Made by a program: the position numbers and the translations under genes. This document shows, piece after piece, positions 1-64,000 of a DNA stretch of 64,000 bases. The notes beneath the pieces were generated by a model. The model saw only the letters and a list, made by a program, of their open reading frames with translations, had not been told where the DNA came from and made no database searches. Origin of the DNA: Bacillus marasmi (lineage in GTDB: Bacteria; Bacillota; Bacilli; Bacillales; Cytobacillaceae); assembly GCF_902168435.1 (NCBI RefSeq), contig NZ_LR656167.1, positions 124,001-188,000 of the forward strand. The letters are read 5' to 3'. The stretch's first letter is position 1, and the number at the start of each line of letters is the position of its first letter.

Positions 1-1
1 A

Positions 2-424
2 TATGCAGAAAGTATTGAAGGTTCTTCAATCGTGAAAATATCGGTTATGGATGCTAACCCGCTTATGGCGAAAAAAATAGCTGATGCAACAGCCAAGGTT
101 TTTCAAAAAGAAGTACCAAAGCTATTAGAGTTTAAAGATATATCAATTTTTTCAAAAGCAAAGCTAGGATCAAAGCCAATTAATGATGATCATGAAACTA
201 GAATGATGCTTGGCTTTATTGTTGGATTGATTACAAGTGTCGGATTAATCTTTTTAATGAATTTCTTCGATGACACAATCAAATCAGAAAAAGAAGCTGA
301 GCTGTTATTGGACTTGCCTGTCTTTGGGTATATATCAAAAGTCGATACTCGGCAAAAATCTGGATTAAAAAATAAGCGGATAAAAGTTAAGGTTAGGGGA
401 GCATCACATGGAACAATTGAGTAG
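2..424 (+). CDS. epsA: Partial Wzz/YveK-type chain-length regulator (EpsA-like), C-terminal part
   Basis: The reading frame is open from the window edge, so the 5' end of the gene lies outside; only about the last 140 codons are visible. A hydrophobic segment rich in Gly, Ile and Leu (MMLGFIVGLITSVGLIFLMN) is followed by the family's typical DDTIKSEKEAE and LDLPVFGYI motifs. This is the second membrane helix and cytoplasmic tail of a polysaccharide co-polymerase (Wzz domain). The tail normally contacts and activates the tyrosine kinase encoded next. It overlaps the kinase gene by 17 bases, which indicates translational coupling. Assignment to EpsA rests on the tail motif and the gene order. 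Confidence 0.85.
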   Translation, partial: YAESIEGSSIVKISVMDANPLMAKKIADATAKVFQKEVPKLLEFKDISIFSKAKLGSKPINDDHETRMMLGFIVGLITSVGLIFLMNFFDDTIKSEKEAELLLDLPVFGYISKVDTRQKSGLKNKRIKVKVRGASHGTIE

Positions 425-1070
425 AAAATCTACTAATGTAAGAAAAAAAATCAACCTGATCTCATCGACTAATTTTTATAGCAAAGTCCTTGAACAATAT
501 CGTTCAATTCGAACAAACTTTAATTCTTATATAAAAGGACTTGATTACCAAACCTTGTTGATTAGTTCTCCGAATAGCGGAGAAGGAAAATCAACTATCG
601 CTGCCAATTTTGCGATTTCTTTAACACAACAAGGAAGAAGGGTTTTGCTGATTGACGCCGATTTAAGAAAGCCAACTCTTCATTTGTCATTTAAAACGGA
701 TAATACCTTTGGCTTATGCGATGTATTAAGAGGGAATATATTACTAGAGGATTCGATATCTAAGACTGATATCAGCAACTTAGATTTACTATCAAGCGGC
801 TCGATTCCATATAATTCATCTGAGCTATTAGGTTCAAATGAGATGGAAAAGCTTATTGAAAAGGTTACCGGAATTTACGATGTCATTATTTTTGATGCTC
901 CAGCATTGTTGGAAGTTGCTGATGGGAAAATAATAGCGAGTCAATGTGATGGAACAATTCTTGTTTTGAAGTGGGGAAAAACAAAAAGTGATGAGGCGTT
1001 AGAAGCGAAGAAATCACTTGAATCGACAAATGCAAAAGTTTTAGGAGTTATTTTAAACGAAAAGGATTAA
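408..1070 (+). CDS. epsB: CpsD/CapB-type bacterial tyrosine kinase (EpsB-like)
   Basis: A 220-residue cytoplasmic BY-kinase. It shows Walker A SPNSGEGKST at about 54-63, Walker A' LLIDADLRKP at about 80-89 and Walker B VIIFDAPA at about 159-166, in the canonical order and spacing. In this family the enzyme autophosphorylates tyrosines, works with the upstream Wzz partner and controls polymer export and length. The start ATG follows a GGGGA ribosome site inside the end of the preceding gene. The protein stops at VLGVILNEKD soon after the last helix, and no C-terminal tyrosine cluster is visible, which is unusual for an autophosphorylating family member. Confidence 0.9.
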   Translation: MEQLSRKSTNVRKKINLISSTNFYSKVLEQYRSIRTNFNSYIKGLDYQTLLISSPNSGEGKSTIAANFAISLTQQGRRVLLIDADLRKPTLHLSFKTDNTFGLCDVLRGNILLEDSISKTDISNLDLLSSGSIPYNSSELLGSNEMEKLIEKVTGIYDVIIFDAPALLEVADGKIIASQCDGTILVLKWGKTKSDEALEAKKSLESTNAKVLGVILNEKD

Positions 1071-1154
1071 CAATAGTTTTTTCTGATGAACATCATTAAT
1101 GTGTTCTTTTTTTGGGACTAATCGTTCTATATAACGTACAAATCATTCTATATA

Positions 1155-1310
1155 TGGAAAAATATGGTGATGTCTTCTAACCGGTATCAATGGAGGCACT
1201 CGGTCGTGCTGCGGGTTTAAACAACCTTAGACGTAAATCGTCATAAGTGTGATGTGAGGTGGGGTTAGATGCCCTCTACTTATTGGATACGATCTGAAAA
1301 GTATCTTTGG
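1155..1310 (+). ncRNA. Candidate EAR (eps-associated, epsC-motif) RNA leader
   Basis: The 342-base gap between the kinase and the next glycosyltransferase has no ORF but is rich in complementary arms. GCAC (1197-1200)/GTGC (1206-1209) forms a hairpin inside AACC/GGTT arms. ATAAGT (1243-1248) pairs with ACTTAT (1278-1283) around GAGG/CCTC. GATAC (1286-1290) pairs with GTATC (1301-1305). In B. subtilis the EAR RNA, a processive antitermination element, sits at exactly this place, between epsB and epsC, and is needed to read through the long eps operon. Position and structure support the call. I have not aligned it to the family model. Confidence 0.65.
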
Positions 1311-1412
1311 AATTGAGATTTTTCATTATAATGTCTATTCAGATTGTATAATGAAAGTTTTCAATTAACTGCAAGCTGATTTTTTATTTAATTGAATTTG
1401 AAAAGGAGCGAA

Positions 1413-2558
1413 ATGCTGGCATGTTTTAGAGTCAATGCTGGTAAAAGAAAAATGAAAAAAATACTTTATATCACAACTGTCAGTGATACTATTAATTCCT
1501 TTTTAGTACCCCATATAGAAAAGCTAATTAGCGAGGGAAATATAGTTGATTGCGCTTGCTTTATTGATGAAGAAATTGATCCCAAGCTTCGTTCCTTGGG
1601 TGTATTAGTTCACAATGTTCCATTTACGAGAAATCCGCTCAATCCAATTAATTTTAAGGCGTATAAAGAATTGATAAAAATCCAACAGGAGCTCTACTAT
1701 GATATTGTCCATGTGCATACACCGATTGCTGCTATATATGGGAGACTGTTAAAAATAAAGTTTCCGAGAATCAGGACGATTTATACGGTCCACGGGTTTC
1801 ATTTTTATAAAGGTGCACCATTAGTTAATTGGGGCCTTTATTATCCGATTGAGAAATTCATGACAAATTATACAGATGCGATGATTACAATTAATAGCGA
1901 GGATTATAAAATTGCAAAAAAACTAAGATGTAAGGAAACTCTCATCGTAAACGGTGTAGGAGTTAATTTTGCCTCCTATAATAAAGAATTATTTGACAGG
2001 AGCCATGTTAGAAAAAAACTAGATTTACATAATAATGATTTTGTATTGATTATGATTGCCGAGGTGAATAAAAATAAAAATCACCAACAAATGATCAAGG
2101 CTGTTGAGATTTTAAAGAATAAGGGAATCGAAGTCAAGGTAATCTGTGCTGGAGGCGGGCCGCTTCTTAACGTTCTTAAACAAGAGGTGAAAGCTAGGAA
2201 ATTAGCAAACAATATTGTATTTTTAGGCTCGCGAACAGATGTCAATCAATTAATTGTCGCCAGTGATTTAGGTATATTAGTATCCTTTCGCGAAGGCTTG
2301 CCCCGAAATATTATGGAATTAATGGCCTGCCAAAAACCTGTAATTGGCACAAATATTCGTGGAATAAGGGACTTAGTTGAAGATGGAGTGACGGGATATT
2401 TAGTTGGTGTTGGTGACGAGAAAGCAACAGCGGCAAAAATTGAAGAGCTTTATCATCAGCGGGAGCGATTGGAGCAAATGGGCGCAAACGCATATGAATT
2501 TATCCAAAAATTTGATGTCGACTCCGTAATGAAAAGTATGGAAAGGGTTTATCGATAA
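1413..2558 (+). CDS. epsD: Glycosyltransferase family 4, EpsD-like
   Basis: A GT-B retaining glycosyltransferase of about 382 residues. The N-terminal half carries DIVHVHTPIA and VHGFHFYKGAP, which match the characteristic block of B. subtilis EpsD. The C-terminal half has the E-x7-E donor-binding motif EGLPRNIME. It should transfer a nucleotide-activated sugar to the lipid-linked repeat unit on the cytoplasmic face of the membrane. I chose ATG 1413 because AAGGAG lies just upstream (1403-1408). An internal ATG at 1452 (MKKILYIT) is where homologues often begin but has no clear ribosome site. EpsC, which lies between epsB and epsD in B. subtilis, is absent here. Confidence 0.85.
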   Translation: MLACFRVNAGKRKMKKILYITTVSDTINSFLVPHIEKLISEGNIVDCACFIDEEIDPKLRSLGVLVHNVPFTRNPLNPINFKAYKELIKIQQELYYDIVHVHTPIAAIYGRLLKIKFPRIRTIYTVHGFHFYKGAPLVNWGLYYPIEKFMTNYTDAMITINSEDYKIAKKLRCKETLIVNGVGVNFASYNKELFDRSHVRKKLDLHNNDFVLIMIAEVNKNKNHQQMIKAVEILKNKGIEVKVICAGGGPLLNVLKQEVKARKLANNIVFLGSRTDVNQLIVASDLGILVSFREGLPRNIMELMACQKPVIGTNIRGIRDLVEDGVTGYLVGVGDEKATAAKIEELYHQRERLEQMGANAYEFIQKFDVDSVMKSMERVYR

Positions 2559-2560
2559 AG

Positions 2561-3745
2561 ATGGAGCAGAAATACGTAATGTTTAGCGTGCAAAATATCC
2601 TCATTTTAATGATGGTGCTTTTCTTTGGGTTTACTTCGTTAAGATTTGGTGGGTTTGGAATAGGTGAAATCATCTTATTATTCTTTTGCATTCTCCAATT
2701 AATTGGACAACGGAGTATCGTGTTATCGATAGAAAAACACCTGTTTTCCTTATTTTGGATAAGCTATCTTTTCGTTATTTCGATTGGATATTGCGTCAAT
2801 CGATTTTTTGATATTAATCCGCAGTTTGTTTCTTTTGATTATCAGGCCTATATTGTTGTGCTGTTTTTATGCTTCACGTTTGAAACCTTGTTTAAAGAAA
2901 GTAGCTTTGTTCATCTATACAGTATCATCCGATTTATTTATTTTATTGGATTAGCTATGATTGGCGTATTATTTATTTTATTTTTGGAAGGCTATAGGGT
3001 TCTCTTTGGTTACTATATTACCTATGCAGGATCAGACATTTTCTCTCCATTTGCTAATGATTACCATCAATTTGCTTATTTTGTGGCCCCCCTCCCATTT
3101 ATTGGATTGTACATTTTTACAAAGGAAAATAATTTTATCATAAAAATTCTAGCAGTGCTTGGCGTGCTGTTAAGTGTCGATATTGGCTTAGCCACTACCT
3201 CATCAACCCTAGTGGCAGCATGGATATTGGCATTATTAGTCCTCGTAATATCAATGATTACTTTCGGTCTGAAGAGACTACGGGATGATGCAAGCCTGCT
3301 ACTAGTCCTGCTATGCATTGGGAGCTTCATTTTACTATTTAATTATGAAAAGATATTCGTCATCATTCAGGATTTTTTTTATGCAGATTCCAATGGTGGA
3401 AGCAGATTAACAATCTGGACTAACGCAATGAAAGCATGGCTCCACTCTCCAGTTTTTGGGCTTGGACCAGGTTCTTTCAGTGGCGAACATGTTTTTGATG
3501 GTTATGAGGCACATAATACTTTTTTACAAATATTAACACAAGGTGGAGTTGTTGCAGGATTCATCTATTTGTTGTTTATTTCAAAATTAATCAAAATGAC
3601 GCATGTGAATCTATTTCTTTTATGTGGTGTTATATCATTAGTAGCCTATGGATTTGGAATCAATGATCTACGAAGAACCGTGCTTTGGTTTTATTTTATC
3701 TTATTCTATTATTTAAGCTTAAAAAGTAAAGGAGAAGGCAGTTGA
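2561..3745 (+). CDS. O-antigen ligase/polymerase-like membrane protein (Wzy-like)
   Basis: A 394-residue, very hydrophobic protein with roughly ten to twelve predicted membrane helices. A larger loop after the middle carries GGSRLTIWTNAMKAW followed by GLGPGSF and EAHNTFLQ. Arg and His residues in such a loop are typical of the Wzy_C/O-antigen ligase family, which polymerises or ligates lipid-linked repeat units outside the membrane. The start lies two bases after the epsD-like stop, and the 3' end overlaps the next gene. In this cluster it is the only polymerase candidate. The exact linkage cannot be inferred. Confidence 0.75.
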   Translation: MEQKYVMFSVQNILILMMVLFFGFTSLRFGGFGIGEIILLFFCILQLIGQRSIVLSIEKHLFSLFWISYLFVISIGYCVNRFFDINPQFVSFDYQAYIVVLFLCFTFETLFKESSFVHLYSIIRFIYFIGLAMIGVLFILFLEGYRVLFGYYITYAGSDIFSPFANDYHQFAYFVAPLPFIGLYIFTKENNFIIKILAVLGVLLSVDIGLATTSSTLVAAWILALLVLVISMITFGLKRLRDDASLLLVLLCIGSFILLFNYEKIFVIIQDFFYADSNGGSRLTIWTNAMKAWLHSPVFGLGPGSFSGEHVFDGYEAHNTFLQILTQGGVVAGFIYLLFISKLIKMTHVNLFLLCGVISLVAYGFGINDLRRTVLWFYFILFYYLSLKSKGEGS

Positions 3746-4764
3746 TGGAACAACCATTACTATCAATTATCATCCCCGTATATAATTCTGAGAAAACAAT
3801 TAGCCGAGCAATAATAAGCGTTTTAGAACAAGCTTCGGTTGAGCTTGAATTGATTTTAGTCAATGATGGTTCAACTGATGAAAGCCTTCATTTAATGAAA
3901 CGATTTACAGAAATGGATTCAAGAATTAAGTTGTTTACGAGGCAGAATGAGGGAGTCAGTTCAGCAAGGAATTTCGGAATTCAGCAGGCAAAAGGAAAAT
4001 ATATTACGTTTTTGGATGCTGATGATTATTACATTGAAAATGGCTTGGAAAAAATCATGAAGGATGTAAATGAAAATACTCAATTAGTCATCTATGGTTA
4101 TGATATTGTTTATGAAAATAAAACAATTGAATGCAGTCCACCGTTTAAATCGTGCTTACAATTCTCTGAATACGATGACTTCCGCGAATACTGCCTCCTA
4201 CTAATTGAAAACGAAATAATTAATGCCCCATGGAACAAAGTATATTTAGCTGAGTTTTTGCGAGAGCATAACATCCTATTTCCGCCTGAACTGGACATGG
4301 GGGAGGACTTGAAATTTAATCTCGGCGTCCTTAGAGATGTACAATACGTGAATGTAATACCCCAACCAATCGTAAATTATACGGTCAATAAAGGAGCAGG
4401 ACTAGTTTCTAAATTCAGAGGAAACCGCCTCGAACTAAGGTATAATTTGATGGTAGAATTGAAAAATTTGATTTCTTATTGGCGAAAACTTGATAAGACA
4501 GAAGCCGTGATTGATTCGATGCTGATTCGAGATATCATGGCTTTTTTTATGGACTTTTTTAAATCAAATTGCGATTATACGAGAACAGAAAAACGGAAAA
4601 TGGCTAAGACAGTACTTCGCCATGATGTAATTAAGCAAATCCTTGCTAAACAACATCAGTATGATTTAGCTACGAGGCTAATTAAAGGTATTTTAGTTAC
4701 TAGCAATTCCAGTTTGATTTTAATCGCGGCTAAAATTCTGAATTTAGGGAGGAGATTTCGATGA
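3745..4764 (+). CDS. Glycosyltransferase family 2
   Basis: A GT-A inverting transferase of about 339 residues. The nucleotide-binding block SIIIPVYNSEKTISRAI and VNDGSTDES is followed by the metal-binding region FLDADDYY at about 90-97. Polar and helical sequence fills the C-terminal 200 residues, as in Eps-type GT2 proteins. The ATG at 3745 shares a base with the previous stop; a TTG at 3742 is an alternative, and AAAGGAG serves both. The next gene overlaps by four bases, so the genes are translationally coupled. The sugar specificity is unknown. Confidence 0.85.
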   Translation: MEQPLLSIIIPVYNSEKTISRAIISVLEQASVELELILVNDGSTDESLHLMKRFTEMDSRIKLFTRQNEGVSSARNFGIQQAKGKYITFLDADDYYIENGLEKIMKDVNENTQLVIYGYDIVYENKTIECSPPFKSCLQFSEYDDFREYCLLLIENEIINAPWNKVYLAEFLREHNILFPPELDMGEDLKFNLGVLRDVQYVNVIPQPIVNYTVNKGAGLVSKFRGNRLELRYNLMVELKNLISYWRKLDKTEAVIDSMLIRDIMAFFMDFFKSNCDYTRTEKRKMAKTVLRHDVIKQILAKQHQYDLATRLIKGILVTSNSSLILIAAKILNLGRRFR

Positions 4765-5765
4765 AGATTAGTGTGATTGTTACTGCTTACAATGTTGAAA
4801 AATATATTGCTAAGTGTCTTCAATCAATTGTTTCCCAAACCTATCAAAATCTCGAAATCATTGTTGTTAATGACGGTTCCAACGATGGGACACTTGAGAA
4901 AATCTCAAGGTTTGCTCAAACAGATCAGCGTTTTATAGTGATAAATCAGAATAATGGTGGACTCAGCTCGGCGCGAAATGCTGGCTTGATGTTGGCAAGT
5001 GGGGCTTACATTGGCTTTATTGACGGGGACGATTATATTGCACTAGATATGTACGAGCATCTTTTCAAATTGGCTGTTGAGAACGATAGTGAAATTTCGA
5101 TGTGTGCAGTACTAAAGGTATATAACAGTTATTTCGAAAAGGATTGCTACAATGAAACTTCTCGAGTCATGAATAAGCAGGAGGCTCTTCAAGCACTTGT
5201 CGAAGAGGAATATGTTAAGCATTATGCCTGTAACAAGCTATACAAGGCGAGTCTTTTTGCAAAGATTAACTATCCAGTCGGAAAACTGTATGAAGATATT
5301 TTTACAACGTATAAATTATTTGGCCTCGCTAATAAATTAGCTTATTCGAATAAAGTCGGTTATTACTATGTACAAAGACAAGGAAGTATTTTGCGGTCAA
5401 GGTTTGATGAAAGAAAACTGGATTGTATATCTGCGTTTACGGAATTTAAGGATTATGTGGATAAACATTACCCAGCCCTTAGCGGCAAGCTACGTTGGCG
5501 TGTCAACCTGTCAGTCATTAATTCGCTATTTGATATGCTAAAATCGGAAGCCGTCTATTCAGATTGCCAATATACGAATATTGCACCAAAGCTGATTACG
5601 CATGTACGCAAAAACCTATTATTCTACTTGTTTAGCACAGAAATATCACGAGAATATCGAGTGTTGTCTGTGCTTTCATTAGGAGGTTACTCATTTATGA
5701 AGCTTTTGTTTAAAAAGACAGTTATCAGAAGAATGGTTCTTAAGAAGTCTGCAAATTTGGCTTAG
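4761..5765 (+). CDS. Glycosyltransferase family 2
   Basis: A 334-residue GT-A protein with SVIVTAYNVEKYI, VNDGSNDG, a GGLSSARNAG substrate-binding block and the DXD-type motif FIDGDDYI. These are the canonical family 2 signatures shared with B. subtilis EpsE/EpsJ. GGGAGGAG at about 4748-4755 precedes the ATG, which overlaps the preceding stop (ATGA). It probably adds one sugar of the repeat unit at the cytoplasmic membrane face. Which sugar it adds cannot be read from the sequence. Confidence 0.87.
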   Translation: MKISVIVTAYNVEKYIAKCLQSIVSQTYQNLEIIVVNDGSNDGTLEKISRFAQTDQRFIVINQNNGGLSSARNAGLMLASGAYIGFIDGDDYIALDMYEHLFKLAVENDSEISMCAVLKVYNSYFEKDCYNETSRVMNKQEALQALVEEEYVKHYACNKLYKASLFAKINYPVGKLYEDIFTTYKLFGLANKLAYSNKVGYYYVQRQGSILRSRFDERKLDCISAFTEFKDYVDKHYPALSGKLRWRVNLSVINSLFDMLKSEAVYSDCQYTNIAPKLITHVRKNLLFYLFSTEISREYRVLSVLSLGGYSFMKLLFKKTVIRRMVLKKSANLA

Positions 5766-5776
5766 GAGTGTAATGG

Positions 5777-6892
5777 ATGAAGAAGATTCTATTTGTTATT
5801 GATCGTATGGTCATCGGAGGCGCAGAGAAAGTGTTAATCGATATCGTTAACCATCTTCCGGAGAATCAATATGATATTACTGTTTTTTCGTTGTTTGCTG
5901 GAGGTGAATTATCAAACCAGTTTCGGAAAGGTGTTCACCATTATAGCTGGTTTGATAGACAGTATAAAGGAATATACAGAGTCATCCGTTATTTAAATCC
6001 CGAAAAAATCTATCGTAAATATATTCAAGATAGCTATGATATTGAAATTGCCTTCAAAACAGGAATGCCGGAGAAAATTATCGCTGCCTCACCTAACAAA
6101 AATTCTAAGAAAATCGCCTGGATTCATGGTGATATGGAACATCAAAATTTTGGTCTTGAAAGTCATCGAACAAAAGCAAAGCAACGTGAATGTTATCTGA
6201 AGTTTGATGAGATTATTGCAGTTTCACAAAAATGCAAGCGGAGCTTTCAACAAATCGTTGGGGATTTCAATAATGTAAAGGTCATCTATAACGGTGTCAA
6301 TATTGAAAAAATCAACATATTGGCGCAAGAAATGCTAGAACTGCCAAAAGAGACAGATGTACTGAACTTTATTTCTGTAGTACGTTTGCACCATGATAAG
6401 GGAGTAGACCGGATGATTTTAGCGATTGAAAACCTGGTTAAACAAGGTGTCACCGGTTTCAAGGTTTGGGTAGTTGGAGATGGAGATTTAAGGAACTTTC
6501 TGCAAAATATGATTACCGAAAAAGGATTGGACTCGTACATTGTTCTGTTAGGATGGCGAATTAATCCTTATAAGTATATACATCATAGCGATGTGTTTAT
6601 TTTACCATCAAGATCGGAACCATTTGGTATTTCTGTCATTGAAGCTATGAATTTAGGCTTGCCTGTCATTAGCACTAAATGTGGAGGTGCTGAAGAGATT
6701 ATTGGTAATGATGAGTATGGAAGATTAGTAGAAAACAGCGTTGACGGTATATATTTCGGCATGAAACAGGCGATTGTTGATTTCAAAAGAAAAAAAGCGG
6801 TTGACTCTAAAAAAAGTCTAGAAAGAGGGACGGACTTCAGTATTCAAGCGATGATAAAAAATGTAGAGGAGGGAATATTGTCAAAATGGTAG
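5777..6892 (+). CDS. Glycosyltransferase family 4
   Basis: A 371-residue GT-B protein starting MKKILFVIDRMVIGGAEKVL, the typical GGAE acceptor-side motif. It continues with VIYNGVNIEKI, SVVRLHHDKGVDRMI and the donor-site E-x7-E motif EPFGISVIE. GAGTGTAATGG precedes the ATG. It belongs to the eps run and is most likely a retaining transferase for the repeat unit. It resembles EpsF in role, but I see no specific signature, so no symbol is given. Confidence 0.87.
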   Translation: MKKILFVIDRMVIGGAEKVLIDIVNHLPENQYDITVFSLFAGGELSNQFRKGVHHYSWFDRQYKGIYRVIRYLNPEKIYRKYIQDSYDIEIAFKTGMPEKIIAASPNKNSKKIAWIHGDMEHQNFGLESHRTKAKQRECYLKFDEIIAVSQKCKRSFQQIVGDFNNVKVIYNGVNIEKINILAQEMLELPKETDVLNFISVVRLHHDKGVDRMILAIENLVKQGVTGFKVWVVGDGDLRNFLQNMITEKGLDSYIVLLGWRINPYKYIHHSDVFILPSRSEPFGISVIEAMNLGLPVISTKCGGAEEIIGNDEYGRLVENSVDGIYFGMKQAIVDFKRKKAVDSKKSLERGTDFSIQAMIKNVEEGILSKW

Positions 6893-7962
6893 ACGAAGCT
6901 TTAGTTAGTATAGTGATGCCAATTTATAATGCTGAAAAATATCTTACTGTATCTGTAAACAGCGTGTTAAATCAATCGTATCGAAACATCGAATTGATTT
7001 TAATTAATGATGGTTCAGAGGATGATAGTGCCGCTATGTGCGATGGATTTGCGAAACGGGACAGGAGAATTCGTGTTTATCATAGTGAAAATAATGGGCC
7101 TGGAGCAGCAAGAAATTTAGGTATCTCTTTGGCAAACGGAAATTATATTCAATTTATTGATAGCGATGATTATATTGAAAGAGATATGGTTAAGCAGATG
7201 GTAAACTCACTGAAAAAAAGGTCTGCTGACTTAGCTGTGTGTGGGATGAGGAGGGTACATCCTGAAGAAAATGGTCAGGAGCTCTTCTTTATTCCTAAAA
7301 AATTATCATATTACCATGAAATAAAGAAGGATTTTATTCAACTGCTTAAGCAAGGATTAGCCTATTCACCCTGTAATAAACTGTACAAAAAAAGCATTAT
7401 TGATAACCATAACATTCGGTTTGATCCTGACATATTAAATGGTGAAGATGCGATTTTCAATATTGATTACCTGTTACATTGTCAGAAAGTGAAGATACTT
7501 GATTGTGCCTTTTATGTCTATTATCAAAGATCTGGCAGTCTAACTCATCATTATTATAAAGATAAAGAAAAAGCACAATTATTACTATTTAATAAACTAA
7601 GCAAATATTTATCAATGAATATACCGAATGAAATACAAAAGGAATTCAATGCTTATTATTTAATGGAATTTAGCTATGTTATTTTTCAAACTAGCACAAG
7701 CGTAAGGAGCGTTAGTGAGTTACTTGGTGCAATAAAGCATACGAGGAAGTTTGTTAAAACTCCAGAGTTTTCAAATGTATTAACTAATACATATTCATAT
7801 AGTTGGATTCAAAGATTGGTATTGTTTTTAGCAAAGTTTAAAGGTGAATCGCTAATTGTGTTAATTTTTTACGTATATAACAAGTTAAGGAACCGCAGTT
7901 ATATGAGCTCCTTTATTGAATTAATGGCACTCCGAGAGCTCACGTCTTTGGGAGGAATATAA
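6886..7962 (+). CDS. Glycosyltransferase family 2
   Basis: A 358-residue GT-A protein with SIVMPIYNAEKYL, LINDGSEDDS, NNGPGAARNLG and the metal motif FIDSDDYI. The start ATG lies inside the end of the preceding gene (7-base overlap), with AGAGGAGGG at 6865-6873. After the catalytic domain comes a hydrophobic stretch near residues 310-330 (LVLFLAKFKGESLIVLIFYV), which may associate with the membrane. The acceptor and donor are unknown. Confidence 0.86.
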   Translation: MVDEALVSIVMPIYNAEKYLTVSVNSVLNQSYRNIELILINDGSEDDSAAMCDGFAKRDRRIRVYHSENNGPGAARNLGISLANGNYIQFIDSDDYIERDMVKQMVNSLKKRSADLAVCGMRRVHPEENGQELFFIPKKLSYYHEIKKDFIQLLKQGLAYSPCNKLYKKSIIDNHNIRFDPDILNGEDAIFNIDYLLHCQKVKILDCAFYVYYQRSGSLTHHYYKDKEKAQLLLFNKLSKYLSMNIPNEIQKEFNAYYLMEFSYVIFQTSTSVRSVSELLGAIKHTRKFVKTPEFSNVLTNTYSYSWIQRLVLFLAKFKGESLIVLIFYVYNKLRNRSYMSSFIELMALRELTSLGGI

Positions 7963-8970
7963 TTGTGTAGGCTGTCAGTTATTATCCCGGTTTATAATGT
8001 GGAGAATTTTTTAGGTACTTGTTTAGATTCTGTATTAAATCAATCATTTGCTGACTTCGAAGTGATATTAATTAATGATGGTTCAATGGATGCCTCTGGA
8101 GAAATTTGTAATAGCTATGCTAAAGAAGATAGGCGAATAAAGGTTTTTCATCTGAAAAATTCAGGACCATCCGTAGCAAGAAATTTTGGGTTGAAGCAAG
8201 CTATTGGTGAATATCTCATGTTTATTGATAGTGATGATTACATTATTCAAGATACCTTTAGCTTGTTAATTGATACGGCTGAGAAAAATCAAGCAAGTCT
8301 GGTCGTCTACCCCTACTATGAGAAAAATGGGGACCAACTTATGTATCGAAAGGTAACGGAATGCTTCTATAACGAAATAGAGGGGAAAAGAGCGTTTTTA
8401 AAACACGTTTGGCTTGAGGATGAGTGGCTTGCCTCATTAGTCAATAAGCTCTACCGGACTGAAGTTATCAGAAACAATGGTTTATTTTTCATAGAAGAGT
8501 TTCATATTGCTGAAGATTATTTATTTAATTTAAGGTATGTCGATGCTGCAGAAAGTGCGATTAGCATCAATGTCCCGATGTACTATTATATTCGGCACGA
8601 GTCAAGCGTTTCTTCGAGGATCATATATAACAAATATGATATTGCCCTCACCTTGTATCGTGAATCCATGCAACTACTTATGAAATACAAACTGACGGAC
8701 TCAAAGGCTATAGGCAAAATTTACGCTGAATTTGCCACCCACTTAGTTCGTGCTTTATACGAGCCAACGAGGCAGGGCTTCCAAGCTTCTATTTTTCATA
8801 AATTGGATGAAATAAGAAGATATATGAACTGCCGGGAAGCACGCTCACTCTTTGTAGCACGAATTGACCTTTCATCCTTCAACCAGTTCGCAATTTTTTG
8901 CTTGAAAAATAAACAAAGCCTACTATATTATTTTGTTTTTAAACTATTAAATATGCACAAGGGGTTGTAG
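7963..8970 (+). CDS. Glycosyltransferase family 2 (TTG start)
   Basis: A 335-residue GT-A protein with LSVIIPVYNVENFL, LINDGSMD, NSGPSVARNFG and MFIDSDDYI. The start is TTG directly after the previous stop, with GGAGGA at 7951-7956 six bases upstream; no suitable ATG lies nearby. It is the fourth family 2 enzyme of the locus and closely resembles the preceding one in its first 100 residues, which suggests tandem duplication followed by divergence. Confidence 0.86.
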   Translation: MCRLSVIIPVYNVENFLGTCLDSVLNQSFADFEVILINDGSMDASGEICNSYAKEDRRIKVFHLKNSGPSVARNFGLKQAIGEYLMFIDSDDYIIQDTFSLLIDTAEKNQASLVVYPYYEKNGDQLMYRKVTECFYNEIEGKRAFLKHVWLEDEWLASLVNKLYRTEVIRNNGLFFIEEFHIAEDYLFNLRYVDAAESAISINVPMYYYIRHESSVSSRIIYNKYDIALTLYRESMQLLMKYKLTDSKAIGKIYAEFATHLVRALYEPTRQGFQASIFHKLDEIRRYMNCREARSLFVARIDLSSFNQFAIFCLKNKQSLLYYFVFKLLNMHKGL

Positions 8971-8996
8971 TTAATCTCTATGAAAAGGGACTTTTA

Positions 8997-10535
8997 ATGA
9001 GAAGTATAAATTCAATAAAAAACATAGCTGTTAGTATTTTGTTACAACTGGTGATTATTCTCCTTGGATTTATGTCGAGGAAGGTGTTTCTTGATAGCCT
9101 CGGTACGGAATACCTTGGAGTTAATGGTGTACTCACCAATATTATCGCGATTCTTTCGCTGGTCGAAGCTGGAATTAGCGGCAGTCTAACCTACAATTTG
9201 TATAAACCTTTGGCAGAAAATAATCGTGAAAAAATTATTGCTCTTGTGCAGTTGTATAAACAAGTATACAGGGTGCTAGCATTCATCATTTTTGTTGTAA
9301 GCTTGGCGATTTATCCAATACTTGATCATTTATTAAAGGGTAGTGAATCTGTATCGTTCTTAAAGCTAGCCTTTTTCATTTTTGTGTTAAAAAATATCGT
9401 TTACTACTTTTATGAGCATAAAGTGGCCATTTTTGTTGCTGATCAAAAGGAATATATCTTGACGCGAATCTATACGATTTTTCATGTCATTGCAACGCTG
9501 GCTAAAATGTTGATTTTAATCCTAACAAAGGATTTTATTCTGTTTTTAATCATCGAGTTAATAACGAATACTCTGCAATGCTTCATAAACAATCGCGTTG
9601 TGGCTAAACGTTATCCATACTTATTTACGAAGAAAAGATACCAACTTGAAAAGCAAGAAAAGGCTGGTTTAATCACTCAGATTAAGGCGTTATTTTTACA
9701 CAAAGTGGGGACATATTTTATTTATGGAACTGACAATATGATTATTTCGTATTTTTTAGGGGTTGGAACAGTTGGGCTTTATGCCAATTATTTAATGTTA
9801 ATTGGACAGGTTGGAGCTTTGTTTACGCCGATATTAGGAGGAATGACGGCGAGCGTTGCCAATGTGATTACCATCGAAGGCAAAGACAAACAGTATTCAG
9901 TCTTTAATATGGTGTATTTAATTAATTTCTGGTTATATTCTATCGGTATTATATTCCTGTATAACCTGTTAGAGCCTTTTATCAATTGGTGGCTTGGTGA
10001 CGGCTATTTACTGGACCACCTCACCTTTATCATTTTGTTGGTGAATTTTTATTTAACCGGAATGAGAGCTTGTATTACAACCTTTAAAGAAGGTGGAGGC
10101 ATCTTCGTGCTCGACAAATATACTCCGATAATTGAAGCTGGTTTGAATGTTGGGATATCGATGATATTAGTTCATTATTTAGGCCTTGCAGGAATTTTTC
10201 TTGGTACGACAATAAGCTTACTAGCAGTTTTTTGGTACCCTCCGAGATTAGTGTTCAAAAACATATTTGGGCAAAAGGTCAGTACTTACTTTTGGAAATA
10301 TGGTTTTTATAGTTTACTAGCGGTGGTGACGTGTGTGGTCACTACGCTCTTGATAGATCATCTGTTTAGTGGAAATAGCTTATTGATTTTAGTTGGCAAA
10401 GGTTTAGTTTGTTTGTTTGTTCCAAATTTAGTCTATTTGCTCGTATTCTTTAAACGTCCAGAATTTCAATATTTGAAGGATATTATTGGAAATATCTTAT
10501 TGTCGATAAAGTTGAAAGTTGCACCCTCCAAATAA
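8997..10535 (+). CDS. Oligosaccharide flippase, MOP/Wzx-type
   Basis: A 512-residue polytopic protein with about 12-14 hydrophobic helices. It opens INSIKNIAVSILLQL, followed by SRKVFLDSLGTEYLGVNG, the usual start of Gram-positive Wzx-like flippases in the MATE/MOP superfamily. It should move undecaprenyl-linked repeat units across the membrane, between the glycosyltransferases upstream and the polymerase. It occupies the role of EpsK. The start ATG follows AAAAGGGA. The gene order Wzy - glycosyltransferases - Wzx - initiating transferase is coherent for a Wzx/Wzy pathway. Confidence 0.86.
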   Translation: MRSINSIKNIAVSILLQLVIILLGFMSRKVFLDSLGTEYLGVNGVLTNIIAILSLVEAGISGSLTYNLYKPLAENNREKIIALVQLYKQVYRVLAFIIFVVSLAIYPILDHLLKGSESVSFLKLAFFIFVLKNIVYYFYEHKVAIFVADQKEYILTRIYTIFHVIATLAKMLILILTKDFILFLIIELITNTLQCFINNRVVAKRYPYLFTKKRYQLEKQEKAGLITQIKALFLHKVGTYFIYGTDNMIISYFLGVGTVGLYANYLMLIGQVGALFTPILGGMTASVANVITIEGKDKQYSVFNMVYLINFWLYSIGIIFLYNLLEPFINWWLGDGYLLDHLTFIILLVNFYLTGMRACITTFKEGGGIFVLDKYTPIIEAGLNVGISMILVHYLGLAGIFLGTTISLLAVFWYPPRLVFKNIFGQKVSTYFWKYGFYSLLAVVTCVVTTLLIDHLFSGNSLLILVGKGLVCLFVPNLVYLLVFFKRPEFQYLKDIIGNILLSIKLKVAPSK

Positions 10536-10568
10536 ATGTAAAGGGTGTTTTTGTGTTGAGGTGGAAAA

Positions 10569-11174
10569 ATGAAAAGAATATTTGACTTAATCGTTGCGTG
10601 TGCAGGGATTACATTATTATCACCAATTATTTTATTAACTGCGCTGTTAATCAGACTGAAGCTTGGGTCACCGATATTGTTTAAACAGGAACGACCTGGT
10701 TTGCAAGGGAAAATATTTACCCTTTATAAGTTTCGGACAATGACTGATGAACGTGATGAAAAAGGTGAACTACTGCCGGATCATCTTCGTTTAACTGGTT
10801 TTGGGAAGCTGCTTCGAAAATTAAGCTTAGATGAATTTCCTCAGCTCTTAAATGTGGTCAAGGGTGAAATGAGTTTAGTAGGTCCAAGACCATTGTTAGT
10901 GGAGTATTTGCCATTGTATTCGTCACAGCAGCAAAAGCGACACAATGTCCCCCCAGGCATTACCGGATGGGCTCAAGTTAACGGACGTAATGCCATTACA
11001 TGGGAGGAAAGGTTTGAGCTTGATGTTTGGTACGTGGAAAACCAAAGCTTCTGGCTTGATATGAAAATATTGTTTCTGACGTTCAAAAAAGTCATTATGT
11101 CAGATGGTGTTAGCCATCAAGATTACGTCACAATGCCCGATTTTGAGGGGAATTCACTAAAAAAATCAAATTAA
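10569..11174 (+). CDS. epsL: Undecaprenyl-phosphate sugar-phosphate transferase (EpsL-like)
   Basis: A 201-residue bacterial sugar transferase. The N-terminal hydrophobic hairpin (residues 1-30) is followed by [42 protein letters not shown] and [13 protein letters not shown], all signature blocks of the PglC/WcaJ catalytic domain. The conserved Asp-Glu pair is in LDEFPQ. The enzyme transfers a sugar phosphate from a UDP-sugar to undecaprenyl phosphate and so starts repeat-unit synthesis. Length and motif wording match B. subtilis EpsL closely. GAGGTGG lies just before the ATG. Confidence 0.92.
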
Positions 11175-11210
11175 ATTAATAAAATTAATGTAAGAAGTGA
11201 GGATTTAGTT

Positions 11211-12347
11211 ATGTTGCAGCTATTACCACGAATCCGAGAAAGCAAGCTTTTCAAGCCACTTCGTTCAATGAAAACACAGTATATAGCCAAGCAGTACTGG
11301 AAAGGAGTTATTCAAAAGTTAAAGTCACAAAATCAATCCAACCGTAAATCAAGTCCATTTCGGCCAGGAATCGCCTTTTCCTTTGATGATAGTTTTCGAG
11401 TCCATGATTGGTTTCAGTACGGTAAAGACTTATTTGGCTATTATGATGTGAAGGTAACCTTTAATATTAACGCATTTCACCATTTTGAAGGACAGCGGAA
11501 ACACAACCAAGCTGAGATTGATATGCTCTTAGAGCTGCAGGCCGACGGACATGAAATTGCTCACCATGGCTATTCCCATCAAAATGCTAAAGAGTTTGCG
11601 GATGAGCATGGATGTCGCAAGTGGATTGAAGCTGAGATTGAACCATTGTTTGACTGGATGGATCAGCAATCTCATTCCATAACGAAAGAGAAGTTCAAAA
11701 TGCCGGTTAGCTTTGCATACCCTTATACCCTTTATTCACAAGCAACAAATGCTGCGTTAGTGCCAGCTTATTTTAAAGTGGTCCGAGGCGGCTTTGATCG
11801 TTATGACTTGCCAAGCCATGATATTTCCGGATATGTTCCCTCTATATGCATTGACCAAAAGGAACTGTTTGATTTTTCCTATTTTAAACAAGCGATGAAG
11901 CTAGCTAAAGAAACGGGGACAAATTTAATCATTATGTGTCATTCAATATTGCCTAATGAAGTAAACTGGGATGATTTTGGCTGGGGAGAAGAGGCGCAGC
12001 TGCCTGGTCAATATCGAACTGCACCTAAATTGCTACAGGCGATTATAAAAGAAGCGAGAAAGCTTGATATGGCATTTTATACAACTGCAGAATTAGCAGG
12101 GATTGCCACATTTATTGATCGTAATCTAGAAGCTTATCTTCGCAACGAAGTGCTAAAAACTTCTGAAAAATGGATTAAGATTGTTGATTTGCATCATGTT
12201 AAAGAACTCGACCTGCGTCACTGTCACATTACTAATTTAGATGGTATACAGTACTTTATCAATCTCGAGAAATTGTATTTGGGTAATCATCACATTAATG
12301 ACCTCAGCTTATTGAACAGATTACCTAAATTGTCAACCATCTTATGA
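11211..12347 (+). CDS. Polysaccharide deacetylase (NodB fold) with leucine-rich C-terminal tail
   Basis: A 378-residue protein. NodB motif 1 FSFDDS and motif 2 HHGYSH (H-x3-H metal site) are intact, followed by SFAYPYTLYS and IIMCHSILPNE, which fit motifs 3-5 of carbohydrate esterase family 4. No signal peptide is visible, so it may act in the cytoplasm or on the lipid-linked unit. After about residue 320, VKELDLRHCHITNLDGI and LEKLYLGNHHINDLSLL form at least two internalin-type leucine-rich repeats, an unusual extension. The last codons overlap the next start (ATGA). Confidence 0.82.
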   Translation: MLQLLPRIRESKLFKPLRSMKTQYIAKQYWKGVIQKLKSQNQSNRKSSPFRPGIAFSFDDSFRVHDWFQYGKDLFGYYDVKVTFNINAFHHFEGQRKHNQAEIDMLLELQADGHEIAHHGYSHQNAKEFADEHGCRKWIEAEIEPLFDWMDQQSHSITKEKFKMPVSFAYPYTLYSQATNAALVPAYFKVVRGGFDRYDLPSHDISGYVPSICIDQKELFDFSYFKQAMKLAKETGTNLIIMCHSILPNEVNWDDFGWGEEAQLPGQYRTAPKLLQAIIKEARKLDMAFYTTAELAGIATFIDRNLEAYLRNEVLKTSEKWIKIVDLHHVKELDLRHCHITNLDGIQYFINLEKLYLGNHHINDLSLLNRLPKLSTIL

Positions 12348-13711
12348 ATAGGAAGTATTTAATGGTCTGGATTTTCGTAATTGCAATAGGCGTGGTTGTG
12401 GGATGGCGAACACTAAGTATGGAAAATGGCAAGACAGCCTCCGACTTCGTTGTAGATGTGAAGGATTATGGTGCGGTTGGTGATGGAGTTAGTGATGATA
12501 CAAAAGCCTTTCAAACAGCGATTGATGACGTAAAGAAGCATGGTGGAGGAACCGTATTTGTACCTTCTGGAACTTACAGTCTTCAGCCGGTTTTTCTAAA
12601 GAATCATGTTCATTTGCGGGGCGAAGACCGTGATAAGTCGATTCTTAAGCTTGCTGATGATGCTCCTGATGATTACACACGTTTACTCACCACTGCAAAC
12701 AACACGAGTATTCAATCACTAACCTTCGATGGAAATTATCAAAAGCATCCAAATGGTATCGAGCATATGCATTGTATTTTCGTCTTTGATCATAAAAATG
12801 TCTTGATCAATAACAATAAAATCATGAATGCGGTTGGCGATGGTATTTCGGTGTCTGGGACTAGCAAAACTAGTAAAAACATCACGATTACCAACAATAT
12901 TGTTGAGGAAAATCAACGTTCGCAAATTGTGATTGAGCAAGTGAATCAATTGCAGGTTAACAACAATGTGCTTCGCTCTAAAACCGCTCGACCAGCGCTT
13001 CATTTCGAGCCATGGGAAAAACAGCAATATGAGAATGCGCAAATTAGTAGTAATACGATTGAATCGAATGTTGAAGGCTATTGCGTTCTCCTTTCAGGTG
13101 CCGATTCGGAGTTAGCTGGAGAGGGTGAGCTTGGTTATTTTTTTAATGACATAGAGTTTAAGCAAAATAAAGTTGATTGTCCTCTAGGGGCTTTGCTAGT
13201 GATGGATACAAAAAATGCGAAGCTAATTGATAATGAGCTTAAAGTGTCAGAGATTCATGTTTGGCGTAAAAATCAGCAGGTGAACATTGTACGGAATACA
13301 ATTAACTCCGTTAACGGAATTCGGCTTGAAGGGGGAAAGGATGGTGAGTTAATCTCAAACGGAACAAACATCTCTCATAATATAATTATAGCCTCCAATG
13401 ATGGAGTAAATATCCACGCAGGTGCCAGCAATACAAATATTATTAGTAACCATTTTACTGGTTCGAAACAAGCAACAGGGGTCGCGCTTTTTGCATCGGA
13501 TCATATTACAAATACGATCATTTCTAAGAACACCTTTCAGCACTATCGCTGGGGTGTTTTATTAGATTACGACAATTATAGTGATTCTGAAATTCAAGGT
13601 GTGATCATTTCTGGTAACAGGTTTGATAGTATAAACAAAGCGATTGAGCAAACGGTGCGAAACAGCAATCGCCTTAAAGACCTGGTCATTTCGAAAAATC
13701 ACTATTACTAG
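12344..13711 (+). CDS. Membrane-anchored right-handed beta-helix (pectate-lyase-3-like) protein
   Basis: A 455-residue protein. An N-terminal hydrophobic segment (YLMVWIFVIAIGVVVGW) is a signal anchor. VKDYGAVGDGVSDDTKAFQ and GGGTVFVPSGTY are the entry motif of the Pectate_lyase_3 beta-helix. The rest shows recurring Asn-rich ladders (ITNNIVEENQ, ISSNTIESN, VRNTINSVNG, IISNHFTGS). Such proteins in exopolysaccharide loci act outside the cell as lyases, hydrolases or epimerases on the polymer. It is coupled to the deacetylase gene by a four-base overlap, so it may also be involved in polymer modification. The catalytic residues cannot be assigned. Confidence 0.8.
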   Translation: MNRKYLMVWIFVIAIGVVVGWRTLSMENGKTASDFVVDVKDYGAVGDGVSDDTKAFQTAIDDVKKHGGGTVFVPSGTYSLQPVFLKNHVHLRGEDRDKSILKLADDAPDDYTRLLTTANNTSIQSLTFDGNYQKHPNGIEHMHCIFVFDHKNVLINNNKIMNAVGDGISVSGTSKTSKNITITNNIVEENQRSQIVIEQVNQLQVNNNVLRSKTARPALHFEPWEKQQYENAQISSNTIESNVEGYCVLLSGADSELAGEGELGYFFNDIEFKQNKVDCPLGALLVMDTKNAKLIDNELKVSEIHVWRKNQQVNIVRNTINSVNGIRLEGGKDGELISNGTNISHNIIIASNDGVNIHAGASNTNIISNHFTGSKQATGVALFASDHITNTIISKNTFQHYRWGVLLDYDNYSDSEIQGVIISGNRFDSINKAIEQTVRNSNRLKDLVISKNHYY

Positions 13712-13745
13712 CTTCACATTTTACTAAAAAGGAGATTTTCGCAAT

Positions 13746-14840
13746 ATGAAGGATCAAATGAAGAGAAAGCATTTAAACTTGATCCAATTTTCTCGGGCGC
13801 TCGTCCCGCTTTTCGTCCTTTTATTCCACGCCGAAGCATTTATGCATGTCTATTTCGATTATGATTTTTTGAAATTGCAGGATGTGTCAAAATCAGGGGG
13901 AGTTTACTATTTCTTTGCACTGTCAGGCTTTATGATTTTTTACATTTACCAGGGGGATTTTGGGAACCCAAAGAGATGGAAGTTTTTTCTGCATAGCAGG
14001 TTTATTAGAATCTATCCAATCTATTGGATATTATCGCTATGTATCCTTCCGGTATATATTCTCTTTCCGAGCTTCGGCCAAGGAAACGAATCTCAGCTCA
14101 ATACGATTATTACCTCGCTTCTATTGTTTCCTAACGAAAACGAACCGATTTTAAGTGTCGCCTGGTCATTAGTTCATACGGTGTTTTTTTATCTAATATT
14201 TTCGGTTGTATTTATGAAAAATAAAACAATCACAACGGTTATCCTAATGACTTGGGCTATTGTTTCGCTTGGATTCAGCACCGATATTTTTATTTCAGCC
14301 AATTACTATGTAAACTTTTTGTTCAATGGAAATAATTTGGTGTTTTTATTGGGGGTCTTATGCGCTTATGCAGTGAGAAGAATTAAACTCCAAATGATCA
14401 TAGCCTGGTTGCTGGTTGCAATAGGAATGATGGGGTTTCCATTCGCCTGGTTTAATACGCAATTTGAAATATTTCATCTCAGTCTACAACTCATAACGAG
14501 TCTTGCATCTGGTTTTATCATTTTTGGTTTATCAGCGATTGACCTTCAAGCTGAAGTCAATATTCCAGTATTTGCAAAATACCTTAGCGACGCCTCTTTT
14601 TCGATTTATCTTAGTCATTTTTTAATCATGTCAGGACTATGTAAATTTTTTAGTATAACAAATGTTTTAACGAATCACTACTTTATCATTAGTATTCTCT
14701 TAATCGTTCTAGCAACTGGCGGTGGTTGTTTAGTTTATTCATTTTTGGAAAAGCCATTAAATCGTAAAATAAAGGATTTAAACATAAAAAGGACCTTAGG
14801 TTCAGATGGTAATAAATTACAGATGGTAGAAAAGTCCTGA
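13746..14840 (+). CDS. Acyltransferase 3 family membrane protein
   Basis: A 364-residue polytopic protein with about ten helices. The family signature runs LIQFSRALVPLFVLLFHAE with its conserved His, followed by GVYYFFALSGFMIFYIY and the Arg-rich HSRFIRIYPIYWIL block. Near the end, SDASFSIYLSHFL and SFLEKPLNRK match the C-terminal family motif. These proteins move acetyl or other acyl groups from the cytoplasm onto extracellular or lipid-linked sugars. It lies downstream of a deacetylase and is the last gene before a fresh promoter. AAAGGAG precedes the ATG at a rather long distance. Confidence 0.85.
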   Translation: MKDQMKRKHLNLIQFSRALVPLFVLLFHAEAFMHVYFDYDFLKLQDVSKSGGVYYFFALSGFMIFYIYQGDFGNPKRWKFFLHSRFIRIYPIYWILSLCILPVYILFPSFGQGNESQLNTIITSLLLFPNENEPILSVAWSLVHTVFFYLIFSVVFMKNKTITTVILMTWAIVSLGFSTDIFISANYYVNFLFNGNNLVFLLGVLCAYAVRRIKLQMIIAWLLVAIGMMGFPFAWFNTQFEIFHLSLQLITSLASGFIIFGLSAIDLQAEVNIPVFAKYLSDASFSIYLSHFLIMSGLCKFFSITNVLTNHYFIISILLIVLATGGGCLVYSFLEKPLNRKIKDLNIKRTLGSDGNKLQMVEKS

Positions 14841-14867
14841 TGATAGTCGAAAAGACCTGAAAAACAA

Positions 14868-14896
14868 TTGACTTGTTCTTTATAGAGAACTATAAT
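14868..14896 (+). promoter_or_regulatory. Strong sigma-A promoter
   Basis: TTGACT at 14868-14873 and a perfect TATAAT at 14891-14896 are separated by 17 bases. They lie 68 bases upstream of the GT14-like gene. This suggests that the last four genes of the eps locus form their own transcription unit, even if read-through from the main operon also occurs. Confidence 0.8.
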
Positions 14897-14964
14897 TACG
14901 ATAAGTGTTTCTTAAAGTGAACAAAATTACTTTTTAGATTGTCATTTTTAAAGGGGATAAGGAA

Positions 14965-15867
14965 ATGAATTCGACTCCGCGGACAGCTTATATTTTACAA
15001 ATTCATAAAAATCCAGATCAGGTAAATAGGTTCATAAAACAACTGATCACTACAGAACATGCTGATGTTTTTGTTCATATTGATAAAAAAAACACAAAAA
15101 TAATTAGCGGAAAAATAATGAAGCATCCACAGGTGAAAATTCTACCAATTAGCATCAATTGTGAGTGGGGGGACATCAGTCAGGTGGACACGACCATTCT
15201 ATTGCTGAGAGAGGTACTGGCTTCTAAAAATGATTATGATTTTGTTGCCTTGAGAAGTGGACAGGATTTAATCGTTAAAGAAGGTTTTAAGCAGTTTTTA
15301 ACGGAAAATACCGATAGAATTTTTTTACACTATAAAAAGGTAAGCGATGAAAACCTTGGCTTTATGAAAATAAATTGGCCTAGTTTTGCCAGAAAGCGCT
15401 ACACGAGTAAGCATCCAATCAGAGTCTATCGACGGGTGTTACTGAATTGTTATAAAAGGGGAATTAATTTAGCACCAAATCATAACCATTGGCCGAAGGA
15501 TTATTCATTTTATAAGGGATCACAGTGGTTTACGATTCCATTTCCAGTTGCAAAATACATGATTGATTTCATAGATAAAAATCCATGGTACTATCGTTTT
15601 TTTGAAAAAACTTTGGTTCCTGACGAAAGCTTTTTCCACACATTAATACTAAATTCACCTTATAAAGCAAATGTCGTTAATACAAATTTAATGTTTCTCA
15701 AATGGGGAGAAACATTAAGTGAGCGAAATTCTCCGCAAAATCTTACTAATGAAGATGTTTCGTTGATTGAAGCGTCCAATGAATTTTTTGCACGAAAATT
15801 TGACGAGGCTATTGATGGTAATGTTATAGAGTATTTCATCAAAAAGGTGGGAGGTGCAACAAAATGA
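14965..15867 (+). CDS. GT14-type (core-2/I-branching-like) glycosyltransferase
   Basis: A 300-residue protein with RTAYILQIHKNPDQV, DVFVHIDKKN, CEWGDISQVDTTI and LRSGQDL, the arrangement seen in bacterial members of the beta-1,6-N-acetylglucosaminyltransferase (core-2/I-branching) family. Later YKGSQWFTIP and VPDESFFHTLI match the SQW and PDE motifs of that family. It is the first gene after the 14868 promoter and overlaps the aminotransferase by four bases. It may add a side branch built with the amino sugar made by the next enzyme; that link is inference. Confidence 0.8.
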   Translation: MNSTPRTAYILQIHKNPDQVNRFIKQLITTEHADVFVHIDKKNTKIISGKIMKHPQVKILPISINCEWGDISQVDTTILLLREVLASKNDYDFVALRSGQDLIVKEGFKQFLTENTDRIFLHYKKVSDENLGFMKINWPSFARKRYTSKHPIRVYRRVLLNCYKRGINLAPNHNHWPKDYSFYKGSQWFTIPFPVAKYMIDFIDKNPWYYRFFEKTLVPDESFFHTLILNSPYKANVVNTNLMFLKWGETLSERNSPQNLTNEDVSLIEASNEFFARKFDEAIDGNVIEYFIKKVGGATK

Positions 15868-17090
15868 AAAATGAGGAAAAAATCTTCCTGTCTTTGCCGC
15901 ATATGAGCGGAAAAGAGCTTGCATATATAACCGAAGCATTTGAAACAAACTGGGTTGCACCTTTAGGACCAAATGTTGATCGATTTGAAAAGGAAATTGC
16001 TGATTATGTGGGTGTAGGAAACGCAATTGCTTTAAGCTCTGGTACGGCTGCAATTCACCTCGCTTTACGACTCCTTGATGTAAAGCAAGGCGATACAGTG
16101 TTTTGCTCCACGCTAACGTTTATTGCTAGCGCTAATCCAATTTTATACGAGGGAGCAAAGCCGATATTCATTGATTCTGAGCCTGATACATGGAATATGT
16201 CTCCCCAGGCATTGAAAGTAGCGTTAAGGGAGGCGGCGAAAAAAGGCAGCTTGCCAAAGGCAGTCATCGTTGTTCATCTATACGGGCAGTGTGCCAAAAT
16301 GGATGAAATTATTAACCTTTGCAATCAATATCAGATTCCAGTCATTGAGGATGCGGCAGAATCGCTCGGTGCATTGTATAAAGGTAAAGCAAGCGGAACA
16401 ATCGGTCACTTTGGAATTTACTCCTTTAATGGCAATAAAATTATTACAGCATCAAGTGGTGGTATGCTCGTTTCCAATAACCAAGCTGCGATAAAAAAAG
16501 CAGGTTTTCTGGCTACTCAGGCGAAGGATGACGCGCCATATTACCAACACTCGCAAATGGGTTTTAATTATCGGATGAGTAATATTTTAGCTGGCATCGG
16601 CCGGGCCCAATTAGAAGTGCTGGATGAAAGGGTTTCTGCAAGAAGAGCAATTTTTCAAAGATATTTTCAGCATTTATCACATATGCCTGGAATAACGTTT
16701 ATGGGTGAACTGGAAAAAACAAAATCAAACCGCTGGTTAACGGTTATGTTAGTAGATGAAGAAAAATCTGGTCGTTCAGTAACGTCATTAATCAAGTATT
16801 TAACAAATGAAAATATAGAAGCAAGGCATGTGTGGAAGCCACTGCATTTGCAACCATTATTTCAAGATGCGCCGTACTACCCTCATAGTGAAACAGAGCA
16901 TGTTGCCGAAAGATTATTTCGCAACGGTATCTGCCTCCCTTCTGGTTCTGGGATGTCAGAAGAGCAACAAATGAGTGTAATAAATTGCATTAAAGAATTC
17001 TTTATTTCAAAACCAATTCAAGAAAGTAGAAAAATAGAATTATCATCAAACCAAGCAGAAAAATCATACCAGTATAAGCTATTGGGGTGA
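15864..17090 (+). CDS. epsN: EpsN-like PLP-dependent sugar aminotransferase (DegT/DnrJ/EryC1 family)
   Basis: A 408-residue fold-type I aminotransferase. LSLPHMSGKELAYI, NWVAPLGPNVDRFE, ALSSGTAAIHLAL, VIEDAAESLGALYKG and FNGNKIITASSGGM (PLP lysine in GNK) follow B. subtilis EpsN almost word for word. EpsN makes UDP-4-amino-4,6-dideoxy-GlcNAc from the 4-keto sugar produced by EpsC. Neither an EpsC dehydratase nor an EpsM acetyltransferase gene is in this window, so the substrate must come from elsewhere. A C-terminal extension of about 20 residues (ESRKIELSSNQAEKS) goes beyond the usual end. Confidence 0.92.
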   Translation: MKNEEKIFLSLPHMSGKELAYITEAFETNWVAPLGPNVDRFEKEIADYVGVGNAIALSSGTAAIHLALRLLDVKQGDTVFCSTLTFIASANPILYEGAKPIFIDSEPDTWNMSPQALKVALREAAKKGSLPKAVIVVHLYGQCAKMDEIINLCNQYQIPVIEDAAESLGALYKGKASGTIGHFGIYSFNGNKIITASSGGMLVSNNQAAIKKAGFLATQAKDDAPYYQHSQMGFNYRMSNILAGIGRAQLEVLDERVSARRAIFQRYFQHLSHMPGITFMGELEKTKSNRWLTVMLVDEEKSGRSVTSLIKYLTNENIEARHVWKPLHLQPLFQDAPYYPHSETEHVAERLFRNGICLPSGSGMSEEQQMSVINCIKEFFISKPIQESRKIELSSNQAEKSYQYKLLG

Positions 17091-17208
17091 CTGAAAAGTG
17101 TATTGCTATGTCCAAAAACTAGTAGAAAAGACACGGTTATAAAAGACCTAACCTAAAAAGGGGGGAATAGGCTTGGTCAAGTCAACTGGTGTTGAAGGAG
17201 GCCTTACG

Positions 17209-18483
17209 GTGCAACAGAATCCGCTTGATGACTTCTTATCGGATCATAAAAAAATGACGGAACTGGAACATCAATTTGGTTCATCCTTTTACTTATTTAA
17301 CACAGAGCAATTGCGGATGAATTATCATAAGATTGAAAGCGCCTTTAAAAGTAGATACAGTAATTTCATCATTGGCTATTCATATAAGACAAACTACTTG
17401 CCATATTTATGCAAGGTGTTATCAAAGCTTGGTGCATATGCTGAGGTTGTGTCTCGGCTTGAGTATGATTTGGCTTTGAAAATCGGAGAGAATCCAAAGC
17501 GGATTATCTTCAATGGACCATTAAAAAGCCGCGATGATATTTTTTATGCCATTGACAATGGCAGCTTGCTCAATCTTGATTCACTTTATGAGATAAAGTT
17601 CGTTGAGGAATATGCAAAGCAGTATCCTAAGCGTGATATTAAGATTGGCTTACGGCTAAACTTCGATATCTCAGAAAATGGAGTGAGTCCACTTCAGGAA
17701 GGGTATCCAATAAGTCGCTTCGGAATTTGTGTTGAGAGTGGGACACTTCATCAAGCTATTACCGAACTTTCAGCCTATAAAAATATAAAAATAGTGGGTT
17801 TGCATGGTCATTTTTCAACAAAAAAAAGAAATATCGAAGCCTATCAAAAAATTACTGAAACACTTTGCAAGATTGGAAAACGGTATATAGAGGAGTCGCT
17901 CGAGTATATCGATATCGGTGGTGGAATATATGGTGAGGTTCCGAAATCATTTAATCTAAACACACCAAGTTTTGATGATTATGCGACAGTTGTCTGCGAG
18001 ATAATGAATCGAGAATTTGCACATTGGACGAACAAACCAGCCTTAATTTTAGAGCCAGGTATTTCGATGGTAGCTAATACATTCCAATTTGTTGCGAAAG
18101 TGATTGAAACGAAAACGATTCGTGGTCAGAATTTTGTGTTGGTCGACGGTAGTGTACATAATATTAAACCAACAATGCACAAGAATAATTTACCGATGAG
18201 AATCACAAGTCAATATCCAAGCTCCACAAAAGCTACAGTTTTCCATGTCGTTGGTTATACATGTATGGAAAAGGATTACTTAGCTCACGAAGTCGTGGCA
18301 GAATTACCGCAAATAAATGATTTTCTGATTTTTGATAATGTCGGTGCTTATACGATCGTCTTTAATCCTCCTTTTATAAAAGAAAGACCCGGTATTGTTG
18401 CAGTGGATGAGGATGAGTTTATGATCGTACGGAAGAAAGAAACATTGAAGCAATTTGTTAATGAAGAAATCTATACTTTTTAA
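17209..18483 (+). CDS. LysA/ornithine-decarboxylase-family PLP enzyme
   Basis: A fold-type III PLP decarboxylase of about 424 residues. The PLP lysine lies in IGYSYKTN. A Gly-rich phosphate loop, IDIGGGIYGEV, is present, and the C-terminal catalytic Cys segment is GYTCMEKDYLA. The usual EPGR motif reads EPGISMV, losing the arginine, which points to an unusual substrate or geometry. I prefer GTG 17209 because AAGGAGG lies seven bases upstream; TTG 17173 behind AAAGGGGGG is a possible longer start (436 residues). Its neighbours are a sugar aminotransferase and an ATP-grasp ligase. A decarboxylase paired with an ATP-grasp enzyme is reminiscent of BtrK/BtrJ in butirosin synthesis. The real substrate is unknown. 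Confidence 0.8.
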   Translation: MQQNPLDDFLSDHKKMTELEHQFGSSFYLFNTEQLRMNYHKIESAFKSRYSNFIIGYSYKTNYLPYLCKVLSKLGAYAEVVSRLEYDLALKIGENPKRIIFNGPLKSRDDIFYAIDNGSLLNLDSLYEIKFVEEYAKQYPKRDIKIGLRLNFDISENGVSPLQEGYPISRFGICVESGTLHQAITELSAYKNIKIVGLHGHFSTKKRNIEAYQKITETLCKIGKRYIEESLEYIDIGGGIYGEVPKSFNLNTPSFDDYATVVCEIMNREFAHWTNKPALILEPGISMVANTFQFVAKVIETKTIRGQNFVLVDGSVHNIKPTMHKNNLPMRITSQYPSSTKATVFHVVGYTCMEKDYLAHEVVAELPQINDFLIFDNVGAYTIVFNPPFIKERPGIVAVDEDEFMIVRKKETLKQFVNEEIYTF

Positions 18484-18500
18484 AGTGAGGTTGAGTATAT

Positions 18501-19460
18501 TTGAATATATTAATCTGCAGTGTCGGCCGACGTGTTAAATTAATTGAATATTTCAAAAATGAACTAATGTTGGTAGGCGGAAAAATTGTTGCCGTTGACT
18601 GTGACCCAACTGCGCCAGCCTTGTACCATGCGGATTGTTTCGAAGTTGTGCCCCGTATTGATCATCCAGACTATATTCATGAAATAAAAGAAATATGCAA
18701 GAAGCACCGTATTGATGGGATATTATCGTTGATTGATCCAGAATTAAGCTTGCTTGCCAGCGTGAAGGCTGAGCTGGCACAAGAAGGGGTTAATGTAATT
18801 GTCTCCGGGCAAACAGTGGTCGATCTTTGCTACGATAAATACGAGACAGCGAAATTTTTACAAGAACACAATCTTCCAGCCGTGCCAACTTATGTCGATA
18901 TAAATGAAGTCATTACTGATATAAATGAAGGAAGACTGAAGTTTCCCTTAATAGTAAAACCGAGATTTGGCAGTGCGAGCATCGGAATCCATAAGGTTAC
19001 AGCTTTAAGGGAGCTAAAGGTTTTCCAAAATGACGAGCAAGTATGGATTGTACAGCCGTTCATCAATGGAGAAGAAATCGGCTGCGATTGCTATGTTGAT
19101 TTATTATCTGAGCAAACGACGAACATTTTTATGAAAAAGAAGATTCGAATGAGGGCTGGTGAAACCGATAAATCAATTGCCATCAAAGACTCTAGCTTAA
19201 AAATGATGATAGAAAGGCTGATTGCTGTCCTTAAACCACTGGGGCCCATCGACATTGATTGCTTTAAAACAGAGTCGGGCTACAATATCTCAGAAATCAA
19301 TCCAAGATTTGGTGGAGGTTATCTCCATGCACATGAAATGGGTCAAAACTTCGTAAAAAACATCATTAGAAATTTGAAAGGCGAGCAGAATGAAAAGAAC
19401 CACGAGGACTACAAAGAAGGAAGCACACTAATAAAATTCGACCACTTCATCGTTATATAG
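18501..19460 (+). CDS. ATP-grasp ligase (CarB/PylC-like)
   Basis: A 319-residue protein from a TTG start with upstream GTGAGG. The N-terminal Rossmann-like part MNILICSVGRRVKLI with AVDCDPTAPALYHAD is shared by PylC/CarB-type ATP-grasp enzymes. The ATP-grasp core follows: YDKYETAKFL, FPLIVKPRFGSASIGI, VQPFINGEEIGCD and the metal-binding EINPRFGGGY. It should join a carboxylate to an amine or thiol using ATP. Lying 17 bases after the decarboxylase, it probably shares a pathway with it, for example attaching an amino acid or amide to the polysaccharide. No carrier protein gene is seen. Confidence 0.82.
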   Translation: MNILICSVGRRVKLIEYFKNELMLVGGKIVAVDCDPTAPALYHADCFEVVPRIDHPDYIHEIKEICKKHRIDGILSLIDPELSLLASVKAELAQEGVNVIVSGQTVVDLCYDKYETAKFLQEHNLPAVPTYVDINEVITDINEGRLKFPLIVKPRFGSASIGIHKVTALRELKVFQNDEQVWIVQPFINGEEIGCDCYVDLLSEQTTNIFMKKKIRMRAGETDKSIAIKDSSLKMMIERLIAVLKPLGPIDIDCFKTESGYNISEINPRFGGGYLHAHEMGQNFVKNIIRNLKGEQNEKNHEDYKEGSTLIKFDHFIVI

Positions 19461-19469
19461 AGTCTTTAA

Positions 19470-20042
19470 TTTACCTAGAGTGGAAATGATGGCTCTAGGT
19501 AAATTAAAACGGAAAATGAATTTACCTAGAGTGGAAATGACGGCTCCAGGTAAATTAAAACGCAAAATGAATTTACCTAGAGTGGAAATGCTAGCTCCAG
19601 GTAAATTAAAACGCAAAATGAATTTACCTAGAGTGGAAATTAGGGCTCCAGGTAAATTAAAATGCAAATTGAATTTACCTAGAGTGGAAATTAGGGCTCC
19701 AGGTAAATTAAAATGCAAATTGAATTTACCTAGAGTGGAAATGACGGCTCCAGGTAAATTAAAACGCAAAATGAATTTACCTAGAGTGCCAATTAGGGCT
19801 CCAGGTAAATTAAAATGCAAAATGAATTTACCTAGAGTGGAAATGCTAGCTCCAGGTAAATTAAAATGCAAAATGAATTTACCTAGAGTGCCAATTACGG
19901 CTCCAGGTAAATTAAAATGCAAAATGAATTTACCTAGAGTGCCAATTACGGCTCCAGGTAAATTAAAACGGAAAATGAATTTACCTAGAGTGGAAATTCT
20001 AGCTCCAGGTAAATTAAAACTCGAAATAAATTTACACATTCC
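19470..20042 (+). repeat. Tandem array 1: 11 exact-length 51-bp units with internal hairpin arms
   Basis: Units begin at 19470, 19521, 19572 and so on every 51 bases to 19980, with a decayed twelfth at 20031 and no indels. Each unit carries TTTACCTAGAG and, about 12 bases later, CTCCAGGTAAA (perfectly complementary CTCTAGGTAAA in the first unit), so each can form a hairpin. Arms are conserved while the loop varies. The array begins ten bases after the ATP-grasp stop. Because 51 is a multiple of three, long ORFs run through it on both strands (19480-20070 + and 19428-20051 -), but they are low-complexity shadows of the repeat. Confidence 0.95.
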
Positions 20043-20172
20043 ATATTCCACTTTTTATCCCTCTCATTGACATTATTTAACGAAACATCCACCGTCAAAA
20101 ATACCCGTAAAAATGATAAGATAGAGACATTGCTTAATTCGAAAAAAGAAGAATAGACTTTTTACAAGAGCA

Positions 20173-20410
20173 GTGGCTAGCTCCAGCGGCTAGGGGCTCG
20201 GGTCACAAGCGTGTCTAGCTTCAGCGGCTAGGAGCTCATGTCATAAGCCAAATCCCTCCAGAGACTTCAGTCTCTTGCGTGATTCGTCTTATGCCAACCG
20301 CTCCTGAACAAGCCACTTCCGCTTTTCGTACAATCCCTTCCAGAAATCAGGATTTCCTGCAGGGCTCGTCTTGTTCCTGTCGTCCCTGGGCAAGCCGCTT
20401 ACGCTTTTCA
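20173..20410 (+). repeat. Nested MITE/REP-like imperfect-palindrome elements
   Basis: An outer element starts with GGCTAGCTCCAGCGGCTAGG at about 20175 and ends with GGCAAGCCGCTTACGCTTTT at about 20409. A second, complete copy (20211-20327, from GTGTCTAGCTTCAGCGGCT to CCACTTCCGCTTTTC) lies inside it. The same family recurs at 33505-33747 and 55270-55454. Ends are mutually complementary (AGCGGCTAGGGGC against GCCCCTGAGCAAGCCGCT in the cleaner copies), so each can fold into a long hairpin. No transposase lies nearby. Confidence 0.85.
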
Positions 20411-20431
20411 AGGCAAAGGAGGATTACAATT

Positions 20432-23400
20432 ATGTCTGTTCGATTCATGCTCGGGCGTTCAGGTAGCGGTAAGACAGAAACGTGCCTTAATGAGATACAT
20501 GAAAAATTACTAGCCGCACCTGGCGGAGACCCGATTATATATTTAGTACCGGAGCAAATGACATTCCTATCAGAGCAGAGGCTGGCAACTGCACCTGAGC
20601 TAAATGGAATGATTCGTGCCCAAGTATACAGCTTTACCAGACTTGCCTGGAAAGTGCTGCAAGAAACTGGCGGTTTTAATCGCTACCATCTATCTAGCAC
20701 TGGTATCAGCATGCTGATTAGAAAAATTATTGAAGATCAAAAGGACGAGCTCCACTTATTTAAACGAGCTGCCGATAAGAATGGCTTTATTGAACAGATG
20801 GAGCAGTTGTTAACCGAGTTTAAGCGTTATTGCATTAAACCGGAAGAGCTTGCATCTAAACAAACTGAATTAGCAAAGCACCACTCGCTACAAGACAAAT
20901 TAGCGGATCTTGAAAAAATATATCAGCAATTTGAAGAGGCATTATTAGATAAATACATTGATTCAGAGGACTACTTTAAACTACTAGCAGAGAAGGCACA
21001 AGTCTCCACATTTTTGAAGAATGCCGAAGTTTATATAGACGGATTTTATAGCTTTACGCCGATAGAGTATATGGTGCTCTTACAATTGATGAAGCATTGC
21101 AAACGGGTCACGATTACGTTAACACTTGATCAAGTTTATACTGATGCACAGCCGGATGAGCTGCAGCTATTTAGGATGACTGGTGATACATGTCAAACGC
21201 TCTATGATATAGTCCGGGCTGAGGGGATTACCTGTGAGGAGCCGCTAATGCTTAACCAACCATTAAGGTGGAAAAATCAAGCATTTGGTCATCTCGAAAA
21301 ATATTTCGATATGCTACCGGTCCAGTCCTACCAAGAGGAACCGGCCATTTCAATCATCCAGGCCGCAAACCGTAGGGCGGAAATCGAAGGGATTGCTCGA
21401 AAAATCAATAAGCTTGTTGCTGAAGAAAACTATCGTTATCGAGACATTGCCATTTTAACGAGAAATGCACAGGACTATCGGGATGTAATAGAAGCCATTT
21501 TCACCGATAACGAAATTCCGCTATATTTGGATCAAAAAACCTCGATGCAAAACCATCCATTAATTGAATTGCTACGTTCAAGTCTAGAAATATTAAATGG
21601 ATTTTGGCGCTATGAACCTATTTTTCGTGCCGTGAAAACGGAGCTTTTATATCCGGTTGATGCAAATCCTTATAAGCTACGAGAGCAAATGGACCGTCTT
21701 GAAAATTATGTGCTCGCTTACGGAATCCAGGGTGATCGATGGACGAGAAAACAGCCGTGGATTTATCGTAAATTCCGGGGCTTAGAGTTAGAAAATCTTC
21801 CACAAACCGATAGTGAACGGCGAATTGAGGCTGAGCTAAATGAGCTTCGCGTGATGATTACCACACCACTACTACAGTTAGCTCGACGATTAAAAAAGGC
21901 AGAAACCGGTCGGGAGCTAGCGCAAGCATTATATTTATTTTTAGAAGAATTAGAGATTCCAAGCAAACTGGAGCAATGGAAGCAAATTGAAGAAGAAAAC
22001 GGCAAGCTCATTAAAGCTCGTGAGCATGACCAGGTTTGGGATGGCGTTATTGACCTGTTAGACCAGTTCGTGGAAATGCTTGGTGATGAAAAACTTAGTC
22101 AAAAGAAATTTGCAGCAATCATCGATTCGGGGATTGAGTCGCTCCGATTTTCACTTGTTCCACCTGCACTTGATCAGGTTGTTGTTGCAGATTTGGAAAA
22201 TTCCCGCTTAGAGGAAATGAAAGCGGTGTTTGTCATCGGCTTAAATGAAGGAGTTATGCCGGCAAAGCTAAATGATGAAGGGATTTTTGCCGAAGAAGAT
22301 CGCGAGGCATTGCTGGCACAGGGAATCAAGCTTGCTCCATCTAGTAAGACAAAATTGCTTGATGAAAATTTTTTAGCGTACAAGGCGTTTACTTTACCTA
22401 AAGAGCAATTATTTTTAAGTTATCCGATGGCTAATGAAGAAGGCAAGGCGTTAATGCCATCGCCTTACTTAAAAAGGATGCAGGAGCTTTTCCCTCAGGC
22501 ACCTCAGTATTCCTTTGTTTCTGACCCGACCGACTTAACCGAGGCAGAGCAGTTGGAGTATGTCGGAAATAAAAACACAACCTTAGCATATTTAACAGCG
22601 CAATTGCAGCTGAAAAAGGAACATTACCCAATATATGATTTTTGGTGGGATGTTTATAATTATTATATCGAAAACGATACATGGCGCAGACCAGCAGCAA
22701 AAGTATTCTCAAGCTTATTTTATGAAAATAAAACGGACAAGCTGAGTGAACAGGATAGTCTTGAATTGTACGGTGACCATATACAGGCTAGTGTATCGCG
22801 AATGGAAATGTTTCACAGTTGCCCATTTTCACACTTTGCCCATCACGGGTTGAAATTACGAGATCGCCAAGTGTTCCGCCTTGAAGCCCCTGACATAGGT
22901 GAACTGTTTCATGCTGCGTTAAAGCAGATTGCTGATACCGTGAATGAAAAAAATCTGTCCTGGGAAAACATGACCAAGACGGAATGTGCTGCGTTGGCTT
23001 ATGAAGCAGTCGAAGTACTTGCGCCAAAGCTACAGCACGAAATATTACTTAGCTCCAATCGCCATGCTTATTTAAAACGTAAGCTAGAAAAAATTATTAG
23101 TAGAGCAACATTTGTGTTAAGTGAGCATGCTAAAGCGAGTGGTTTTGCGCCAATTGGCCTTGAATTAGGCTTTGGACCAAATGGCGACCTGCCACCGATT
23201 GGTTTTACGCTTAAAAATGGCACGCGAATGGAGCTTGTCGGTAGAATTGATCGAGTTGATAAGGCTATAGAGGGTAATCAAGTGTATTTACGAGTGATAG
23301 ATTATAAATCGAGCGAGCGCGATTTGAATTTAAGTGAAATGTATTATGGACTATCACTGCAAATGCTCACTTATTTGGATATTTTGATTACCCACTCCAA

Positions 23401-23941
23401 GCAATTGGTTGGGACTCAGGCGACTCCAGCAGGTGTCTTATATTTCCATGTCCATGATCCACTAATTCAAACGAAGAAAATGCTGAGCTTAGAGGAAATC
23501 GAGCAAGCTATTTTAAAGCAGTTCAAGATGAATGGGTTGATTCTTGGCGAACAAAATGTCATCCAGTTAATGGACAAGACGCTTGAAACTGGAGATTCTC
23601 AAGTAATCCCGGCGGGAATAAATAAGGATGGTAGCATTCGTTCCAGATCCAAAGTCGTTACAAAGCCAGAATTTGAGCAGTTTACTAATTATGTTCGGGA
23701 AACCTATGTGAAATCTGGGGACCAAATGCTGGCAGGTGCAGTAGAGATTGCACCTTATAAAATGAAAAATAAAACATCTTGTACGTTTTGTTCATTTAAG
23801 TCGATTTGCCAGTTTGATCCTTCTTTAACCAATAATGAGTATCGCCATTTGCCGATACTATCGAAGGAAGAAATATTAAACAATATTCAAAAGGAGGATG
23901 TATCAGTTGGCACAATCGATAATACCTCCAAAACCGAGTGA
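20432..23941 (+). CDS. addB: ATP-dependent helicase/nuclease subunit B
   Basis: About 1,169 residues, the usual AddB length. The N-terminus has VRFMLGRSGSGKTETC with a Walker A motif. The C-terminal nuclease domain shows RVIDYKSSERD, and the iron-sulfur cysteines appear as HSCPF at about residue 800 and CTFCSFKSICQFD near the end. With AddA it forms the AddAB helicase-nuclease that resects double-strand breaks and responds to Chi. I start at ATG 20432 behind AAAGGAGG (20416-20422); the frame is open further upstream only because it runs through the MITE-like repeat. addA overlaps the 3' end. Confidence 0.96.
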   Translation: MSVRFMLGRSGSGKTETCLNEIHEKLLAAPGGDPIIYLVPEQMTFLSEQRLATAPELNGMIRAQVYSFTRLAWKVLQETGGFNRYHLSSTGISMLIRKIIEDQKDELHLFKRAADKNGFIEQMEQLLTEFKRYCIKPEELASKQTELAKHHSLQDKLADLEKIYQQFEEALLDKYIDSEDYFKLLAEKAQVSTFLKNAEVYIDGFYSFTPIEYMVLLQLMKHCKRVTITLTLDQVYTDAQPDELQLFRMTGDTCQTLYDIVRAEGITCEEPLMLNQPLRWKNQAFGHLEKYFDMLPVQSYQEEPAISIIQAANRRAEIEGIARKINKLVAEENYRYRDIAILTRNAQDYRDVIEAIFTDNEIPLYLDQKTSMQNHPLIELLRSSLEILNGFWRYEPIFRAVKTELLYPVDANPYKLREQMDRLENYVLAYGIQGDRWTRKQPWIYRKFRGLELENLPQTDSERRIEAELNELRVMITTPLLQLARRLKKAETGRELAQALYLFLEELEIPSKLEQWKQIEEENGKLIKAREHDQVWDGVIDLLDQFVEMLGDEKLSQKKFAAIIDSGIESLRFSLVPPALDQVVVADLENSRLEEMKAVFVIGLNEGVMPAKLNDEGIFAEEDREALLAQGIKLAPSSKTKLLDENFLAYKAFTLPKEQLFLSYPMANEEGKALMPSPYLKRMQELFPQAPQYSFVSDPTDLTEAEQLEYVGNKNTTLAYLTAQLQLKKEHYPIYDFWWDVYNYYIENDTWRRPAAKVFSSLFYENKTDKLSEQDSLELYGDHIQASVSRMEMFHSCPFSHFAHHGLKLRDRQVFRLEAPDIGELFHAALKQIADTVNEKNLSWENMTKTECAALAYEAVEVLAPKLQHEILLSSNRHAYLKRKLEKIISRATFVLSEHAKASGFAPIGLELGFGPNGDLPPIGFTLKNGTRMELVGRIDRVDKAIEGNQVYLRVIDYKSSERDLNLSEMYYGLSLQMLTYLDILITHSKQLVGTQATPAGVLYFHVHDPLIQTKKMLSLEEIEQAILKQFKMNGLILGEQNVIQLMDKTLETGDSQVIPAGINKDGSIRSRSKVVTKPEFEQFTNYVRETYVKSGDQMLAGAVEIAPYKMKNKTSCTFCSFKSICQFDPSLTNNEYRHLPILSKEEILNNIQKEDVSVGTIDNTSKTE

Positions 23942-26900
23942 TGTAACCTGGACAGATGAACAGTGGAAAGCAATTTATGCGAAAAATCAAGACATCCTTG
24001 TCGCAGCCGCTGCTGGTTCTGGTAAGACAGCTGTTCTAGTCGAGCGGATGATTCAAAAGATTATTGCTAGCGATGACCCAATCAATGTGGATGAATTGTT
24101 AGTTGTAACATTTACGAATGCATCAGCTGCGGAAATGCGAACTCGGATTGGGGAAGCACTCGAAAAAGCAATACAAGCTGACCCAACCTCAATCCATTTA
24201 AGGAAACAGCTTACCTTATTGAATCGGGCAGCGATTTCAACTTTGCATTCATTCTGTCTTGAAGTCATTCGAAAATACTACTATTTAATAGATTTGGACC
24301 CAAGCTTTAGGATTGCTAATGAAACAGAAGTTCAATTGCTTCGCGATGAGGTGATGGATGAACTGTTTGAAAATGAATACGGTAAAAATGATAATGAACC
24401 CTTTTTTGCGTTAGTCGATGCCTTTACAAATGACCGTAGTGATGATGCCTTACAAGCTATTATCGGGGATGTTTTTAATTTTTCTGTTTCTAATCCCGCT
24501 CCGGATTTGTATTTGAAATCAATGATAGCAATGTACGAGGTAGATGAAGCAACAACATCGATTGAGAAGCTCCCTTTTGCGGAGCTGATTTTAGAGGATA
24601 TTGAGTTACAACTTGAGGGTGCAAAAGGGTTGCTAATGCAGGGGTTGCAACTAACGAAAGAGCCAGGGGGGCCAGCTCCTAGGGCGGAAAATTTTATTGG
24701 TGACATTGAATATGTTGATGCACTGATAGCCGCAAAAAATGAATCATGGGATGCCCTTTATTCGTTGTTCCAAAAAATCGCGTTTGCACGGGCGAAAACG
24801 TGTAAAGGGGACGAGTATGATCCGGAATTAATTGAAAAGGCCCAAGAGTTGCGGAAAAAAGCAAAAAAAATTCTAACCGATATTCAAACTGAATTCTTTA
24901 TGCGAAAACCACAAAGCTTCCTAAAAGATATGATCGAGATGAAGCAGTATGTTGAAACAATTGTCGGTCTTGTACAAGAGTTTACGGAAAGATTTCTTGC
25001 TTTAAAACGAGAGAAGGGTCTTGTTGATTTTTCAGATTTAGAGCATTATTGTCTTGAAATACTAACTGAAGAGTTGCAAGAGGATGGAACAAGGCAGCCC
25101 TCTGCCGCTGCTTTATTTTATCAAAATCGTTTCAAAGAAGTTCTAGTTGATGAGTATCAAGATACGAATATGGTTCAAGAAGCAATCCTGCAATTAGTTA
25201 AAAGTGGGAACGAAGAATGCGGAAATCTATTTATGGTTGGCGATGTCAAGCAGTCCATTTATCGGTTCCGGCTTGCAGAACCTAATTTGTTTCTTGGTAA
25301 ATATCGCCGTTTCACTGTTGGAGGAGATGAGAGTGGTTTACGGATTGATTTAGCGCAAAACTTCCGGAGCCGCAAAGAGGTTCTAGATGGAACGAATTTT
25401 ATATTCAAGCAAATCATGGGTGTACGCGTTGGTGAGATTGAGTATGATGATGCGGCACAGTTGAAATTGGGGGCAAGCTATCCCCTTGACGATTCATTTC
25501 CAGTTGAACTGATATTAATTGAACAGAGTGAAAAACAAGGTAGCTCAGCTCAGGACGAGAATACAGAGGATCAGGAAGATACAGCTGGGGATGAAGCCGT
25601 GTTTGATATGGCGGAATTGGAGCAATCGCAGCTTGAAGCACGTGTGATGGCGAAGAAAATCCGTGAAATGATAGAGGAACGCAAAACCGTTTACAATCCA
25701 AAAACGAAGCAATCAAATCCAGTGAAGTACCGTGATATCGTCATTTTATTAAGGTCGTTCGGTTGGGCAACGCAAATCATCGAAGAATTTAAACAACAGG
25801 GAATTCCCGTATATGCGAATTTATCCTCCGGTTATTTCGAAGCTACCGAAGTGTCAATTATGCTTTCCTTATTAAAAGTGATCGATAACCCATATCAGGA
25901 CATTCCATTAGCTTCTGTATTGCGTTCACCACTTGTTGGTTTATCTGAAGCGGAATTAGCACAGATTCGTATTGCCAAAAAAAATGGAGCCTATTATGAG
26001 GCTCTTGTAGAGTTTAGTGAACAAACTCCATCATTGTTTGTTGCTGAATTGTATGAAAAGGTTCGCTTGTTTTTGGAGCAATTGGCGGACTGGCGGACCC
26101 GAGCAAGACAAGGGGCCTTATCGCAGTTTATTTGGCAGCTGCTAAAGGAAACTAAGTTTTATGATTTTGTTGGTGGGATGCCGGGCGGCAAGCAGCGCCA
26201 AGCCAATTTAAGAGCGTTATTTGATCGAGCCCGTTCTTATGAGGCAACATCATTCCGTGGGCTATTCCGCTTTTTGCGATTTATTGAGCGGATGCGCGAG
26301 CGGGGGGATGACCTTGGAACAGCTAGGGCACTTGGTGAGCAAGAAGATGTTGTTCGGATTATGACGATTCACAGCAGTAAAGGGCTTGAGTTCCCGGTGG
26401 TGTTTATTGCCGGAACTAATCGTAATTTTAATAAAAAAGATTCCCAAAAGCCTTACATGCTGGATAAAGAATTTGGATTTGCAGCAAAGTACATTGATCC
26501 GGAGAAACGGATCGCCTATTCATCATTACCACAGCTTGCCTTTAAGCGTAAATTAAAGCGAGAAATGCTCGCTGAAGAGATGCGTGTATTTTACGTAGCG
26601 TTAACTCGGGCAAAGGAAAAATTATTCTTGCTCGGATCCGTGAAAAAATTACCGAAGCTGTTAGATAAATGGGGTAGTACTGGAGCTCAGAATGATTGGC
26701 TTCTACCGGATTATCATCGAGCAACTGCCTCAACCTATTTGGATTGGATTGGCCCAGCCCTTGTTCGACATCAAGATTTTGTGGCTACACTTGGGAATAG
26801 CGGAAGCATTGCTCCCGGATTGATTCCAGACGAGGTTACGTGGCATTCATCCTCGTGGAAAATTATAACAATGAAAGCTGAGGATGTTGCAAAGTTCGAG

Positions 26901-27707
26901 GTTGACCAAGCCGAAGTAGAATCGAACTTATTGAACTATGTTAAAGACGGAAAGGTAGTGCCGGTATCGACTGATGCAGCAACTATTATTGGTGAGAAGC
27001 TATCTTGGAAATATCCATTTTCAGAGGCGGCAATGCACCGTGCTAAGCAATCTGTTTCTGAAATGAAACGACAACTGGAGCTGTCTGACGCTGAAAGCGG
27101 TTCGGATCTAAAAAGGAAATTCACGAAGCCGCTCTTTAAGCGGCCGCGGTTTATGCAGGAAAAAGCACTGACTCCAGCTGAGCGCGGAACGGCGATGCAC
27201 ATGGTAATGCAGCAAATCGATTTAACTCGATCAATCAATGAGGTTTATTTAGAAAATTTACTCGACGAGTTGCTTGAAAAAGAACTGCTGACTGTCGAAC
27301 AGAAGGAAGCGATTGATTTAGAGCAGATAAATGCCTTTTTTGATACGGAAATTGGAAAGCGTATGCTGAGGGCAAAAAGTGTCCGACGGGAAACTCCATT
27401 CAGTGTTTCACTTCCAGCAAGCGAAGTTTATATAGCTTGGCAGGGTGATGATGAGTCAGTCCTTGTTCAGGGGATTATCGATTGCCTATTTGAAGATGAG
27501 TACGGTCAAACGATTCTCCTTGATTATAAAACGGATTCCATCACAGCGCGCTTTAAAGGCGGCTTCGCCGAGGGAGAACCGATATTACGCGAGCGCTATC
27601 AACTGCAGCTACAACTCTATGAAAGAGCAATCGAGTCAATTTTACAAAAGCAGATTGATGAGAAATATTTATTCTTTTTTGATGGCGGGCATGTAGTTAA
27701 AATGTAA
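23907..27707 (+). CDS. addA: ATP-dependent helicase/nuclease subunit A
   Basis: A UvrD-like superfamily 1 helicase with a C-terminal RecB-type nuclease, about 1,266 residues. It shows motif Q WTDEQW, Walker A AAAAGSGKTAVL, VVTFTNASAAEM, Walker B VDEYQDTN, VGDVKQSIYRFR, MTIHSSKGLEFPVV, FYVALTRAKEKL and nuclease LLDYKTD. I choose TTG 23907 because AAGGAGG ends nine bases earlier; the ATG at 23898 touches the ribosome site and is too close. It overlaps addB by 35 bases. In B. subtilis sbcDC follows; here gerPF on the opposite strand follows directly. Confidence 0.96.
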   Translation: MAQSIIPPKPSDVTWTDEQWKAIYAKNQDILVAAAAGSGKTAVLVERMIQKIIASDDPINVDELLVVTFTNASAAEMRTRIGEALEKAIQADPTSIHLRKQLTLLNRAAISTLHSFCLEVIRKYYYLIDLDPSFRIANETEVQLLRDEVMDELFENEYGKNDNEPFFALVDAFTNDRSDDALQAIIGDVFNFSVSNPAPDLYLKSMIAMYEVDEATTSIEKLPFAELILEDIELQLEGAKGLLMQGLQLTKEPGGPAPRAENFIGDIEYVDALIAAKNESWDALYSLFQKIAFARAKTCKGDEYDPELIEKAQELRKKAKKILTDIQTEFFMRKPQSFLKDMIEMKQYVETIVGLVQEFTERFLALKREKGLVDFSDLEHYCLEILTEELQEDGTRQPSAAALFYQNRFKEVLVDEYQDTNMVQEAILQLVKSGNEECGNLFMVGDVKQSIYRFRLAEPNLFLGKYRRFTVGGDESGLRIDLAQNFRSRKEVLDGTNFIFKQIMGVRVGEIEYDDAAQLKLGASYPLDDSFPVELILIEQSEKQGSSAQDENTEDQEDTAGDEAVFDMAELEQSQLEARVMAKKIREMIEERKTVYNPKTKQSNPVKYRDIVILLRSFGWATQIIEEFKQQGIPVYANLSSGYFEATEVSIMLSLLKVIDNPYQDIPLASVLRSPLVGLSEAELAQIRIAKKNGAYYEALVEFSEQTPSLFVAELYEKVRLFLEQLADWRTRARQGALSQFIWQLLKETKFYDFVGGMPGGKQRQANLRALFDRARSYEATSFRGLFRFLRFIERMRERGDDLGTARALGEQEDVVRIMTIHSSKGLEFPVVFIAGTNRNFNKKDSQKPYMLDKEFGFAAKYIDPEKRIAYSSLPQLAFKRKLKREMLAEEMRVFYVALTRAKEKLFLLGSVKKLPKLLDKWGSTGAQNDWLLPDYHRATASTYLDWIGPALVRHQDFVATLGNSGSIAPGLIPDEVTWHSSSWKIITMKAEDVAKFEVDQAEVESNLLNYVKDGKVVPVSTDAATIIGEKLSWKYPFSEAAMHRAKQSVSEMKRQLELSDAESGSDLKRKFTKPLFKRPRFMQEKALTPAERGTAMHMVMQQIDLTRSINEVYLENLLDELLEKELLTVEQKEAIDLEQINAFFDTEIGKRMLRAKSVRRETPFSVSLPASEVYIAWQGDDESVLVQGIIDCLFEDEYGQTILLDYKTDSITARFKGGFAEGEPILRERYQLQLQLYERAIESILQKQIDEKYLFFFDGGHVVKM

Positions 27708-27710
27708 ACA

Positions 27711-27750
27711 AAAAAGACGTGAGCAGAGGTTCTCACGTCTTTTTTGTTTT
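27711..27750. terminator. Bidirectional rho-independent terminator
   Basis: AAAAAGACGTGAG pairs with CTCACGTCTTTTT around an eight-base loop. A T-run follows on the + strand and an A-run precedes, so it can end both addBA and the converging gerP operon. Confidence 0.9.
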
Positions 27751-27805
27751 TTGATTGTTACCATCCTAACCGCTAACTTTAAAATAAATATATAATCAAC
27801 AACCC

Positions 27806-28024
27806 TCAGTTATTCCCAATGTTTGGTTGGTCAACGAGGTCTGGATCAAGGACATTCGTGCCGTTGACACCATTATTGGTAATGATGAATCCTCCAGTAT
27901 TTCCTGCACCAGAGCCTGAATAAGATTTTGAATTATTTTTAGGTGAAATAAGAAACGTATCTCCAAATTGCACGACTCCGCCACTAATATTGACAACTTG
28001 GACTGGTCCAACGAAAGCAGGCAT
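27806..28024 (-). CDS. gerPF: Spore germination protein GerPF
   Basis: A 72-residue protein, MPAFVGPVQVVNISGGVVQF..., with the Gly/Asn-rich tail GSGAGNTGGFIITNN typical of GerPF and paralogous to GerPA. GerP proteins are made late in the mother cell and allow germinants to cross the spore coat. It is the last gene of the gerPABCDEF operon on the minus strand. A clear AAAGGAGG lies upstream of the start. Confidence 0.93.
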   Translation of the reverse strand: MPAFVGPVQVVNISGGVVQFGDTFLISPKNNSKSYSGSGAGNTGGFIITNNGVNGTNVLDPDLVDQPNIGNN

Positions 28025-28048
28025 AGTAAACCTCCTTTTTCTACAGAA

Positions 28049-28471
28049 TTAGTTTTCCTCTCCCGGTGATACTTCGGTTTCTTGTCCGAACGGAGAATCA
28101 CCCTCATGTAAAAGGTGGCGGATATGCTTAATGCGCGCCTCCATCTGAATAATTTTACTATTGCCTACGTGAACAATCGATGAGGAGGAAACCCCTAGAA
28201 TGTCAATGCTTCCAACTTTAATGCCAATTGACGCTTGATTATTGGTTGATAGGGACAACTGCTCTGTAATGGACGGCAAAAGGATGGGTTCGGAAAAAAC
28301 GCGATAAGAACGCACATCGCCTTCCTGCCCCAAAAAGATTTCTTCCTCACGTTGCACCGCCAAAGCCAGGTTGCCCCCTTGAATATAACAGGAATCGCCT
28401 AACTGAATAATAGAGCTGTATTGAAGTGAATCCACCTTTAGTGAATCAACAAATGAGGTTCTTTTGAGCAT
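28049..28471 (-). CDS. gerPE: Spore germination protein GerPE
   Basis: A 140-residue protein with MLKRTSFVDSLKVDSLQYSS, SSIVHVGNSKIIQMEARIKH and an acidic tail. Two repeats of an S-S-x-x-x-x-G motif (IIQLGDS, IVHVGNS) relate it to the other small GerP proteins. It sits between gerPD and gerPF in the canonical order. It should be a spore-coat-associated component with an unknown biochemical role. Confidence 0.9.
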   Translation of the reverse strand: MLKRTSFVDSLKVDSLQYSSIIQLGDSCYIQGGNLALAVQREEEIFLGQEGDVRSYRVFSEPILLPSITEQLSLSTNNQASIGIKVGSIDILGVSSSSIVHVGNSKIIQMEARIKHIRHLLHEGDSPFGQETEVSPGEEN

Positions 28472-28486
28472 TACGACATTCCTTTC

Positions 28487-28660
28487 TTAAGGAGCAAGCG
28501 GAACGAACGGACCGATAATGAGCGATTCGGCCGGGGTGTCGAAGGTAGAGGCAAGCTGAATAGACTCTGTATCTCCAACCAATAGTACCGAAGAACTAGA
28601 TACCCCAATAATCCTAATATGCCCCACGCAAAGCTCGCGATTGTAAACCTGGAAGTTCAT
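28487..28660 (-). CDS. gerPD: Spore germination protein GerPD (57 aa)
   Basis: A short gene read directly from the complement: 57 residues beginning MNFQVYNRELCVGHIRIIGV and ending with SLIIGPFVPLAP. SSSSVLLVGDTESI and FDTPAESLIIGPF match the B. subtilis GerPD wording. The ATG overlaps the end of gerPC and the stop lies 16 bases before gerPE, in the expected operon position. It is easily missed because of its length. Confidence 0.93.
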   Translation of the reverse strand: MNFQVYNRELCVGHIRIIGVSSSSVLLVGDTESIQLASTFDTPAESLIIGPFVPLAP

Positions 28661-29280
28661 TCGTTCTTCATTCCTTTCATGTTATTCGGTAAATTGTTGA
28701 TGAACGTGCAGATTCCATTCTCCATTTCCTTAAGAAGCTTGTTAACAATGCCCTGTTTCCAGCTTTCGCGTTCCTGTTCATCTCCCACAAATGGCGTTTG
28801 ACGAATGTGATGTTGTACTCTTGGAGGAATCTGAATTTTAATATCTTCTTTAATAAAATCAATATATTGCTCATCAAGCTTTTGATTGACCCGTTGTTCA
28901 GCATTAGTGACTAAGGTCGGTAATTCAGTTTCTAAAATGTTGTACACTTCCTCCTCAAGCTCAATCGTATTGCGAAATTGTCCTTTTGGGTCATTGAAGC
29001 TTCCAGGTGGAGGCGCACCAGCTTGATTAATTTCCATACTATCGATGCCTTGTAAATCGGAAGGATTTAGACCTATATTTAATGTGCCTTCTAATGTTTC
29101 AACCTTTAATTGGTCAAATTTATATTCAATTTTTTCAACATTAATTTTTGGCTTTTCTTTCACTTCTTCTAACTCTATTCTTAGCTGTGCCACAGTTCCT
29201 TCAAGAGCTTGGATTCGTTGTTCTTGCTTTTGGATGGTCTCATGTAATTGTTGAAGATAATATTGAAACTCCTGATACAT
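28657..29280 (-). CDS. gerPC: Spore germination protein GerPC
   Basis: About 207 residues. The N-terminal coiled coil (QLHETIQKQEQRIQALEGTVAQLRIELEEVK) is followed by KINVEKIEYKFDQLKVETLE and a C-terminal alpha/beta part. This is the only larger, non-repetitive member of the GerP set. I place the start at ATG 29280 (MYQEFQYYL), behind AGGTGAT, rather than the longer MRGDC extension. GerPC is essential for GerP function in other bacilli. Confidence 0.92.
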   Translation of the reverse strand: MYQEFQYYLQQLHETIQKQEQRIQALEGTVAQLRIELEEVKEKPKINVEKIEYKFDQLKVETLEGTLNIGLNPSDLQGIDSMEINQAGAPPPGSFNDPKGQFRNTIELEEEVYNILETELPTLVTNAEQRVNQKLDEQYIDFIKEDIKIQIPPRVQHHIRQTPFVGDEQERESWKQGIVNKLLKEMENGICTFINNLPNNMKGMKNE

Positions 29281-29307
29281 ACAATCACCTCGCATTATCC
29301 AGCTTAG

Positions 29308-29529
29308 TTATGTTAAAGGAACGGAAGGGGGCTTTGTTACTGATGTCCCACCGCTAACCCCATTTGGTTTTGAAGCCTCCGGTGCCGGAGCAGTGAAACC
29401 GCCGGTATTATAAAGATAGGATGCAGGTTTAATGATCCCAGAGCTGCCAATTTGCAGGACAGATGAGTTGGAAATTCCAGAAACCTTTAAAAAATTAATA
29501 TGAATTGATTGTTGTATATAGAAGTTCAT
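29308..29529 (-). CDS. gerPB: Spore germination protein GerPB
   Basis: 73 residues, MNFYIQQSIHINFLKVSGIS, with SNSSVLQIGSSGIIKPAS and a tail rich in Gly, Thr and Pro. This is the standard GerPB pattern, including the SSVLQIG motif shared within the family. It is the second gene of the operon, nine bases after gerPA. Confidence 0.92.
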   Translation of the reverse strand: MNFYIQQSIHINFLKVSGISNSSVLQIGSSGIIKPASYLYNTGGFTAPAPEASKPNGVSGGTSVTKPPSVPLT

Positions 29530-29537
29530 CGTATCAC

Positions 29538-29759
29538 CTAAACATTCAAATAGTTTCCTTGATCAAGACAATCCTGATCATAGGTATTCGTCGAACTGTA
29601 ATGGTTGTTTACATTCAGTCCATCACCAGTATTAAAGGAACCGGCGCCAGAAAAAGTTTTGGCGTTGGCGAATGGCATGATTTTATAAACGTCACCGATA
29701 TTGAAAACGGAACTTGAGCCGATGGATATCACTTGAACAACTCCAACGATTGCTGGCAT
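29538..29759 (-). CDS. gerPA: Spore germination protein GerPA
   Basis: 73 residues from ATG 29759 (MPAIVGVVQVISIGSSSVFN), followed by a GDVYKI segment and the GAGSFNTGD motif that it shares with GerPF. AAAGGGTG precedes the start. It is the first gene of the gerP operon; a sigma-K-type promoter lies 32-58 bases upstream. Confidence 0.93.
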   Translation of the reverse strand: MPAIVGVVQVISIGSSSVFNIGDVYKIMPFANAKTFSGAGSFNTGDGLNVNNHYSSTNTYDQDCLDQGNYLNV

Positions 29760-29790
29760 ACGAAACACCCTTTATTCATTATTTCTTTAC

Positions 29791-29817
29791 TATCCTATGT
29801 ATTAGGCGATGAAAGGT
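29791..29817 (-). promoter_or_regulatory. Sigma-K-type promoter of the gerP operon
   Basis: On the minus strand, CATAGGATA (complement of 29791-29799) fits the sigma-K -10 consensus CATANNNTA. An AC dinucleotide lies 16 bases further upstream, as in the -35 consensus. Late mother-cell expression is known for gerP in other bacilli. Confidence 0.65.
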
Positions 29818-29996
29818 GATTAATTCGCCCAATTTCGATAAAAGATAACGAACCCATACATTTGATCTAATAAATCTGTCGAATAGTGTTATATAACAAG
29901 GGAATTTAGCAAATTCCATTCCGTCGAACGAAGACAGAATTGTGTTAAAATAAAGTATATTTTGAATATTTAAATCAAATTACGGGGGTTAATTGG

Positions 29997-31598
29997 ATGA
30001 ATGTACCATTAGTTTTAACGAGTTTTTTAGATCGAGCAGTATCCTTATACGGAACAAAACCATCAATTTTTAGTGACAATAGAGTGTTTACATATGCTGA
30101 AATAAACGAAAGAGTGAACCAATTATCACATGGTTTACAAGAACTAGGTGTTGTAAAGGGTGATCGAGTTGCATATTTAGCTCCTAATAGCCTAGAAATG
30201 TACGAAGGTTTCTACGGGGTTTATCAATTAGGTGCGGTTATGGTGCCGCTAAATACCCGACTAAAACCGGAAGATTACTTATTTATTTTAAATCATAGCG
30301 AATCTAAAGTTCTTTTTGTGGATCAAGATCTTTATAGCTTAATCGTTCCAATTAAGGACAAGCTTGAAACAGTTGAAGCAATTATTGTGCACTACAAAGA
30401 ACAAGATACAACTGAAATCGGTTATGATGCGTGGTTAGAAAATCAACCTAAGCTTCCATTTAATCGTGTTGAACTTGATGAAAACGACGTTGCTAGCTTG
30501 CTTTACACAAGCGGTACGACAGGAAATCCAAAAGGGGTTATGCTAACTCATCGCAATAACTACCTACATGCATTAAGTGCTCAGCATCACCTGCGCGTTA
30601 ATGATAATGATGTTTTATTGCATATCCTACCAATGTTCCATGTTAACGGATGGGGTTCACCTTTCTATTACACTTCCAATGGAGCATCTCAAGTGTTCTT
30701 GAGAAAAGCAACTGCCGATACAATTTGGGCTGAAATATTAAAACATAAAGTTACGATTATGCACATGGCTCCAACGGTTCTAAATGCCTTAATCCAATAT
30801 TATGAGAAGAATGTTCCAGAAGCTGAACAGGATGTTCGCGTAGTGGTTGCAGGGTCTGCACCACCTCCGGCTTTCATTACAAGAGTTGAAGAGGAGCTTG
30901 GCTGGGAGTTCATTCAAGTTTATGGTATGACAGAACTATCACCATTTGCGACTGTATCAACTGTGCGTTCACATCTTAAACATTTACCTAAGAAGGACCA
31001 GTATCGTTTAAAAGCTAAAGCGGGATATGCACAAATGGGCGTTGAGGTTAAGCTTGTTGATGATAATGGTGATGAAGTTCCTCATGATGGTCAATCGATC
31101 GGTGAGGTTGTCGTAAAAAGTCATGGAGTAATGCTAGGTTATTGGAAAAATGAAGAAGAAACGATGAAAACGATTAAAAACGGCTATCTTCACACTGGAG
31201 ATATGGGAACAATGGACGAAAACGGTTATGTCGACATCGTTGACCGCAAAAAGGATATCATCATTTCGGGTGGAGAAAATATTTCTTCGATTGAAGTAGA
31301 AGGTACACTTTATGAGCACCCATCTATTCTTGAAGCTGCGGTTATTGCTGTACCACATGAAAAATGGGGCGAAACTCCACACGCATTTGTAGTTGTAAAA
31401 GAGGGTCATAGCTTAACAGAGAAAGAGGTTATCGCTTTCTCAAGAGAAAAATTGGCACACTTCAAAGCTGTTACGGGCGTAACTTTTGTAGACGAATTAC
31501 CAAAAACTGCATCAGGTAAAATTCAAAAAATCCATTTAAGAAATGATTATTGGGAAGAGAAAACTGGTGAAAAAGAAGTAACTCGTTTTGTAAACTAA
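29997..31598 (+). CDS. Acyl-CoA synthetase (AMP-dependent ligase superfamily)
   Basis: A 533-residue ANL-superfamily enzyme. It shows the P-loop LLYTSGTTGNPKGVMLTH, the A5 motif VYGMTELSP, GYLHTGDMG, VDRKKDIIISGGENIS and the catalytic C-terminal lysine in PKTASGKIQ. It adenylates a carboxylic acid and forms the CoA thioester; the closest family is medium/long-chain fatty acid CoA ligases. The neighbouring genes do not reveal the substrate. It is monocistronic between the gerP promoter region and a terminator. AGGTTAA-type spacing before the ATG is weak, with GGGGG at about 29984. Confidence 0.88.
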   Translation: MNVPLVLTSFLDRAVSLYGTKPSIFSDNRVFTYAEINERVNQLSHGLQELGVVKGDRVAYLAPNSLEMYEGFYGVYQLGAVMVPLNTRLKPEDYLFILNHSESKVLFVDQDLYSLIVPIKDKLETVEAIIVHYKEQDTTEIGYDAWLENQPKLPFNRVELDENDVASLLYTSGTTGNPKGVMLTHRNNYLHALSAQHHLRVNDNDVLLHILPMFHVNGWGSPFYYTSNGASQVFLRKATADTIWAEILKHKVTIMHMAPTVLNALIQYYEKNVPEAEQDVRVVVAGSAPPPAFITRVEEELGWEFIQVYGMTELSPFATVSTVRSHLKHLPKKDQYRLKAKAGYAQMGVEVKLVDDNGDEVPHDGQSIGEVVVKSHGVMLGYWKNEEETMKTIKNGYLHTGDMGTMDENGYVDIVDRKKDIIISGGENISSIEVEGTLYEHPSILEAAVIAVPHEKWGETPHAFVVVKEGHSLTEKEVIAFSREKLAHFKAVTGVTFVDELPKTASGKIQKIHLRNDYWEEKTGEKEVTRFVN

Positions 31599-31621
31599 TT
31601 TAATCAATGATATATAAAACA

Positions 31622-31661
31622 AAAGGATAGATTGGCAAAAGCCTGTCTATCCTTTGTTGTT
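31622..31661 (+). terminator. Rho-independent terminator after the acyl-CoA synthetase
   Basis: AAAGGATAGA pairs with TCTATCCTTT around a 13-base loop; the following T-tract is interrupted (GTTGTTT). Confidence 0.65.
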
Positions 31662-31688
31662 TGGACATTACTCTCTATATGGTACGAT
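31661..31688 (+). promoter_or_regulatory. Candidate sigma-A promoter
   Basis: TTGGAC (31661-31666) and TACGAT (31683-31688) are 16 bases apart, directly after the preceding terminator. Transcription would start near 31695, which favours the GTG 31720 start for the DUF418 gene over upstream start codons. Confidence 0.5.
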
Positions 31689-31719
31689 AGAAAATATGGA
31701 TTTGAGAGGAGTTGGGGAA

Positions 31720-32901
31720 GTGTCAAGACAAGACGGTGGAAGAATCATTTCATTGGATACTATACGTGGCGTATCGATTCTCGGGATATTTCTAGTAAAT
31801 ATGATGTCATTCCATTCCCCACTACTATATATTGATCCTTTGCAATGGTGGAATGAGCCATTAGATCAAGCCACCTATATGTTCATAGATATTTTTGCAC
31901 AAGCAAGCTTCTATCCGCTGTTTTCGCTGCTGTTTGGCTTTAGTCTCGTCATTTTTAGGGAAAATGCTTTAAGGCGTGGTATGAACTTTTCGGTGCTAGC
32001 AGTTAGGCGTCTATTGATGCTTCTTTTTATTGGAATTCTACATGCTTTTTTTGTTTGGCACGGTGATATCTTAATAGAGTATGCGTTGTTAGGGCTCGTT
32101 GTATTGCCAATGCTAGCATTCTCAGGGCGAAGCTTGCTTATTTTTGGCGGGGCTCTTTATGGACTTCCGACCCTGCTATTAACTTTATTATTAATTTTCG
32201 CTTCATTAGGGGGACAAGGCATTCCATCTGAACTGAATAATCATCAAGCTATTCAACAATCGCTCGAGATTTACCAGGCTGGTACCTTTTATGAAATTAC
32301 ATCGCAGCGCGTAATCGATTGGTATTTTACTAATAAGCTTGAAAACCTACCATTCTTTATTATCTCGATTTATCCATTTATGTTAATCGGTGCTGGAGTG
32401 GCGAAACAAAAATGGCTTGTTAGATTAGGTCAATATAAGCGTGGGATCTCGGCGGTGTGCTATTCACTATTGGCGGTCGGCCTCATTATAAAGCTGTTGC
32501 CGTATTGGTTGAAAGGAAATATTGCCGCACAGTATGCTCAAGATAGTATTGGCGGATTTTTCTTAACTATTTTTTACGGGTTATTCATTGTTATCATGGT
32601 TGAAAATGAAAAATGGCAGAAGCTTCTTACGCCATTTGCAGCAATTGGGAAAATGTCGTTAAGTAATTATCTATTTCAATCCATCATCGCAACTTTGATA
32701 TTTTATTCATATGGACTTGGGCTGTATGGGGAGATTTCACTTTTTACTGGGACTTTACTTGTTTTGGTTATTTTTGCTTTGCAGCTTTTGCTAAGTACTT
32801 TGTGGCTGCGAAAATTTTCATACGGACCGGTTGAATGGCTGTGGCGCTTAGTTACATATTCAAAAAGAGTAATGCTATTCAAATCAGAGAGAGAGAAATA
32901 G
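31720..32901 (+). CDS. DUF418 (YeiB-like) membrane protein
   Basis: About 393 residues and strongly hydrophobic, with roughly ten helices. RIISLDTIRGVSILGIFLVN is the typical DUF418/YeiB opening (LDxLRGxAllGI). The C-terminal half holds FAAIGKMSLSNYLFQSII and FSYGPVEWLWR, the conserved end of the DUF418 domain. Members are thought to be membrane acyltransferase relatives; no reaction is established. GTG 31720 follows AGAGGAG at 31705-31711; ATG 31696 is an alternative. Confidence 0.82.
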   Translation: MSRQDGGRIISLDTIRGVSILGIFLVNMMSFHSPLLYIDPLQWWNEPLDQATYMFIDIFAQASFYPLFSLLFGFSLVIFRENALRRGMNFSVLAVRRLLMLLFIGILHAFFVWHGDILIEYALLGLVVLPMLAFSGRSLLIFGGALYGLPTLLLTLLLIFASLGGQGIPSELNNHQAIQQSLEIYQAGTFYEITSQRVIDWYFTNKLENLPFFIISIYPFMLIGAGVAKQKWLVRLGQYKRGISAVCYSLLAVGLIIKLLPYWLKGNIAAQYAQDSIGGFFLTIFYGLFIVIMVENEKWQKLLTPFAAIGKMSLSNYLFQSIIATLIFYSYGLGLYGEISLFTGTLLVLVIFALQLLLSTLWLRKFSYGPVEWLWRLVTYSKRVMLFKSEREK

Positions 32902-33001
32902 ATGATATTTATTTTTTTAATAAGTTTTAAAATAGTTAGTTTATAAGTTTAACAACTTATTTTTAGTATTTTCCTCCGTGATGTGATATGATGTTTTTGT
33001 T

Positions 33002-33020
33002 AATAATGATTATCATGTGA
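33002..33020 (+). promoter_or_regulatory. Fur-box-like operator upstream of yisL
   Basis: The 19-base stretch contains ATAATGATTATCAT, an exact match to the core of the Fur consensus GATAATGATTATCATTATC. An extended -10 (TGATATGAT, 32984-32992) lies just upstream, so the box would overlap the start of transcription. This suggests iron-dependent repression of yisL. Confidence 0.6.
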
Positions 33021-33039
33021 AAATTAGGAGGAAATTTAA

Positions 33040-33384
33040 TTGGTTCACGCACATATCACGGCATGGTTACTAGCAATTATTTTATTCTTTGTGGCAGTAT
33101 CCCTTCAAAAAAGCGGTAATGAAAAGGGCGCGAAAATCGTGAAAATGATTTTACGAGTTTTCTATATTTTAATTTTCCTTACTGGCGGTATGCTTGTCAC
33201 AATGTGGAGTATGCATCTATTGAAAGCAGCGGTTGGAATTTGGGTAATCGGTGGAATGGAAATGGTATTAGCAAAGCTTTCTAAACAAGAAAAGGCGACT
33301 GGAGCTTGGACGCAATTTGTGATTGCATTAGTCGTTGTACTTTATTTAGGATTATCACTTCCAATCGGCTTTGATTTCTTTTAA
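33040..33384 (+). CDS. yisL: YisL family small membrane protein
   Basis: 114 residues with four hydrophobic helices. MVHAHITAWLLAIILFF, a KGAKIVKMILRVFYI block and the ending LGLSLPIGFDFF match the YisL/DUF1516 family of Bacillaceae. Translation starts at TTG, with TTAGGAGG ending about nine bases upstream. Function is unknown. It lies in the same order relative to gerP, yisN and asnO as in B. subtilis. A Fur-like operator precedes it. Confidence 0.9.
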   Translation: MVHAHITAWLLAIILFFVAVSLQKSGNEKGAKIVKMILRVFYILIFLTGGMLVTMWSMHLLKAAVGIWVIGGMEMVLAKLSKQEKATGAWTQFVIALVVVLYLGLSLPIGFDFF

Positions 33385-33395
33385 TAAGATAGGCT

Positions 33396-33442
33396 GAAAA
33401 AAACCAGGTAGCTCCTATTTATAGGCTACCTGGTTTTTCTTT
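33396..33442 (+). terminator. Rho-independent terminator after yisL
   Basis: AAAAACCAGGTAGC pairs with GCTACCTGGTTTTT around a 12-base loop, followed by a T-rich run. Confidence 0.92.
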
Positions 33443-33504
33443 TTAAAATAAAGAAGATATGCGGACTTAGTTCAATAATAAGAAGTACAGTTAAACTAGA
33501 CTAG

Positions 33505-33747
33505 TGTCTAGCTCCAGCGGCTAGGGGCTCGAGGTCTTAAGCCAATCCGACCAAAAGGTTAAAGAACAACCTTTAGGCCGGCTCGTCTTAAGCTTGTCGG
33601 GGCTGAGCAAGCCGCTTCCGCTTTTCAGATTGTCTAGCTCCAGCGGCTAGGGGCTCGGGGTCATAAGCCGAATCCCTCCAGAGACTAACGTCTCTTGCGT
33701 GATTCGACTTATGCCTGTCGCCCCTGAGCAAGCCGCTTCCGCTTTTC
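33505..33747 (+). repeat. Two tandem MITE/REP-like elements
   Basis: Copy A is 33505-33627 and copy B 33630-33747. Both start TGTCTAGCTCCAGCGGCTAG and end GCAAGCCGCTTCCGCTTTTC, but their centres differ (CCGACCAAAAGG against CCCTCCAGAGACT). Within each copy the two ends are complementary, giving a long interrupted hairpin. They fill the convergent gap between yisL and yisN. Confidence 0.85.
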
Positions 33748-33750
33748 TAT

Positions 33751-34311
33751 TTAAGAAATCTTTTCGATAATCAAGCGTTTTCCGCTGTTCAATGTGAATT
33801 CAAAGCGATCGCTGCTTTTTTCATAATAAGTGAAGTGATGCTGAACTGTACAAATCAACTCCTGATTATCAAATACGAGAAAATTTACACCGGTATTTGG
33901 AATATTTTTATTCAAAAAAGTTAAATGATTGTAGCAATATATACAATCGAAAATGGAGAATTTTAGCGAGTTTAGGGTTGTGATGAAATGAATGAAGGCA
34001 TCATCATGGAGATCCTCCAGCAATCTTTCCAAGGAATAAATCAAATGCTTTTTGATTCGAATGGTGTCCTGGTTTTTAAGTTTATAAATATCATCAGCAA
34101 AACCCAATTTCCCTTCCTCAAATAAAATTCCCTTTTTCCAGCATTTATTGTTAAATACTTCTATTTCTTGGTGAAGATATTCATCGAGGCTTGATGCTTC
34201 CTCGGTTTCTTCATCAAAGAAAACCCATTGATTGTTTATATATTCAACTATTCCAGTTGTAAAGGCTCTAGCCTGACCTTCAAATAAGCGCATTCGCTGT
34301 TGTCGATTCAT
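33751..34311 (-). CDS. yisN: YisN-like protein (DUF2777-type)
   Basis: 186 residues from ATG 34311 (MNRQQRMRLFEGQARAF), placed there because GGAGGG lies five bases upstream. TGIVEYINNQWVFFDEETEE, FSIFDCIYCYNHLTFL and GVNFLVFDNQE are the most distinctive blocks. I recognise it as the conserved Bacillaceae protein found next to asnO (YisN in B. subtilis); the wording and position agree. It is soluble and of unknown function. It is divergent from asnO, with which it may share a control region. Confidence 0.75.
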   Translation of the reverse strand: MNRQQRMRLFEGQARAFTTGIVEYINNQWVFFDEETEEASSLDEYLHQEIEVFNNKCWKKGILFEEGKLGFADDIYKLKNQDTIRIKKHLIYSLERLLEDLHDDAFIHFITTLNSLKFSIFDCIYCYNHLTFLNKNIPNTGVNFLVFDNQELICTVQHHFTYYEKSSDRFEFTLNSGKRLIIEKIS

Positions 34312-34465
34312 GATTTCCCTCCGTGGATAGTCCCTCACTTTCTTTCTAGACACTTTACCCACTTTTTAAACCATTAGCCCGTTTTAAAAATAACCATTTT
34401 CTAAAGAATGCATAATATAAAACATTCCCAGAACAATAGTCTAATTTGGAAGTGAGGAGAAAAAA

Positions 34466-36316
34466 ATGTGCGGAATCTCAGGTTGGATTGATTATCAAAA
34501 AGACATTCGATCGGAAGCAAAGACAGTTGCGAGGATGGCTGAAACTTTGTCTAAGCGAGGTCCGGATGATACGAATGTTTGGACGGATTTACATGCCGGA
34601 TTTGGTCATAAACGCCTCGTGGTTGTCGATCCCGTAGGCGGTAAGCAGCCGATGACCAAGGAAAAGTCCGGAAACCGTTTTACCATTTGTTACAATGGCG
34701 AGCTATACAATACAGAGGATATCCGCAAAGAGCTTCTAATAAAAGGATATTCTTTTAATGGTCATTCCGATACAGAAGTTTTGCTTACCGCTTACATTGA
34801 ATGGCAAGAAAAGTGTGTCGACCATTTAAATGGTATTTTCGCCTTTGCTGTTTGGGATCAACAGAAGGAAAAATTGTTCATCGGTCGGGACCGACTTGGG
34901 GTTAAGCCATTATTTTACGTGGAGTCAGGGAACGGCTTAATTTTTGGCTCTGAGTTAAAAGCAATTTTGGCAAATCCTCATGTGAAGGTCGAAGTTGATC
35001 GTGAAGGCTTGTCAGAAGTGTTTGGACTTGGTCCTTCTCGCACACCTGGTGTAGGTGTTTTTAAAGGGGTTAAGGAGCTGCGCCCTGGCCATGCTTTAAT
35101 TTTCAATGTGAACGGCTTAAAAATTTGGCGTTATTGGAATGTGAAAAGCGCAGAGCACCAAGATAGCATTACTGACACGATTACGAAGGTTCGCAAGTTA
35201 GTTGTCGATGCTGTGACTCGGCAGCTCGTTTCTGATGTTCCACTTTGTACATTTCTATCAGGAGGTGTTGATTCCTCAGCGATTACCGCAATTGCCGCGA
35301 ATCAGTTTGCACTTGAAGGCAAAGGTGCACTTCACACATACTCCATCGATTACGAAGGAAACGCAAAATACTTTAAAGAAAATGAATTTCAGCCGAATTC
35401 CGATGCTAGTTTTATTCAAAAAATGGTGCAGGATTTCGGTACCATTCATCATAGCTGTGTCATTACCCAAGAGGATTTGGCCAAGCATTTAGTGGAAGCT
35501 GTTCATGTTCGCGATTTACCGGGAATGGCCGATGTTGATTCCTCTTTATTATGGTTTTGTCGTGAGATTAAGCAAGATTTTGTTGTAAGTCTGTCAGGTG
35601 AATGTGCAGACGAAATATTTGGTGGTTACCCATGGTTTTACCGCGAGGACGACTTAAATCGGGCAGGCTTCCCTTGGATGCGTTCCGTCGATGCGCGCCA
35701 GGCGCTTTTGCGGAATAATTGGCAATCACGGCTACGTTTGCCGGAATATATTATGAGCCGCTACTCAGAGGCAATCGCCGAGACACCACGCCTTGATGGA
35801 GAAAGTGCGGTTGATGCCAAGCGACGCGAGATGTTTTATTTAAATATGATCTGGTTCATGACAACGCTACTCGACCGTAAGGACCGCATGAGTATGGGGG
35901 CAAGCCTCGAGGTCCGTGTGCCATTCGCAGATCACCGTTTAGTCGAATATGTTTGGAACATTCCATGGGACATGAAAACATACGGACACCGTGAAAAAGG
36001 AATATTGCGTAAAGCATTAGAGGGGCTCCTCCCTGACGAAATTCTTTATCGGAAAAAGAGCCCTTATCCTAAGACACACAATCCAGAGTATACAAAACTA
36101 GTAACAGGGCTGTTAAGTGATGCACTGCGCGATAAGGGTTCCGCACTACATGAGTTTTTCGATGGAGAGGAGCTGCGCAAGATTGTTGATACAGGTGGAG
36201 CATCGTTTGTGGATCCATGGTTCGGCCAGCTAATGACCGGTCCGCAGCTATTAGCGCACCTTTATCAAATTCACGTCTGGTTCAAAGATTACGGGATTAA
36301 TATAGTTGAAAATTGA
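34466..36316 (+). CDS. asnO: Glutamine-hydrolysing asparagine synthetase, AsnO (YisO) type
   Basis: A 616-residue class II enzyme. Catalytic Cys2 begins the glutaminase domain (MCGISGWIDY), with KRGPDDT, CYNGELYN and GRDRLGVKPLFY. The synthetase domain has the PP-loop LSGGVDSSAI and SLSGECADEIFGGYPW. It converts aspartate to asparagine using glutamine and ATP. Length and neighbourhood (yisL, yisN) match the sporulation-linked AsnO of B. subtilis. GAGGAG lies nine bases upstream of the ATG. A CATAATAT sequence near 34412 could be a sigma-E -10, but the -35 is poor. Confidence 0.93.
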   Translation: MCGISGWIDYQKDIRSEAKTVARMAETLSKRGPDDTNVWTDLHAGFGHKRLVVVDPVGGKQPMTKEKSGNRFTICYNGELYNTEDIRKELLIKGYSFNGHSDTEVLLTAYIEWQEKCVDHLNGIFAFAVWDQQKEKLFIGRDRLGVKPLFYVESGNGLIFGSELKAILANPHVKVEVDREGLSEVFGLGPSRTPGVGVFKGVKELRPGHALIFNVNGLKIWRYWNVKSAEHQDSITDTITKVRKLVVDAVTRQLVSDVPLCTFLSGGVDSSAITAIAANQFALEGKGALHTYSIDYEGNAKYFKENEFQPNSDASFIQKMVQDFGTIHHSCVITQEDLAKHLVEAVHVRDLPGMADVDSSLLWFCREIKQDFVVSLSGECADEIFGGYPWFYREDDLNRAGFPWMRSVDARQALLRNNWQSRLRLPEYIMSRYSEAIAETPRLDGESAVDAKRREMFYLNMIWFMTTLLDRKDRMSMGASLEVRVPFADHRLVEYVWNIPWDMKTYGHREKGILRKALEGLLPDEILYRKKSPYPKTHNPEYTKLVTGLLSDALRDKGSALHEFFDGEELRKIVDTGGASFVDPWFGQLMTGPQLLAHLYQIHVWFKDYGINIVEN

Positions 36317-36318
36317 GT

Positions 36319-36346
36319 TGGGGCCGCCTGTGGGGCGGCCTTTTAG
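36319..36346 (+). terminator. GC-rich terminator after asnO
   Basis: GGGCCGCC pairs with GGCGGCC across a TGTG loop, followed by TTTTAG. Confidence 0.85.
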
Positions 36347-36375
36347 TTTGGGTTTGATGTTAGAAAATGGGTTTT

Positions 36376-36475
36376 GGCGATTAAACTGAAAAATCGGCGA
36401 TTAAATCTGAATTTTGGCGATTAAACTAAAAAATCGGCGATTAAATCGAATTTTTGGCGATTAAACCGAAAATCA
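36376..36475. repeat. Tandem array 3: five 20-bp units
   Basis: GGCGATTAAA recurs at 36376, 36396, 36416, 36436 and 36456, exactly 20 bases apart. Units alternate between a form ending in AAAAATC and one ending in GAATTTT, giving a 40-bp higher-order repeat. The array lies between the asnO terminator and the NERD gene stop. Confidence 0.9.
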
Positions 36476-37441
36476 CTATATTATCAGTTCCAATGAGAGT
36501 ATGTAAACCCGATTTTTTTTCGCCCCTTTATTGGGGAGCTTTAGTTTTACAAGTAATTTGGAAGCAATATTCATAGATTCCAGCCCTAAAAACTCGCGAA
36601 ACTGCTTATTGGTGAATTCTGGACCATAAATAAGGTAATAGTCTTTTAATGCTTTTAGGTGGGCATCCTTTGATTTACAACCACAGCGATGACAGTGCCA
36701 CGAGCCGCCGTGATATTTCATTCCGAGCGTCCCGCAGCATGGGCAGTGTACGCCGCTGGGAATCTCCGAACGCTTAATTTTGTACATTTTTTCAATGTCG
36801 AAGGTAGGCTCAACATGATGGTTTAACAAAAATTGACTCATATACTGAAGGTCAGCTTGTGAATAAAAAACCTGTTGGTGTTTAGCGGAAAATTGATTCA
36901 AACGTGGGATAACGCTCCTACCACGGCAGACACGATACTCTGCTTCGGAGCCTGCCAAAGTCTTCAAAACGCAAGATTGATTGGTCATTGCCACCAAATA
37001 TTCGAGATCAGCAATTGGGAAGCTGTGTCGCGCAAGCCATCTATGTAATTCACCTAACTGAAATTGCGCTTGAAGCATGGGATTTTCATAGCCGATTTCA
37101 CCATTTTGGATCATTTGATTGCGGTTTTCATCAACTTCAATTGTACCGGCCAGGTTTTTCGCTTCAATGATTGGAATGTGTGTTGGAGATAAGAGTAAGG
37201 TGTCAATTTGGAAGTGGGTGTGACGATCATTGGCTAAGCGCAGTCCTTTAATGATGTAGTAATCATGATATGGAAGGTAATGAAGGTAGGAATCGAGCGT
37301 TAATTCGCCTTTGTGTCCTGATTGTTCTCGCCTGAGCTGCTCTTTAATAACGGGAACCATAGAATGATTGCTTCTAATCCTCCCAAGAATCGCTTCGAGA
37401 AATTCCAACTTACGCGATTTTTTGCGTTTATTCATAAACAT
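36476..37441 (-). CDS. NERD-domain protein with C-terminal zinc ribbon
   Basis: 321 residues. The nuclease-related NERD domain is seen as LRREQSGHKGELTLDSYL, then HFQIDTLLLSP and PIIEAKNLAGTIE, preserving the E...D...ExK catalytic pattern of restriction-endonuclease-like folds. Near residue 230, CPCCGTLGMKYHG plus CHRCGC makes a four-cysteine zinc ribbon. AAGGAG sits eight bases before the ATG. NERD proteins of bacilli are common, and their targets are unknown. It is flanked by a 20-bp array and a promoter region, with no operon partner. Confidence 0.85.
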   Translation of the reverse strand: MFMNKRKKSRKLEFLEAILGRIRSNHSMVPVIKEQLRREQSGHKGELTLDSYLHYLPYHDYYIIKGLRLANDRHTHFQIDTLLLSPTHIPIIEAKNLAGTIEVDENRNQMIQNGEIGYENPMLQAQFQLGELHRWLARHSFPIADLEYLVAMTNQSCVLKTLAGSEAEYRVCRGRSVIPRLNQFSAKHQQVFYSQADLQYMSQFLLNHHVEPTFDIEKMYKIKRSEIPSGVHCPCCGTLGMKYHGGSWHCHRCGCKSKDAHLKALKDYYLIYGPEFTNKQFREFLGLESMNIASKLLVKLKLPNKGAKKNRVYILSLELII

Positions 37442-37762
37442 TCGCAGTACTCCTTTGTGTTTTTGATTTGTAAAAAAACTATCCGACTCATCTTTGTGAT
37501 TTATGGTAAATAAACAAACTACTCCTCTCTAAATTTTCAATACACAATGTTTCGACACCAAACTCAATACGACCTCTATCAATTTTTATTTTTCATAAAA
37601 ATAACAAAATCTCCTAATAGCATCTTGTTTGACCTAAACACGACAACAAGATAATCTAAAGGCATATGTAAAAATGTGAGAGATTTGTGGATAGTTGCGG
37701 AAAAAAGCTAAAAAAATACGCGAAAATCAGTGAATTCACTCATTTCAAGGGGGAGCGGAAGT
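37442..37762. other. Intergenic region between the NERD gene and the GH13-like gene
   Basis: AT-rich, with no ORF of note. It holds the minus-strand promoter region of the NERD gene (not resolved) and a candidate + strand promoter, TTGACC (37629-37634), 17 bases, TAATCT (37652-37657). I see no other structure. Confidence 0.6.
37629..37657 (+). promoter_or_regulatory. Candidate sigma-A promoter of the GH13-like gene
   Basis: TTGACC and TAATCT are separated by 17 bases, about 105 bases upstream of the TTG start. The -35 is good; the -10 matches four of six positions. Confidence 0.5.
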
Positions 37763-39238
37763 TTGAAAAACAGAATTGTTTCAATCATATTAATCCTGTT
37801 TCTCATTTTTGCAGGGCTCGGTGCACCAGCAGCGGCCGCTGACAAAAAAGGGGAAAATTGGCAGGATGAGTCCATCTATTATATTATGGTCGATCGCTTC
37901 AATAACGGCGATACTGCTAATGATTTTACGATGGATTCAAAAAATCCATTAGCTTACCATGGCGGTGATTTTAAAGGGGTATCACTGCAATTGGATTACA
38001 TTAAAGACATGGGTTTTACGACAATTGCGTTATCACCAATTTTTGAAAATCAAGAAAATGGCTATCATGGTTATTGGATTAATGATTTTTATAAAACTGA
38101 GGAGCATTTTGGAACGCAAAAGGAATTTAAAAGCCTGGTGAAGGAAGCTCATAAACGCAATTTGAAGGTGATGGTTGAGTTGCCAGCCACTGCAGTTGGA
38201 ACGAACCACCCTTGGGTAAATGAAGCGGACAAGCAGGCTTGGTTTGGAGTCGCTGACACAACTGCAAATGGTCTAAAGAAACTGAATCTAGAACATAATC
38301 AAGTTCAGGAATATATTATTGAAGTTGCACAGTGGTGGCTAACTGAAACAGGTATTGACGGATACATGCTTAATGAAGTACAGAATATGCCGAGCAAATT
38401 TCTGAATGATTTTTCAAAAGAAATCAAATTAAGCCATCCAAACGCATTTCTGCTAGCTAATGGTGCTAATTCAAACAAACCAGAAATGGACGGATTTTTC
38501 GATTATCAAGGTAATCAAGTGCTGCGAAAGGGGTTCGCTAAACCTGATTCTTCCTTAGAGGAAATCGTCCCAATAATCGAGAAAAATCAGCAACTAATTG
38601 AGTCTGAACAAGTAGTTGGTAATTTCTTAGATAATCTGCAAATGAACCGCTATACACATGATGCGGTTGTAAATAATCTACATCCGGGTTCACGCTGGAA
38701 GCTCGCATTAACGTACCTTTATACTGTACCTGGTGTTCCGATTGTTTATTATGGAAGTGAGATAGCGCTGGAAGGAAATGAGAACGACCATAAACAAATG
38801 GATTTTCGTACCGATCAGGAGCTTGTTGAGTATATTACGACGATTGGGGAATTGCGGAATCAAATACCTGCGCTAACGAAGGGGACCTTCGAGCCTCTGT
38901 ATGCAGAAGGCGGTATGATTGTTTACAAACGGGAATTCGAAGGTGAAACGGTTATCATCGCCATTAACAATACCTCTAAAACACAAAGCGTCGAGATTGA
39001 TGCGGATAAAATTGCTAAAGATATGGAGTTAAGAGGACTCATAATGGACGACCAGTCGAAAGAAAAGGATGGAAAATACAAGCTGATTGTCGATCGTGAT
39101 GAGGCTGAAATTTACATGGTTACCGAAAAAAGCGGATTAAACATCCCATATATTGTCGTGATGGGAATCGTTTATTTGCTGTTTACGTTATTTATTATTT
39201 TGTTATTAAAACGAAGAAAGCGGAAAGCTACAGAATAA
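37763..39238 (+). CDS. Membrane-anchored GH13 alpha-amylase-like protein with degenerate active site
   Basis: 491 residues from TTG 37763 behind GGGGAG. A signal peptide (KNRIVSIILILFLIFAGLG, then APAAAA) leads to a GH13 barrel (DESIYYIMVDRFNNGD, HGGDFKGV, LSPIFENQENGYHGYW). A C-terminal helix with a KRRKRK stop-transfer anchors it outside. Conserved region II reads GIDGYMLNEV (usual arginine now Met, nucleophile Asp now Asn204). Region III reads FLLANGAN where GEVW is expected (acid Glu now Asn233). Region IV reads FLDNLQMNR instead of FLDNHDMxR (Asp now Gln293). Region I also lacks its Asp and NH. The frame is intact, so it is probably a non-hydrolytic sugar-binding or scaffold protein. Confidence 0.88.
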   Translation: MKNRIVSIILILFLIFAGLGAPAAAADKKGENWQDESIYYIMVDRFNNGDTANDFTMDSKNPLAYHGGDFKGVSLQLDYIKDMGFTTIALSPIFENQENGYHGYWINDFYKTEEHFGTQKEFKSLVKEAHKRNLKVMVELPATAVGTNHPWVNEADKQAWFGVADTTANGLKKLNLEHNQVQEYIIEVAQWWLTETGIDGYMLNEVQNMPSKFLNDFSKEIKLSHPNAFLLANGANSNKPEMDGFFDYQGNQVLRKGFAKPDSSLEEIVPIIEKNQQLIESEQVVGNFLDNLQMNRYTHDAVVNNLHPGSRWKLALTYLYTVPGVPIVYYGSEIALEGNENDHKQMDFRTDQELVEYITTIGELRNQIPALTKGTFEPLYAEGGMIVYKREFEGETVIIAINNTSKTQSVEIDADKIAKDMELRGLIMDDQSKEKDGKYKLIVDRDEAEIYMVTEKSGLNIPYIVVMGIVYLLFTLFIILLLKRRKRKATE

Positions 39239-39242
39239 GGAA

Positions 39243-39276
39243 AAAATAGGACTGGATTGAACTCCAGTCCTATTTA
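39243..39276. terminator. Bidirectional terminator between the GH13-like gene and yitK
   Basis: AAATAGGACTGGA pairs with TCCAGTCCTATTT around TTGAAC; A-rich upstream and T-rich downstream flanks serve both convergent genes. Confidence 0.85.
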
Positions 39277-39283
39277 AGTAATG

Positions 39284-39775
39284 TTATCGATAATTTACAA
39301 ACTGCACATCCACGGTTAGGTCAGCATCACGAACGGCAGCAATGATTTTTTGAAGGTCATCACGACTTTTACCTGTCACGCGAATTTGGTCATCCTGGAT
39401 TTGACTTTTTACCTTTACGCCGCTATTTTTGATAATCGTATTGATTTTCTTTGCGTTCTCTTTATCGATACCTTGAACCATTTTGGCTCGTTGGCGAACA
39501 GTCCCGCCAGACGCACCTTCGATTTTGCCGTAATCAAGATTTTTAATCGGAACGCCGCGCTTGATTAATTTGCTAAACAATACATCTTTTAATTGACCAA
39601 GCTTATATTCATCATCGGAAATGAGCACGAGCTCTTCCTTGTCTAGCTTTACCTCGCTTTTACTGCCCTTAAAGTCGTAACGGGTACCAATTTCTTTCAT
39701 CGTTAAATTAATTGCATTGGTGACTTCAGAAAAATCAACTTGGGAAACAATATCAAATGAACTGTCTTTTGCCAT
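39284..39775 (-). CDS. yitK: YajQ/YitK family nucleotide-binding protein
   Basis: 163 residues starting [20 protein letters not shown] at ATG 39775, behind GGAGG. The family blocks ISIT-like [26 protein letters not shown] and KDENAKKI-type [11 protein letters not shown] are clear. YajQ-like proteins bind RNA or nucleotides (c-di-GMP in some bacteria). The pairing with the divergent cvfB/yitL is the same as in B. subtilis. Confidence 0.93.
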
Positions 39776-39881
39776 AGCTACCTCCGAAAACATTTTTCTT
39801 TATGTCTCCATTATAGTAAAATATAGCAGTCCAAACAACTTAAGGAATTTTATAAAAGATAAACCAATGGAGGAAATAAAC

Positions 39882-40760
39882 ATGCCTTTAGTAGATGATT
39901 TAGGTCATGTCGTCGAATTAACCGTATCCCGTGAATCAGAATTTGGCTATTTTTTAACAGACGGAACAGAAGATGTTTTATTGCATAAAAATGAAGCTAG
40001 CAAGCCGTACAGCCTTGACGATGTAGTTAATGTGTTTTTGTATACAGATTCACAAGGAAGAATCGCGGCAACTGATACCATTCCGCTTGTGACGGTTGGG
40101 AAGTATGAGTGGGTAAAAGTAAGCGATGTGAAGCCTGGTTTAGGAATATTTTTAGATATTGGCACGCAAAAGGAGCTTTTGCTTGGGGAAGAGGATTTAC
40201 CTGCGCATAAAGCGGTATGGCCAATAGTCGGGGATTTATTGTATGTGACGATTCGCGTAAACAAAAATCACCGACTTTATGCAAAACTTGCTACCGATCC
40301 AATTATGGAAGACATAGCTGTGGAGGCAACTGAGAAAGATTTTAATAAAAATGTCCATGGCTATATTTATCGGACTGCGAAGGTTGGTAGCTGGCTATTT
40401 ACTGCTGAAGGCTACAAAGGGTTTATCCATGAAACGCAGCGCCCAATGGAGCCACGCCTAGGTGAAAAAGTAGAGGGCCGTGTGATAGATGTGAAAGTTG
40501 ACGGTACCATTAATGTGTCTATGCTCGCAAGAAAGCAGGACGTACAAGATGTTGATGCTGATAAAATATATCAGTATTTGCTGTCACGAAACGGTGCAAT
40601 GCCTTATGGTGACAAAAGCTTACCAGAGGATATTACGGAGCGCTTTAACATGAGCAAAGCTGCGTTTAAACGTGCACTTGGGAAATTAATGAAAGAAGGC
40701 AAGGTCTATCAAGAAGACCGTTGGACCTATATTAAGAAAGAAGAGGGAGACTCCAATTAA
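39882..40760 (+). CDS. cvfB: CvfB/YitL S1-domain RNA-binding protein
   Basis: About 292 residues from ATG 39882 (MPLVDDLGHVVELTV), behind GGAGG at about 39868; the frame upstream is non-coding shadow. It carries several S1-like OB folds (EWVKVSDVKPGLGIFLDIG, GYIYRTAKVGSWLFTAEGYKGFIHE, GEKVEGRVIDVKVDGTINVSM) and a C-terminal winged-helix (FNMSKAAFKRALGKLMKEGK). In staphylococci CvfB affects virulence gene expression. The last codons (EEGDSN, stop) form the left arm of the terminator. Confidence 0.92.
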   Translation: MPLVDDLGHVVELTVSRESEFGYFLTDGTEDVLLHKNEASKPYSLDDVVNVFLYTDSQGRIAATDTIPLVTVGKYEWVKVSDVKPGLGIFLDIGTQKELLLGEEDLPAHKAVWPIVGDLLYVTIRVNKNHRLYAKLATDPIMEDIAVEATEKDFNKNVHGYIYRTAKVGSWLFTAEGYKGFIHETQRPMEPRLGEKVEGRVIDVKVDGTINVSMLARKQDVQDVDADKIYQYLLSRNGAMPYGDKSLPEDITERFNMSKAAFKRALGKLMKEGKVYQEDRWTYIKKEEGDSN

Positions 40761-40777
40761 GGAGTTCACCCTTTTTT
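40743..40777 (+). terminator. Terminator overlapping the cvfB stop codon
   Basis: GGGAGACTCC and GGAGTTCACCC flank AATTAA, followed by eight Ts. The left arm contains the final cvfB codons. A near-copy is found at 43036. Confidence 0.85.
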
Positions 40778-40966
40778 TTGAGTAATCTTATTTTTTCTTT
40801 TAATTTCATTATTTCTGACAAAGGATTGTTGAAAATGATCCATCTCAACCCTAAGATATAGTAATATAATGTAGATATGCCTCTATTATCCATTTGGGGG
40901 ATTTCATTCGACTTCATAGAATTAAAATGGCTGTGTGAAGAGTCATATTTATCCATCTAATAGATT

Positions 40967-40984
40967 TTGTGAAATTATTCACAA
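40967..40984. promoter_or_regulatory. Perfect FNR/Rex-type palindrome upstream of the oxidoreductase
   Basis: TTGTGAAATTATTCACAA is a perfect inverted repeat. It matches both the FNR box (TGTGA-N6-TCACA) and the Rex box (TTGTGAA-N4-TTCACAA). It lies 96 bases before the oxidoreductase ATG; the rest of the 319-base gap shows no other clear element. A TATACAT at 40995 is not at the class II FNR distance, so repression by Rex at this site is at least as likely as activation by FNR. Confidence 0.75.
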
Positions 40985-41079
40985 ATTAACTGCTATACAT
41001 ATCGATGCCATTACCTATCATTTTCCTCCATTGAATAATCCAGGTTCAATAAACTTTACTTATTTAGGAGGTTTAAAGA

Positions 41080-42996
41080 ATGGATTATGAAAAGTTTCTT
41101 TCGGAAGGGTATATTGGTCAGTTGAAATTGAAAAACAGAACTATTTTTCCACCTATGGGATCTGGACATGTTGAAATGGATGGGACGATTGGTCAGAAGC
41201 TCATTGATTATCATGTGCGGAGGGTTGAAGGCGGTTGTGCAATGAATATCGTCGAAATTGCTACCGTTCATCCGACGACTTGGAAACCAGGTCTCGTCGG
41301 TATTCATGATGATAAATTCCTGCCAGGACTCACAAAGCTAGCTGCGGGAATAAAGGATGCTGGCGGACTAGCCTGCGTTCAAATTTGGCATGGTGGTAGA
41401 CAGCAACCACCTGTAGAGGGAGAGCCATGGGCGCCATCAGCAATACCTTGTCCGATGATGCAAGTAATGCCTCATGCTATGACCAAAGCGGAGATTCAAG
41501 AACTTGTCGCTGCTTACGGAGATGCTGCATTACGCGCCAAAACAGCAGGTTTTGATGCCATTGAAATTCACGGGGCGCATGGATATTTAATTGATTGCTT
41601 TTTAAACCCATATTCAAATACAAGAGAAGATGAGTACGGCGGCAGTTTTGAAAACCGGATTCGTTTCGCACTTGAAGTCATTGCGGATATTCGCTCAAAA
41701 GTTGGTGCCGATTATCCAGTCTTAATCCGTCTAAGTGCCAGCGAAAATGTTGAGGGCGGCATTGTGCTTGAGGATGCAATTGAGGCTGCGAAATTATATG
41801 AAAAAGCTGGTGCTGATGCAATTGACGTTTCTCAAGGCTGCTATGGAGCAATGCCATATACAGTTCCACCATATTACATGCCGCTTGGAGTTAATGTGAG
41901 CAATGCTGCAGCAATTAAGAAAAATGTAAATGTTCCAGTCATTGTCGCTGGTCGGATAAATTCACCTGACCTTGCCGAAGAAATTCTCCAAGAGGGAAAT
42001 GCTGATTTTATTTCGTTAGGGCGTGTGCAGCTGGCTGATCCTGATTTTGTTAAGAAAACAATAGAAGGAAGAACTGACGAAATTGTAAGATGCATTGGTT
42101 GCGACCAAGGTTGTGTTGAAAGAATGTTTGCAGGTTATGGTGCTTCTTGTGTCTTTAATCCGACTGTCGGTAAAGAAGCGGAAATTCTCATCACCCCTGC
42201 TGAGAAAAAGAAAAAAGTTTTGGTTATCGGTGGCGGTCCTGCTGGACTAGAGGCAGCTCGGGTTGCTAGTGAGCGCAGCCATGAAGTCACTCTTTTTGAA
42301 AAGAGTGGGGAACTGGGCGGACAATATTTACTGGCCGGTTATGCACCTCACAAAGAAGGCTTTAAAGAAGCAGCCGTTCATATGGGCTACAGAGCTCAGA
42401 AAGCCGGTGTTGATATTCATTTATACACAGAGGCAACTCCAGATAGACTTAATCACCTTAACCCTGATTACGTTGTGGTTGCGGCAGGTTCTAATCCAGC
42501 TATTCCACCAATTCCAGGTGTAGGCAACAAAAATGTCTACGAAGCGCGCAGTATTATTGGTTCTAATAAGTATGTGGCACAAGATAATATTGTCGTTATT
42601 GGTGGCGGACTTGTCGGATTGGAAGCAGCTGAAATATTGACTTGCCAAGGTAAAAAAGTATCCATTGTTGAAATGATGGAGGAAATAGGCAAAGACCTAG
42701 AAATGTATATTAAGCCATACGCATTGGACTTCTTGGAAAAGAACAGCATTCGAACGTTCACTAATACGAAATGCATAGAAATTGGTGATGATTATATCCT
42801 GTTAGAAAAGGATGGAGAAAAAATTAAGGTTGATTGTGGTGCGGTCGTAATTGCCACTGGCTCTAAGAGTAATCATGGCGTTGAAGAAATGGTTAAAGGG
42901 TTGGGCTATGAATATTCTGTAGTGGGCGATGCGAAAATCCCTGGTAAAGTACTAGAAGCGATTTGGCAAGGAAATGAAGTAGCAAGAATGATTTAA
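41080..42996 (+). CDS. NADH:flavin oxidoreductase, 2,4-dienoyl-CoA-reductase type (FMN, 4Fe-4S, FAD)
   Basis: 638 residues. An Old-Yellow-Enzyme TIM barrel comes first (LKNRTIFPPMGSGH, HGGRQ, EIHGAHGYL, NTREDEYGGS, FISLGRVQLADPD). The cluster motif C-x2-C-x3-C-x11-C follows in CIGCDQGCVERM and later SCVFNP. A FAD/NAD(P)H domain has VLVIGGGPAGLEAA and IVVIGGGLVGLEAAE. These enzymes reduce activated C=C bonds, as in DCR, trimethylamine dehydrogenase or BaiCD relatives, often under anaerobic conditions. A perfect FNR/Rex palindrome upstream fits oxygen or redox control. AGGAGG precedes the ATG. The physiological substrate is unknown. Confidence 0.9.
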   Translation: MDYEKFLSEGYIGQLKLKNRTIFPPMGSGHVEMDGTIGQKLIDYHVRRVEGGCAMNIVEIATVHPTTWKPGLVGIHDDKFLPGLTKLAAGIKDAGGLACVQIWHGGRQQPPVEGEPWAPSAIPCPMMQVMPHAMTKAEIQELVAAYGDAALRAKTAGFDAIEIHGAHGYLIDCFLNPYSNTREDEYGGSFENRIRFALEVIADIRSKVGADYPVLIRLSASENVEGGIVLEDAIEAAKLYEKAGADAIDVSQGCYGAMPYTVPPYYMPLGVNVSNAAAIKKNVNVPVIVAGRINSPDLAEEILQEGNADFISLGRVQLADPDFVKKTIEGRTDEIVRCIGCDQGCVERMFAGYGASCVFNPTVGKEAEILITPAEKKKKVLVIGGGPAGLEAARVASERSHEVTLFEKSGELGGQYLLAGYAPHKEGFKEAAVHMGYRAQKAGVDIHLYTEATPDRLNHLNPDYVVVAAGSNPAIPPIPGVGNKNVYEARSIIGSNKYVAQDNIVVIGGGLVGLEAAEILTCQGKKVSIVEMMEEIGKDLEMYIKPYALDFLEKNSIRTFTNTKCIEIGDDYILLEKDGEKIKVDCGAVVIATGSKSNHGVEEMVKGLGYEYSVVGDAKIPGKVLEAIWQGNEVARMI

Positions 42997-43035
42997 GTTT
43001 ATTTTACAAACTTGGGATTTTTAAAAAAAAGACAG

Positions 43036-43076
43036 AAGAGGGCGACTCCAATTAAGGAGTTCACCCTCTTTTTTGT
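43036..43076 (+). terminator. Terminator after the oxidoreductase (near-copy of the cvfB terminator)
   Basis: AAGAGGGCGACTCC pairs with GGAGTTCACCCTCTT around AATTAA, then TTTT. It shares the 24-base core GACTCC...CACCCT with the cvfB terminator 2.3 kb upstream. Confidence 0.9.
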
Positions 43077-43105
43077 TTTTGAAAAATTGTAAAGTCAGCT
43101 TGTGT

Positions 43106-43237
43106 TTACAAGTGGTCCGTTTTCTTTGAATAAGAACGCTTACCAGCTTTACGATTTTTTTCGCGCATCATGTTTTTTTCATGACGTAATGCATTATTAT
43201 CCTGTGCTTTTTTGTCATTATCAGATGTATGTGGCAT
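43106..43237 (-). CDS. Small conserved basic protein (DUF3941-like, 43 aa)
   Basis: A short gene read on the complement: 43 residues, MPHTSDNDKKAQDNNALRHE, then KNMMREKNRKAGKRSYSKKTDHL. AAAGGAG lies ten bases before the ATG. The highly charged composition and the ending SKKTDHL resemble a small Bacillaceae family I associate with DUF3941; the family name is from memory. It lies between the oxidoreductase terminator and degV. Function is unknown. Confidence 0.7.
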   Translation of the reverse strand: MPHTSDNDKKAQDNNALRHEKNMMREKNRKAGKRSYSKKTDHL

Positions 43238-43310
43238 TATTTACAGTCTCCTTTCAAAAATAACTACAGTTTTATTGTCTGTAGAAATAGAAAGGAGTAT
43301 GTAAATGACC

Positions 43311-44171
43311 TTAAGATGGCATCTTATTTAAAAAGAAGATTGCGATGGTTCCAGGTCCAGTATGAGCACCGATTGCCGATCCAATGTCAGTGATGACGAT
43401 TTCCTTAGGGTGAAAAGTTTCATTTATCATCATTTTGATTTCTTGAAGGGTGTCGTCAGCTTCGGCATGGCTGATACCAATGATTTGCTGATCGAGCTGT
43501 TCGCCGCGCTCCTTCATTAATTCAATGATGCGGTTTAAGACTTTTTTCTTACCGCGCAGCTTTTCAATTGGCACAAGTTTTCCGTCCTCCATATCGATTA
43601 GTGGCTTTATGTTAAGGAGTCCACCAACAAATGCCGAGGCTTTTGAAAGGCGTCCACCGCGGGCTAAATAGTCTAATTCATGGACAGAAACGAGGCTTTC
43701 CATATGATGACTTATGAATTCAATTTGACTCACAAGCTTCTCTTTATCAACACTTTGTTGAACTAAGCGAACAGCTTCCATCACGAGCAAACCATGCCCC
43801 AATGAGGCACATGTCGAGTCAATCACAGTAAGATTAAAGTCTGGGTAGTCCTCCTTGACTTGATTGAGCACCATGATGGCGGTGGAATATGTGCCGGATA
43901 ATCCGGAAGAAAAAGCAATATAGACGCCATCCTGTTTATTTTTGGCCATTTCTGTAAATAGCTCTTCAAATTTGTTTGGTGGAACTTGAGCTGTTTTCGG
44001 TACCTTTCCATCGCGCATCGCCTGATATATTGTACTAGGTTCAATTTCAATTAGGTCATCGTACTCATTTCCATCTAGTTGAACTTTTAAAGATAATAGA
44101 ATAACATTGTTTTCTTGATAAAAGCTTAACGGTAAGTCTGCACCACTATCGGTTATGATGGTTAAAGCCAT
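43311..44171 (-). CDS. yitS: DegV family fatty-acid-binding protein (YitS-like)
   Basis: 286 residues from ATG 44171 (MALTIITDSGADLPLSFYQ), with AGGTGA upstream; a GTG three codons earlier overlaps the ribosome site. Family blocks are ITDSGADLP, TAQVPPNKFEELF, GVYIAFSSGLSGTYS, ARGGRLSKASAFVGGLLNIKP and IGSAIGAHTGPGTIAI. DegV/FakB proteins bind a fatty acid and present it to the FakA kinase in Firmicutes. Position beside yitT fits the B. subtilis map. Confidence 0.92.
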   Translation of the reverse strand: MALTIITDSGADLPLSFYQENNVILLSLKVQLDGNEYDDLIEIEPSTIYQAMRDGKVPKTAQVPPNKFEELFTEMAKNKQDGVYIAFSSGLSGTYSTAIMVLNQVKEDYPDFNLTVIDSTCASLGHGLLVMEAVRLVQQSVDKEKLVSQIEFISHHMESLVSVHELDYLARGGRLSKASAFVGGLLNIKPLIDMEDGKLVPIEKLRGKKKVLNRIIELMKERGEQLDQQIIGISHAEADDTLQEIKMMINETFHPKEIVITDIGSAIGAHTGPGTIAIFFLNKMPS

Positions 44172-44274
44172 ATGTTTCACCTGCTTTTGTGAAATGTTTT
44201 ATTTAAGTGTATCGGTTTAATAAGAAAAAAACAATCTTTCCTCACTTGTTCACAATAATGTTAGGGGGCAAAAA

Positions 44275-45117
44275 ATGGTTGTAACAGAAATGAAAAAATT
44301 CATTGTTGTTATCATTGGCGCGATCTTAAATGCAATGGCCTTAAACTTATTTCTTATTCCCGCTAACGTCTACTCCAGCGGTTTTAGTGGTGCTGCTCAA
44401 TTGATTTCAAAAATAGTCACTGACTATACCCCTTTTTCATTGTCCACAGGGATTTTATTTTTTCTATTAAATATTCCCGTGACGATAGTGGCTTGGAGGA
44501 AGGTGGGAAAGTCTTTTACAATTTATAGCTTTGTCAGCGTATTATTGATGTCTTTATTTCTTGAATTAATTCCCATCAAGACAGTGTCTGACGACATTTT
44601 GTTGAATGCCGTTTTTGGGGGTGTCATATCGGCTGTCGGTGTTGGCTTTACATTGAAATGGGGTGCATCGACGGGGGGGATGGATATAGTTGCGATGCTG
44701 CTGTCGAGAATGAAGGATAAGCCAGTTGGGACTTATATCTTCACACTTAACTCCATTATTATTTTGTCAGCAGGGTTATTGTTTGGCTGGGAAAAAGCAT
44801 TATATACGCTTGTAACATTATATGTCTCGACCCGTGTCATTGATGCCATTCATACACGTCATGTAAAGTTAACCGCGATGATCATAACGAAAAAACCTGA
44901 AGAGTTAAAAAAAGCGATACACGCAAAGATGGTTCGCGGTATTACATCTATCAATGTCAAAGGTGGTTTCACAAATGAGCCAAAAGAAATGCTGATGACC
45001 GTGATTACGCGGTATGAATTGTATGATTTAGAGAGAATTATTAAGGAAGTTGATCCAGGAGCGTTTACGAACATCATTCAAACAACAGGAATATTTGGCT
45101 TCTTTCGGAAGGACTAA
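44275..45117 (+). CDS. yitT: YitT family membrane protein (DUF161/DUF2179)
   Basis: 280 residues with five or six N-terminal helices (FIVVIIGAILNAMALNLFL, the SGFSGAAQLIS block, GASTGGMDIVAM). A soluble C-terminal DUF2179 domain follows (RGITSINVKGGFTNEPKEML, DPGAFTNIIQTTGIFG). AGGGGG precedes the ATG. Transport has been proposed for the family but not established. A 51-bp repeat array begins immediately after its stop. Confidence 0.92.
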   Translation: MVVTEMKKFIVVIIGAILNAMALNLFLIPANVYSSGFSGAAQLISKIVTDYTPFSLSTGILFFLLNIPVTIVAWRKVGKSFTIYSFVSVLLMSLFLELIPIKTVSDDILLNAVFGGVISAVGVGFTLKWGASTGGMDIVAMLLSRMKDKPVGTYIFTLNSIIILSAGLLFGWEKALYTLVTLYVSTRVIDAIHTRHVKLTAMIITKKPEELKKAIHAKMVRGITSINVKGGFTNEPKEMLMTVITRYELYDLERIIKEVDPGAFTNIIQTTGIFGFFRKD

Positions 45118-45123
45118 TTTAGG

Positions 45124-45744
45124 TTATTGACCCAATTTTTGGCGACTTGAAAAATGGGAATCAAAAAGCTCGGTTGATGCCCAAAAATTGAGCGACACGG
45201 AAAAATGGGAATCAAAGAGTTGGATTGATGCCGAAAAATTAAGCGACACGGAAAAATGGGAATCAAAGAGTATGATTGATGCCCAAAAAATTAAGCGACA
45301 CGGAAAAATGGGAATCAAAGTGCATGATTGATGCCCAAAAATTGAGCGACACGGAAAAATGGGAATCAAAGAGCTCGATTGATGCCCAAAAATCAAGCGA
45401 CACGGAAAAATGGGAATCAAAGAGCTCGATTGATGCCCAAAAATTGAGCGACACGGAAAAATGGGAATCAAAGAGCTCGATTGATGCCCAAAAACTGAGC
45501 GACACGGAAAAATGGGAATCAAAGAGCTCGATTGATGCCCAAAAACTGAGCGACACGGAAAAATGGGAATCAAAGAGCTCGATTGATGCCCAAAAATCAA
45601 GCGACACGGAAAAATGGGAATCAAAGAGCTCGATTGATGCCCAAAAATTGAGCGACACGGGAAAATGGGAATCAAAAAGCTCGATTGATGCCCAAAAATC
45701 CAGTGACATGAAAAAATGGAAATCAAAGAGAGAGTTGACGCCAT
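45124..45744. repeat. Tandem array 2: about 12 units of 51 bp with internal hairpin arms
   Basis: ATGGGAATCAAAGAG recurs about every 51 bases (one unit is 52), twelve times in all, with decayed ends. Each unit holds TGGGAATCAA and, nine bases later, TTGATGCCCA, which pair at nine of ten positions around a GAGCTC-containing loop. Long ORFs in three frames (for example 45276-45746 + and 45124-45744 -) follow from the period being a multiple of three; I regard them as non-genic. Sequence is unrelated to array 1 at 19470, but the period is the same. Confidence 0.95.
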
Positions 45745-45780
45745 AAATCAGTAGTAGGTTAAAAATTCATTAATTAAAGA

Positions 45781-45814
45781 AACAAGGCTGATTACCATCA
45801 TAATCAGCCTTGTT
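45781..45814 (-). terminator. Terminator for the DUF3813-like gene
   Basis: AACAAGGCTGATTA pairs with TAATCAGCCTTGTT around six bases; on the minus strand a T-containing run follows. Confidence 0.8.
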
Positions 45815-45821
45815 CTATAAA

Positions 45822-46007
45822 TTATTGTAAAGTCTCAAGCTCGCTCTGCAGTTGGCTAAGTTGTGCTTGTTCGGCTACGGTTGAATTGGCATAGGCCGAT
45901 ACTAAAGCATTTTTTGCCCGATCGATTGCCAGTTGCTTTTCATCCTCAGACGCATTTTTAGCCAAGTTCACAAACTTTCGGGCTTCCTGGAATAGTCTGT
46001 TTCCCAT
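45822..46007 (-). CDS. DUF3813-like small protein (61 aa)
   Basis: 61 residues from ATG 46007 (MGNRLFQEARKFVNLAKNA), with GGGGGA upstream. It is helical and charged, with AIDRAKNALVSAYANSTVAEQ as the most conserved-looking block. It matches small Bacillaceae proteins of the DUF3813 family, which lie next to yitU in other bacilli. Function is unknown. It begins right after the stop of a second small gene (46009-46161), so the two are probably co-transcribed. Confidence 0.8.
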   Translation of the reverse strand: MGNRLFQEARKFVNLAKNASEDEKQLAIDRAKNALVSAYANSTVAEQAQLSQLQSELETLQ

Positions 46008-46008
46008 C

Positions 46009-46161
46009 TTATATTCCCCCGATTGTTGAATTGTGCTCATTGGACATCTTACGAGCCTCTGCCTCAGCATAGGTCGTGTGGTAAGGGAGGCGCTCATCGT
46101 GCTTCATAACTGTCGTTGCACCTTGTGATACAAAGCGTCGAGATTTATTCCGTTTACCCAT
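46009..46161 (-). CDS. Hypothetical small basic protein (50 aa)
   Basis: A short gene read on the complement: 50 residues beginning MGKRNKSRRFVSQGATTVMK and ending NEHNSTIGGI. GGAGGG lies seven bases before the ATG, and the stop is one base from the start of the DUF3813-like gene, so real translation is likely. The N-terminus is very basic (KRNKSRR) and the middle has an EAEARKMS segment. I do not recognise a named family. Confidence 0.7.
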   Translation of the reverse strand: MGKRNKSRRFVSQGATTVMKHDERLPYHTTYAEAEARKMSNEHNSTIGGI

Positions 46162-46282
46162 GTACAATCCCTCCAACTGAGCTTGATTTTTGAAGCAATC
46201 TCTTGCTTCAATTATAGTATTACCGTAACAGAGGGATTTACAAAGGTAAGAGTTGGTTTGTCATTAAATTGTCAAAATTACC

Positions 46283-47101
46283 CTATAAAGCCTTTAAATT
46301 CAAATATTCATTTAAATATTCGGCGACGCCATCCTCTTCGTTTGTCAGCGTAACATCGTTGGCTATTGTTTTAACATGATTAATGCCATTTCCCATTGCG
46401 ATGCCCTTTCCGGCGAATTCGAGCATTTCCAAGTCATTATCCTCATCGCCAAATGCAATAACACGCTCTTGCGGAATTTGATAGTAATCGCAAGCCCGCT
46501 TAAGCCCAACAGCTTTGTTCATTCCGCTTTTGATGATTTCAATTACATGCCAAGGGGCTGTCCAACTTCGATGGTCGACTACTTCAGCATGTACTGAGGA
46601 TAGGTGTTCGCGGATTTTTTGCAAATGCACTTCATCGGTATGGATGAGCATGCTCGTTGGTGCGTCTGGTAGAAATCTAAGCAAGTCACCACTTGTAACA
46701 TTTGGCTTATCAAGCTGGAAAATTTCAATTAATTTTTCATCATGATAATGAAGATAAACGTCATCTCTAATTTCAGCGATAATATTATGAAAAGAAAAGG
46801 AGTCAAGTGCTTCGATAATTTCCTTTGTAACCCTTAAATCAAGAGGAGAATGAAAAATACCCCACTTATCATTATTCGGGTGGTGAATAAATGCCCCATT
46901 AAAGTTTACAATAGGTGTATCTAATTCTAACTCACGATAATACATTTCACTCGAGCGGTAGGGTCTGCCTGTTGCGATCATGACAATGTGTCCCTCTTCA
47001 CGTGCTGTACGGATTACCTTTTTTGTTCTAGAAGTAATTTTCTTATCATCCGTTAATAAAGTACCATCAAGGTCTAATGCAATAAGGTGTTTATTCGTCA
47101 T
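46283..47101 (-). CDS. yitU: Cof-type HAD-superfamily phosphatase (YitU-like)
   Basis: 272 residues. HAD motif I is ALDLDGTLLTDD, motif II IATGRPYRS and motif IV AFGDEDNDLEML. The C2B cap between about 85 and 195 identifies the Cof subfamily. These dephosphorylate small phosphometabolites such as flavin precursors or sugar phosphates. It lies in the same neighbourhood as YitU in B. subtilis. GAAGGGGAATC precedes the ATG. Confidence 0.9.
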   Translation of the reverse strand: MTNKHLIALDLDGTLLTDDKKITSRTKKVIRTAREEGHIVMIATGRPYRSSEMYYRELELDTPIVNFNGAFIHHPNNDKWGIFHSPLDLRVTKEIIEALDSFSFHNIIAEIRDDVYLHYHDEKLIEIFQLDKPNVTSGDLLRFLPDAPTSMLIHTDEVHLQKIREHLSSVHAEVVDHRSWTAPWHVIEIIKSGMNKAVGLKRACDYYQIPQERVIAFGDEDNDLEMLEFAGKGIAMGNGINHVKTIANDVTLTNEEDGVAEYLNEYLNLKAL

Positions 47102-47281
47102 AGATTCCCCTTCTCTTATTTATATAATGATCCTCTTAAGTGTAACTGAGGAAGTTTAGCGTATTGTTGTGAAAGTGTTAAGCTTGGGAAAATATTGCTA
47201 ACATGGTAAACTAATTTTATGATTTTTTTGAAAGAAAATGCAAATAGATTGTCCAAAACTTTTCGATATGGAGTGATATAG

Positions 47282-47593
47282 ATGGATGAAGCATTAAAAG
47301 AAAACATGATGGGTGCCCTTGAATTGGTTATCGACCCTGAGCTAGGTGTCGACATTGTCAATTTAGGACTTGTATACGATATTGAATTAGATGAAAACGG
47401 GAAGGCTACGGTAACGATGACGTTGACTGCGATGGGGTGCCCGCTTGCTGGAACCATCGTCGATCAAGTGAAAACGGCATTAGCTGATATCCCAGAAGTG
47501 AAGGAAACAGAAGTGAATATTGTCTTTAATCCGCCTTGGACAAAGGATAAAATGTCTCGCTATGCGAAAATTGCTTTAGGGGTACGTGATTAG
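47282..47593 (+). CDS. yitW: MIP18/DUF59 (SufT/PaaD-like) iron-sulfur assembly protein
   Basis: 103 residues. ALELVIDPELGVDIVNLGLV is the classical DUF59 opening (D-P-E-x-G-x-x-x-x-x-L-G-L). TAMGCPLAGTIVDQV holds the conserved Cys and NIVFNPPWTKDKMS the PPW motif. Members help assemble or deliver Fe-S clusters. It equals YitW by position. GGAGTGA lies before the ATG. The next gene starts directly after its stop. Confidence 0.92.
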   Translation: MDEALKENMMGALELVIDPELGVDIVNLGLVYDIELDENGKATVTMTLTAMGCPLAGTIVDQVKTALADIPEVKETEVNIVFNPPWTKDKMSRYAKIALGVRD

Positions 47594-47932
47594 ATGAATA
47601 ACAAAGTGATTTTAGTAAGTTCTGATACGCTTGGAAACGGTGAAAAGGAGTTAGGTGAAGGCATTTTAGAAACATTCTTCACTCTGTTAAAACAACGTGA
47701 AGATTTACCGACTGCGATATTTTTTATGAATAGTGGAGTGTTTACACTTACCGAACAATCTTTGATTTCAGTTCATATTAAAGAGCTTGAGGCCAAAGGT
47801 GTTGAGATTCTTGCCTGCAAAACGTGCGTTGATTATTATGACATCGAAAATCAATTAATTGCAGGGAAAATAAGCAGTATGGCAACATTTATTGACCTTG
47901 CTGCAAAACATGAAGTCATTACCATTTCTTAG
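47594..47932 (+). CDS. DsrE-like (YedF C-terminal type) sulfur-relay protein
   Basis: 112 residues: VILVSSDTLGNGEKELGEGI, LPTAIFFMNSGVFTLTEQS and ILACKTCVDYYDIENQ. This matches the DsrE-like domain found in YedF-type sulfur/selenium proteins; the lone CKTC pair may carry sulfur. The start ATG touches the stop of the SufT-like gene, so the two are co-translated, which suggests a link between sulfur transfer and Fe-S maturation. No TusA domain is fused here. Confidence 0.82.
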   Translation: MNNKVILVSSDTLGNGEKELGEGILETFFTLLKQREDLPTAIFFMNSGVFTLTEQSLISVHIKELEAKGVEILACKTCVDYYDIENQLIAGKISSMATFIDLAAKHEVITIS

Positions 47933-47969
47933 TAACAAATAGGCTGGGACATAAGTATTTCAGCTAAAC

Positions 47970-48029
47970 AAAAAACCGAACTATTAGGAAATTCTTACTT
48001 AGAATATCCAAATAGTTTGGTTTTTTTAT
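47970..48029 (+). terminator. Long terminator hairpin after the SufT/DsrE pair
   Basis: AAAAAACCGAACTATT pairs with AAATAGTTTGGTTTTTT, and the intervening bases contain a second short stem. A T-run follows. The lead-in GCTGGGACATAA is a common repeated motif in low-GC Firmicutes. Confidence 0.85.
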
Positions 48030-48123
48030 TCTTGTATTCAATAGGCACTACCTTGAAATAACGTGTGTGCAAATTTTTTTGCACGGGAGTTTGTTAACCC
48101 GAATGTTGATTTACTTGTGGTTA

Positions 48124-48318
48124 ATAATAAGCGGAAGAATTCCGCTTATTTTGGGAAATACCCATATTTCCCTAAAAATAACAGGAGTTTTTCCGCTTAT
48201 TTCATAAAAATCACTGTATTTTGTCTTTTTGAGAGCAATTAAGCGGAAATTCTCCTTTTATTTCAGACCATTTAGCCCCCCTTACATACAATAAGGGGAA
48301 ATTCTCCGCTTATTTTTT
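48124..48318. repeat. Cluster of AAGCGGAA/TTCCGCTT palindromic repeats
   Basis: AATAAGCGGAA and TTCCGCTTATT form a tight palindrome at 48126-48150. GGGAAATA/TATTTCCC forms another at 48153-48172. TTCCGCTTATTT, AAGCGGAAATTCTCC and AAATTCTCCGCTTATTTT recur to 48318. The 597-base gap 47933-48529 otherwise holds only the terminator at its left end and the start region of the ABC operon. Confidence 0.75.
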
Positions 48319-48529
48319 CTCATACCTTCATCAAAATCACCAATGAACTTTAACATAAAATCATTTAGTTCTGTCCAAGCTCCTTTTTGTTGTCAAAGGC
48401 AGTGTTTTCTTAGGGTGGTTATGAAGTCAAAACATTGCTAAAATATTCACAAATATCCGAATAATCTTAGGGCTAATTATGTATGGTAAAGGTAGGACAA
48501 ACGTGAAGAAATGTGAGAGGTGAGTAGGT

Positions 48530-49474
48530 GTGAGTATATTAACTGTTAGAAATTTGCAGAAAAGCTTTGGCGACATGGCAGCCGTTAAAGATGTTACTTT
48601 TTCTGTGGAAAAGGGCGAGGCGTATGGATTATTAGGACCAAATGGAGCAGGGAAATCGACCATTATTAACATGATAACTGGCCTGTTTTTACCAACATCA
48701 GGACGCATTCACTTAAATGATATAGATGTGATTAAAAATCCAAAACAAGCGCAAAAGTCGATAGGAGTTGTACCACAGGATATAGCATTGTATCAGGATA
48801 TGTCGGCTAAGGAGAATTTGAAGTTTTGGGGAAGAATGTACGGCTTATCTGGTAAAGCATTGAACGATAGCGTTGAGGAAGTTCTCGAAATTATTGGGCT
48901 TACAGATCGTTCAAAGGGTAAGGTCAATACATTTTCCGGTGGAATGAAGCGGCGTGTAAATATTGGCGCTGCAATACTCCATAAGCCTGAACTTCTCATC
49001 ATGGATGAACCGACTGTTGGAATCGACCCACAATCCCGAAATCATATTTTGGAAACAATCAAAACCTTGAATAGTCAAGGCATGACCATTATTTATACAA
49101 GTCATTATATGGAGGAAGTTGAATACCTGTGTCAGCGTATCGGTATTATTGACCATGGTGAGCTTATTGCATCAGGAACGATGCCAGAATTGCGTGAAAC
49201 CATTGGTGATAGGTCACGAATTATCTTATCTTATGATGGAGAACTGCCGGAAGCAGCAAAGCTGCAGCATGAATTAGCAGGCATATTTCCTGAAAAGGAC
49301 ATAACTATTCTAGATCAAAAACTAACTGTTTTTCATAAGGAACCACAGTTGGTTCTTACTGATTTTATTAAGGCAGCCACTAGTACAGGGGCAAAAATTA
49401 ATTCGGTTGATATTGTTGAACCGAATTTAGAAAGTGTCTTTTTACATTTAACCGGACGTAGTTTGAGAGATTAG
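48530..49474 (+). CDS. ABC transporter ATP-binding protein (ABC-2 exporter)
   Basis: 314 residues from GTG 48530, behind AGAGGTGA. Walker A is LLGPNGAGKST, the Q-loop region VVPQDIALY, the signature FSGGMKRRVNIG, Walker B LLIMDEPTVGID and the H-loop IYTSHYMEE. With the two permeases downstream it forms a three-gene ABC-2 exporter of the same layout as LnrLMN (YfiLMN) linearmycin resistance or NatAB-type systems. The substrate is unknown. Confidence 0.9.
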   Translation: MSILTVRNLQKSFGDMAAVKDVTFSVEKGEAYGLLGPNGAGKSTIINMITGLFLPTSGRIHLNDIDVIKNPKQAQKSIGVVPQDIALYQDMSAKENLKFWGRMYGLSGKALNDSVEEVLEIIGLTDRSKGKVNTFSGGMKRRVNIGAAILHKPELLIMDEPTVGIDPQSRNHILETIKTLNSQGMTIIYTSHYMEEVEYLCQRIGIIDHGELIASGTMPELRETIGDRSRIILSYDGELPEAAKLQHELAGIFPEKDITILDQKLTVFHKEPQLVLTDFIKAATSTGAKINSVDIVEPNLESVFLHLTGRSLRD

Positions 49475-49487
49475 GGGAGGGAGAATC

Positions 49488-50717
49488 ATGAGTTTTTTCT
49501 GGCTGGCAGTAAAAGATTTACTGCTTACTTGTCGTGATAAAAAGGCCTTATTAACGCTCATTGCTATGCCTCTTTTGCTTATAGCTATTTTAGGTGCGGC
49601 ATTCGGTAATGTTTTTCAGGAAGAAGGCAATGTAACCATTGATAAATTCACGCTAGGTATAGTGAATCATGACAATGGTGACCTAGGAAAGGTATTAACT
49701 GAAGATGTATTTTCAGAGGCGCTTTCAGAACAAATTCGCGTTAAAAGTCTAGATGAAAATGAGCTTAATAAACAAATTGAAACTCGAAAGCTGTCAATAG
49801 GCATCATTATTCCAGATGATTTTTCAACAAACATAACGACGGGAAAAGAAGCTAAGGTAAAGTTGATTTCTGTACCTAATCCTGGAATTAAGGCTACTAT
49901 TGTCCAAAGTGTCCTTGAGCAGTTTACGCAATCTGTAGCAGTTGAAGCGGAGCTTACTAAAATTGCGATGCAGCAAGCGTTACAATCTGGTATGACCATT
50001 GAGCAATTCCAAGCAGGTCTTAGTGATGCCTCACAGGAACAAGAAATTAATCCAGATAGCTATAAAAACCTCGTAACTGAAAAAACAGTAAAAGCGGATA
50101 GTGAGCCTGTTGGAGCCTTTCAGTACTATGCTGCGGCGATGGGCGTAATGTTTCTTTTGATTACCGTCACGGATGGGGTATCCGCAATGATCCAAGAGAA
50201 GGAACAGGAGGTGTATAAGCGCTTGCTTGTATCAAAACTCAGTTTCGGAAACTACCTAACTGGTAAAATGCTGGGTCTCATCGTCATCAGTTTAATTCAA
50301 GCGTCAGTCATCATTATTGGAACAACAATTTTGTTCGATGTCGATTGGGGCAGTTCGCTTTCGGGGATTGTTTTGAATACATTCGCGTTTGTGATGAGTG
50401 CATGTGGACTTGGAGTGCTCGTTGGCTCTTTTATAAAAAAAGAAAAAACCTTCAGTGTTGCAGCCATGCTTGGTACGCAAATTATGGCTGCTTTAGGAGG
50501 AAGCATGGCCCCGCTTTACATTTTTCCTGACTGGGCTGTTTTAGCAGGTAAGTTTCTGCCAAACGGACTTGCGTTGCAGACATATTTAGACTTAATGTCT
50601 GATGCTACATTTATTGAAGTTATCCCCGAGGCTGCAATTAGCCTAGGTATTGGCATTGTTTTTTTCGCGATTGGTTTAATGCGCCTTTCAATTGAGAGGA
50701 GGGGCAGCTATGCATAG
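49488..50717 (+). CDS. ABC-2 type permease
   Basis: 409 residues. The N-terminal helix (LLTLIAMPLLLIAILGAAFG) is followed by a large extracytoplasmic loop (about 40-220) and five C-terminal helices with MIQEKEQEVYKRLLVSKLS, the usual amphipathic gating segment. GGGAGGGAG precedes the ATG. It pairs with the next permease, which overlaps by eight bases. Confidence 0.88.
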   Translation: MSFFWLAVKDLLLTCRDKKALLTLIAMPLLLIAILGAAFGNVFQEEGNVTIDKFTLGIVNHDNGDLGKVLTEDVFSEALSEQIRVKSLDENELNKQIETRKLSIGIIIPDDFSTNITTGKEAKVKLISVPNPGIKATIVQSVLEQFTQSVAVEAELTKIAMQQALQSGMTIEQFQAGLSDASQEQEINPDSYKNLVTEKTVKADSEPVGAFQYYAAAMGVMFLLITVTDGVSAMIQEKEQEVYKRLLVSKLSFGNYLTGKMLGLIVISLIQASVIIIGTTILFDVDWGSSLSGIVLNTFAFVMSACGLGVLVGSFIKKEKTFSVAAMLGTQIMAALGGSMAPLYIFPDWAVLAGKFLPNGLALQTYLDLMSDATFIEVIPEAAISLGIGIVFFAIGLMRLSIERRGSYA

Positions 50718-51837
50718 GATATGGACAATTCAATTGTTACATTTAAAGGAATTTGTTAAATCACCTGCTGCCTGGGTGTTAATGATTGTTATGCCAGTTG
50801 TATTTAGTTATATTTTTGGCGGGATGGCAATGAACGCCGAAACTTCTAAGCCGATTGTAAATATCGTTGCAGGAGACGATGCAGTTTCAATTGAAGTAAT
50901 TGAGCTATTAAAGCAAAATGACCAATATCAATGGGAAAAAGCGTCAGAAGCGAAGGCAAAGAAAAATGTTCTCGAACAAGAAGCCATCGCTGCTGTTGTA
51001 ATCCCTGATAACCTCAAGGATAAATTTTCTAACGACACATCATTGTTTGAAACGATTATTCAGCGAAAAAGCGAGCAATATCTAGGACTAGAACCATATT
51101 TAAATGGAGTAGCCCAGCTATTGATTCGATCATATCAAGCGACGGGTAATCTCGATGAAGTAGAGTTTGCAAAGGTGCTTGGGGCGGTTAACTCCACACC
51201 ACAAATCGTCGTAAACAAAGAAATCATTCAGAAAAATAATGAATCGAAAGCTGCTGTCAATTTAATGTTTATTGGTTTTGCGATTATGTTTATGATGTTT
51301 GGATTATCAGGGGCGGCTTCAGAAATCCTGGATGAAAAACACAATGGTACCTGGTCGCGTTTGTTTATTTCACCGGCAACAAAGCTTGAAATCAGCTTAG
51401 GTTATTTGGGTTCATACTTTATTCTTGGGTGGATTCAATTCGGCATGCTGATGCTTGCGATGAAATTAATGTTTGATATTGAATGGGGAAATCTCGGATA
51501 TCTAATACCTTTTGCATCACTCGTTATTTTATGTGTGGTGGGGTTTGGCTTAATGATTTCTGGCTTAGTAAAAACAAAACAGCAAGCGATGGCTTTAAGT
51601 GCGGTCCTTATTACCAGTACGTGTATGCTGGGAGGAGTATATTGGTCGCTCGATTTAGTTCCGGAATTTATGCGAAAAATATCTCTCGTTGTCCCCCAAA
51701 GCTGGGCGATGTCTGGCTTTGAAGAAATCATCAGCGGAAGCCTTCATTCTGGAACGCTCATTAAAGATACATTGGTTTTACTAGGATTCACGATAGTGTT
51801 TTTTCTGATTGGTTTACGCTTAATCAAATATGATTAG
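50710..51837 (+). CDS. ABC-2 type permease
   Basis: About 375 residues from ATG 50710 (MHRIWTIQLLHLKEFV), behind GAGAGGAGGGG. The topology is the same as its neighbour: an N-terminal helix (AAWVLMIVMPVVFSYIFGG), a large loop, then EILDEKHNGTWSRLFISPAT and five helices. It forms the second half of the heterodimeric exporter. Confidence 0.88.
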   Translation: MHRIWTIQLLHLKEFVKSPAAWVLMIVMPVVFSYIFGGMAMNAETSKPIVNIVAGDDAVSIEVIELLKQNDQYQWEKASEAKAKKNVLEQEAIAAVVIPDNLKDKFSNDTSLFETIIQRKSEQYLGLEPYLNGVAQLLIRSYQATGNLDEVEFAKVLGAVNSTPQIVVNKEIIQKNNESKAAVNLMFIGFAIMFMMFGLSGAASEILDEKHNGTWSRLFISPATKLEISLGYLGSYFILGWIQFGMLMLAMKLMFDIEWGNLGYLIPFASLVILCVVGFGLMISGLVKTKQQAMALSAVLITSTCMLGGVYWSLDLVPEFMRKISLVVPQSWAMSGFEEIISGSLHSGTLIKDTLVLLGFTIVFFLIGLRLIKYD

Positions 51838-51904
51838 TTTGATGCAGTAAAATGTCACTATTTTGCCATTTAGACAACCTTCTGTAAAAAAATCCTTTCA
51901 ACAT

Positions 51905-51947
51905 TGTGATGAACTTCACTTTTGAAATAAGGAATGAGACTTATAAT
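51905..51947 (+). promoter_or_regulatory. Class II FNR-type promoter of the radical SAM gene
   Basis: TGTGATGAACTTCACT (51905-51920) fits the FNR box TGTGA-N6-TCACA at nine of ten fixed bases. A perfect TATAAT lies at 51942-51947. The box centre is 29.5 bases before the first -10 base, which places it at -41.5 if transcription starts at 51954. No good -35 is present, as expected for an activator-dependent promoter. Confidence 0.8.
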
Positions 51948-51991
51948 ACATTTACAAGTTGTTTGAAATGGAAAATAGGAGGCGAATCAAA

Positions 51992-53122
51992 ATGGTCTTT
52001 AATCGAGATTTTAATCAAGATCCATTTATCGTCATATGGGAATTAACAAGAGCTTGTCAGTTAAACTGTCTGCATTGTCGTGCAGAAGCACAATATAGAC
52101 GTGATCCAAGAGAGCTTTCTTTTGAGGAAGGTAAAAACTTAATTGATCAAATAAAAGAATTGAATAATCCGATGCTCGTTTTTACAGGTGGAGATCCATT
52201 AGAGCGAGAAGATGTTTTTGATATCGCAAAATACGCTGTTGATAAGGGTGTTCGGGTTTCTATGACACCTAGTGCAACACCAAACGTAACAAAGGAAGCA
52301 ATCCAAAAAGCCAAAGAGGTTGGTCTTTCACGTTGGGCGTTTAGTTTAGATGGACCGACAGCAGAAATTCATGACCATTTCCGCGGCACGAGCGGTTCAT
52401 TCGCATTAACGATGGAGAGAATTAAATATCTTCATGAGCTTGAAATTCCAATTCAAATTAATACAGTCATCTCACGTTATAATATCGATCATTTAGAAGA
52501 AATGGCAAGGCTAGTAGAAGAGCTAGAATGTGTATTATGGAGCGTTTTCTTCCTAGTGCCAACAGGGCGTGGCCAAACTAGTGATATGATTTCTCCCGTA
52601 CAGCATGAACAGGTATTTACATGGCTTTATAAGTTAAGCAAGACCGTACCTTTTGATATAAAAACAACTGCAGGCCAACATTATCGCCGTGTTGTGATTC
52701 AGCAAAAGAAACGGGAAGCAAAGGAGCAACCGACTGAAATTCAATATTTAGATGCATTAACAGAACAAGGTTTAACGGGTTCTATCGATGGCTTGGGTCG
52801 TGCACCAAAAGGAGTAAATGATGGGAACGGCTTTATATTTATTTCACACATTGGCGACGTATATCCTAGTGGATTGCTCCCAATCAAAGTTGGTAATGTA
52901 CGGGAAACTCCACTTGCGAAGATTTATCGCGATTCACCAGTATTGAAGGCATTGAGAGATCCTGACCAATATAAAGGAAAATGTGGTCAATGTGAATTCC
53001 GTCATGTTTGTGGTGGGTCACGCTCTCGTGCATATGCTATGACAGGAGATTATCTAGAAAGCGAACCATTCTGCGTTTATATTCCAAAAGCCCTTCGTAA
53101 AAAAGAAGTAGCTGTTCAATAG
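51992..53122 (+). CDS. Radical SAM/SPASM protein (TIGR04053-like)
   Basis: About 376 residues from ATG 51992 behind AGGAGG (51977-51982). The radical SAM cluster motif C-x3-C-x2-C is LTRACQLNCLHC. GGDPLER follows at the SAM-binding position. The C-terminal SPASM region has CGQCEFRHVCGGSRSRAY and a later FCVY cysteine for auxiliary clusters. It resembles the heme-related AhbD/NirJ group and the TIGR04053 subfamily. The FNR-type promoter and the Moco/Ric neighbours suggest an anaerobic role; the product is unknown. Confidence 0.88.
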   Translation: MVFNRDFNQDPFIVIWELTRACQLNCLHCRAEAQYRRDPRELSFEEGKNLIDQIKELNNPMLVFTGGDPLEREDVFDIAKYAVDKGVRVSMTPSATPNVTKEAIQKAKEVGLSRWAFSLDGPTAEIHDHFRGTSGSFALTMERIKYLHELEIPIQINTVISRYNIDHLEEMARLVEELECVLWSVFFLVPTGRGQTSDMISPVQHEQVFTWLYKLSKTVPFDIKTTAGQHYRRVVIQQKKREAKEQPTEIQYLDALTEQGLTGSIDGLGRAPKGVNDGNGFIFISHIGDVYPSGLLPIKVGNVRETPLAKIYRDSPVLKALRDPDQYKGKCGQCEFRHVCGGSRSRAYAMTGDYLESEPFCVYIPKALRKKEVAVQ

Positions 53123-53181
53123 CGTATTTTAAAATTTTCATCCAACGTGAAGTGTCTAATGGAAATTCCACAAGCATATAT

Positions 53182-53225
53182 AAAAAGAGGCTGACCTTTG
53201 CAATTAAAGTCAGCCTCTTTTATTA
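53182..53225. terminator. Bidirectional terminator between the radical SAM gene and fnr
   Basis: AAAAGAGGCTGAC and GTCAGCCTCTTTT form the stem with an inner CTTT/AAAG extension. Both flanks are A/T runs. Confidence 0.9.
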
Positions 53226-53233
53226 AAAATAGG

Positions 53234-53932
53234 TCATTCAATACTACAGTAAACTGCAGGACAGTTTTCGCAGCCAATTTCATCCTTTAAATATTGTAAA
53301 TCATGGACAAAAATCTTCCCCTTTTTTATCGATATTACGTTTTCTCGTTTAAGCTCATTTAGGATTCTGTTTGTACTTTCGCGTGATGTACCACAGAAAT
53401 TGGCTAGCTCCTGATTGGTTAGTGGTAAATCAATCAGGATACCATCTGGTGATTCTTTTCCATAACTATTGGTCATTCGGATTAAAGTAGAAAATAGAGC
53501 GCCTCTTTTCCCATTCAAGACAAGGTCTCGGAACTTTGTTTGAGTTTTTCGGAAATGGTCACTCATCCATTTCATAAATTCAAACGCTAAGGAGCTGTTT
53601 TGAAAGATTTCTTTTTCCAGAACATCCTTGCGTATGGCTGCGACTTCACCCTCTTCAATTACAAGTCCGCTTAGTAAATATTTTGGATTTTCAGTGAATA
53701 AGGTTAACTCGCCACATAAATCGTTCGCACTGCATATTCTTAATGACAATTCGCGACCATCGGCAGATATTTTACTAATTTGAACTTTGCCAGAAAGAAC
53801 GAGATATAGCTCTTCTGCAGTTGTTCCTTCCTGAAATAGGTATGTTCCTTTTTTTGTATGAATAATTCGATCAGTAAATCGAAGTAATTCTTTTATTTCA
53901 AGTGGTTTAGTTGCTTTCATTGTATCAGGCAT
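53234..53932 (-). CDS. fnr: FNR-type oxygen-sensing regulator (paralog 1)
   Basis: 232 residues from ATG 53932, eight bases after AAAGGG. A cyclic-nucleotide-binding fold (GTYLFQEGTTAEELYLVLSG) is followed by the dimer helix and the winged HTH LTNQELANFCGTSRESTNRI. The C-terminus holds IGCENCPAVYC, that is C-x2-C-x4-C. As in B. subtilis Fnr, three C-terminal cysteines plus an Asp (here in KFRDLVLNGK) would bind the 4Fe-4S cluster. It should activate genes without oxygen through TGTGA-N6-TCACA sites. It lies between the radical SAM gene and moaA. Confidence 0.9.
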   Translation of the reverse strand: MPDTMKATKPLEIKELLRFTDRIIHTKKGTYLFQEGTTAEELYLVLSGKVQISKISADGRELSLRICSANDLCGELTLFTENPKYLLSGLVIEEGEVAAIRKDVLEKEIFQNSSLAFEFMKWMSDHFRKTQTKFRDLVLNGKRGALFSTLIRMTNSYGKESPDGILIDLPLTNQELANFCGTSRESTNRILNELKRENVISIKKGKIFVHDLQYLKDEIGCENCPAVYCSIE

Positions 53933-54168
53933 TGTCATCACCCTTTAATTAATATCATTCCCAAAGTAAAAAATAATTATTGCTCCTAATTCTAACATCA
54001 ACATAGTGTTATTTAAAGATAATAAAATAAGGAAGAATCTAATACTTTTAATATTCTTAGTAAAATTCACAAAAACGACAAAAAATAATATAATATGACG
54101 TGTTTTGTGATAATGTCGAAGGATAAACACATTCTGAAAGCCTTGAAGTATGTACGAATAGATAATTT

Positions 54169-54184
54169 TGTGAGATAATTAACA
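54169..54184 (+). promoter_or_regulatory. Imperfect FNR-like box upstream of moaA
   Basis: TGTGAGATAATTAACA differs from TGTGA-N6-TCACA at one fixed base. The nearest -10-like sequence (TATTAC, 54204) is two bases off the class II distance, so support is moderate to weak. Confidence 0.4.
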
Positions 54185-54249
54185 GTCAAAGAACCGTTTT
54201 CACTATTACAATATTTATAAGGACTTCTATATATATGGAGTTGAACTAT

Positions 54250-55266
54250 ATGACTAAACAGCAAGTAAGAGACCAGTTAAATCGTCCGCTTCGAGATATT
54301 CGAATATCGGTCATAGATCGATGTAATTTTCGTTGTCAATATTGTATGCCTGCCGAGCTTTTTGGCCCTGATTTTACCTTTTTACCAAGATCAGAATTAC
54401 TCTCCTATGAGGAAATTCATCGACTTGCCAGTATTTTTATTAGTTTAGGCGTTGAGAAAATTAGACTGACGGGTGGAGAGCCGTTAATGAGGAAGGATTT
54501 ACATATCCTCATTAACATGCTGTCTAAAATTGAAGGACTCAAAGATATTGCCCTCACAACAAATGGCGTAATGCTTCCAAAGCATGCCGAGCAGTTAAAG
54601 GCAGCAGGCTTAAAACGAGTTAATATTAGTTTAGACAGTTTAAATGATGAATTATTCGGTGAAATAAATGGAAGAAATGTTGGAGTCGGTCCTGTTCTTA
54701 AAGGAATAGAAGCAGCAAAAAAGGCTGGTCTGGGCATCAAGATTAATATGGTTGTGAAAAAAGGTCTTAATGATACTGAAGTCATTCCAATGGCAAAATT
54801 CTGCAAAGAGAATGACTTAGAACTTCGTTATATTGAGTTTATGGATGTGGGTAGCACGAATGGCTGGAAAATGGATGATGTCGTCACAAAAAAGCAAATT
54901 TATGAGATGCTGAAGGAGCATTTTGAATTTGAACCAGTGGAGGCCGCTTATTACGGAGAAGTTGCAAAACGCTATCGCTATAAAGGCACGAATACGGATG
55001 TTGGTTTCATTACGTCTGTTTCCGAATCGTTCTGTTCAACTTGTACACGTGCAAGATTATCCGCTAATGGGCAAATTTTCACCTGTTTATTTAATGGAAA
55101 TGGTCATGATATAAAGGAATTTATGCGCAGTGGCGTTTCAGATAAGGAAATTGAACAACGCATCAAAGATATTTGGAATCATCGCCAGGATCGCTACTCA
55201 GATGAGCGAACCGAAGAAACAAGAAAAGCTCGCAAAAAGATAGAGATGTCATATATTGGCGGTTAG
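54250..55266 (+). CDS. moaA: GTP 3',8-cyclase MoaA
   Basis: 338 residues. The radical SAM cluster C-x3-C-x2-C is in [17 protein letters not shown] follows, and the second cluster is [18 protein letters not shown] (C-x2-C-x13-C). The essential C-terminal double glycine is IGG. It converts GTP in the first step of molybdenum cofactor synthesis. I take ATG 54250 ([11 protein letters not shown]), nine bases after GGAG; ATG 54235 is an alternative. moeA and mobB lie nearby but in a separate unit. Confidence 0.95.
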
Positions 55267-55269
55267 TAA

Positions 55270-55454
55270 GAAAAGCGGAAGGCGCCTGCTTATCGGCTTG
55301 TGACCACAAGCCGATGGTGCCTGGAGCTAGATAAATCGAAAAGCGGAAGCGGCTCGCCCAGGGGCGACAGGCACAAGTCGAATAACGCAAGAGAAGATAG
55401 TCTCTAGAGGGATTTGACTTGTGATCCCGAGCCCCTAGCCGCTGGAGCTAGATA
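55270..55454 (-). repeat. MITE/REP-like elements in reverse orientation
   Basis: A short form (55270-55332) runs AAAAGCGGAAGGCGCC to GGCGCC-like TGGAGCTAGA, with the hairpin ATCGGCTTGTG/CACAAGCCGAT. A full copy (55338-55454) runs GAAAAGCGGAAGCGGCTCG to AGCCGCTGGAGCTAGA. It is the reverse complement of the family seen at 20173 and 33505. It lies directly after the moaA stop. Confidence 0.85.
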
Positions 55455-55461
55455 TGTTAGA

Positions 55462-55489
55462 GGGTTGCAATCTAGATTGCAACCTTTTT
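55462..55489 (+). terminator. Terminator downstream of moaA
   Basis: GGTTGCAATC and ATTGCAACC flank a short loop and are followed by TTTTT. Confidence 0.85.
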
Positions 55490-55505
55490 CCATATTATTA
55501 AACAA

Positions 55506-55536
55506 AAAACAACTCCCATGAAATGGGAGTTGTTTT
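55506..55536 (-). terminator. Terminator for ric
   Basis: On the minus strand AAAACAACTCCCAT pairs with ATGGGAGTTGTTTT around three bases, followed by a T-rich run. Confidence 0.88.
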
Positions 55537-55544
55537 AGCGATAC

Positions 55545-56246
55545 TTAATAATATCTAGGGAATAGGATGTTGTTCTCAAGATGAACGTGCATGAAAGTTT
55601 CTGCTTCAAGCATTTCAAGGCGTTTATATACTAATCGATATGTTCCACAAGCATCGATTGGTGGTACGTAATCAGAAGTAATATCCCGTAATTCAAATAG
55701 AATCGCACCAGCTGCATCATGCTCTTCTTCAAGCTTCTTAAGCTCAGCAACTGTCTTTTCGCGTTCTTCGCCTTCAAGCTGATCTAATGTTAACAGTGTA
55801 GGGAAAATAGTTGCTTCTTCCTTTGCTGTATGCTCAAGCAATTCCTTTTTCAAAGCGAAAAATAAATCATGAACTCTTAGGAATTCAGGATGAGAATCAC
55901 CATGGACCTTTGCAACCTTTGTAACATAAGGGCTAAGCATAGTTAATTCTTCCTCTAAAGGACGGTGATATTTTTCAATGATGTGATTGATGAGGGTTTC
56001 GGAATCAGTGTTTGTCCAAACTTCCATATCAACTGGCTCACCAGCACTCTTTTCGTAAACCTGTGCTAAGTCTTCCATTAATTTATCAACATTAACATTT
56101 CTTTCTGCAGCAGCTTCTTTTACTGGTCGGTTCCCTCCGCAGCAGAAATCAATTCGATAGCTTTTAAATAGGTCAGCTGACTTTGGGATTTCGTTTACAA
56201 TATCTCTTACTAACGATGTATCACTAAATGGCATTGTTGTTGTCAT
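55545..56246 (-). CDS. ric: Iron-sulfur cluster repair di-iron protein Ric (ScdA/YtfE)
   Basis: 233 residues. The N-terminal ScdA_N domain has VNEIPKSADLFKSYRIDFCC, with the adjacent cysteines and GGNRP. The hemerythrin-like domain supplies di-iron ligands in HIIEKYHRPLEEEL, HGDSHPEFL, HTAKEEATIFP, LEEEHDAAG and FMHVHLENNILFPR. It repairs Fe-S clusters damaged by nitric oxide or oxidants. AGGAGG lies nine bases before the ATG. A class II FNR-type promoter precedes it, consistent with use under oxygen-limited, NO-generating conditions. Confidence 0.94.
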   Translation of the reverse strand: MTTTMPFSDTSLVRDIVNEIPKSADLFKSYRIDFCCGGNRPVKEAAAERNVNVDKLMEDLAQVYEKSAGEPVDMEVWTNTDSETLINHIIEKYHRPLEEELTMLSPYVTKVAKVHGDSHPEFLRVHDLFFALKKELLEHTAKEEATIFPTLLTLDQLEGEEREKTVAELKKLEEEHDAAGAILFELRDITSDYVPPIDACGTYRLVYKRLEMLEAETFMHVHLENNILFPRYY

Positions 56247-56290
56247 AAAAAAGTTCCTCCTTGATATCCCTTTGTATTAACTTCCTCTAT

Positions 56291-56333
56291 AGCATATAAA
56301 AAATGGACTTCCATCAAGGTGATTAATATCACA
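56291..56333 (-). promoter_or_regulatory. Class II FNR-type promoter of ric
   Basis: On the minus strand TGTGATATTAATCACC (56333-56318) matches the FNR box except for the last base. TATGCT (56296-56291) lies with the box centre 29.5 bases upstream of its first base, the same spacing as at 51905 and 58372. Confidence 0.72.
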
Positions 56334-56403
56334 CAGAAACGGTGTTTTTACTAACATGCCAATATCAAGGGTGGTTTATGACAAGGAAAAAAAGACAAAA
56401 AAC

Positions 56404-56447
56404 TGTGATAAAATGCATGTAATATTGATTTTTATTATGATTATAAT
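56404..56447 (+). promoter_or_regulatory. Candidate moeA promoter with an FNR half-site
   Basis: TATAAT at 56442-56447 is preceded by TGTGA at 56404-56408, but the second half (GCATG) is poor and the spacing is one base longer than in the three good FNR promoters. No clear -35 is present. The -10 is credible; the FNR role is doubtful. Confidence 0.4.
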
Positions 56448-56514
56448 GTAAAAGCATATAATGAACATAAGCATTATTTCATACATAGTCGTTCATAATG
56501 AGGAGCTGATTACA

Positions 56515-57777
56515 GTGTTAAATAGAAAGCCAATTCCAATTGCTGAAGCCGTGCAGTTGGTAATGAATTATAAGCAAAATGGACAAGCAGAATATGTTTC
56601 GATTTTTGAAAGCCATAATCGTTATTTAGCAGAGGACCTTGTTGCTACAAGTGATGTACCTCATTTTGACCGAGCACCATATGACGGATTTGCGATACGT
56701 TCTATCGATTCAAAGGATGCATCATTGAATAACCCGGTTGAATTTGAAATTGTTGATCATATTGGTGCAGGGCATGTTTCTGATAAAGAGGTCGGAAATT
56801 TCCAAGCCGTGAGAATAATGACTGGTGCACAAATGCCAACAGGTACTGATGCTGTCGTAATGTTAGAGCTTGCCAAGGATATTGAAAAAGACGGCGAAAA
56901 ATTCATGTCAATTAAACGCTCTTATAAAAAGGGTGACAATGTTTCTTTTACTGGAGAAGATGCAAAAAAAGGCGAAGTTCTTGTAAAAAAAGGGACATTG
57001 ATTAATCCTGGGATTCAGGCGATGCTAGCGACATTCGGTTACGCACAGGTTCCTGTTGCCAAAAAACCAGTAGTAGGCTTATTCGCAACGGGCACTGAGT
57101 TGCTGGAAGTCGATGAACCGCTTGAACCTGGTAAGATTCGCAACAGTAACTCCTATATGATTTCTGCACAGATTGATCGGGCTGGAGCTGAAGTGATATA
57201 TTTTGGGAAGCTTCCAGATGAATTTGATACGTGCTTCGAGGCGGTAAGCGGTGCATTAGATAAAGTTGATCTACTTATCACCACGGGTGGGGTGTCGGTA
57301 GGAGATTTTGATTTTATGCCAGGGATTTATGAAAAAATGGGAGCAGAGGTACTATTTAATAAAGTGGCGATGCGTCCTGGAAGTGTTACGACTGTTGCTC
57401 AATATCAAGGTAAGCTATTATTTGGTTTGTCTGGCAATCCGTCTGCCTGCTATGTGGGTTTTGAGTTATTTGCGCGACCCATTATTCGTACGATGCTTTG
57501 TAATGAAAAACCACATCTCCGCAAGGAAACGGCTATCTTAGAGGTGGATTTTCCTAAGGCCAATCCATTTACGAGGTTTGTCCGTAGTGCAACAACGATT
57601 AAAAACGGCAGCTTAGTAGCAGCGCCGAGCGGTTTGGATAAATCCAATATTGTCATGAGTTTAGCAGGTGCAAATTCTTTGATGATTTTACCTGGAGGCA
57701 CTAGAGGTTACGAGGCTGGTATTAATGTGGATGTTCTCTTACTTGAAGATACAACAGGTAGCGTGTGGCCTTGGTAA
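56515..57777 (+). CDS. moeA: Molybdopterin molybdotransferase MoeA
   Basis: About 420 residues from GTG 56515 (MLNRKPIPIAEAVQLV), with TGAGGAG upstream; the open frame before it has no ribosome site. Blocks FDRAPYDGFAIRSID, VRIMTGAQMPTGTDAVVM, GEDAKKGEVLVKKG, FATGTELLEVDEPL and LLITTGGVSVGDFD are diagnostic. It inserts molybdate into adenylylated molybdopterin, the last step of Moco synthesis needed by, for example, nitrate reductase. mobB overlaps its 3' end by 13 bases. Confidence 0.95.
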   Translation: MLNRKPIPIAEAVQLVMNYKQNGQAEYVSIFESHNRYLAEDLVATSDVPHFDRAPYDGFAIRSIDSKDASLNNPVEFEIVDHIGAGHVSDKEVGNFQAVRIMTGAQMPTGTDAVVMLELAKDIEKDGEKFMSIKRSYKKGDNVSFTGEDAKKGEVLVKKGTLINPGIQAMLATFGYAQVPVAKKPVVGLFATGTELLEVDEPLEPGKIRNSNSYMISAQIDRAGAEVIYFGKLPDEFDTCFEAVSGALDKVDLLITTGGVSVGDFDFMPGIYEKMGAEVLFNKVAMRPGSVTTVAQYQGKLLFGLSGNPSACYVGFELFARPIIRTMLCNEKPHLRKETAILEVDFPKANPFTRFVRSATTIKNGSLVAAPSGLDKSNIVMSLAGANSLMILPGGTRGYEAGINVDVLLLEDTTGSVWPW

Positions 57778-58313
57778 CATATCAAACGCAACCAGTTGTT
57801 TTCCAGTTAGCGGGTTATTCTAATAGTGGGAAAACAACGCTAATGACTAAATTAATCTCCGCATTGAACTCTGATGGAAAAATGGTCGCGACACTTAAGC
57901 ATCATGGGCATGGCGGCAAGCCTGATCTTTTACAAAATAAAGACTCCAGTCAGCACCTTAATGCAGGTGCCATTGCCTCACTCGTTGAAGGAGAGGGGAG
58001 AATCCTCCTTCAGGCTGAAAGGCAAAGCTGGTCGATTCAGGAGCAAATACAGATTTTAGCTCAACTACAGCCAGATTTTATATTGATTGAAGGACATAAA
58101 CAGGAAGACTTTCCAAAAGCTGTTTTAGTCAGAAGACATGAGGATTTAGAGCTTTTATCAAATTTAAAAAATATAGTCGTTGTTTTTTACTGGGATATGG
58201 AGATCATCAAAAATGATTCACTACTAGGTAAAAACGCTTTCCATATTGATGATCCAGTTGGGCTAATATGGATAAAGGAATTTCTTTATCAAATGAAGAA
58301 TACAAATAAATAG
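57765..58313 (+). CDS. mobB: Molybdopterin-guanine dinucleotide biosynthesis adaptor MobB
   Basis: 182 residues from GTG 57765 (MALVTYQTQPVVFQLAGYSN). The Walker A is GYSNSGKTTLM, and LKHHGHGGKPDLLQNKDS and LIEGHKQEDFPKAVLVR are typical MobB blocks. It is a GTP-binding partner of MobA in attaching GMP to molybdopterin for DMSO-reductase-family enzymes such as Nar. The start lies inside moeA. Confidence 0.93.
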   Translation: MALVTYQTQPVVFQLAGYSNSGKTTLMTKLISALNSDGKMVATLKHHGHGGKPDLLQNKDSSQHLNAGAIASLVEGEGRILLQAERQSWSIQEQIQILAQLQPDFILIEGHKQEDFPKAVLVRRHEDLELLSNLKNIVVVFYWDMEIIKNDSLLGKNAFHIDDPVGLIWIKEFLYQMKNTNK

Positions 58314-58326
58314 CACATATATTACA

Positions 58327-58365
58327 AAATGAAGGCAAATCACGGGGATTGCCTTCATTTTTTTG
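58327..58365 (+). terminator. Terminator after mobB
   Basis: AAATGAAGGCAA pairs with TTGCCTTCATTT, followed by a T-run. Confidence 0.9.
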
Positions 58366-58371
58366 TTGAGA

Positions 58372-58414
58372 TGTGACGAACTTCACTTTTATAAGGGGGG
58401 GATTCTCCTATAGT
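58372..58414 (+). promoter_or_regulatory. Class II FNR-type promoter of ywiC
   Basis: TGTGACGAACTTCACT (58372-58387) and TATAGT (58409-58414) have the same 29.5-base centre-to--10 spacing as the promoter at 51905. The two boxes also share GAACTTCACTTTT. In B. subtilis ywiC belongs to the Fnr-linked nitrate region, which agrees. Confidence 0.8.
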
Positions 58415-58443
58415 AAAATTAGAAAGACAAAGGAGTGATTCGC

Positions 58444-59163
58444 ATGCAATTATTTTTACCGAAACAACATGGTGCATGGGCAATGCTTATTATACCATTT
58501 TGGCTTGGTGTGGCCGCTTCTGGTTTTTTGTGGCAGCATATTCCATTCTTTTTTGGATGGTTGTTTTTATATTTAGCAACTTATCCGTTGCTTTTGCTAT
58601 TTAAAAAGAAAAAGATTCCATTTTATACTAAATGGGCAATTATTTATCTTATTCCTGCATTAGTATTATTAATAATTGTTTTGATATCGAGACCTACGAT
58701 TATTTACTTCGGGCTTTTAATGATACCGTTCTTTTTTATTAATGCATACTTTTCTAGTAAAAATAATGATCGTGCCTTTTTAAACGATGTTAGTGCGATA
58801 TTTACTTTTTCAATTGCCGGACTTGCGAGCAGTTATTTATATAATGGTAGTATTAATGAATCTACAATTTTAATTTTTATTGCTTCGATATTATTTTTTA
58901 CTGGTAGTACTTTTTATGTAAAAACGATGATTCGCGAGAAAAAAAATGAGCAGTTTAAATGGATTTCCTGGGGTTATCATATCGCGGTACCGATTATTTG
59001 GGCTGCGCTTGGTCAGTGGATTGTTGCAATCGCGTATATTCCGAGTTTAGTCCGGGCGTTTTATATGTATGGAAAACCGTATTCAGCAAAGCAGGTTGGG
59101 ATTTATGAAATCGTAAACTCTTGTATTTTCTTTAGCATTATCGTCGCAGCCATTTACCTATAA
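58444..59163 (+). CDS. ywiC: YwiC-like integral membrane protein
   Basis: About 239 residues from ATG 58444, with AGGAG eight bases upstream. FLPKQHGAWAMLIIPFWLG is the hallmark start of YwiC-like proteins. Seven or eight helices follow, with LFKKKKIPFYTKWAIIYL and NDRAFLNDVSAIFTFSIAGL in loops. Function is unknown. In B. subtilis the gene neighbours fnr and narGHJI. The FNR-type promoter here supports an anaerobic role. Confidence 0.9.
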   Translation: MQLFLPKQHGAWAMLIIPFWLGVAASGFLWQHIPFFFGWLFLYLATYPLLLLFKKKKIPFYTKWAIIYLIPALVLLIIVLISRPTIIYFGLLMIPFFFINAYFSSKNNDRAFLNDVSAIFTFSIAGLASSYLYNGSINESTILIFIASILFFTGSTFYVKTMIREKKNEQFKWISWGYHIAVPIIWAALGQWIVAIAYIPSLVRAFYMYGKPYSAKQVGIYEIVNSCIFFSIIVAAIYL

Positions 59164-59168
59164 GATAT

Positions 59169-59206
59169 GAAAAAGAAGCTAGCCGAAATGGCTAGCTTCT
59201 TTTTCA
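59169..59206. terminator. Bidirectional terminator between ywiC and the second fnr
   Basis: AAAAAGAAGCTAGCC pairs with GGCTAGCTTCTTTTT around five bases. Confidence 0.92.
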
Positions 59207-59215
59207 TATTGGTTG

Positions 59216-59908
59216 TTAGGACATATTGCATATTTCTATTGGGCAGTTCTCGCAATCGATTTCTTGTTTGATATAATGGAGGTTGTGGATGGTAATCATT
59301 CCCTTATTAACGGAGATGATACCGAGCTTCCTTAGTTCACTTAAGAATCGATTGACAACTTCTCGTGAAGTGCCACAAAAATTTGCCAACTCTTGATTAG
59401 TAAGATTAATATTTAAGAGAATACCATCTTCAGTTTTTACACCAAAGCTATTTGCAAGTCGGATTAGCGTTGAATATAAAGCACCTTTTTTTCCGTTTAA
59501 GATAAGATCGCGGAATTTTGTTTGCGTTTTTTGCTGTTGAAGACTCATCCATTTAACAAATTCAAGGGCAAGGAAGTGATTGGTGGATAATTTACTCTCT
59601 AATTGCTGTTTGCTAATGACGATTACTTCACCGCTTGTAATAACTTTTCCGGTTACCATGTATCTTTGTGAAGCATGAAATAAGGATAGCTCCCCGATTA
59701 TATCATCTTGTTTACACATTCTGAGGGTAAGCTCGCGTCCGTCTGGAACGATTTTACTTACTTGAACAGTCCCGCTGAGGATGATGAACAGTTCATCAGC
59801 GAGGGCATCTTCTTGAAATAAAAAGGTCCCTTTTTCAATTTTTTGCGTATATCCAATAGAGTGGAATAATTCAATTAGTTCAGTTGATAGTCCAGTAATT
59901 GTTGTCAT
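59216..59908 (-). CDS. FNR-type regulator (paralog 2)
   Basis: 230 residues from ATG 59908 (MTTITGLSTELIELF), behind AAGGTGG. It has the same domain order as paralog 1: KGTFLFQEDALADELFIILSG, KFRDLILNGKKGALYS, HTH LTNQELANFCGTSREVVNRF and C-terminal IDCENCPIEIC (C-x2-C-x4-C). All presumed cluster ligands, including the Asp in KFRD, are present, so it too should sense oxygen. The two differ mainly at the N-terminus and cap loops. It is convergent with ywiC. Confidence 0.88.
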   Translation of the reverse strand: MTTITGLSTELIELFHSIGYTQKIEKGTFLFQEDALADELFIILSGTVQVSKIVPDGRELTLRMCKQDDIIGELSLFHASQRYMVTGKVITSGEVIVISKQQLESKLSTNHFLALEFVKWMSLQQQKTQTKFRDLILNGKKGALYSTLIRLANSFGVKTEDGILLNINLTNQELANFCGTSREVVNRFLSELRKLGIISVNKGMITIHNLHYIKQEIDCENCPIEICNMS

Positions 59909-60129
59909 ATTCATTACCACCTTTTTGTGCGGTAAACGCACTTAATATGTTCCGTGGCAGCAACTAAAGAATCTATATTAAAATTCAATACATTTAGCAA
60001 ATCGTGTTGAATGTTAGTTTCGATTCTAAGTTATAAAAGGTATTGAATTATATCACTATAATTATAGTGTAAACCCTAGCTAACAATCAATTAGTTTGAT
60101 TGTACGTTCACATATTATTTAAAAATATA
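59909..60129. other. AT-rich intergenic region upstream of the arg operon
   Basis: No ORF, terminator or FNR box is visible between the second fnr start and the argC promoter. The minus-strand promoter of the regulator must lie here but is not clear. Confidence 0.5.
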
Positions 60130-60158
60130 TTGATTTTATTTTTCTTAATTTTTATAAT
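60130..60158 (+). promoter_or_regulatory. Sigma-A promoter of argCJBD
   Basis: TTGATT (60130-60135), 17 bases, TATAAT (60153-60158), about 70 bases before argC. Confidence 0.72.
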
Positions 60159-60164
60159 TATAGA

Positions 60165-60209
60165 ATCATGAATTTATAATTATAAAAAATAATGATTAAA
60201 TATACATTA
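60165..60209. promoter_or_regulatory. Candidate AhrC/ArgR boxes
   Basis: ATCATGAATTTATAATTAT (60165-60183) and AATGATTAAATATACATTA (60191-60209) resemble the ARG box TNTGAATWWWWATTCANW, about one helical turn apart. They cover the expected transcription start of the arg operon, consistent with arginine-dependent repression. The AT-rich context makes chance matches possible. Confidence 0.5.
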
Positions 60210-60231
60210 TTATGATTAAAGGGGGAGCAAA

Positions 60232-61266
60232 ATGAACGTATCAATAATTGGAACTACAGGATATGGTGGCGGTGAGCTGTTTCGTCTTTTGCATCATCAT
60301 CCCATATTTAATATACAATCTGTCCATACAACGAGAGATGAAATTCCTTTATCAAAGGAATTTCCGCATTTACATGGAATAACAGACATTCATCTTGAAA
60401 AAATTGACCCTGAGAAAATTGCCAAGCAATCAGACATTGTATTTTTAGCCACTCCACACGGAGTTTCGTCAAAGCTTGTACCTGAATTCTTAAAAACTGG
60501 TATTCAAATTGTCGATTTATCAGGAGATTTACGCTTGACTGATGGGAATGTATATCGCGAGTGGTATAAGCATGAGCCAGCTTCAACTGAGGTATTGGAG
60601 AAAGCTGTTTACGGATTACCTGAATGGAATAAACACAATATTGCAAAAGCGCGTTTGTTATCAAATCCTGGCTGCTATCCTACAGCCACTTTGCTTGGAC
60701 TTGCTCCAGTGGTACAGGAAAATATCATTGATCCATCAATGATTATTGTTGACGCAAAATCAGGTGCATCCGGTGCAGGACGAACAGCATCTAAACCTTT
60801 GAGCTTCTCAGAAATAAATGAAAACCTACGAATTTATAAAGTGAATCAGCATCAGCATATTCCTGAAGTGGAGCAGCAGCTCAAGCTTTGGAATGGTGCT
60901 GTTGAACCAATCAGCTTTAACACTCACTTGTTACCAATAACAAGAGGGATTATGGCAACGATGTACTTGAAGCTTACTAAATCTGTAAGTACCGAGGACA
61001 TTATTACTTTATATAATGAAAAATATCAGAATCAACCATTTGTTAAAATTCGTCCTGCCGGCAATTTCCCAGAAATCAAAGAGGTTAGTGGATCTAATTT
61101 CTGTGATATTGGCTTACATGTTGACGAAAGAACAAATCGATTAACGGTTGTTTCAGTGATTGATAATTTAATCAAGGGTGCAGCAGGTCAAGCAATTCAA
61201 AACGCTAATATTATGAACGGACTCGATGAGCGTACAGGATTAGACTTTGTCCCTTTGTTTCCTTAA
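60232..61266 (+). CDS. argC: N-acetyl-gamma-glutamyl-phosphate reductase ArgC
   Basis: 344 residues. The NADP fold opens VSIIGTTGYGGGELFRLL. The active-site cysteine is in LSNPGCYPTATLLGL, and HQHIPEVEQQL holds the catalytic His region. It reduces N-acetylglutamyl phosphate to the semialdehyde in arginine synthesis. AGGGGGAGC precedes the ATG. It is the first gene of argCJBD. Confidence 0.96.
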   Translation: MNVSIIGTTGYGGGELFRLLHHHPIFNIQSVHTTRDEIPLSKEFPHLHGITDIHLEKIDPEKIAKQSDIVFLATPHGVSSKLVPEFLKTGIQIVDLSGDLRLTDGNVYREWYKHEPASTEVLEKAVYGLPEWNKHNIAKARLLSNPGCYPTATLLGLAPVVQENIIDPSMIIVDAKSGASGAGRTASKPLSFSEINENLRIYKVNQHQHIPEVEQQLKLWNGAVEPISFNTHLLPITRGIMATMYLKLTKSVSTEDIITLYNEKYQNQPFVKIRPAGNFPEIKEVSGSNFCDIGLHVDERTNRLTVVSVIDNLIKGAAGQAIQNANIMNGLDERTGLDFVPLFP

Positions 61267-61279
61267 GGAGGAATAACGG

Positions 61280-62515
61280 ATGCAAACATTATCCGCTGTA
61301 GATAAAATCAAAACAATTGAAAATGGTAGTATTTTAACTCCGCTTGGCTTTCAAACCGGAGCGGTTGCTGCTGGGATTCGTTATACAAAGCTTGATTTAG
61401 GGGTTATTTTTAGCGAGAAGCCAGCAAGCAGTGCAGCCGTTTATACAACTAATTTATTTCAAGCAGCTCCGATTAAAGTGACTAAGGAAAGCATTTCGGT
61501 TGAAGGAGGAAAGCTCCAGGCTGTTGTTGTTAATAGTGGCTGTGCCAACGCTTGTACAGGCAAACAAGGCTACGAGGATGCCATTAACATGCGAAATTTA
61601 ACTGCAAAGAAATACGGTCTAAAAGAAACACAAGTAGCTGTAGCGTCAACAGGTGTCATTGGCGAATGTCTACCGATGGATAAGGTTGAAGCAGGTATCG
61701 AGGCGTTATCACTTGGAAATTCAAAAAACGACGCAGAAAACTTTCAAACGGCAATATTAACAACTGATTTAGTGATGAAAAGCAGCTGCTATTCAGCTGA
61801 AATTGATGGCAAAACGGTTTATATGGGTGGGACATCAAAAGGATCTGGAATGATTCATCCAAATATGGCAACAATGCTAGCTTTCTTAACGACTGACGCT
61901 AATATCTCATCAGAAAATCTTTCACTTGCTTTAAAGCAAATCACTGATAAAACCTTTAATCAAATTACGGTTGATGGTGACACGTCAACAAATGATATGG
62001 TACTTGTTATGGCGAATGGAATGGCGGAAAATAACCCATTATCGTCAGAGCATCCAGACTGGGAAATCTTCGTTGAATTGTTAAGAGTAAGCTGTGAAAG
62101 CTTAGCTAAGCAAATTGCCAAAGATGGTGAAGGCGCAACAAAGCTAGTAGAAGTAGAAGTTAAGGGTGCTGTAAACGATTCAGAAGCACGTTGGGTTGCC
62201 AAGCAGATAATTGGTTCGAGTCTTGTTAAGACTGCGGTCTATGGTGCTGATGCAAACTGGGGTCGCATCATTGGAGCAATTGGTCAAAGTAAGGCTGCTC
62301 TTGATCCGGAGAATGTGGATGTCGCGATTGGGCCTATCAAAATGCTTGAAAAAAGTGAGCCGCTGAAGTTTTCAGAGGAAGAAGCGTTAGCATATTTAAA
62401 ACAGGATTTTATTCAAATTTTTGTAGACCTTCATTATGGAGAGGGCTATGGAAAAGCATGGGGCTGCGATTTATCCTATGATTATGTAAAAATCAATGCC
62501 AGCTATCGTTCTTAA
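61280..62515 (+). CDS. argJ: Bifunctional ornithine acetyltransferase/N-acetylglutamate synthase ArgJ
   Basis: 411 residues. The autocleavage site is HPNMATMLAF (between Ala and Thr), giving alpha and beta chains. VVVNSGCANACTG forms the oxyanion region and GADANWGRIIGA is the beta-chain signature. It recycles the acetyl group from N-acetylornithine to glutamate. AAGGAGG lies seven bases before the ATG. Confidence 0.96.
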   Translation: MQTLSAVDKIKTIENGSILTPLGFQTGAVAAGIRYTKLDLGVIFSEKPASSAAVYTTNLFQAAPIKVTKESISVEGGKLQAVVVNSGCANACTGKQGYEDAINMRNLTAKKYGLKETQVAVASTGVIGECLPMDKVEAGIEALSLGNSKNDAENFQTAILTTDLVMKSSCYSAEIDGKTVYMGGTSKGSGMIHPNMATMLAFLTTDANISSENLSLALKQITDKTFNQITVDGDTSTNDMVLVMANGMAENNPLSSEHPDWEIFVELLRVSCESLAKQIAKDGEGATKLVEVEVKGAVNDSEARWVAKQIIGSSLVKTAVYGADANWGRIIGAIGQSKAALDPENVDVAIGPIKMLEKSEPLKFSEEEALAYLKQDFIQIFVDLHYGEGYGKAWGCDLSYDYVKINASYRS

Positions 62516-62532
62516 CGTTAGGGGAGAAGAAA

Positions 62533-63297
62533 ATGAATATAGTCGTAATAAAATTGGGCGGAAGCGTTATCGATGAACTCGCATTGGGATTTTACCAAAG
62601 CCTTGATGAGCTCATAGGTGAAGAATATAAACTCGTATTCGTACATGGTGGTGGACCAGATATTAATGACATGCTTGCGCTCAACAATGTGAAGCCTGAG
62701 TTTGTGAACGGATTAAGAAAAACCGGTCTTGATACATTGAAGGTTGTTGAAATGACATTAGCGGGTCAAACAAATCGTAAATTGGTTTCGTTATTAACAA
62801 ATCATAATTTAGCTGCAATCGGCGTAAATGGCAGTGACGGAAAGCTATTGAATGCTGAGTTTATTAATCAGGAAGAGCTTGGATATGTTGGTGAAATCAC
62901 CGAAGTAAACACAGATTTGATTAATTTGTTAATACAACAAAACTACATCCCGGTCATTACACCAATTGGGATTGCACCTAGTGGAGATAAGCTAAACATT
63001 AACGCTGATTATGCTGCTGCTGCAGTTGCTAAAGCATTAAAGGCTGAACAATGTCTATTTGTAACGAATGTTGACGGAGTTTTAATCGAGGGTAAACTAG
63101 CTTCTAGCCTAAACGAATCGGAAATAAACACATATATTGAAAATGGGGAAATTAGCGGAGGAATGATTCCGAAGGTTCAATCAGCCCTAGCTGCTGTAGA
63201 AAAAGGAGTCGATTCCGTTATGATAGTTTCTGGGAAAAATCCATTTTACAAAAATGGAACCTGGCACGGCACTAGTGTGACGAAACGAAAAGCATAA
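62533..63297 (+). CDS. argB: N-acetylglutamate kinase ArgB
   Basis: 254 residues of the amino-acid kinase fold: VVIKLGGSVID (phosphate loop), VHGGGPDIND, NGLRKTGLDTLKVVEM, ADYAAAAVAKAL and SGGMIPKVQSA. It phosphorylates N-acetylglutamate. The short form without an N-terminal helix suggests the dimeric, arginine-insensitive type, which is usual with the ArgJ route. AGGGGAGAAG precedes the ATG. Confidence 0.95.
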   Translation: MNIVVIKLGGSVIDELALGFYQSLDELIGEEYKLVFVHGGGPDINDMLALNNVKPEFVNGLRKTGLDTLKVVEMTLAGQTNRKLVSLLTNHNLAAIGVNGSDGKLLNAEFINQEELGYVGEITEVNTDLINLLIQQNYIPVITPIGIAPSGDKLNINADYAAAAVAKALKAEQCLFVTNVDGVLIEGKLASSLNESEINTYIENGEISGGMIPKVQSALAAVEKGVDSVMIVSGKNPFYKNGTWHGTSVTKRKA

Positions 63298-63341
63298 GGC
63301 ACTTGCTGCTTATGCGAGACATGGAAGGAGCCGATGATTAA

Positions 63342-64000
63342 ATGAGTAATTTATTTCAAACCTATGGCCGTTGGGAAATTGAGCCAGCCTCTGCACAAGG
63401 AAGCTGGATGACTGATATCAATGGGAAAAAATATTTAGATTTTACCTCTGGTATTGGGGTTTGCAATATTGGCCACAGACCGGAAAAAGTTCAACAGGCT
63501 GTTCTAGAGCAAATCAATCAATATTGGCATGTTTCTAATTTATTTACGAATTCAAAGCAAGAAGAAGCCGCTACTAAATTGGCAACTGCAGCTGGAATGG
63601 ATCGTGTCTTTTTCGCAAACAGTGGTGCTGAGGCTAATGAAGGTGCCATTAAACTAGCTAGAAAAGCAACAGGGCGAACAAAAATCATTACATTCCTGAA
63701 TTCCTTCCACGGTCGTACATTTGCAACAATGTCTGCTACTGGTCAGGATAAAATTAAGCATGGCTTTGGTCCAATGCTTGAAAAATTTGTTTATGTTCCA
63801 TACAACGACCTAGAAGCAGTAAAAGCAGCAATAGGAGATGACGTTGCCGCTGTCATGCTTGAGGTTGTCCAAGGTGAAGGCGGAATCCATGTTGGTGACC
63901 AATCATTCCTACAAGGTGTTGAAGCGCTTTGTAAGGAGCATGGTGCTCAGTTTATTATCGATGAAATTCAAACTGGAATTGGTCGTACTGGTAAACCATT
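63342..64000 (+). CDS. argD: Acetylornithine aminotransferase ArgD (partial, runs off window)
   Basis: The frame is open from ATG 63342 to the window end (about 219 codons). [61 protein letters not shown] and the start of the Walker-like [14 protein letters not shown] are class III aminotransferase blocks; the PLP lysine lies beyond the window. It converts N-acetylglutamate semialdehyde to N-acetylornithine. AAGGAG is 11 bases upstream of the ATG. Confidence 0.95.

Follow-up and report, generated by a model that had tools for sequence, protein, structure and literature searches.

A membrane-anchored probable pseudoenzyme of the GH13_45 amylase lineage in Bacillus marasmi and the recurrent loss of its active site among relatives

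The gene at positions 37763..39238 (+ strand) of the window, the 64,000-nucleotide stretch of Bacillus marasmi contig NZ_LR656167.1 that was analyzed here, encodes a 491-residue protein of the alpha-amylase fold that is probably a pseudoenzyme, an anchored scaffold kept for a non-catalytic job; we give this reading a probability of roughly 0.7. The catalytic residues have been lost and yet the protein is under purifying selection, and a non-catalytic role is therefore proposed. The first-pass annotation of this DNA had claimed that all three catalytic carboxylates were replaced and region I lost, while the frame, signal peptide and anchor were intact. The residue statements proved correct in both pairwise and family alignments, and the open reading frame does specify a GH13 protein that is secreted and held by a transmembrane anchor at its C-terminus.

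Results

Gene and protein architecture

The open reading frame runs uninterrupted from a TTG start at 37763, which follows AAGGGGGAGCGG and has a good ribosome-binding site in front, to a stop at 39236-39238. The product matches the Pfam families Alpha-amylase (PF00128, 3e-42) and Alpha-amylase_C_2 (PF22026, 4e-31), and consists of a signal peptide, GH13 domains A, B and C, a C-terminal transmembrane helix and a basic tail; all parts of the protein named below lie on the + strand. The signal peptide was recognized from the sequence by a scored hydrophobic N-terminus and covers residues 1 to about 26 (37763..37840), with a presumed cleavage point. Domain C, the match to PF22026, spans residues 374-451 (38882..39115). 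The juxtamembrane stretch, transmembrane helix and basic tail occupy residues 456-491 (39128..39235), with the helix at 461-490 in the model. The helix bears four aromatic residues (Y463, Y471, F474 and F477), and the whole protein contains no cysteine.

The solved proteins closest by sequence are the Anoxybacillus amylase (5a2a/5a2b) and Geobacillus GTA (4e2o). A structure predicted from ten sequences (mean pLDDT 74) was ranked by Foldseek with 5a2c, 5a2a and 4e2o on top (TM 0.75-0.76 by query, 0.82 by target), and the model indicates a (beta/alpha)8 barrel with domains B and C (0.76/0.82 for 5a2c).

Active site of the window protein

The protein was compared with its relatives in an alignment of 150 homologues, made up of the proteins of 140 fetched loci and of the window itself, along with tandem copies and a small number of outside relatives. 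The 140 loci came from 136 genomes of the window's family and were taken best-scoring first from the 170 family genomes with a match. The triad was altered in 87 of the 150 proteins and intact in 63.

In the residue-by-residue alignment, the catalytic triad of 5a2a, D213/E242/D310 in the numbering given in PMC4791539, corresponds to N204/N233/Q293 of the window protein, and Arg211 and His309 correspond to M202 and L292. These changes fall in region II (residues 197-210, 38351..38392; Arg202 to Met and the nucleophile Asp204 to Asn, followed by Glu205), region III (residues 228-236, 38444..38470; the acid/base Glu233 to Asn) and region IV (residues 286-297, 38618..38653; His292 to Leu and the stabiliser Asp293 to Gln). 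In region I (residues 134-145, 38162..38197), the family alignment shows Asp139 replaced by Glu, Asn143 by Thr and His144 by Ala. The Asp/Glu/Asp triad that GH13_45 enzymes carry on beta4, beta5 and beta7 is absent. An alignment artefact was ruled out by the concordance of the pairwise alignment to the solved enzyme with the family alignment.

Other features of the subfamily are partly retained. The adjacent tryptophan pair between regions V and II, which is a GH13_45 hallmark according to PMC5347038 and PMC11448133, is kept as W191-W192 (38333..38338). The LPDlx motif of region V is missing; the window protein reads LKKLN there, and LPD is found in all nine other aligned rows. The domain B loop (residues 160-171, 38240..38275) is shortened to 12 residues, compared to 25 in 59 of the 63 intact-triad copies. 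The shortened loop and the LKK sequence were both absent from the first-pass annotation, as were the BmaN1 group and the syntenic transporter operon described below. When columns were counted, the window protein differed at all 8 active-site columns. Of the remaining columns with a conservation of 95% or more in intact-triad copies, it differed at 19 of 88 (Fisher p 2e-5, with columns treated as independent).

Substrate contacts have been lost as well. Eight maltose contacts of TASKA are conserved in intact copies, and the window protein keeps two of them, Y104 and W105, which are also the only ones kept among the five that lie outside the triad. Y147 was considered as a further lost contact and dropped, as Tyr is present there in just 15 of 63 intact copies. 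At most three of the five non-triad contacts are kept in 71 of the 87 altered copies, and all five are present in 61 of the 63 intact ones. The small number of glucan contacts left makes ordinary glucan binding in the cleft unlikely.

This result bears on the possibility that the protein is a surface lectin whose old cleft, or a surface site, binds starch, glycogen or envelope alpha-glucan without cutting it. Substrate binding can persist in catalytically dead GH13 mutants, which counts in favor of such a role, as does the presence of Tyr104 and Trp105 (subsites -1/-2) not only in the window protein but in 71 and 79 of the 87 altered copies, respectively. However, the contacts lost from the window protein and from most altered copies, together with the erosion of Arg343, His208 and His162, make a lectin unlikely. 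Glycan binding was among the non-enzymatic roles that had been suggested for this protein; the general suggestion is supported by catalytic loss under purifying selection, but the 2 of 8 contacts kept speak against glycan binding in the old cleft.

Altered triads among relatives

Of the 193 genomes in the window's family, 170 have an amylase homologue at E <= 1e-40; a search of 397 genomes sampled from the order gave 239 with one at E <= 1e-60. Within the family, 85 triads are altered and 57 intact, and 52 of the 87 altered copies in the whole alignment have none of the three triad residues in place. Among the five genomes analyzed from the window's own genus, all four that bear the gene have altered copies, whose exact residues are not identical, and the fifth is without the gene. 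The loss is accordingly common to the four genus copies and further relatives rather than peculiar to this strain, and a strain-specific error or a pseudogene was ruled out on the basis of the four altered copies and the dN/dS values given below. Outside the family, altered triads were found in 5 of 7 copies of family f30, whereas none of the eight active-site positions is changed in the eight f28 copies, the single copy from f39 or those from f9 and f11; the f30, f28 and f39 copies are among the top-scoring matches of the order-wide search, and those of f9 and f11 came from a separate search. In four genomes of genus g18 (L127, L187, L188 and L189), a second, strongly altered copy is located at an unrelated locus, and the copy at the standard locus is intact.

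One genus of the family, g24, shows a different pattern. At its loci (L128-L147 and L192-L207), the old active site has been swapped for a genus-wide set of other residues: all 36 fetched copies are altered, Pro204 and Glu292 are present in 36 of 36, and Ser202 in 35. This uniformity suggests that a new constraint, and not drift, may be at work. In addition, residue 205 is acidic in 39 of the 87 altered copies (30 in g24 and 9 in five other genera), and it is Thr in 60 of the 63 intact copies.

These observations could be explained if the altered proteins were still enzymes with relocated or different chemistry, in which the acid one place downstream of the lost nucleophile takes over, as has been proposed for BmaN1. 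That protein is reported to be active (PMC5347038, PMC11448133) despite an aberrant triad, so residue loss is no proof of inactivity. The window protein has such an acid, Glu205, and the g24 residues also fit this explanation. Yet with Asn at the acid/base position and Gln at the stabiliser position, at most one of the three carboxylates could be replaced in this way; the substrate contacts, the full domain B loop and the LPD motif are gone too, and the triad positions vary among the four genus copies. Lys-Asp at the nucleophile position was found in none of the 87 altered copies, and His at position 293 in 13. For the window protein, we regard continued catalysis as distinctly unlikely, and the protein is presumably inactive, as judged from its residues.

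Locus and transporter link

The usual gene order at the locus is asparagine synthase, amylase, yajQ, cvfB, degV and yitT. In the window, annotation and synteny place the left border at the asparagine synthase gene (34466..36316, + strand) and the right border at the gene for a YajQ family protein (39284..39793, - strand). A NERD-domain protein gene (36476..37441, - strand) lies between asparagine synthase and amylase, and was found at this place in the four genus copies of the locus. Short repeats of 20/40 bp are present at 36372-36472, between the asparagine synthase and NERD genes, where relatives have the transporter operon. In the fetched flanks, YajQ was found as a neighbor in 122 of 146 cases and asparagine synthase in 89 of 146, numbers that are limited by contig ends and flank size.

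At intact loci, the amylase gene lies downstream of genes for a solute-binding protein and two permeases of an ABC transporter, with which it forms an operon. A neopullulanase-type GH13 gene is located divergently upstream, and a LacI regulator gene downstream, after a GH31 gene in some genera. One permease matches MalF at 3e-68, below the curated cut-off; the transporter, termed mdx here, has maltodextrin as its putative substrate.

The state of the active site and the presence of the transporter are closely associated. Eight active-site positions were scored at the 110 loci that have three or all four of the neighbors on the right-hand side. The transporter was present at all 38 loci with all eight residues, and absent at 69 of the 72 loci with any position altered (the exceptions are G013, G036 and G129). 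When all copies with context were included, 55 of 57 complete copies had the transporter beside them; of the two exceptions, one belongs to a Clostridiaceae MAG and the other to a 7-kb contig. Among the copies altered at any of the eight sites, 85 of 91 were without the transporter. Transporter loss does not always come first, because six of these 91 altered copies still adjoin the transporter, three of them in two tandem-amylase loci.

At the 85 transporter-less loci, the neopullulanase gene is kept in 9 and the LacI gene in 2; the amylase is present in all 85, but that was the criterion by which these loci were selected, and a whole-genome count is fairer. In whole genomes, MdxE was absent at E <= 1e-60 in 89 of 193, and a cross-reading of the two genome searches showed that at least 8 of these 89 are also without the amylase. 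No MdxE was found at this threshold in the five genomes of the window's genus, and some g24 genomes encode MdxE elsewhere in the genome.

Recurrence and early stages

A tree was built from the neighboring proteins YajQ, CvfB, DegV and YitT, with the amylase excluded, using FastTree and midpoint rooting, so that the counts taken from it are approximate. Triad state required at least 9 changes on this tree, or 12 losses if loss is irreversible, and the absence of the transporter likewise required 9 changes or 12 losses. Among independent pairs differing in the transporter, 6-7 were concordant and 0 discordant with respect to the complete active site (median p 0.03), and a mean of 4.8 were concordant and 0 discordant for the triad alone (median p 0.06). 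Pairs chosen to differ in the triad gave a mean of 5.6 concordant and 0 discordant for the transporter (median p 0.03).

Two loci appear to have changed only recently. At L115 (genome G119) and L182 (genome G104), there was no match to MdxE or MdxF, while the neopullulanase gene, the LacI gene and a truncated MdxG were retained. The MdxG remnant of L115 covers residues 151-280 and is 96% identical to a relative; that of L182 consists of two overlapping pieces, residues 80-252 and 218-280. The amylase that follows the remnant is open in both cases and has a single active-site change (D293N in L115 and D204G in L182), with 0 and 2 changes, respectively, in other conserved columns. A single active-site change outside the triad, with none elsewhere, was seen at two transporter-less loci: His292 to Gln in L057, and His144 to Ser in L087. 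A counter-case is L080b, which has one change (Asp139 to Gly) and an adjoining transporter. Relaxed constraint confined to the catalytic residues is enough to account for the early stages; there is no need to invoke active selection for inactivation, though it may have acted.

Retention and selection

All 87 altered copies cover the protein from end to end and have the transmembrane helix and basic tail, and a signal-like N-terminus was scored in 86 of them. Nei-Gojobori dN/dS was summarized as a median per genus. Across six genera, the medians for altered copies were 0.10-0.17; those for intact copies, obtained from five genera, were 0.036-0.085. These medians were drawn from pairs with dS of 0.1-1.5, a range in which the window's genus has no pairs; the window and its nearest relative differ by dN 0.17 and dS 1.93, which is near saturation. 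The claim that the catalytic residues were lost while the protein was retained under selection is borne out by these values, together with the genus copies and many relatives.

The relaxation is uneven along the protein. In regional comparisons, in which a copy was classed as altered if any of the eight active-site positions was changed, pooled dN/dS rose from 0.034 in intact to 0.166 in altered copies for the triad-bearing residues 191-300, from 0.093 to 0.159 for the transmembrane helix and tail, and from 0.084 to 0.116 for domain C, the smallest rise of the regions. Constraint is somewhat relaxed in every region of the altered copies. Weighted by genus, 93 columns reach a conservation of 95% or more in intact copies; their median retention among altered copies was 0.93. 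The least-retained columns were D293 (0.27), H208 (0.28), E233 (0.35), D204 (0.38), V206 (0.52), R343 and H162 (0.54 each) and R202 (0.59), where the low values of the triad columns are partly circular, as they define the altered class, while those of H208, R343, H162 and R202 are not. Together, the column retention and the regional dN/dS pattern demonstrate that it is the active site that has been lost, and the protein has been kept.

One face of the transmembrane helix is well conserved. Conservation of V470, F474 and F477 is 93-96% among the altered and 86-100% among the intact copies of the family, and the positions between them are at most 60% conserved in altered copies. Ahead of the helix, G458 and N460 are 90% and 100% conserved. 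The transmembrane stretch as a whole was rejected as the most conserved part of the protein: the values for the window against genome G004 were 0.93 and 1.00, but across genera they were 0.44 in altered and 0.42 in intact copies, and our claim is therefore limited to the helix face.

Gene integrity was also determined beyond the fetched loci, for which the catalytic residues were read. A further 33 family genomes were scored for frames only, and 32 of these have single open frames of 457-557 codons, seven with one stop within the matched stretch. In the remaining genome, G208 (81% complete), the amylase gene is split into two separate frames. Apparent internal stops in five fetched relatives (L107, L144 and L202-L204) were discounted, since the open frame spans 471 or 478 of the 491 window positions; at the three of these loci where the upstream sequence was inspected, the stop preceding the frame sits before the signal peptide. 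The gene can be lost, as seen from the genomes with neither MdxE nor amylase and from the split G208 copy. A functionless relic in slow decay would agree with this loss, with the lack of a match at E <= 1e-40 in 23 of the 193 family genomes, with active-site loss accompanying pathway loss and with the general relaxation of constraint, but it is very improbable given that 87 of 87 altered copies have an open frame and the anchor, that dN/dS lies far below 1, that the 32 further genomes have single frames and that in one genus 36 of 36 fetched loci keep the gene with shared altered residues.

Flanking features of the window

A block upstream of the gene (37622..37652, + strand) contains an 8-bp dyad (ATCTTGTT and AACAAGAT). 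It was recognized by eye in the four genus copies and is less perfect outside the window; that it is an operator or other regulatory element is a guess. A sigma-70 scan gave 3 sites, compared to 6.2 in shuffled sequences, with none at this block, and no CcpA cre-like boxes were found within 320 bp upstream of the amylase in any group. Between the convergent amylase and yajQ genes, a hairpin at 39244..39275 (no strand assigned) is terminator-like on the - strand, with 1 found against a shuffle mean of 1.4.

The window also contains two arrays, each with 11 copies of a 51-bp unit (19468-20035 and 45149-45730), which have unrelated consensus sequences and frames open on both strands. A long run of glycosyltransferase-, sugar transferase- and flippase-like open reading frames at 408-19460 resembles, by eye, an exopolysaccharide cluster.

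Discussion

The history that best fits these results begins with a GH13_45-type cell-surface alpha-amylase, of which the window gene is the orthologue, still in place. The ancestral amylase would have been one component of an uptake operon of the maltodextrin type. Both the transporter genes and the catalytic residues have since been lost from the window's lineage, and what remains is a full-length, secreted and membrane-anchored protein under purifying selection. Its role is suggested to be structural, that of a surface scaffold carried on the transmembrane helix. The V470/F474/F477 face may pack against a membrane partner or against itself, and domain C and the outer barrel may form the exposed platform of the scaffold, although the conserved face can also be a mere property of the anchor. 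The role is probably older than the losses and would coexist with catalysis in active enzymes, because the protein was kept after approximately 12 inferred triad losses and the same helix face is present in intact copies.

A broader proposal follows the same lines, and we would give it even odds. The anchored GH13_45 amylases of these bacilli would be two-function proteins. One function would be an ancestral role in the envelope, not involving catalysis and residing in the transmembrane helix and the outer scaffold; the other, hydrolysis, would be dispensable and have been turned off roughly a dozen times, for the most part in lineages that lost the neighboring maltodextrin transporter. The proposal predicts that a much-used subfamily of amylases has a second, hidden function; if it is true, the active industrial members have that function too. 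Gene duplication is the usual explanation for pseudoenzymes, whereas here catalysis was lost repeatedly from a mostly single-copy orthologue at a fixed locus. The graded intermediates and the two freshly changed-looking loci make the order and cause of enzyme death directly open to study. A caution for annotation is that proteins of the window's family assigned to GH13_45 are often named as enzymes although they are unlikely to be active.

Comparison with known systems

The closest known proteins are the GH13_45 enzymes of the BaqA/ASKA/GTA type (5a2a, 5a2c and 4e2o). The window protein shares their fold, the order of domains A, B and C, the tryptophan pair and the C-terminal anchor region, but lacks the triad, the Arg and His, the LPD motif and the full domain B loop. 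In PMC11448133, the aromatic C-terminal region is treated as a starch-binding motif, with a transmembrane helix also predicted there; a membrane-packing face fits the persistence of this region in pseudoenzymes better.

BmaN1 from Bacillus megaterium has Lys202-Asp203/Glu231/His294 in place of the usual triad and is reported to be active on starch, at 8.4 U/mg (PMC5347038, PMC11448133). The recombinant protein from E. coli showed 1.54 U/mg when full-length and refolded and 1.69 U/mg when truncated (PMC11448133). The BmaN1 group resembles the window protein in its subfamily, its altered triad, the Glu that opens region I, the acid one place after the lost nucleophile and the C-terminal transmembrane helix. 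In contrast to BmaN1, which keeps the acid/base Glu231, the window protein keeps none of the three residues; where BmaN1 has Lys-Asp, Glu and His, it has Asn-Glu, Asn and Gln. More than 30 BmaN1 relatives with altered triads are described in PMC5347038, 7 of them irregular across the whole triad, and these seven sequences are the closest mention of such proteins that we found in print. In PMC11239784, 17 incomplete-triad sequences of other subfamilies were removed as likely errors or ongoing pseudogenisation, and BmaN1 is cited as active.

The first-pass annotation had named the animal 4F2hc/rBAT heavy chains as the nearest parallel. They are membrane-bound proteins with a GH13 ectodomain for which no enzymatic role is proven (PMC8537225). 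According to the same source, they are type II proteins, anchored at the N-terminus and disulfide-linked to an SLC7 transporter, and rBAT keeps the three catalytic residues. The window protein is bacterial, has a signal peptide and a C-terminal transmembrane anchor and, without any cysteine, has neither type II topology nor the means for a disulfide to a transporter. The parallel is thus weak, and the BmaN1 group is nearer.

Aberrant triads in the subfamily, and the activity reported for one member, were already known. By title and abstract, no link of active-site loss to transporter loss, and no recurrence of such loss, was found in the open-licence papers that were searched. What is new is the family-wide recurrence, the link to the locus and transporter, and the pattern of selection, rather than the aberrant triads as such. 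By descent and locus, the window protein is an orthologue of GH13_45 proteins. It is not filed as a GH13_45 amylase, because it lacks two defining features, the triad and the LPD motif; it is likewise classed neither with the BmaN1-type enzymes nor with heavy chains of the 4F2hc type.
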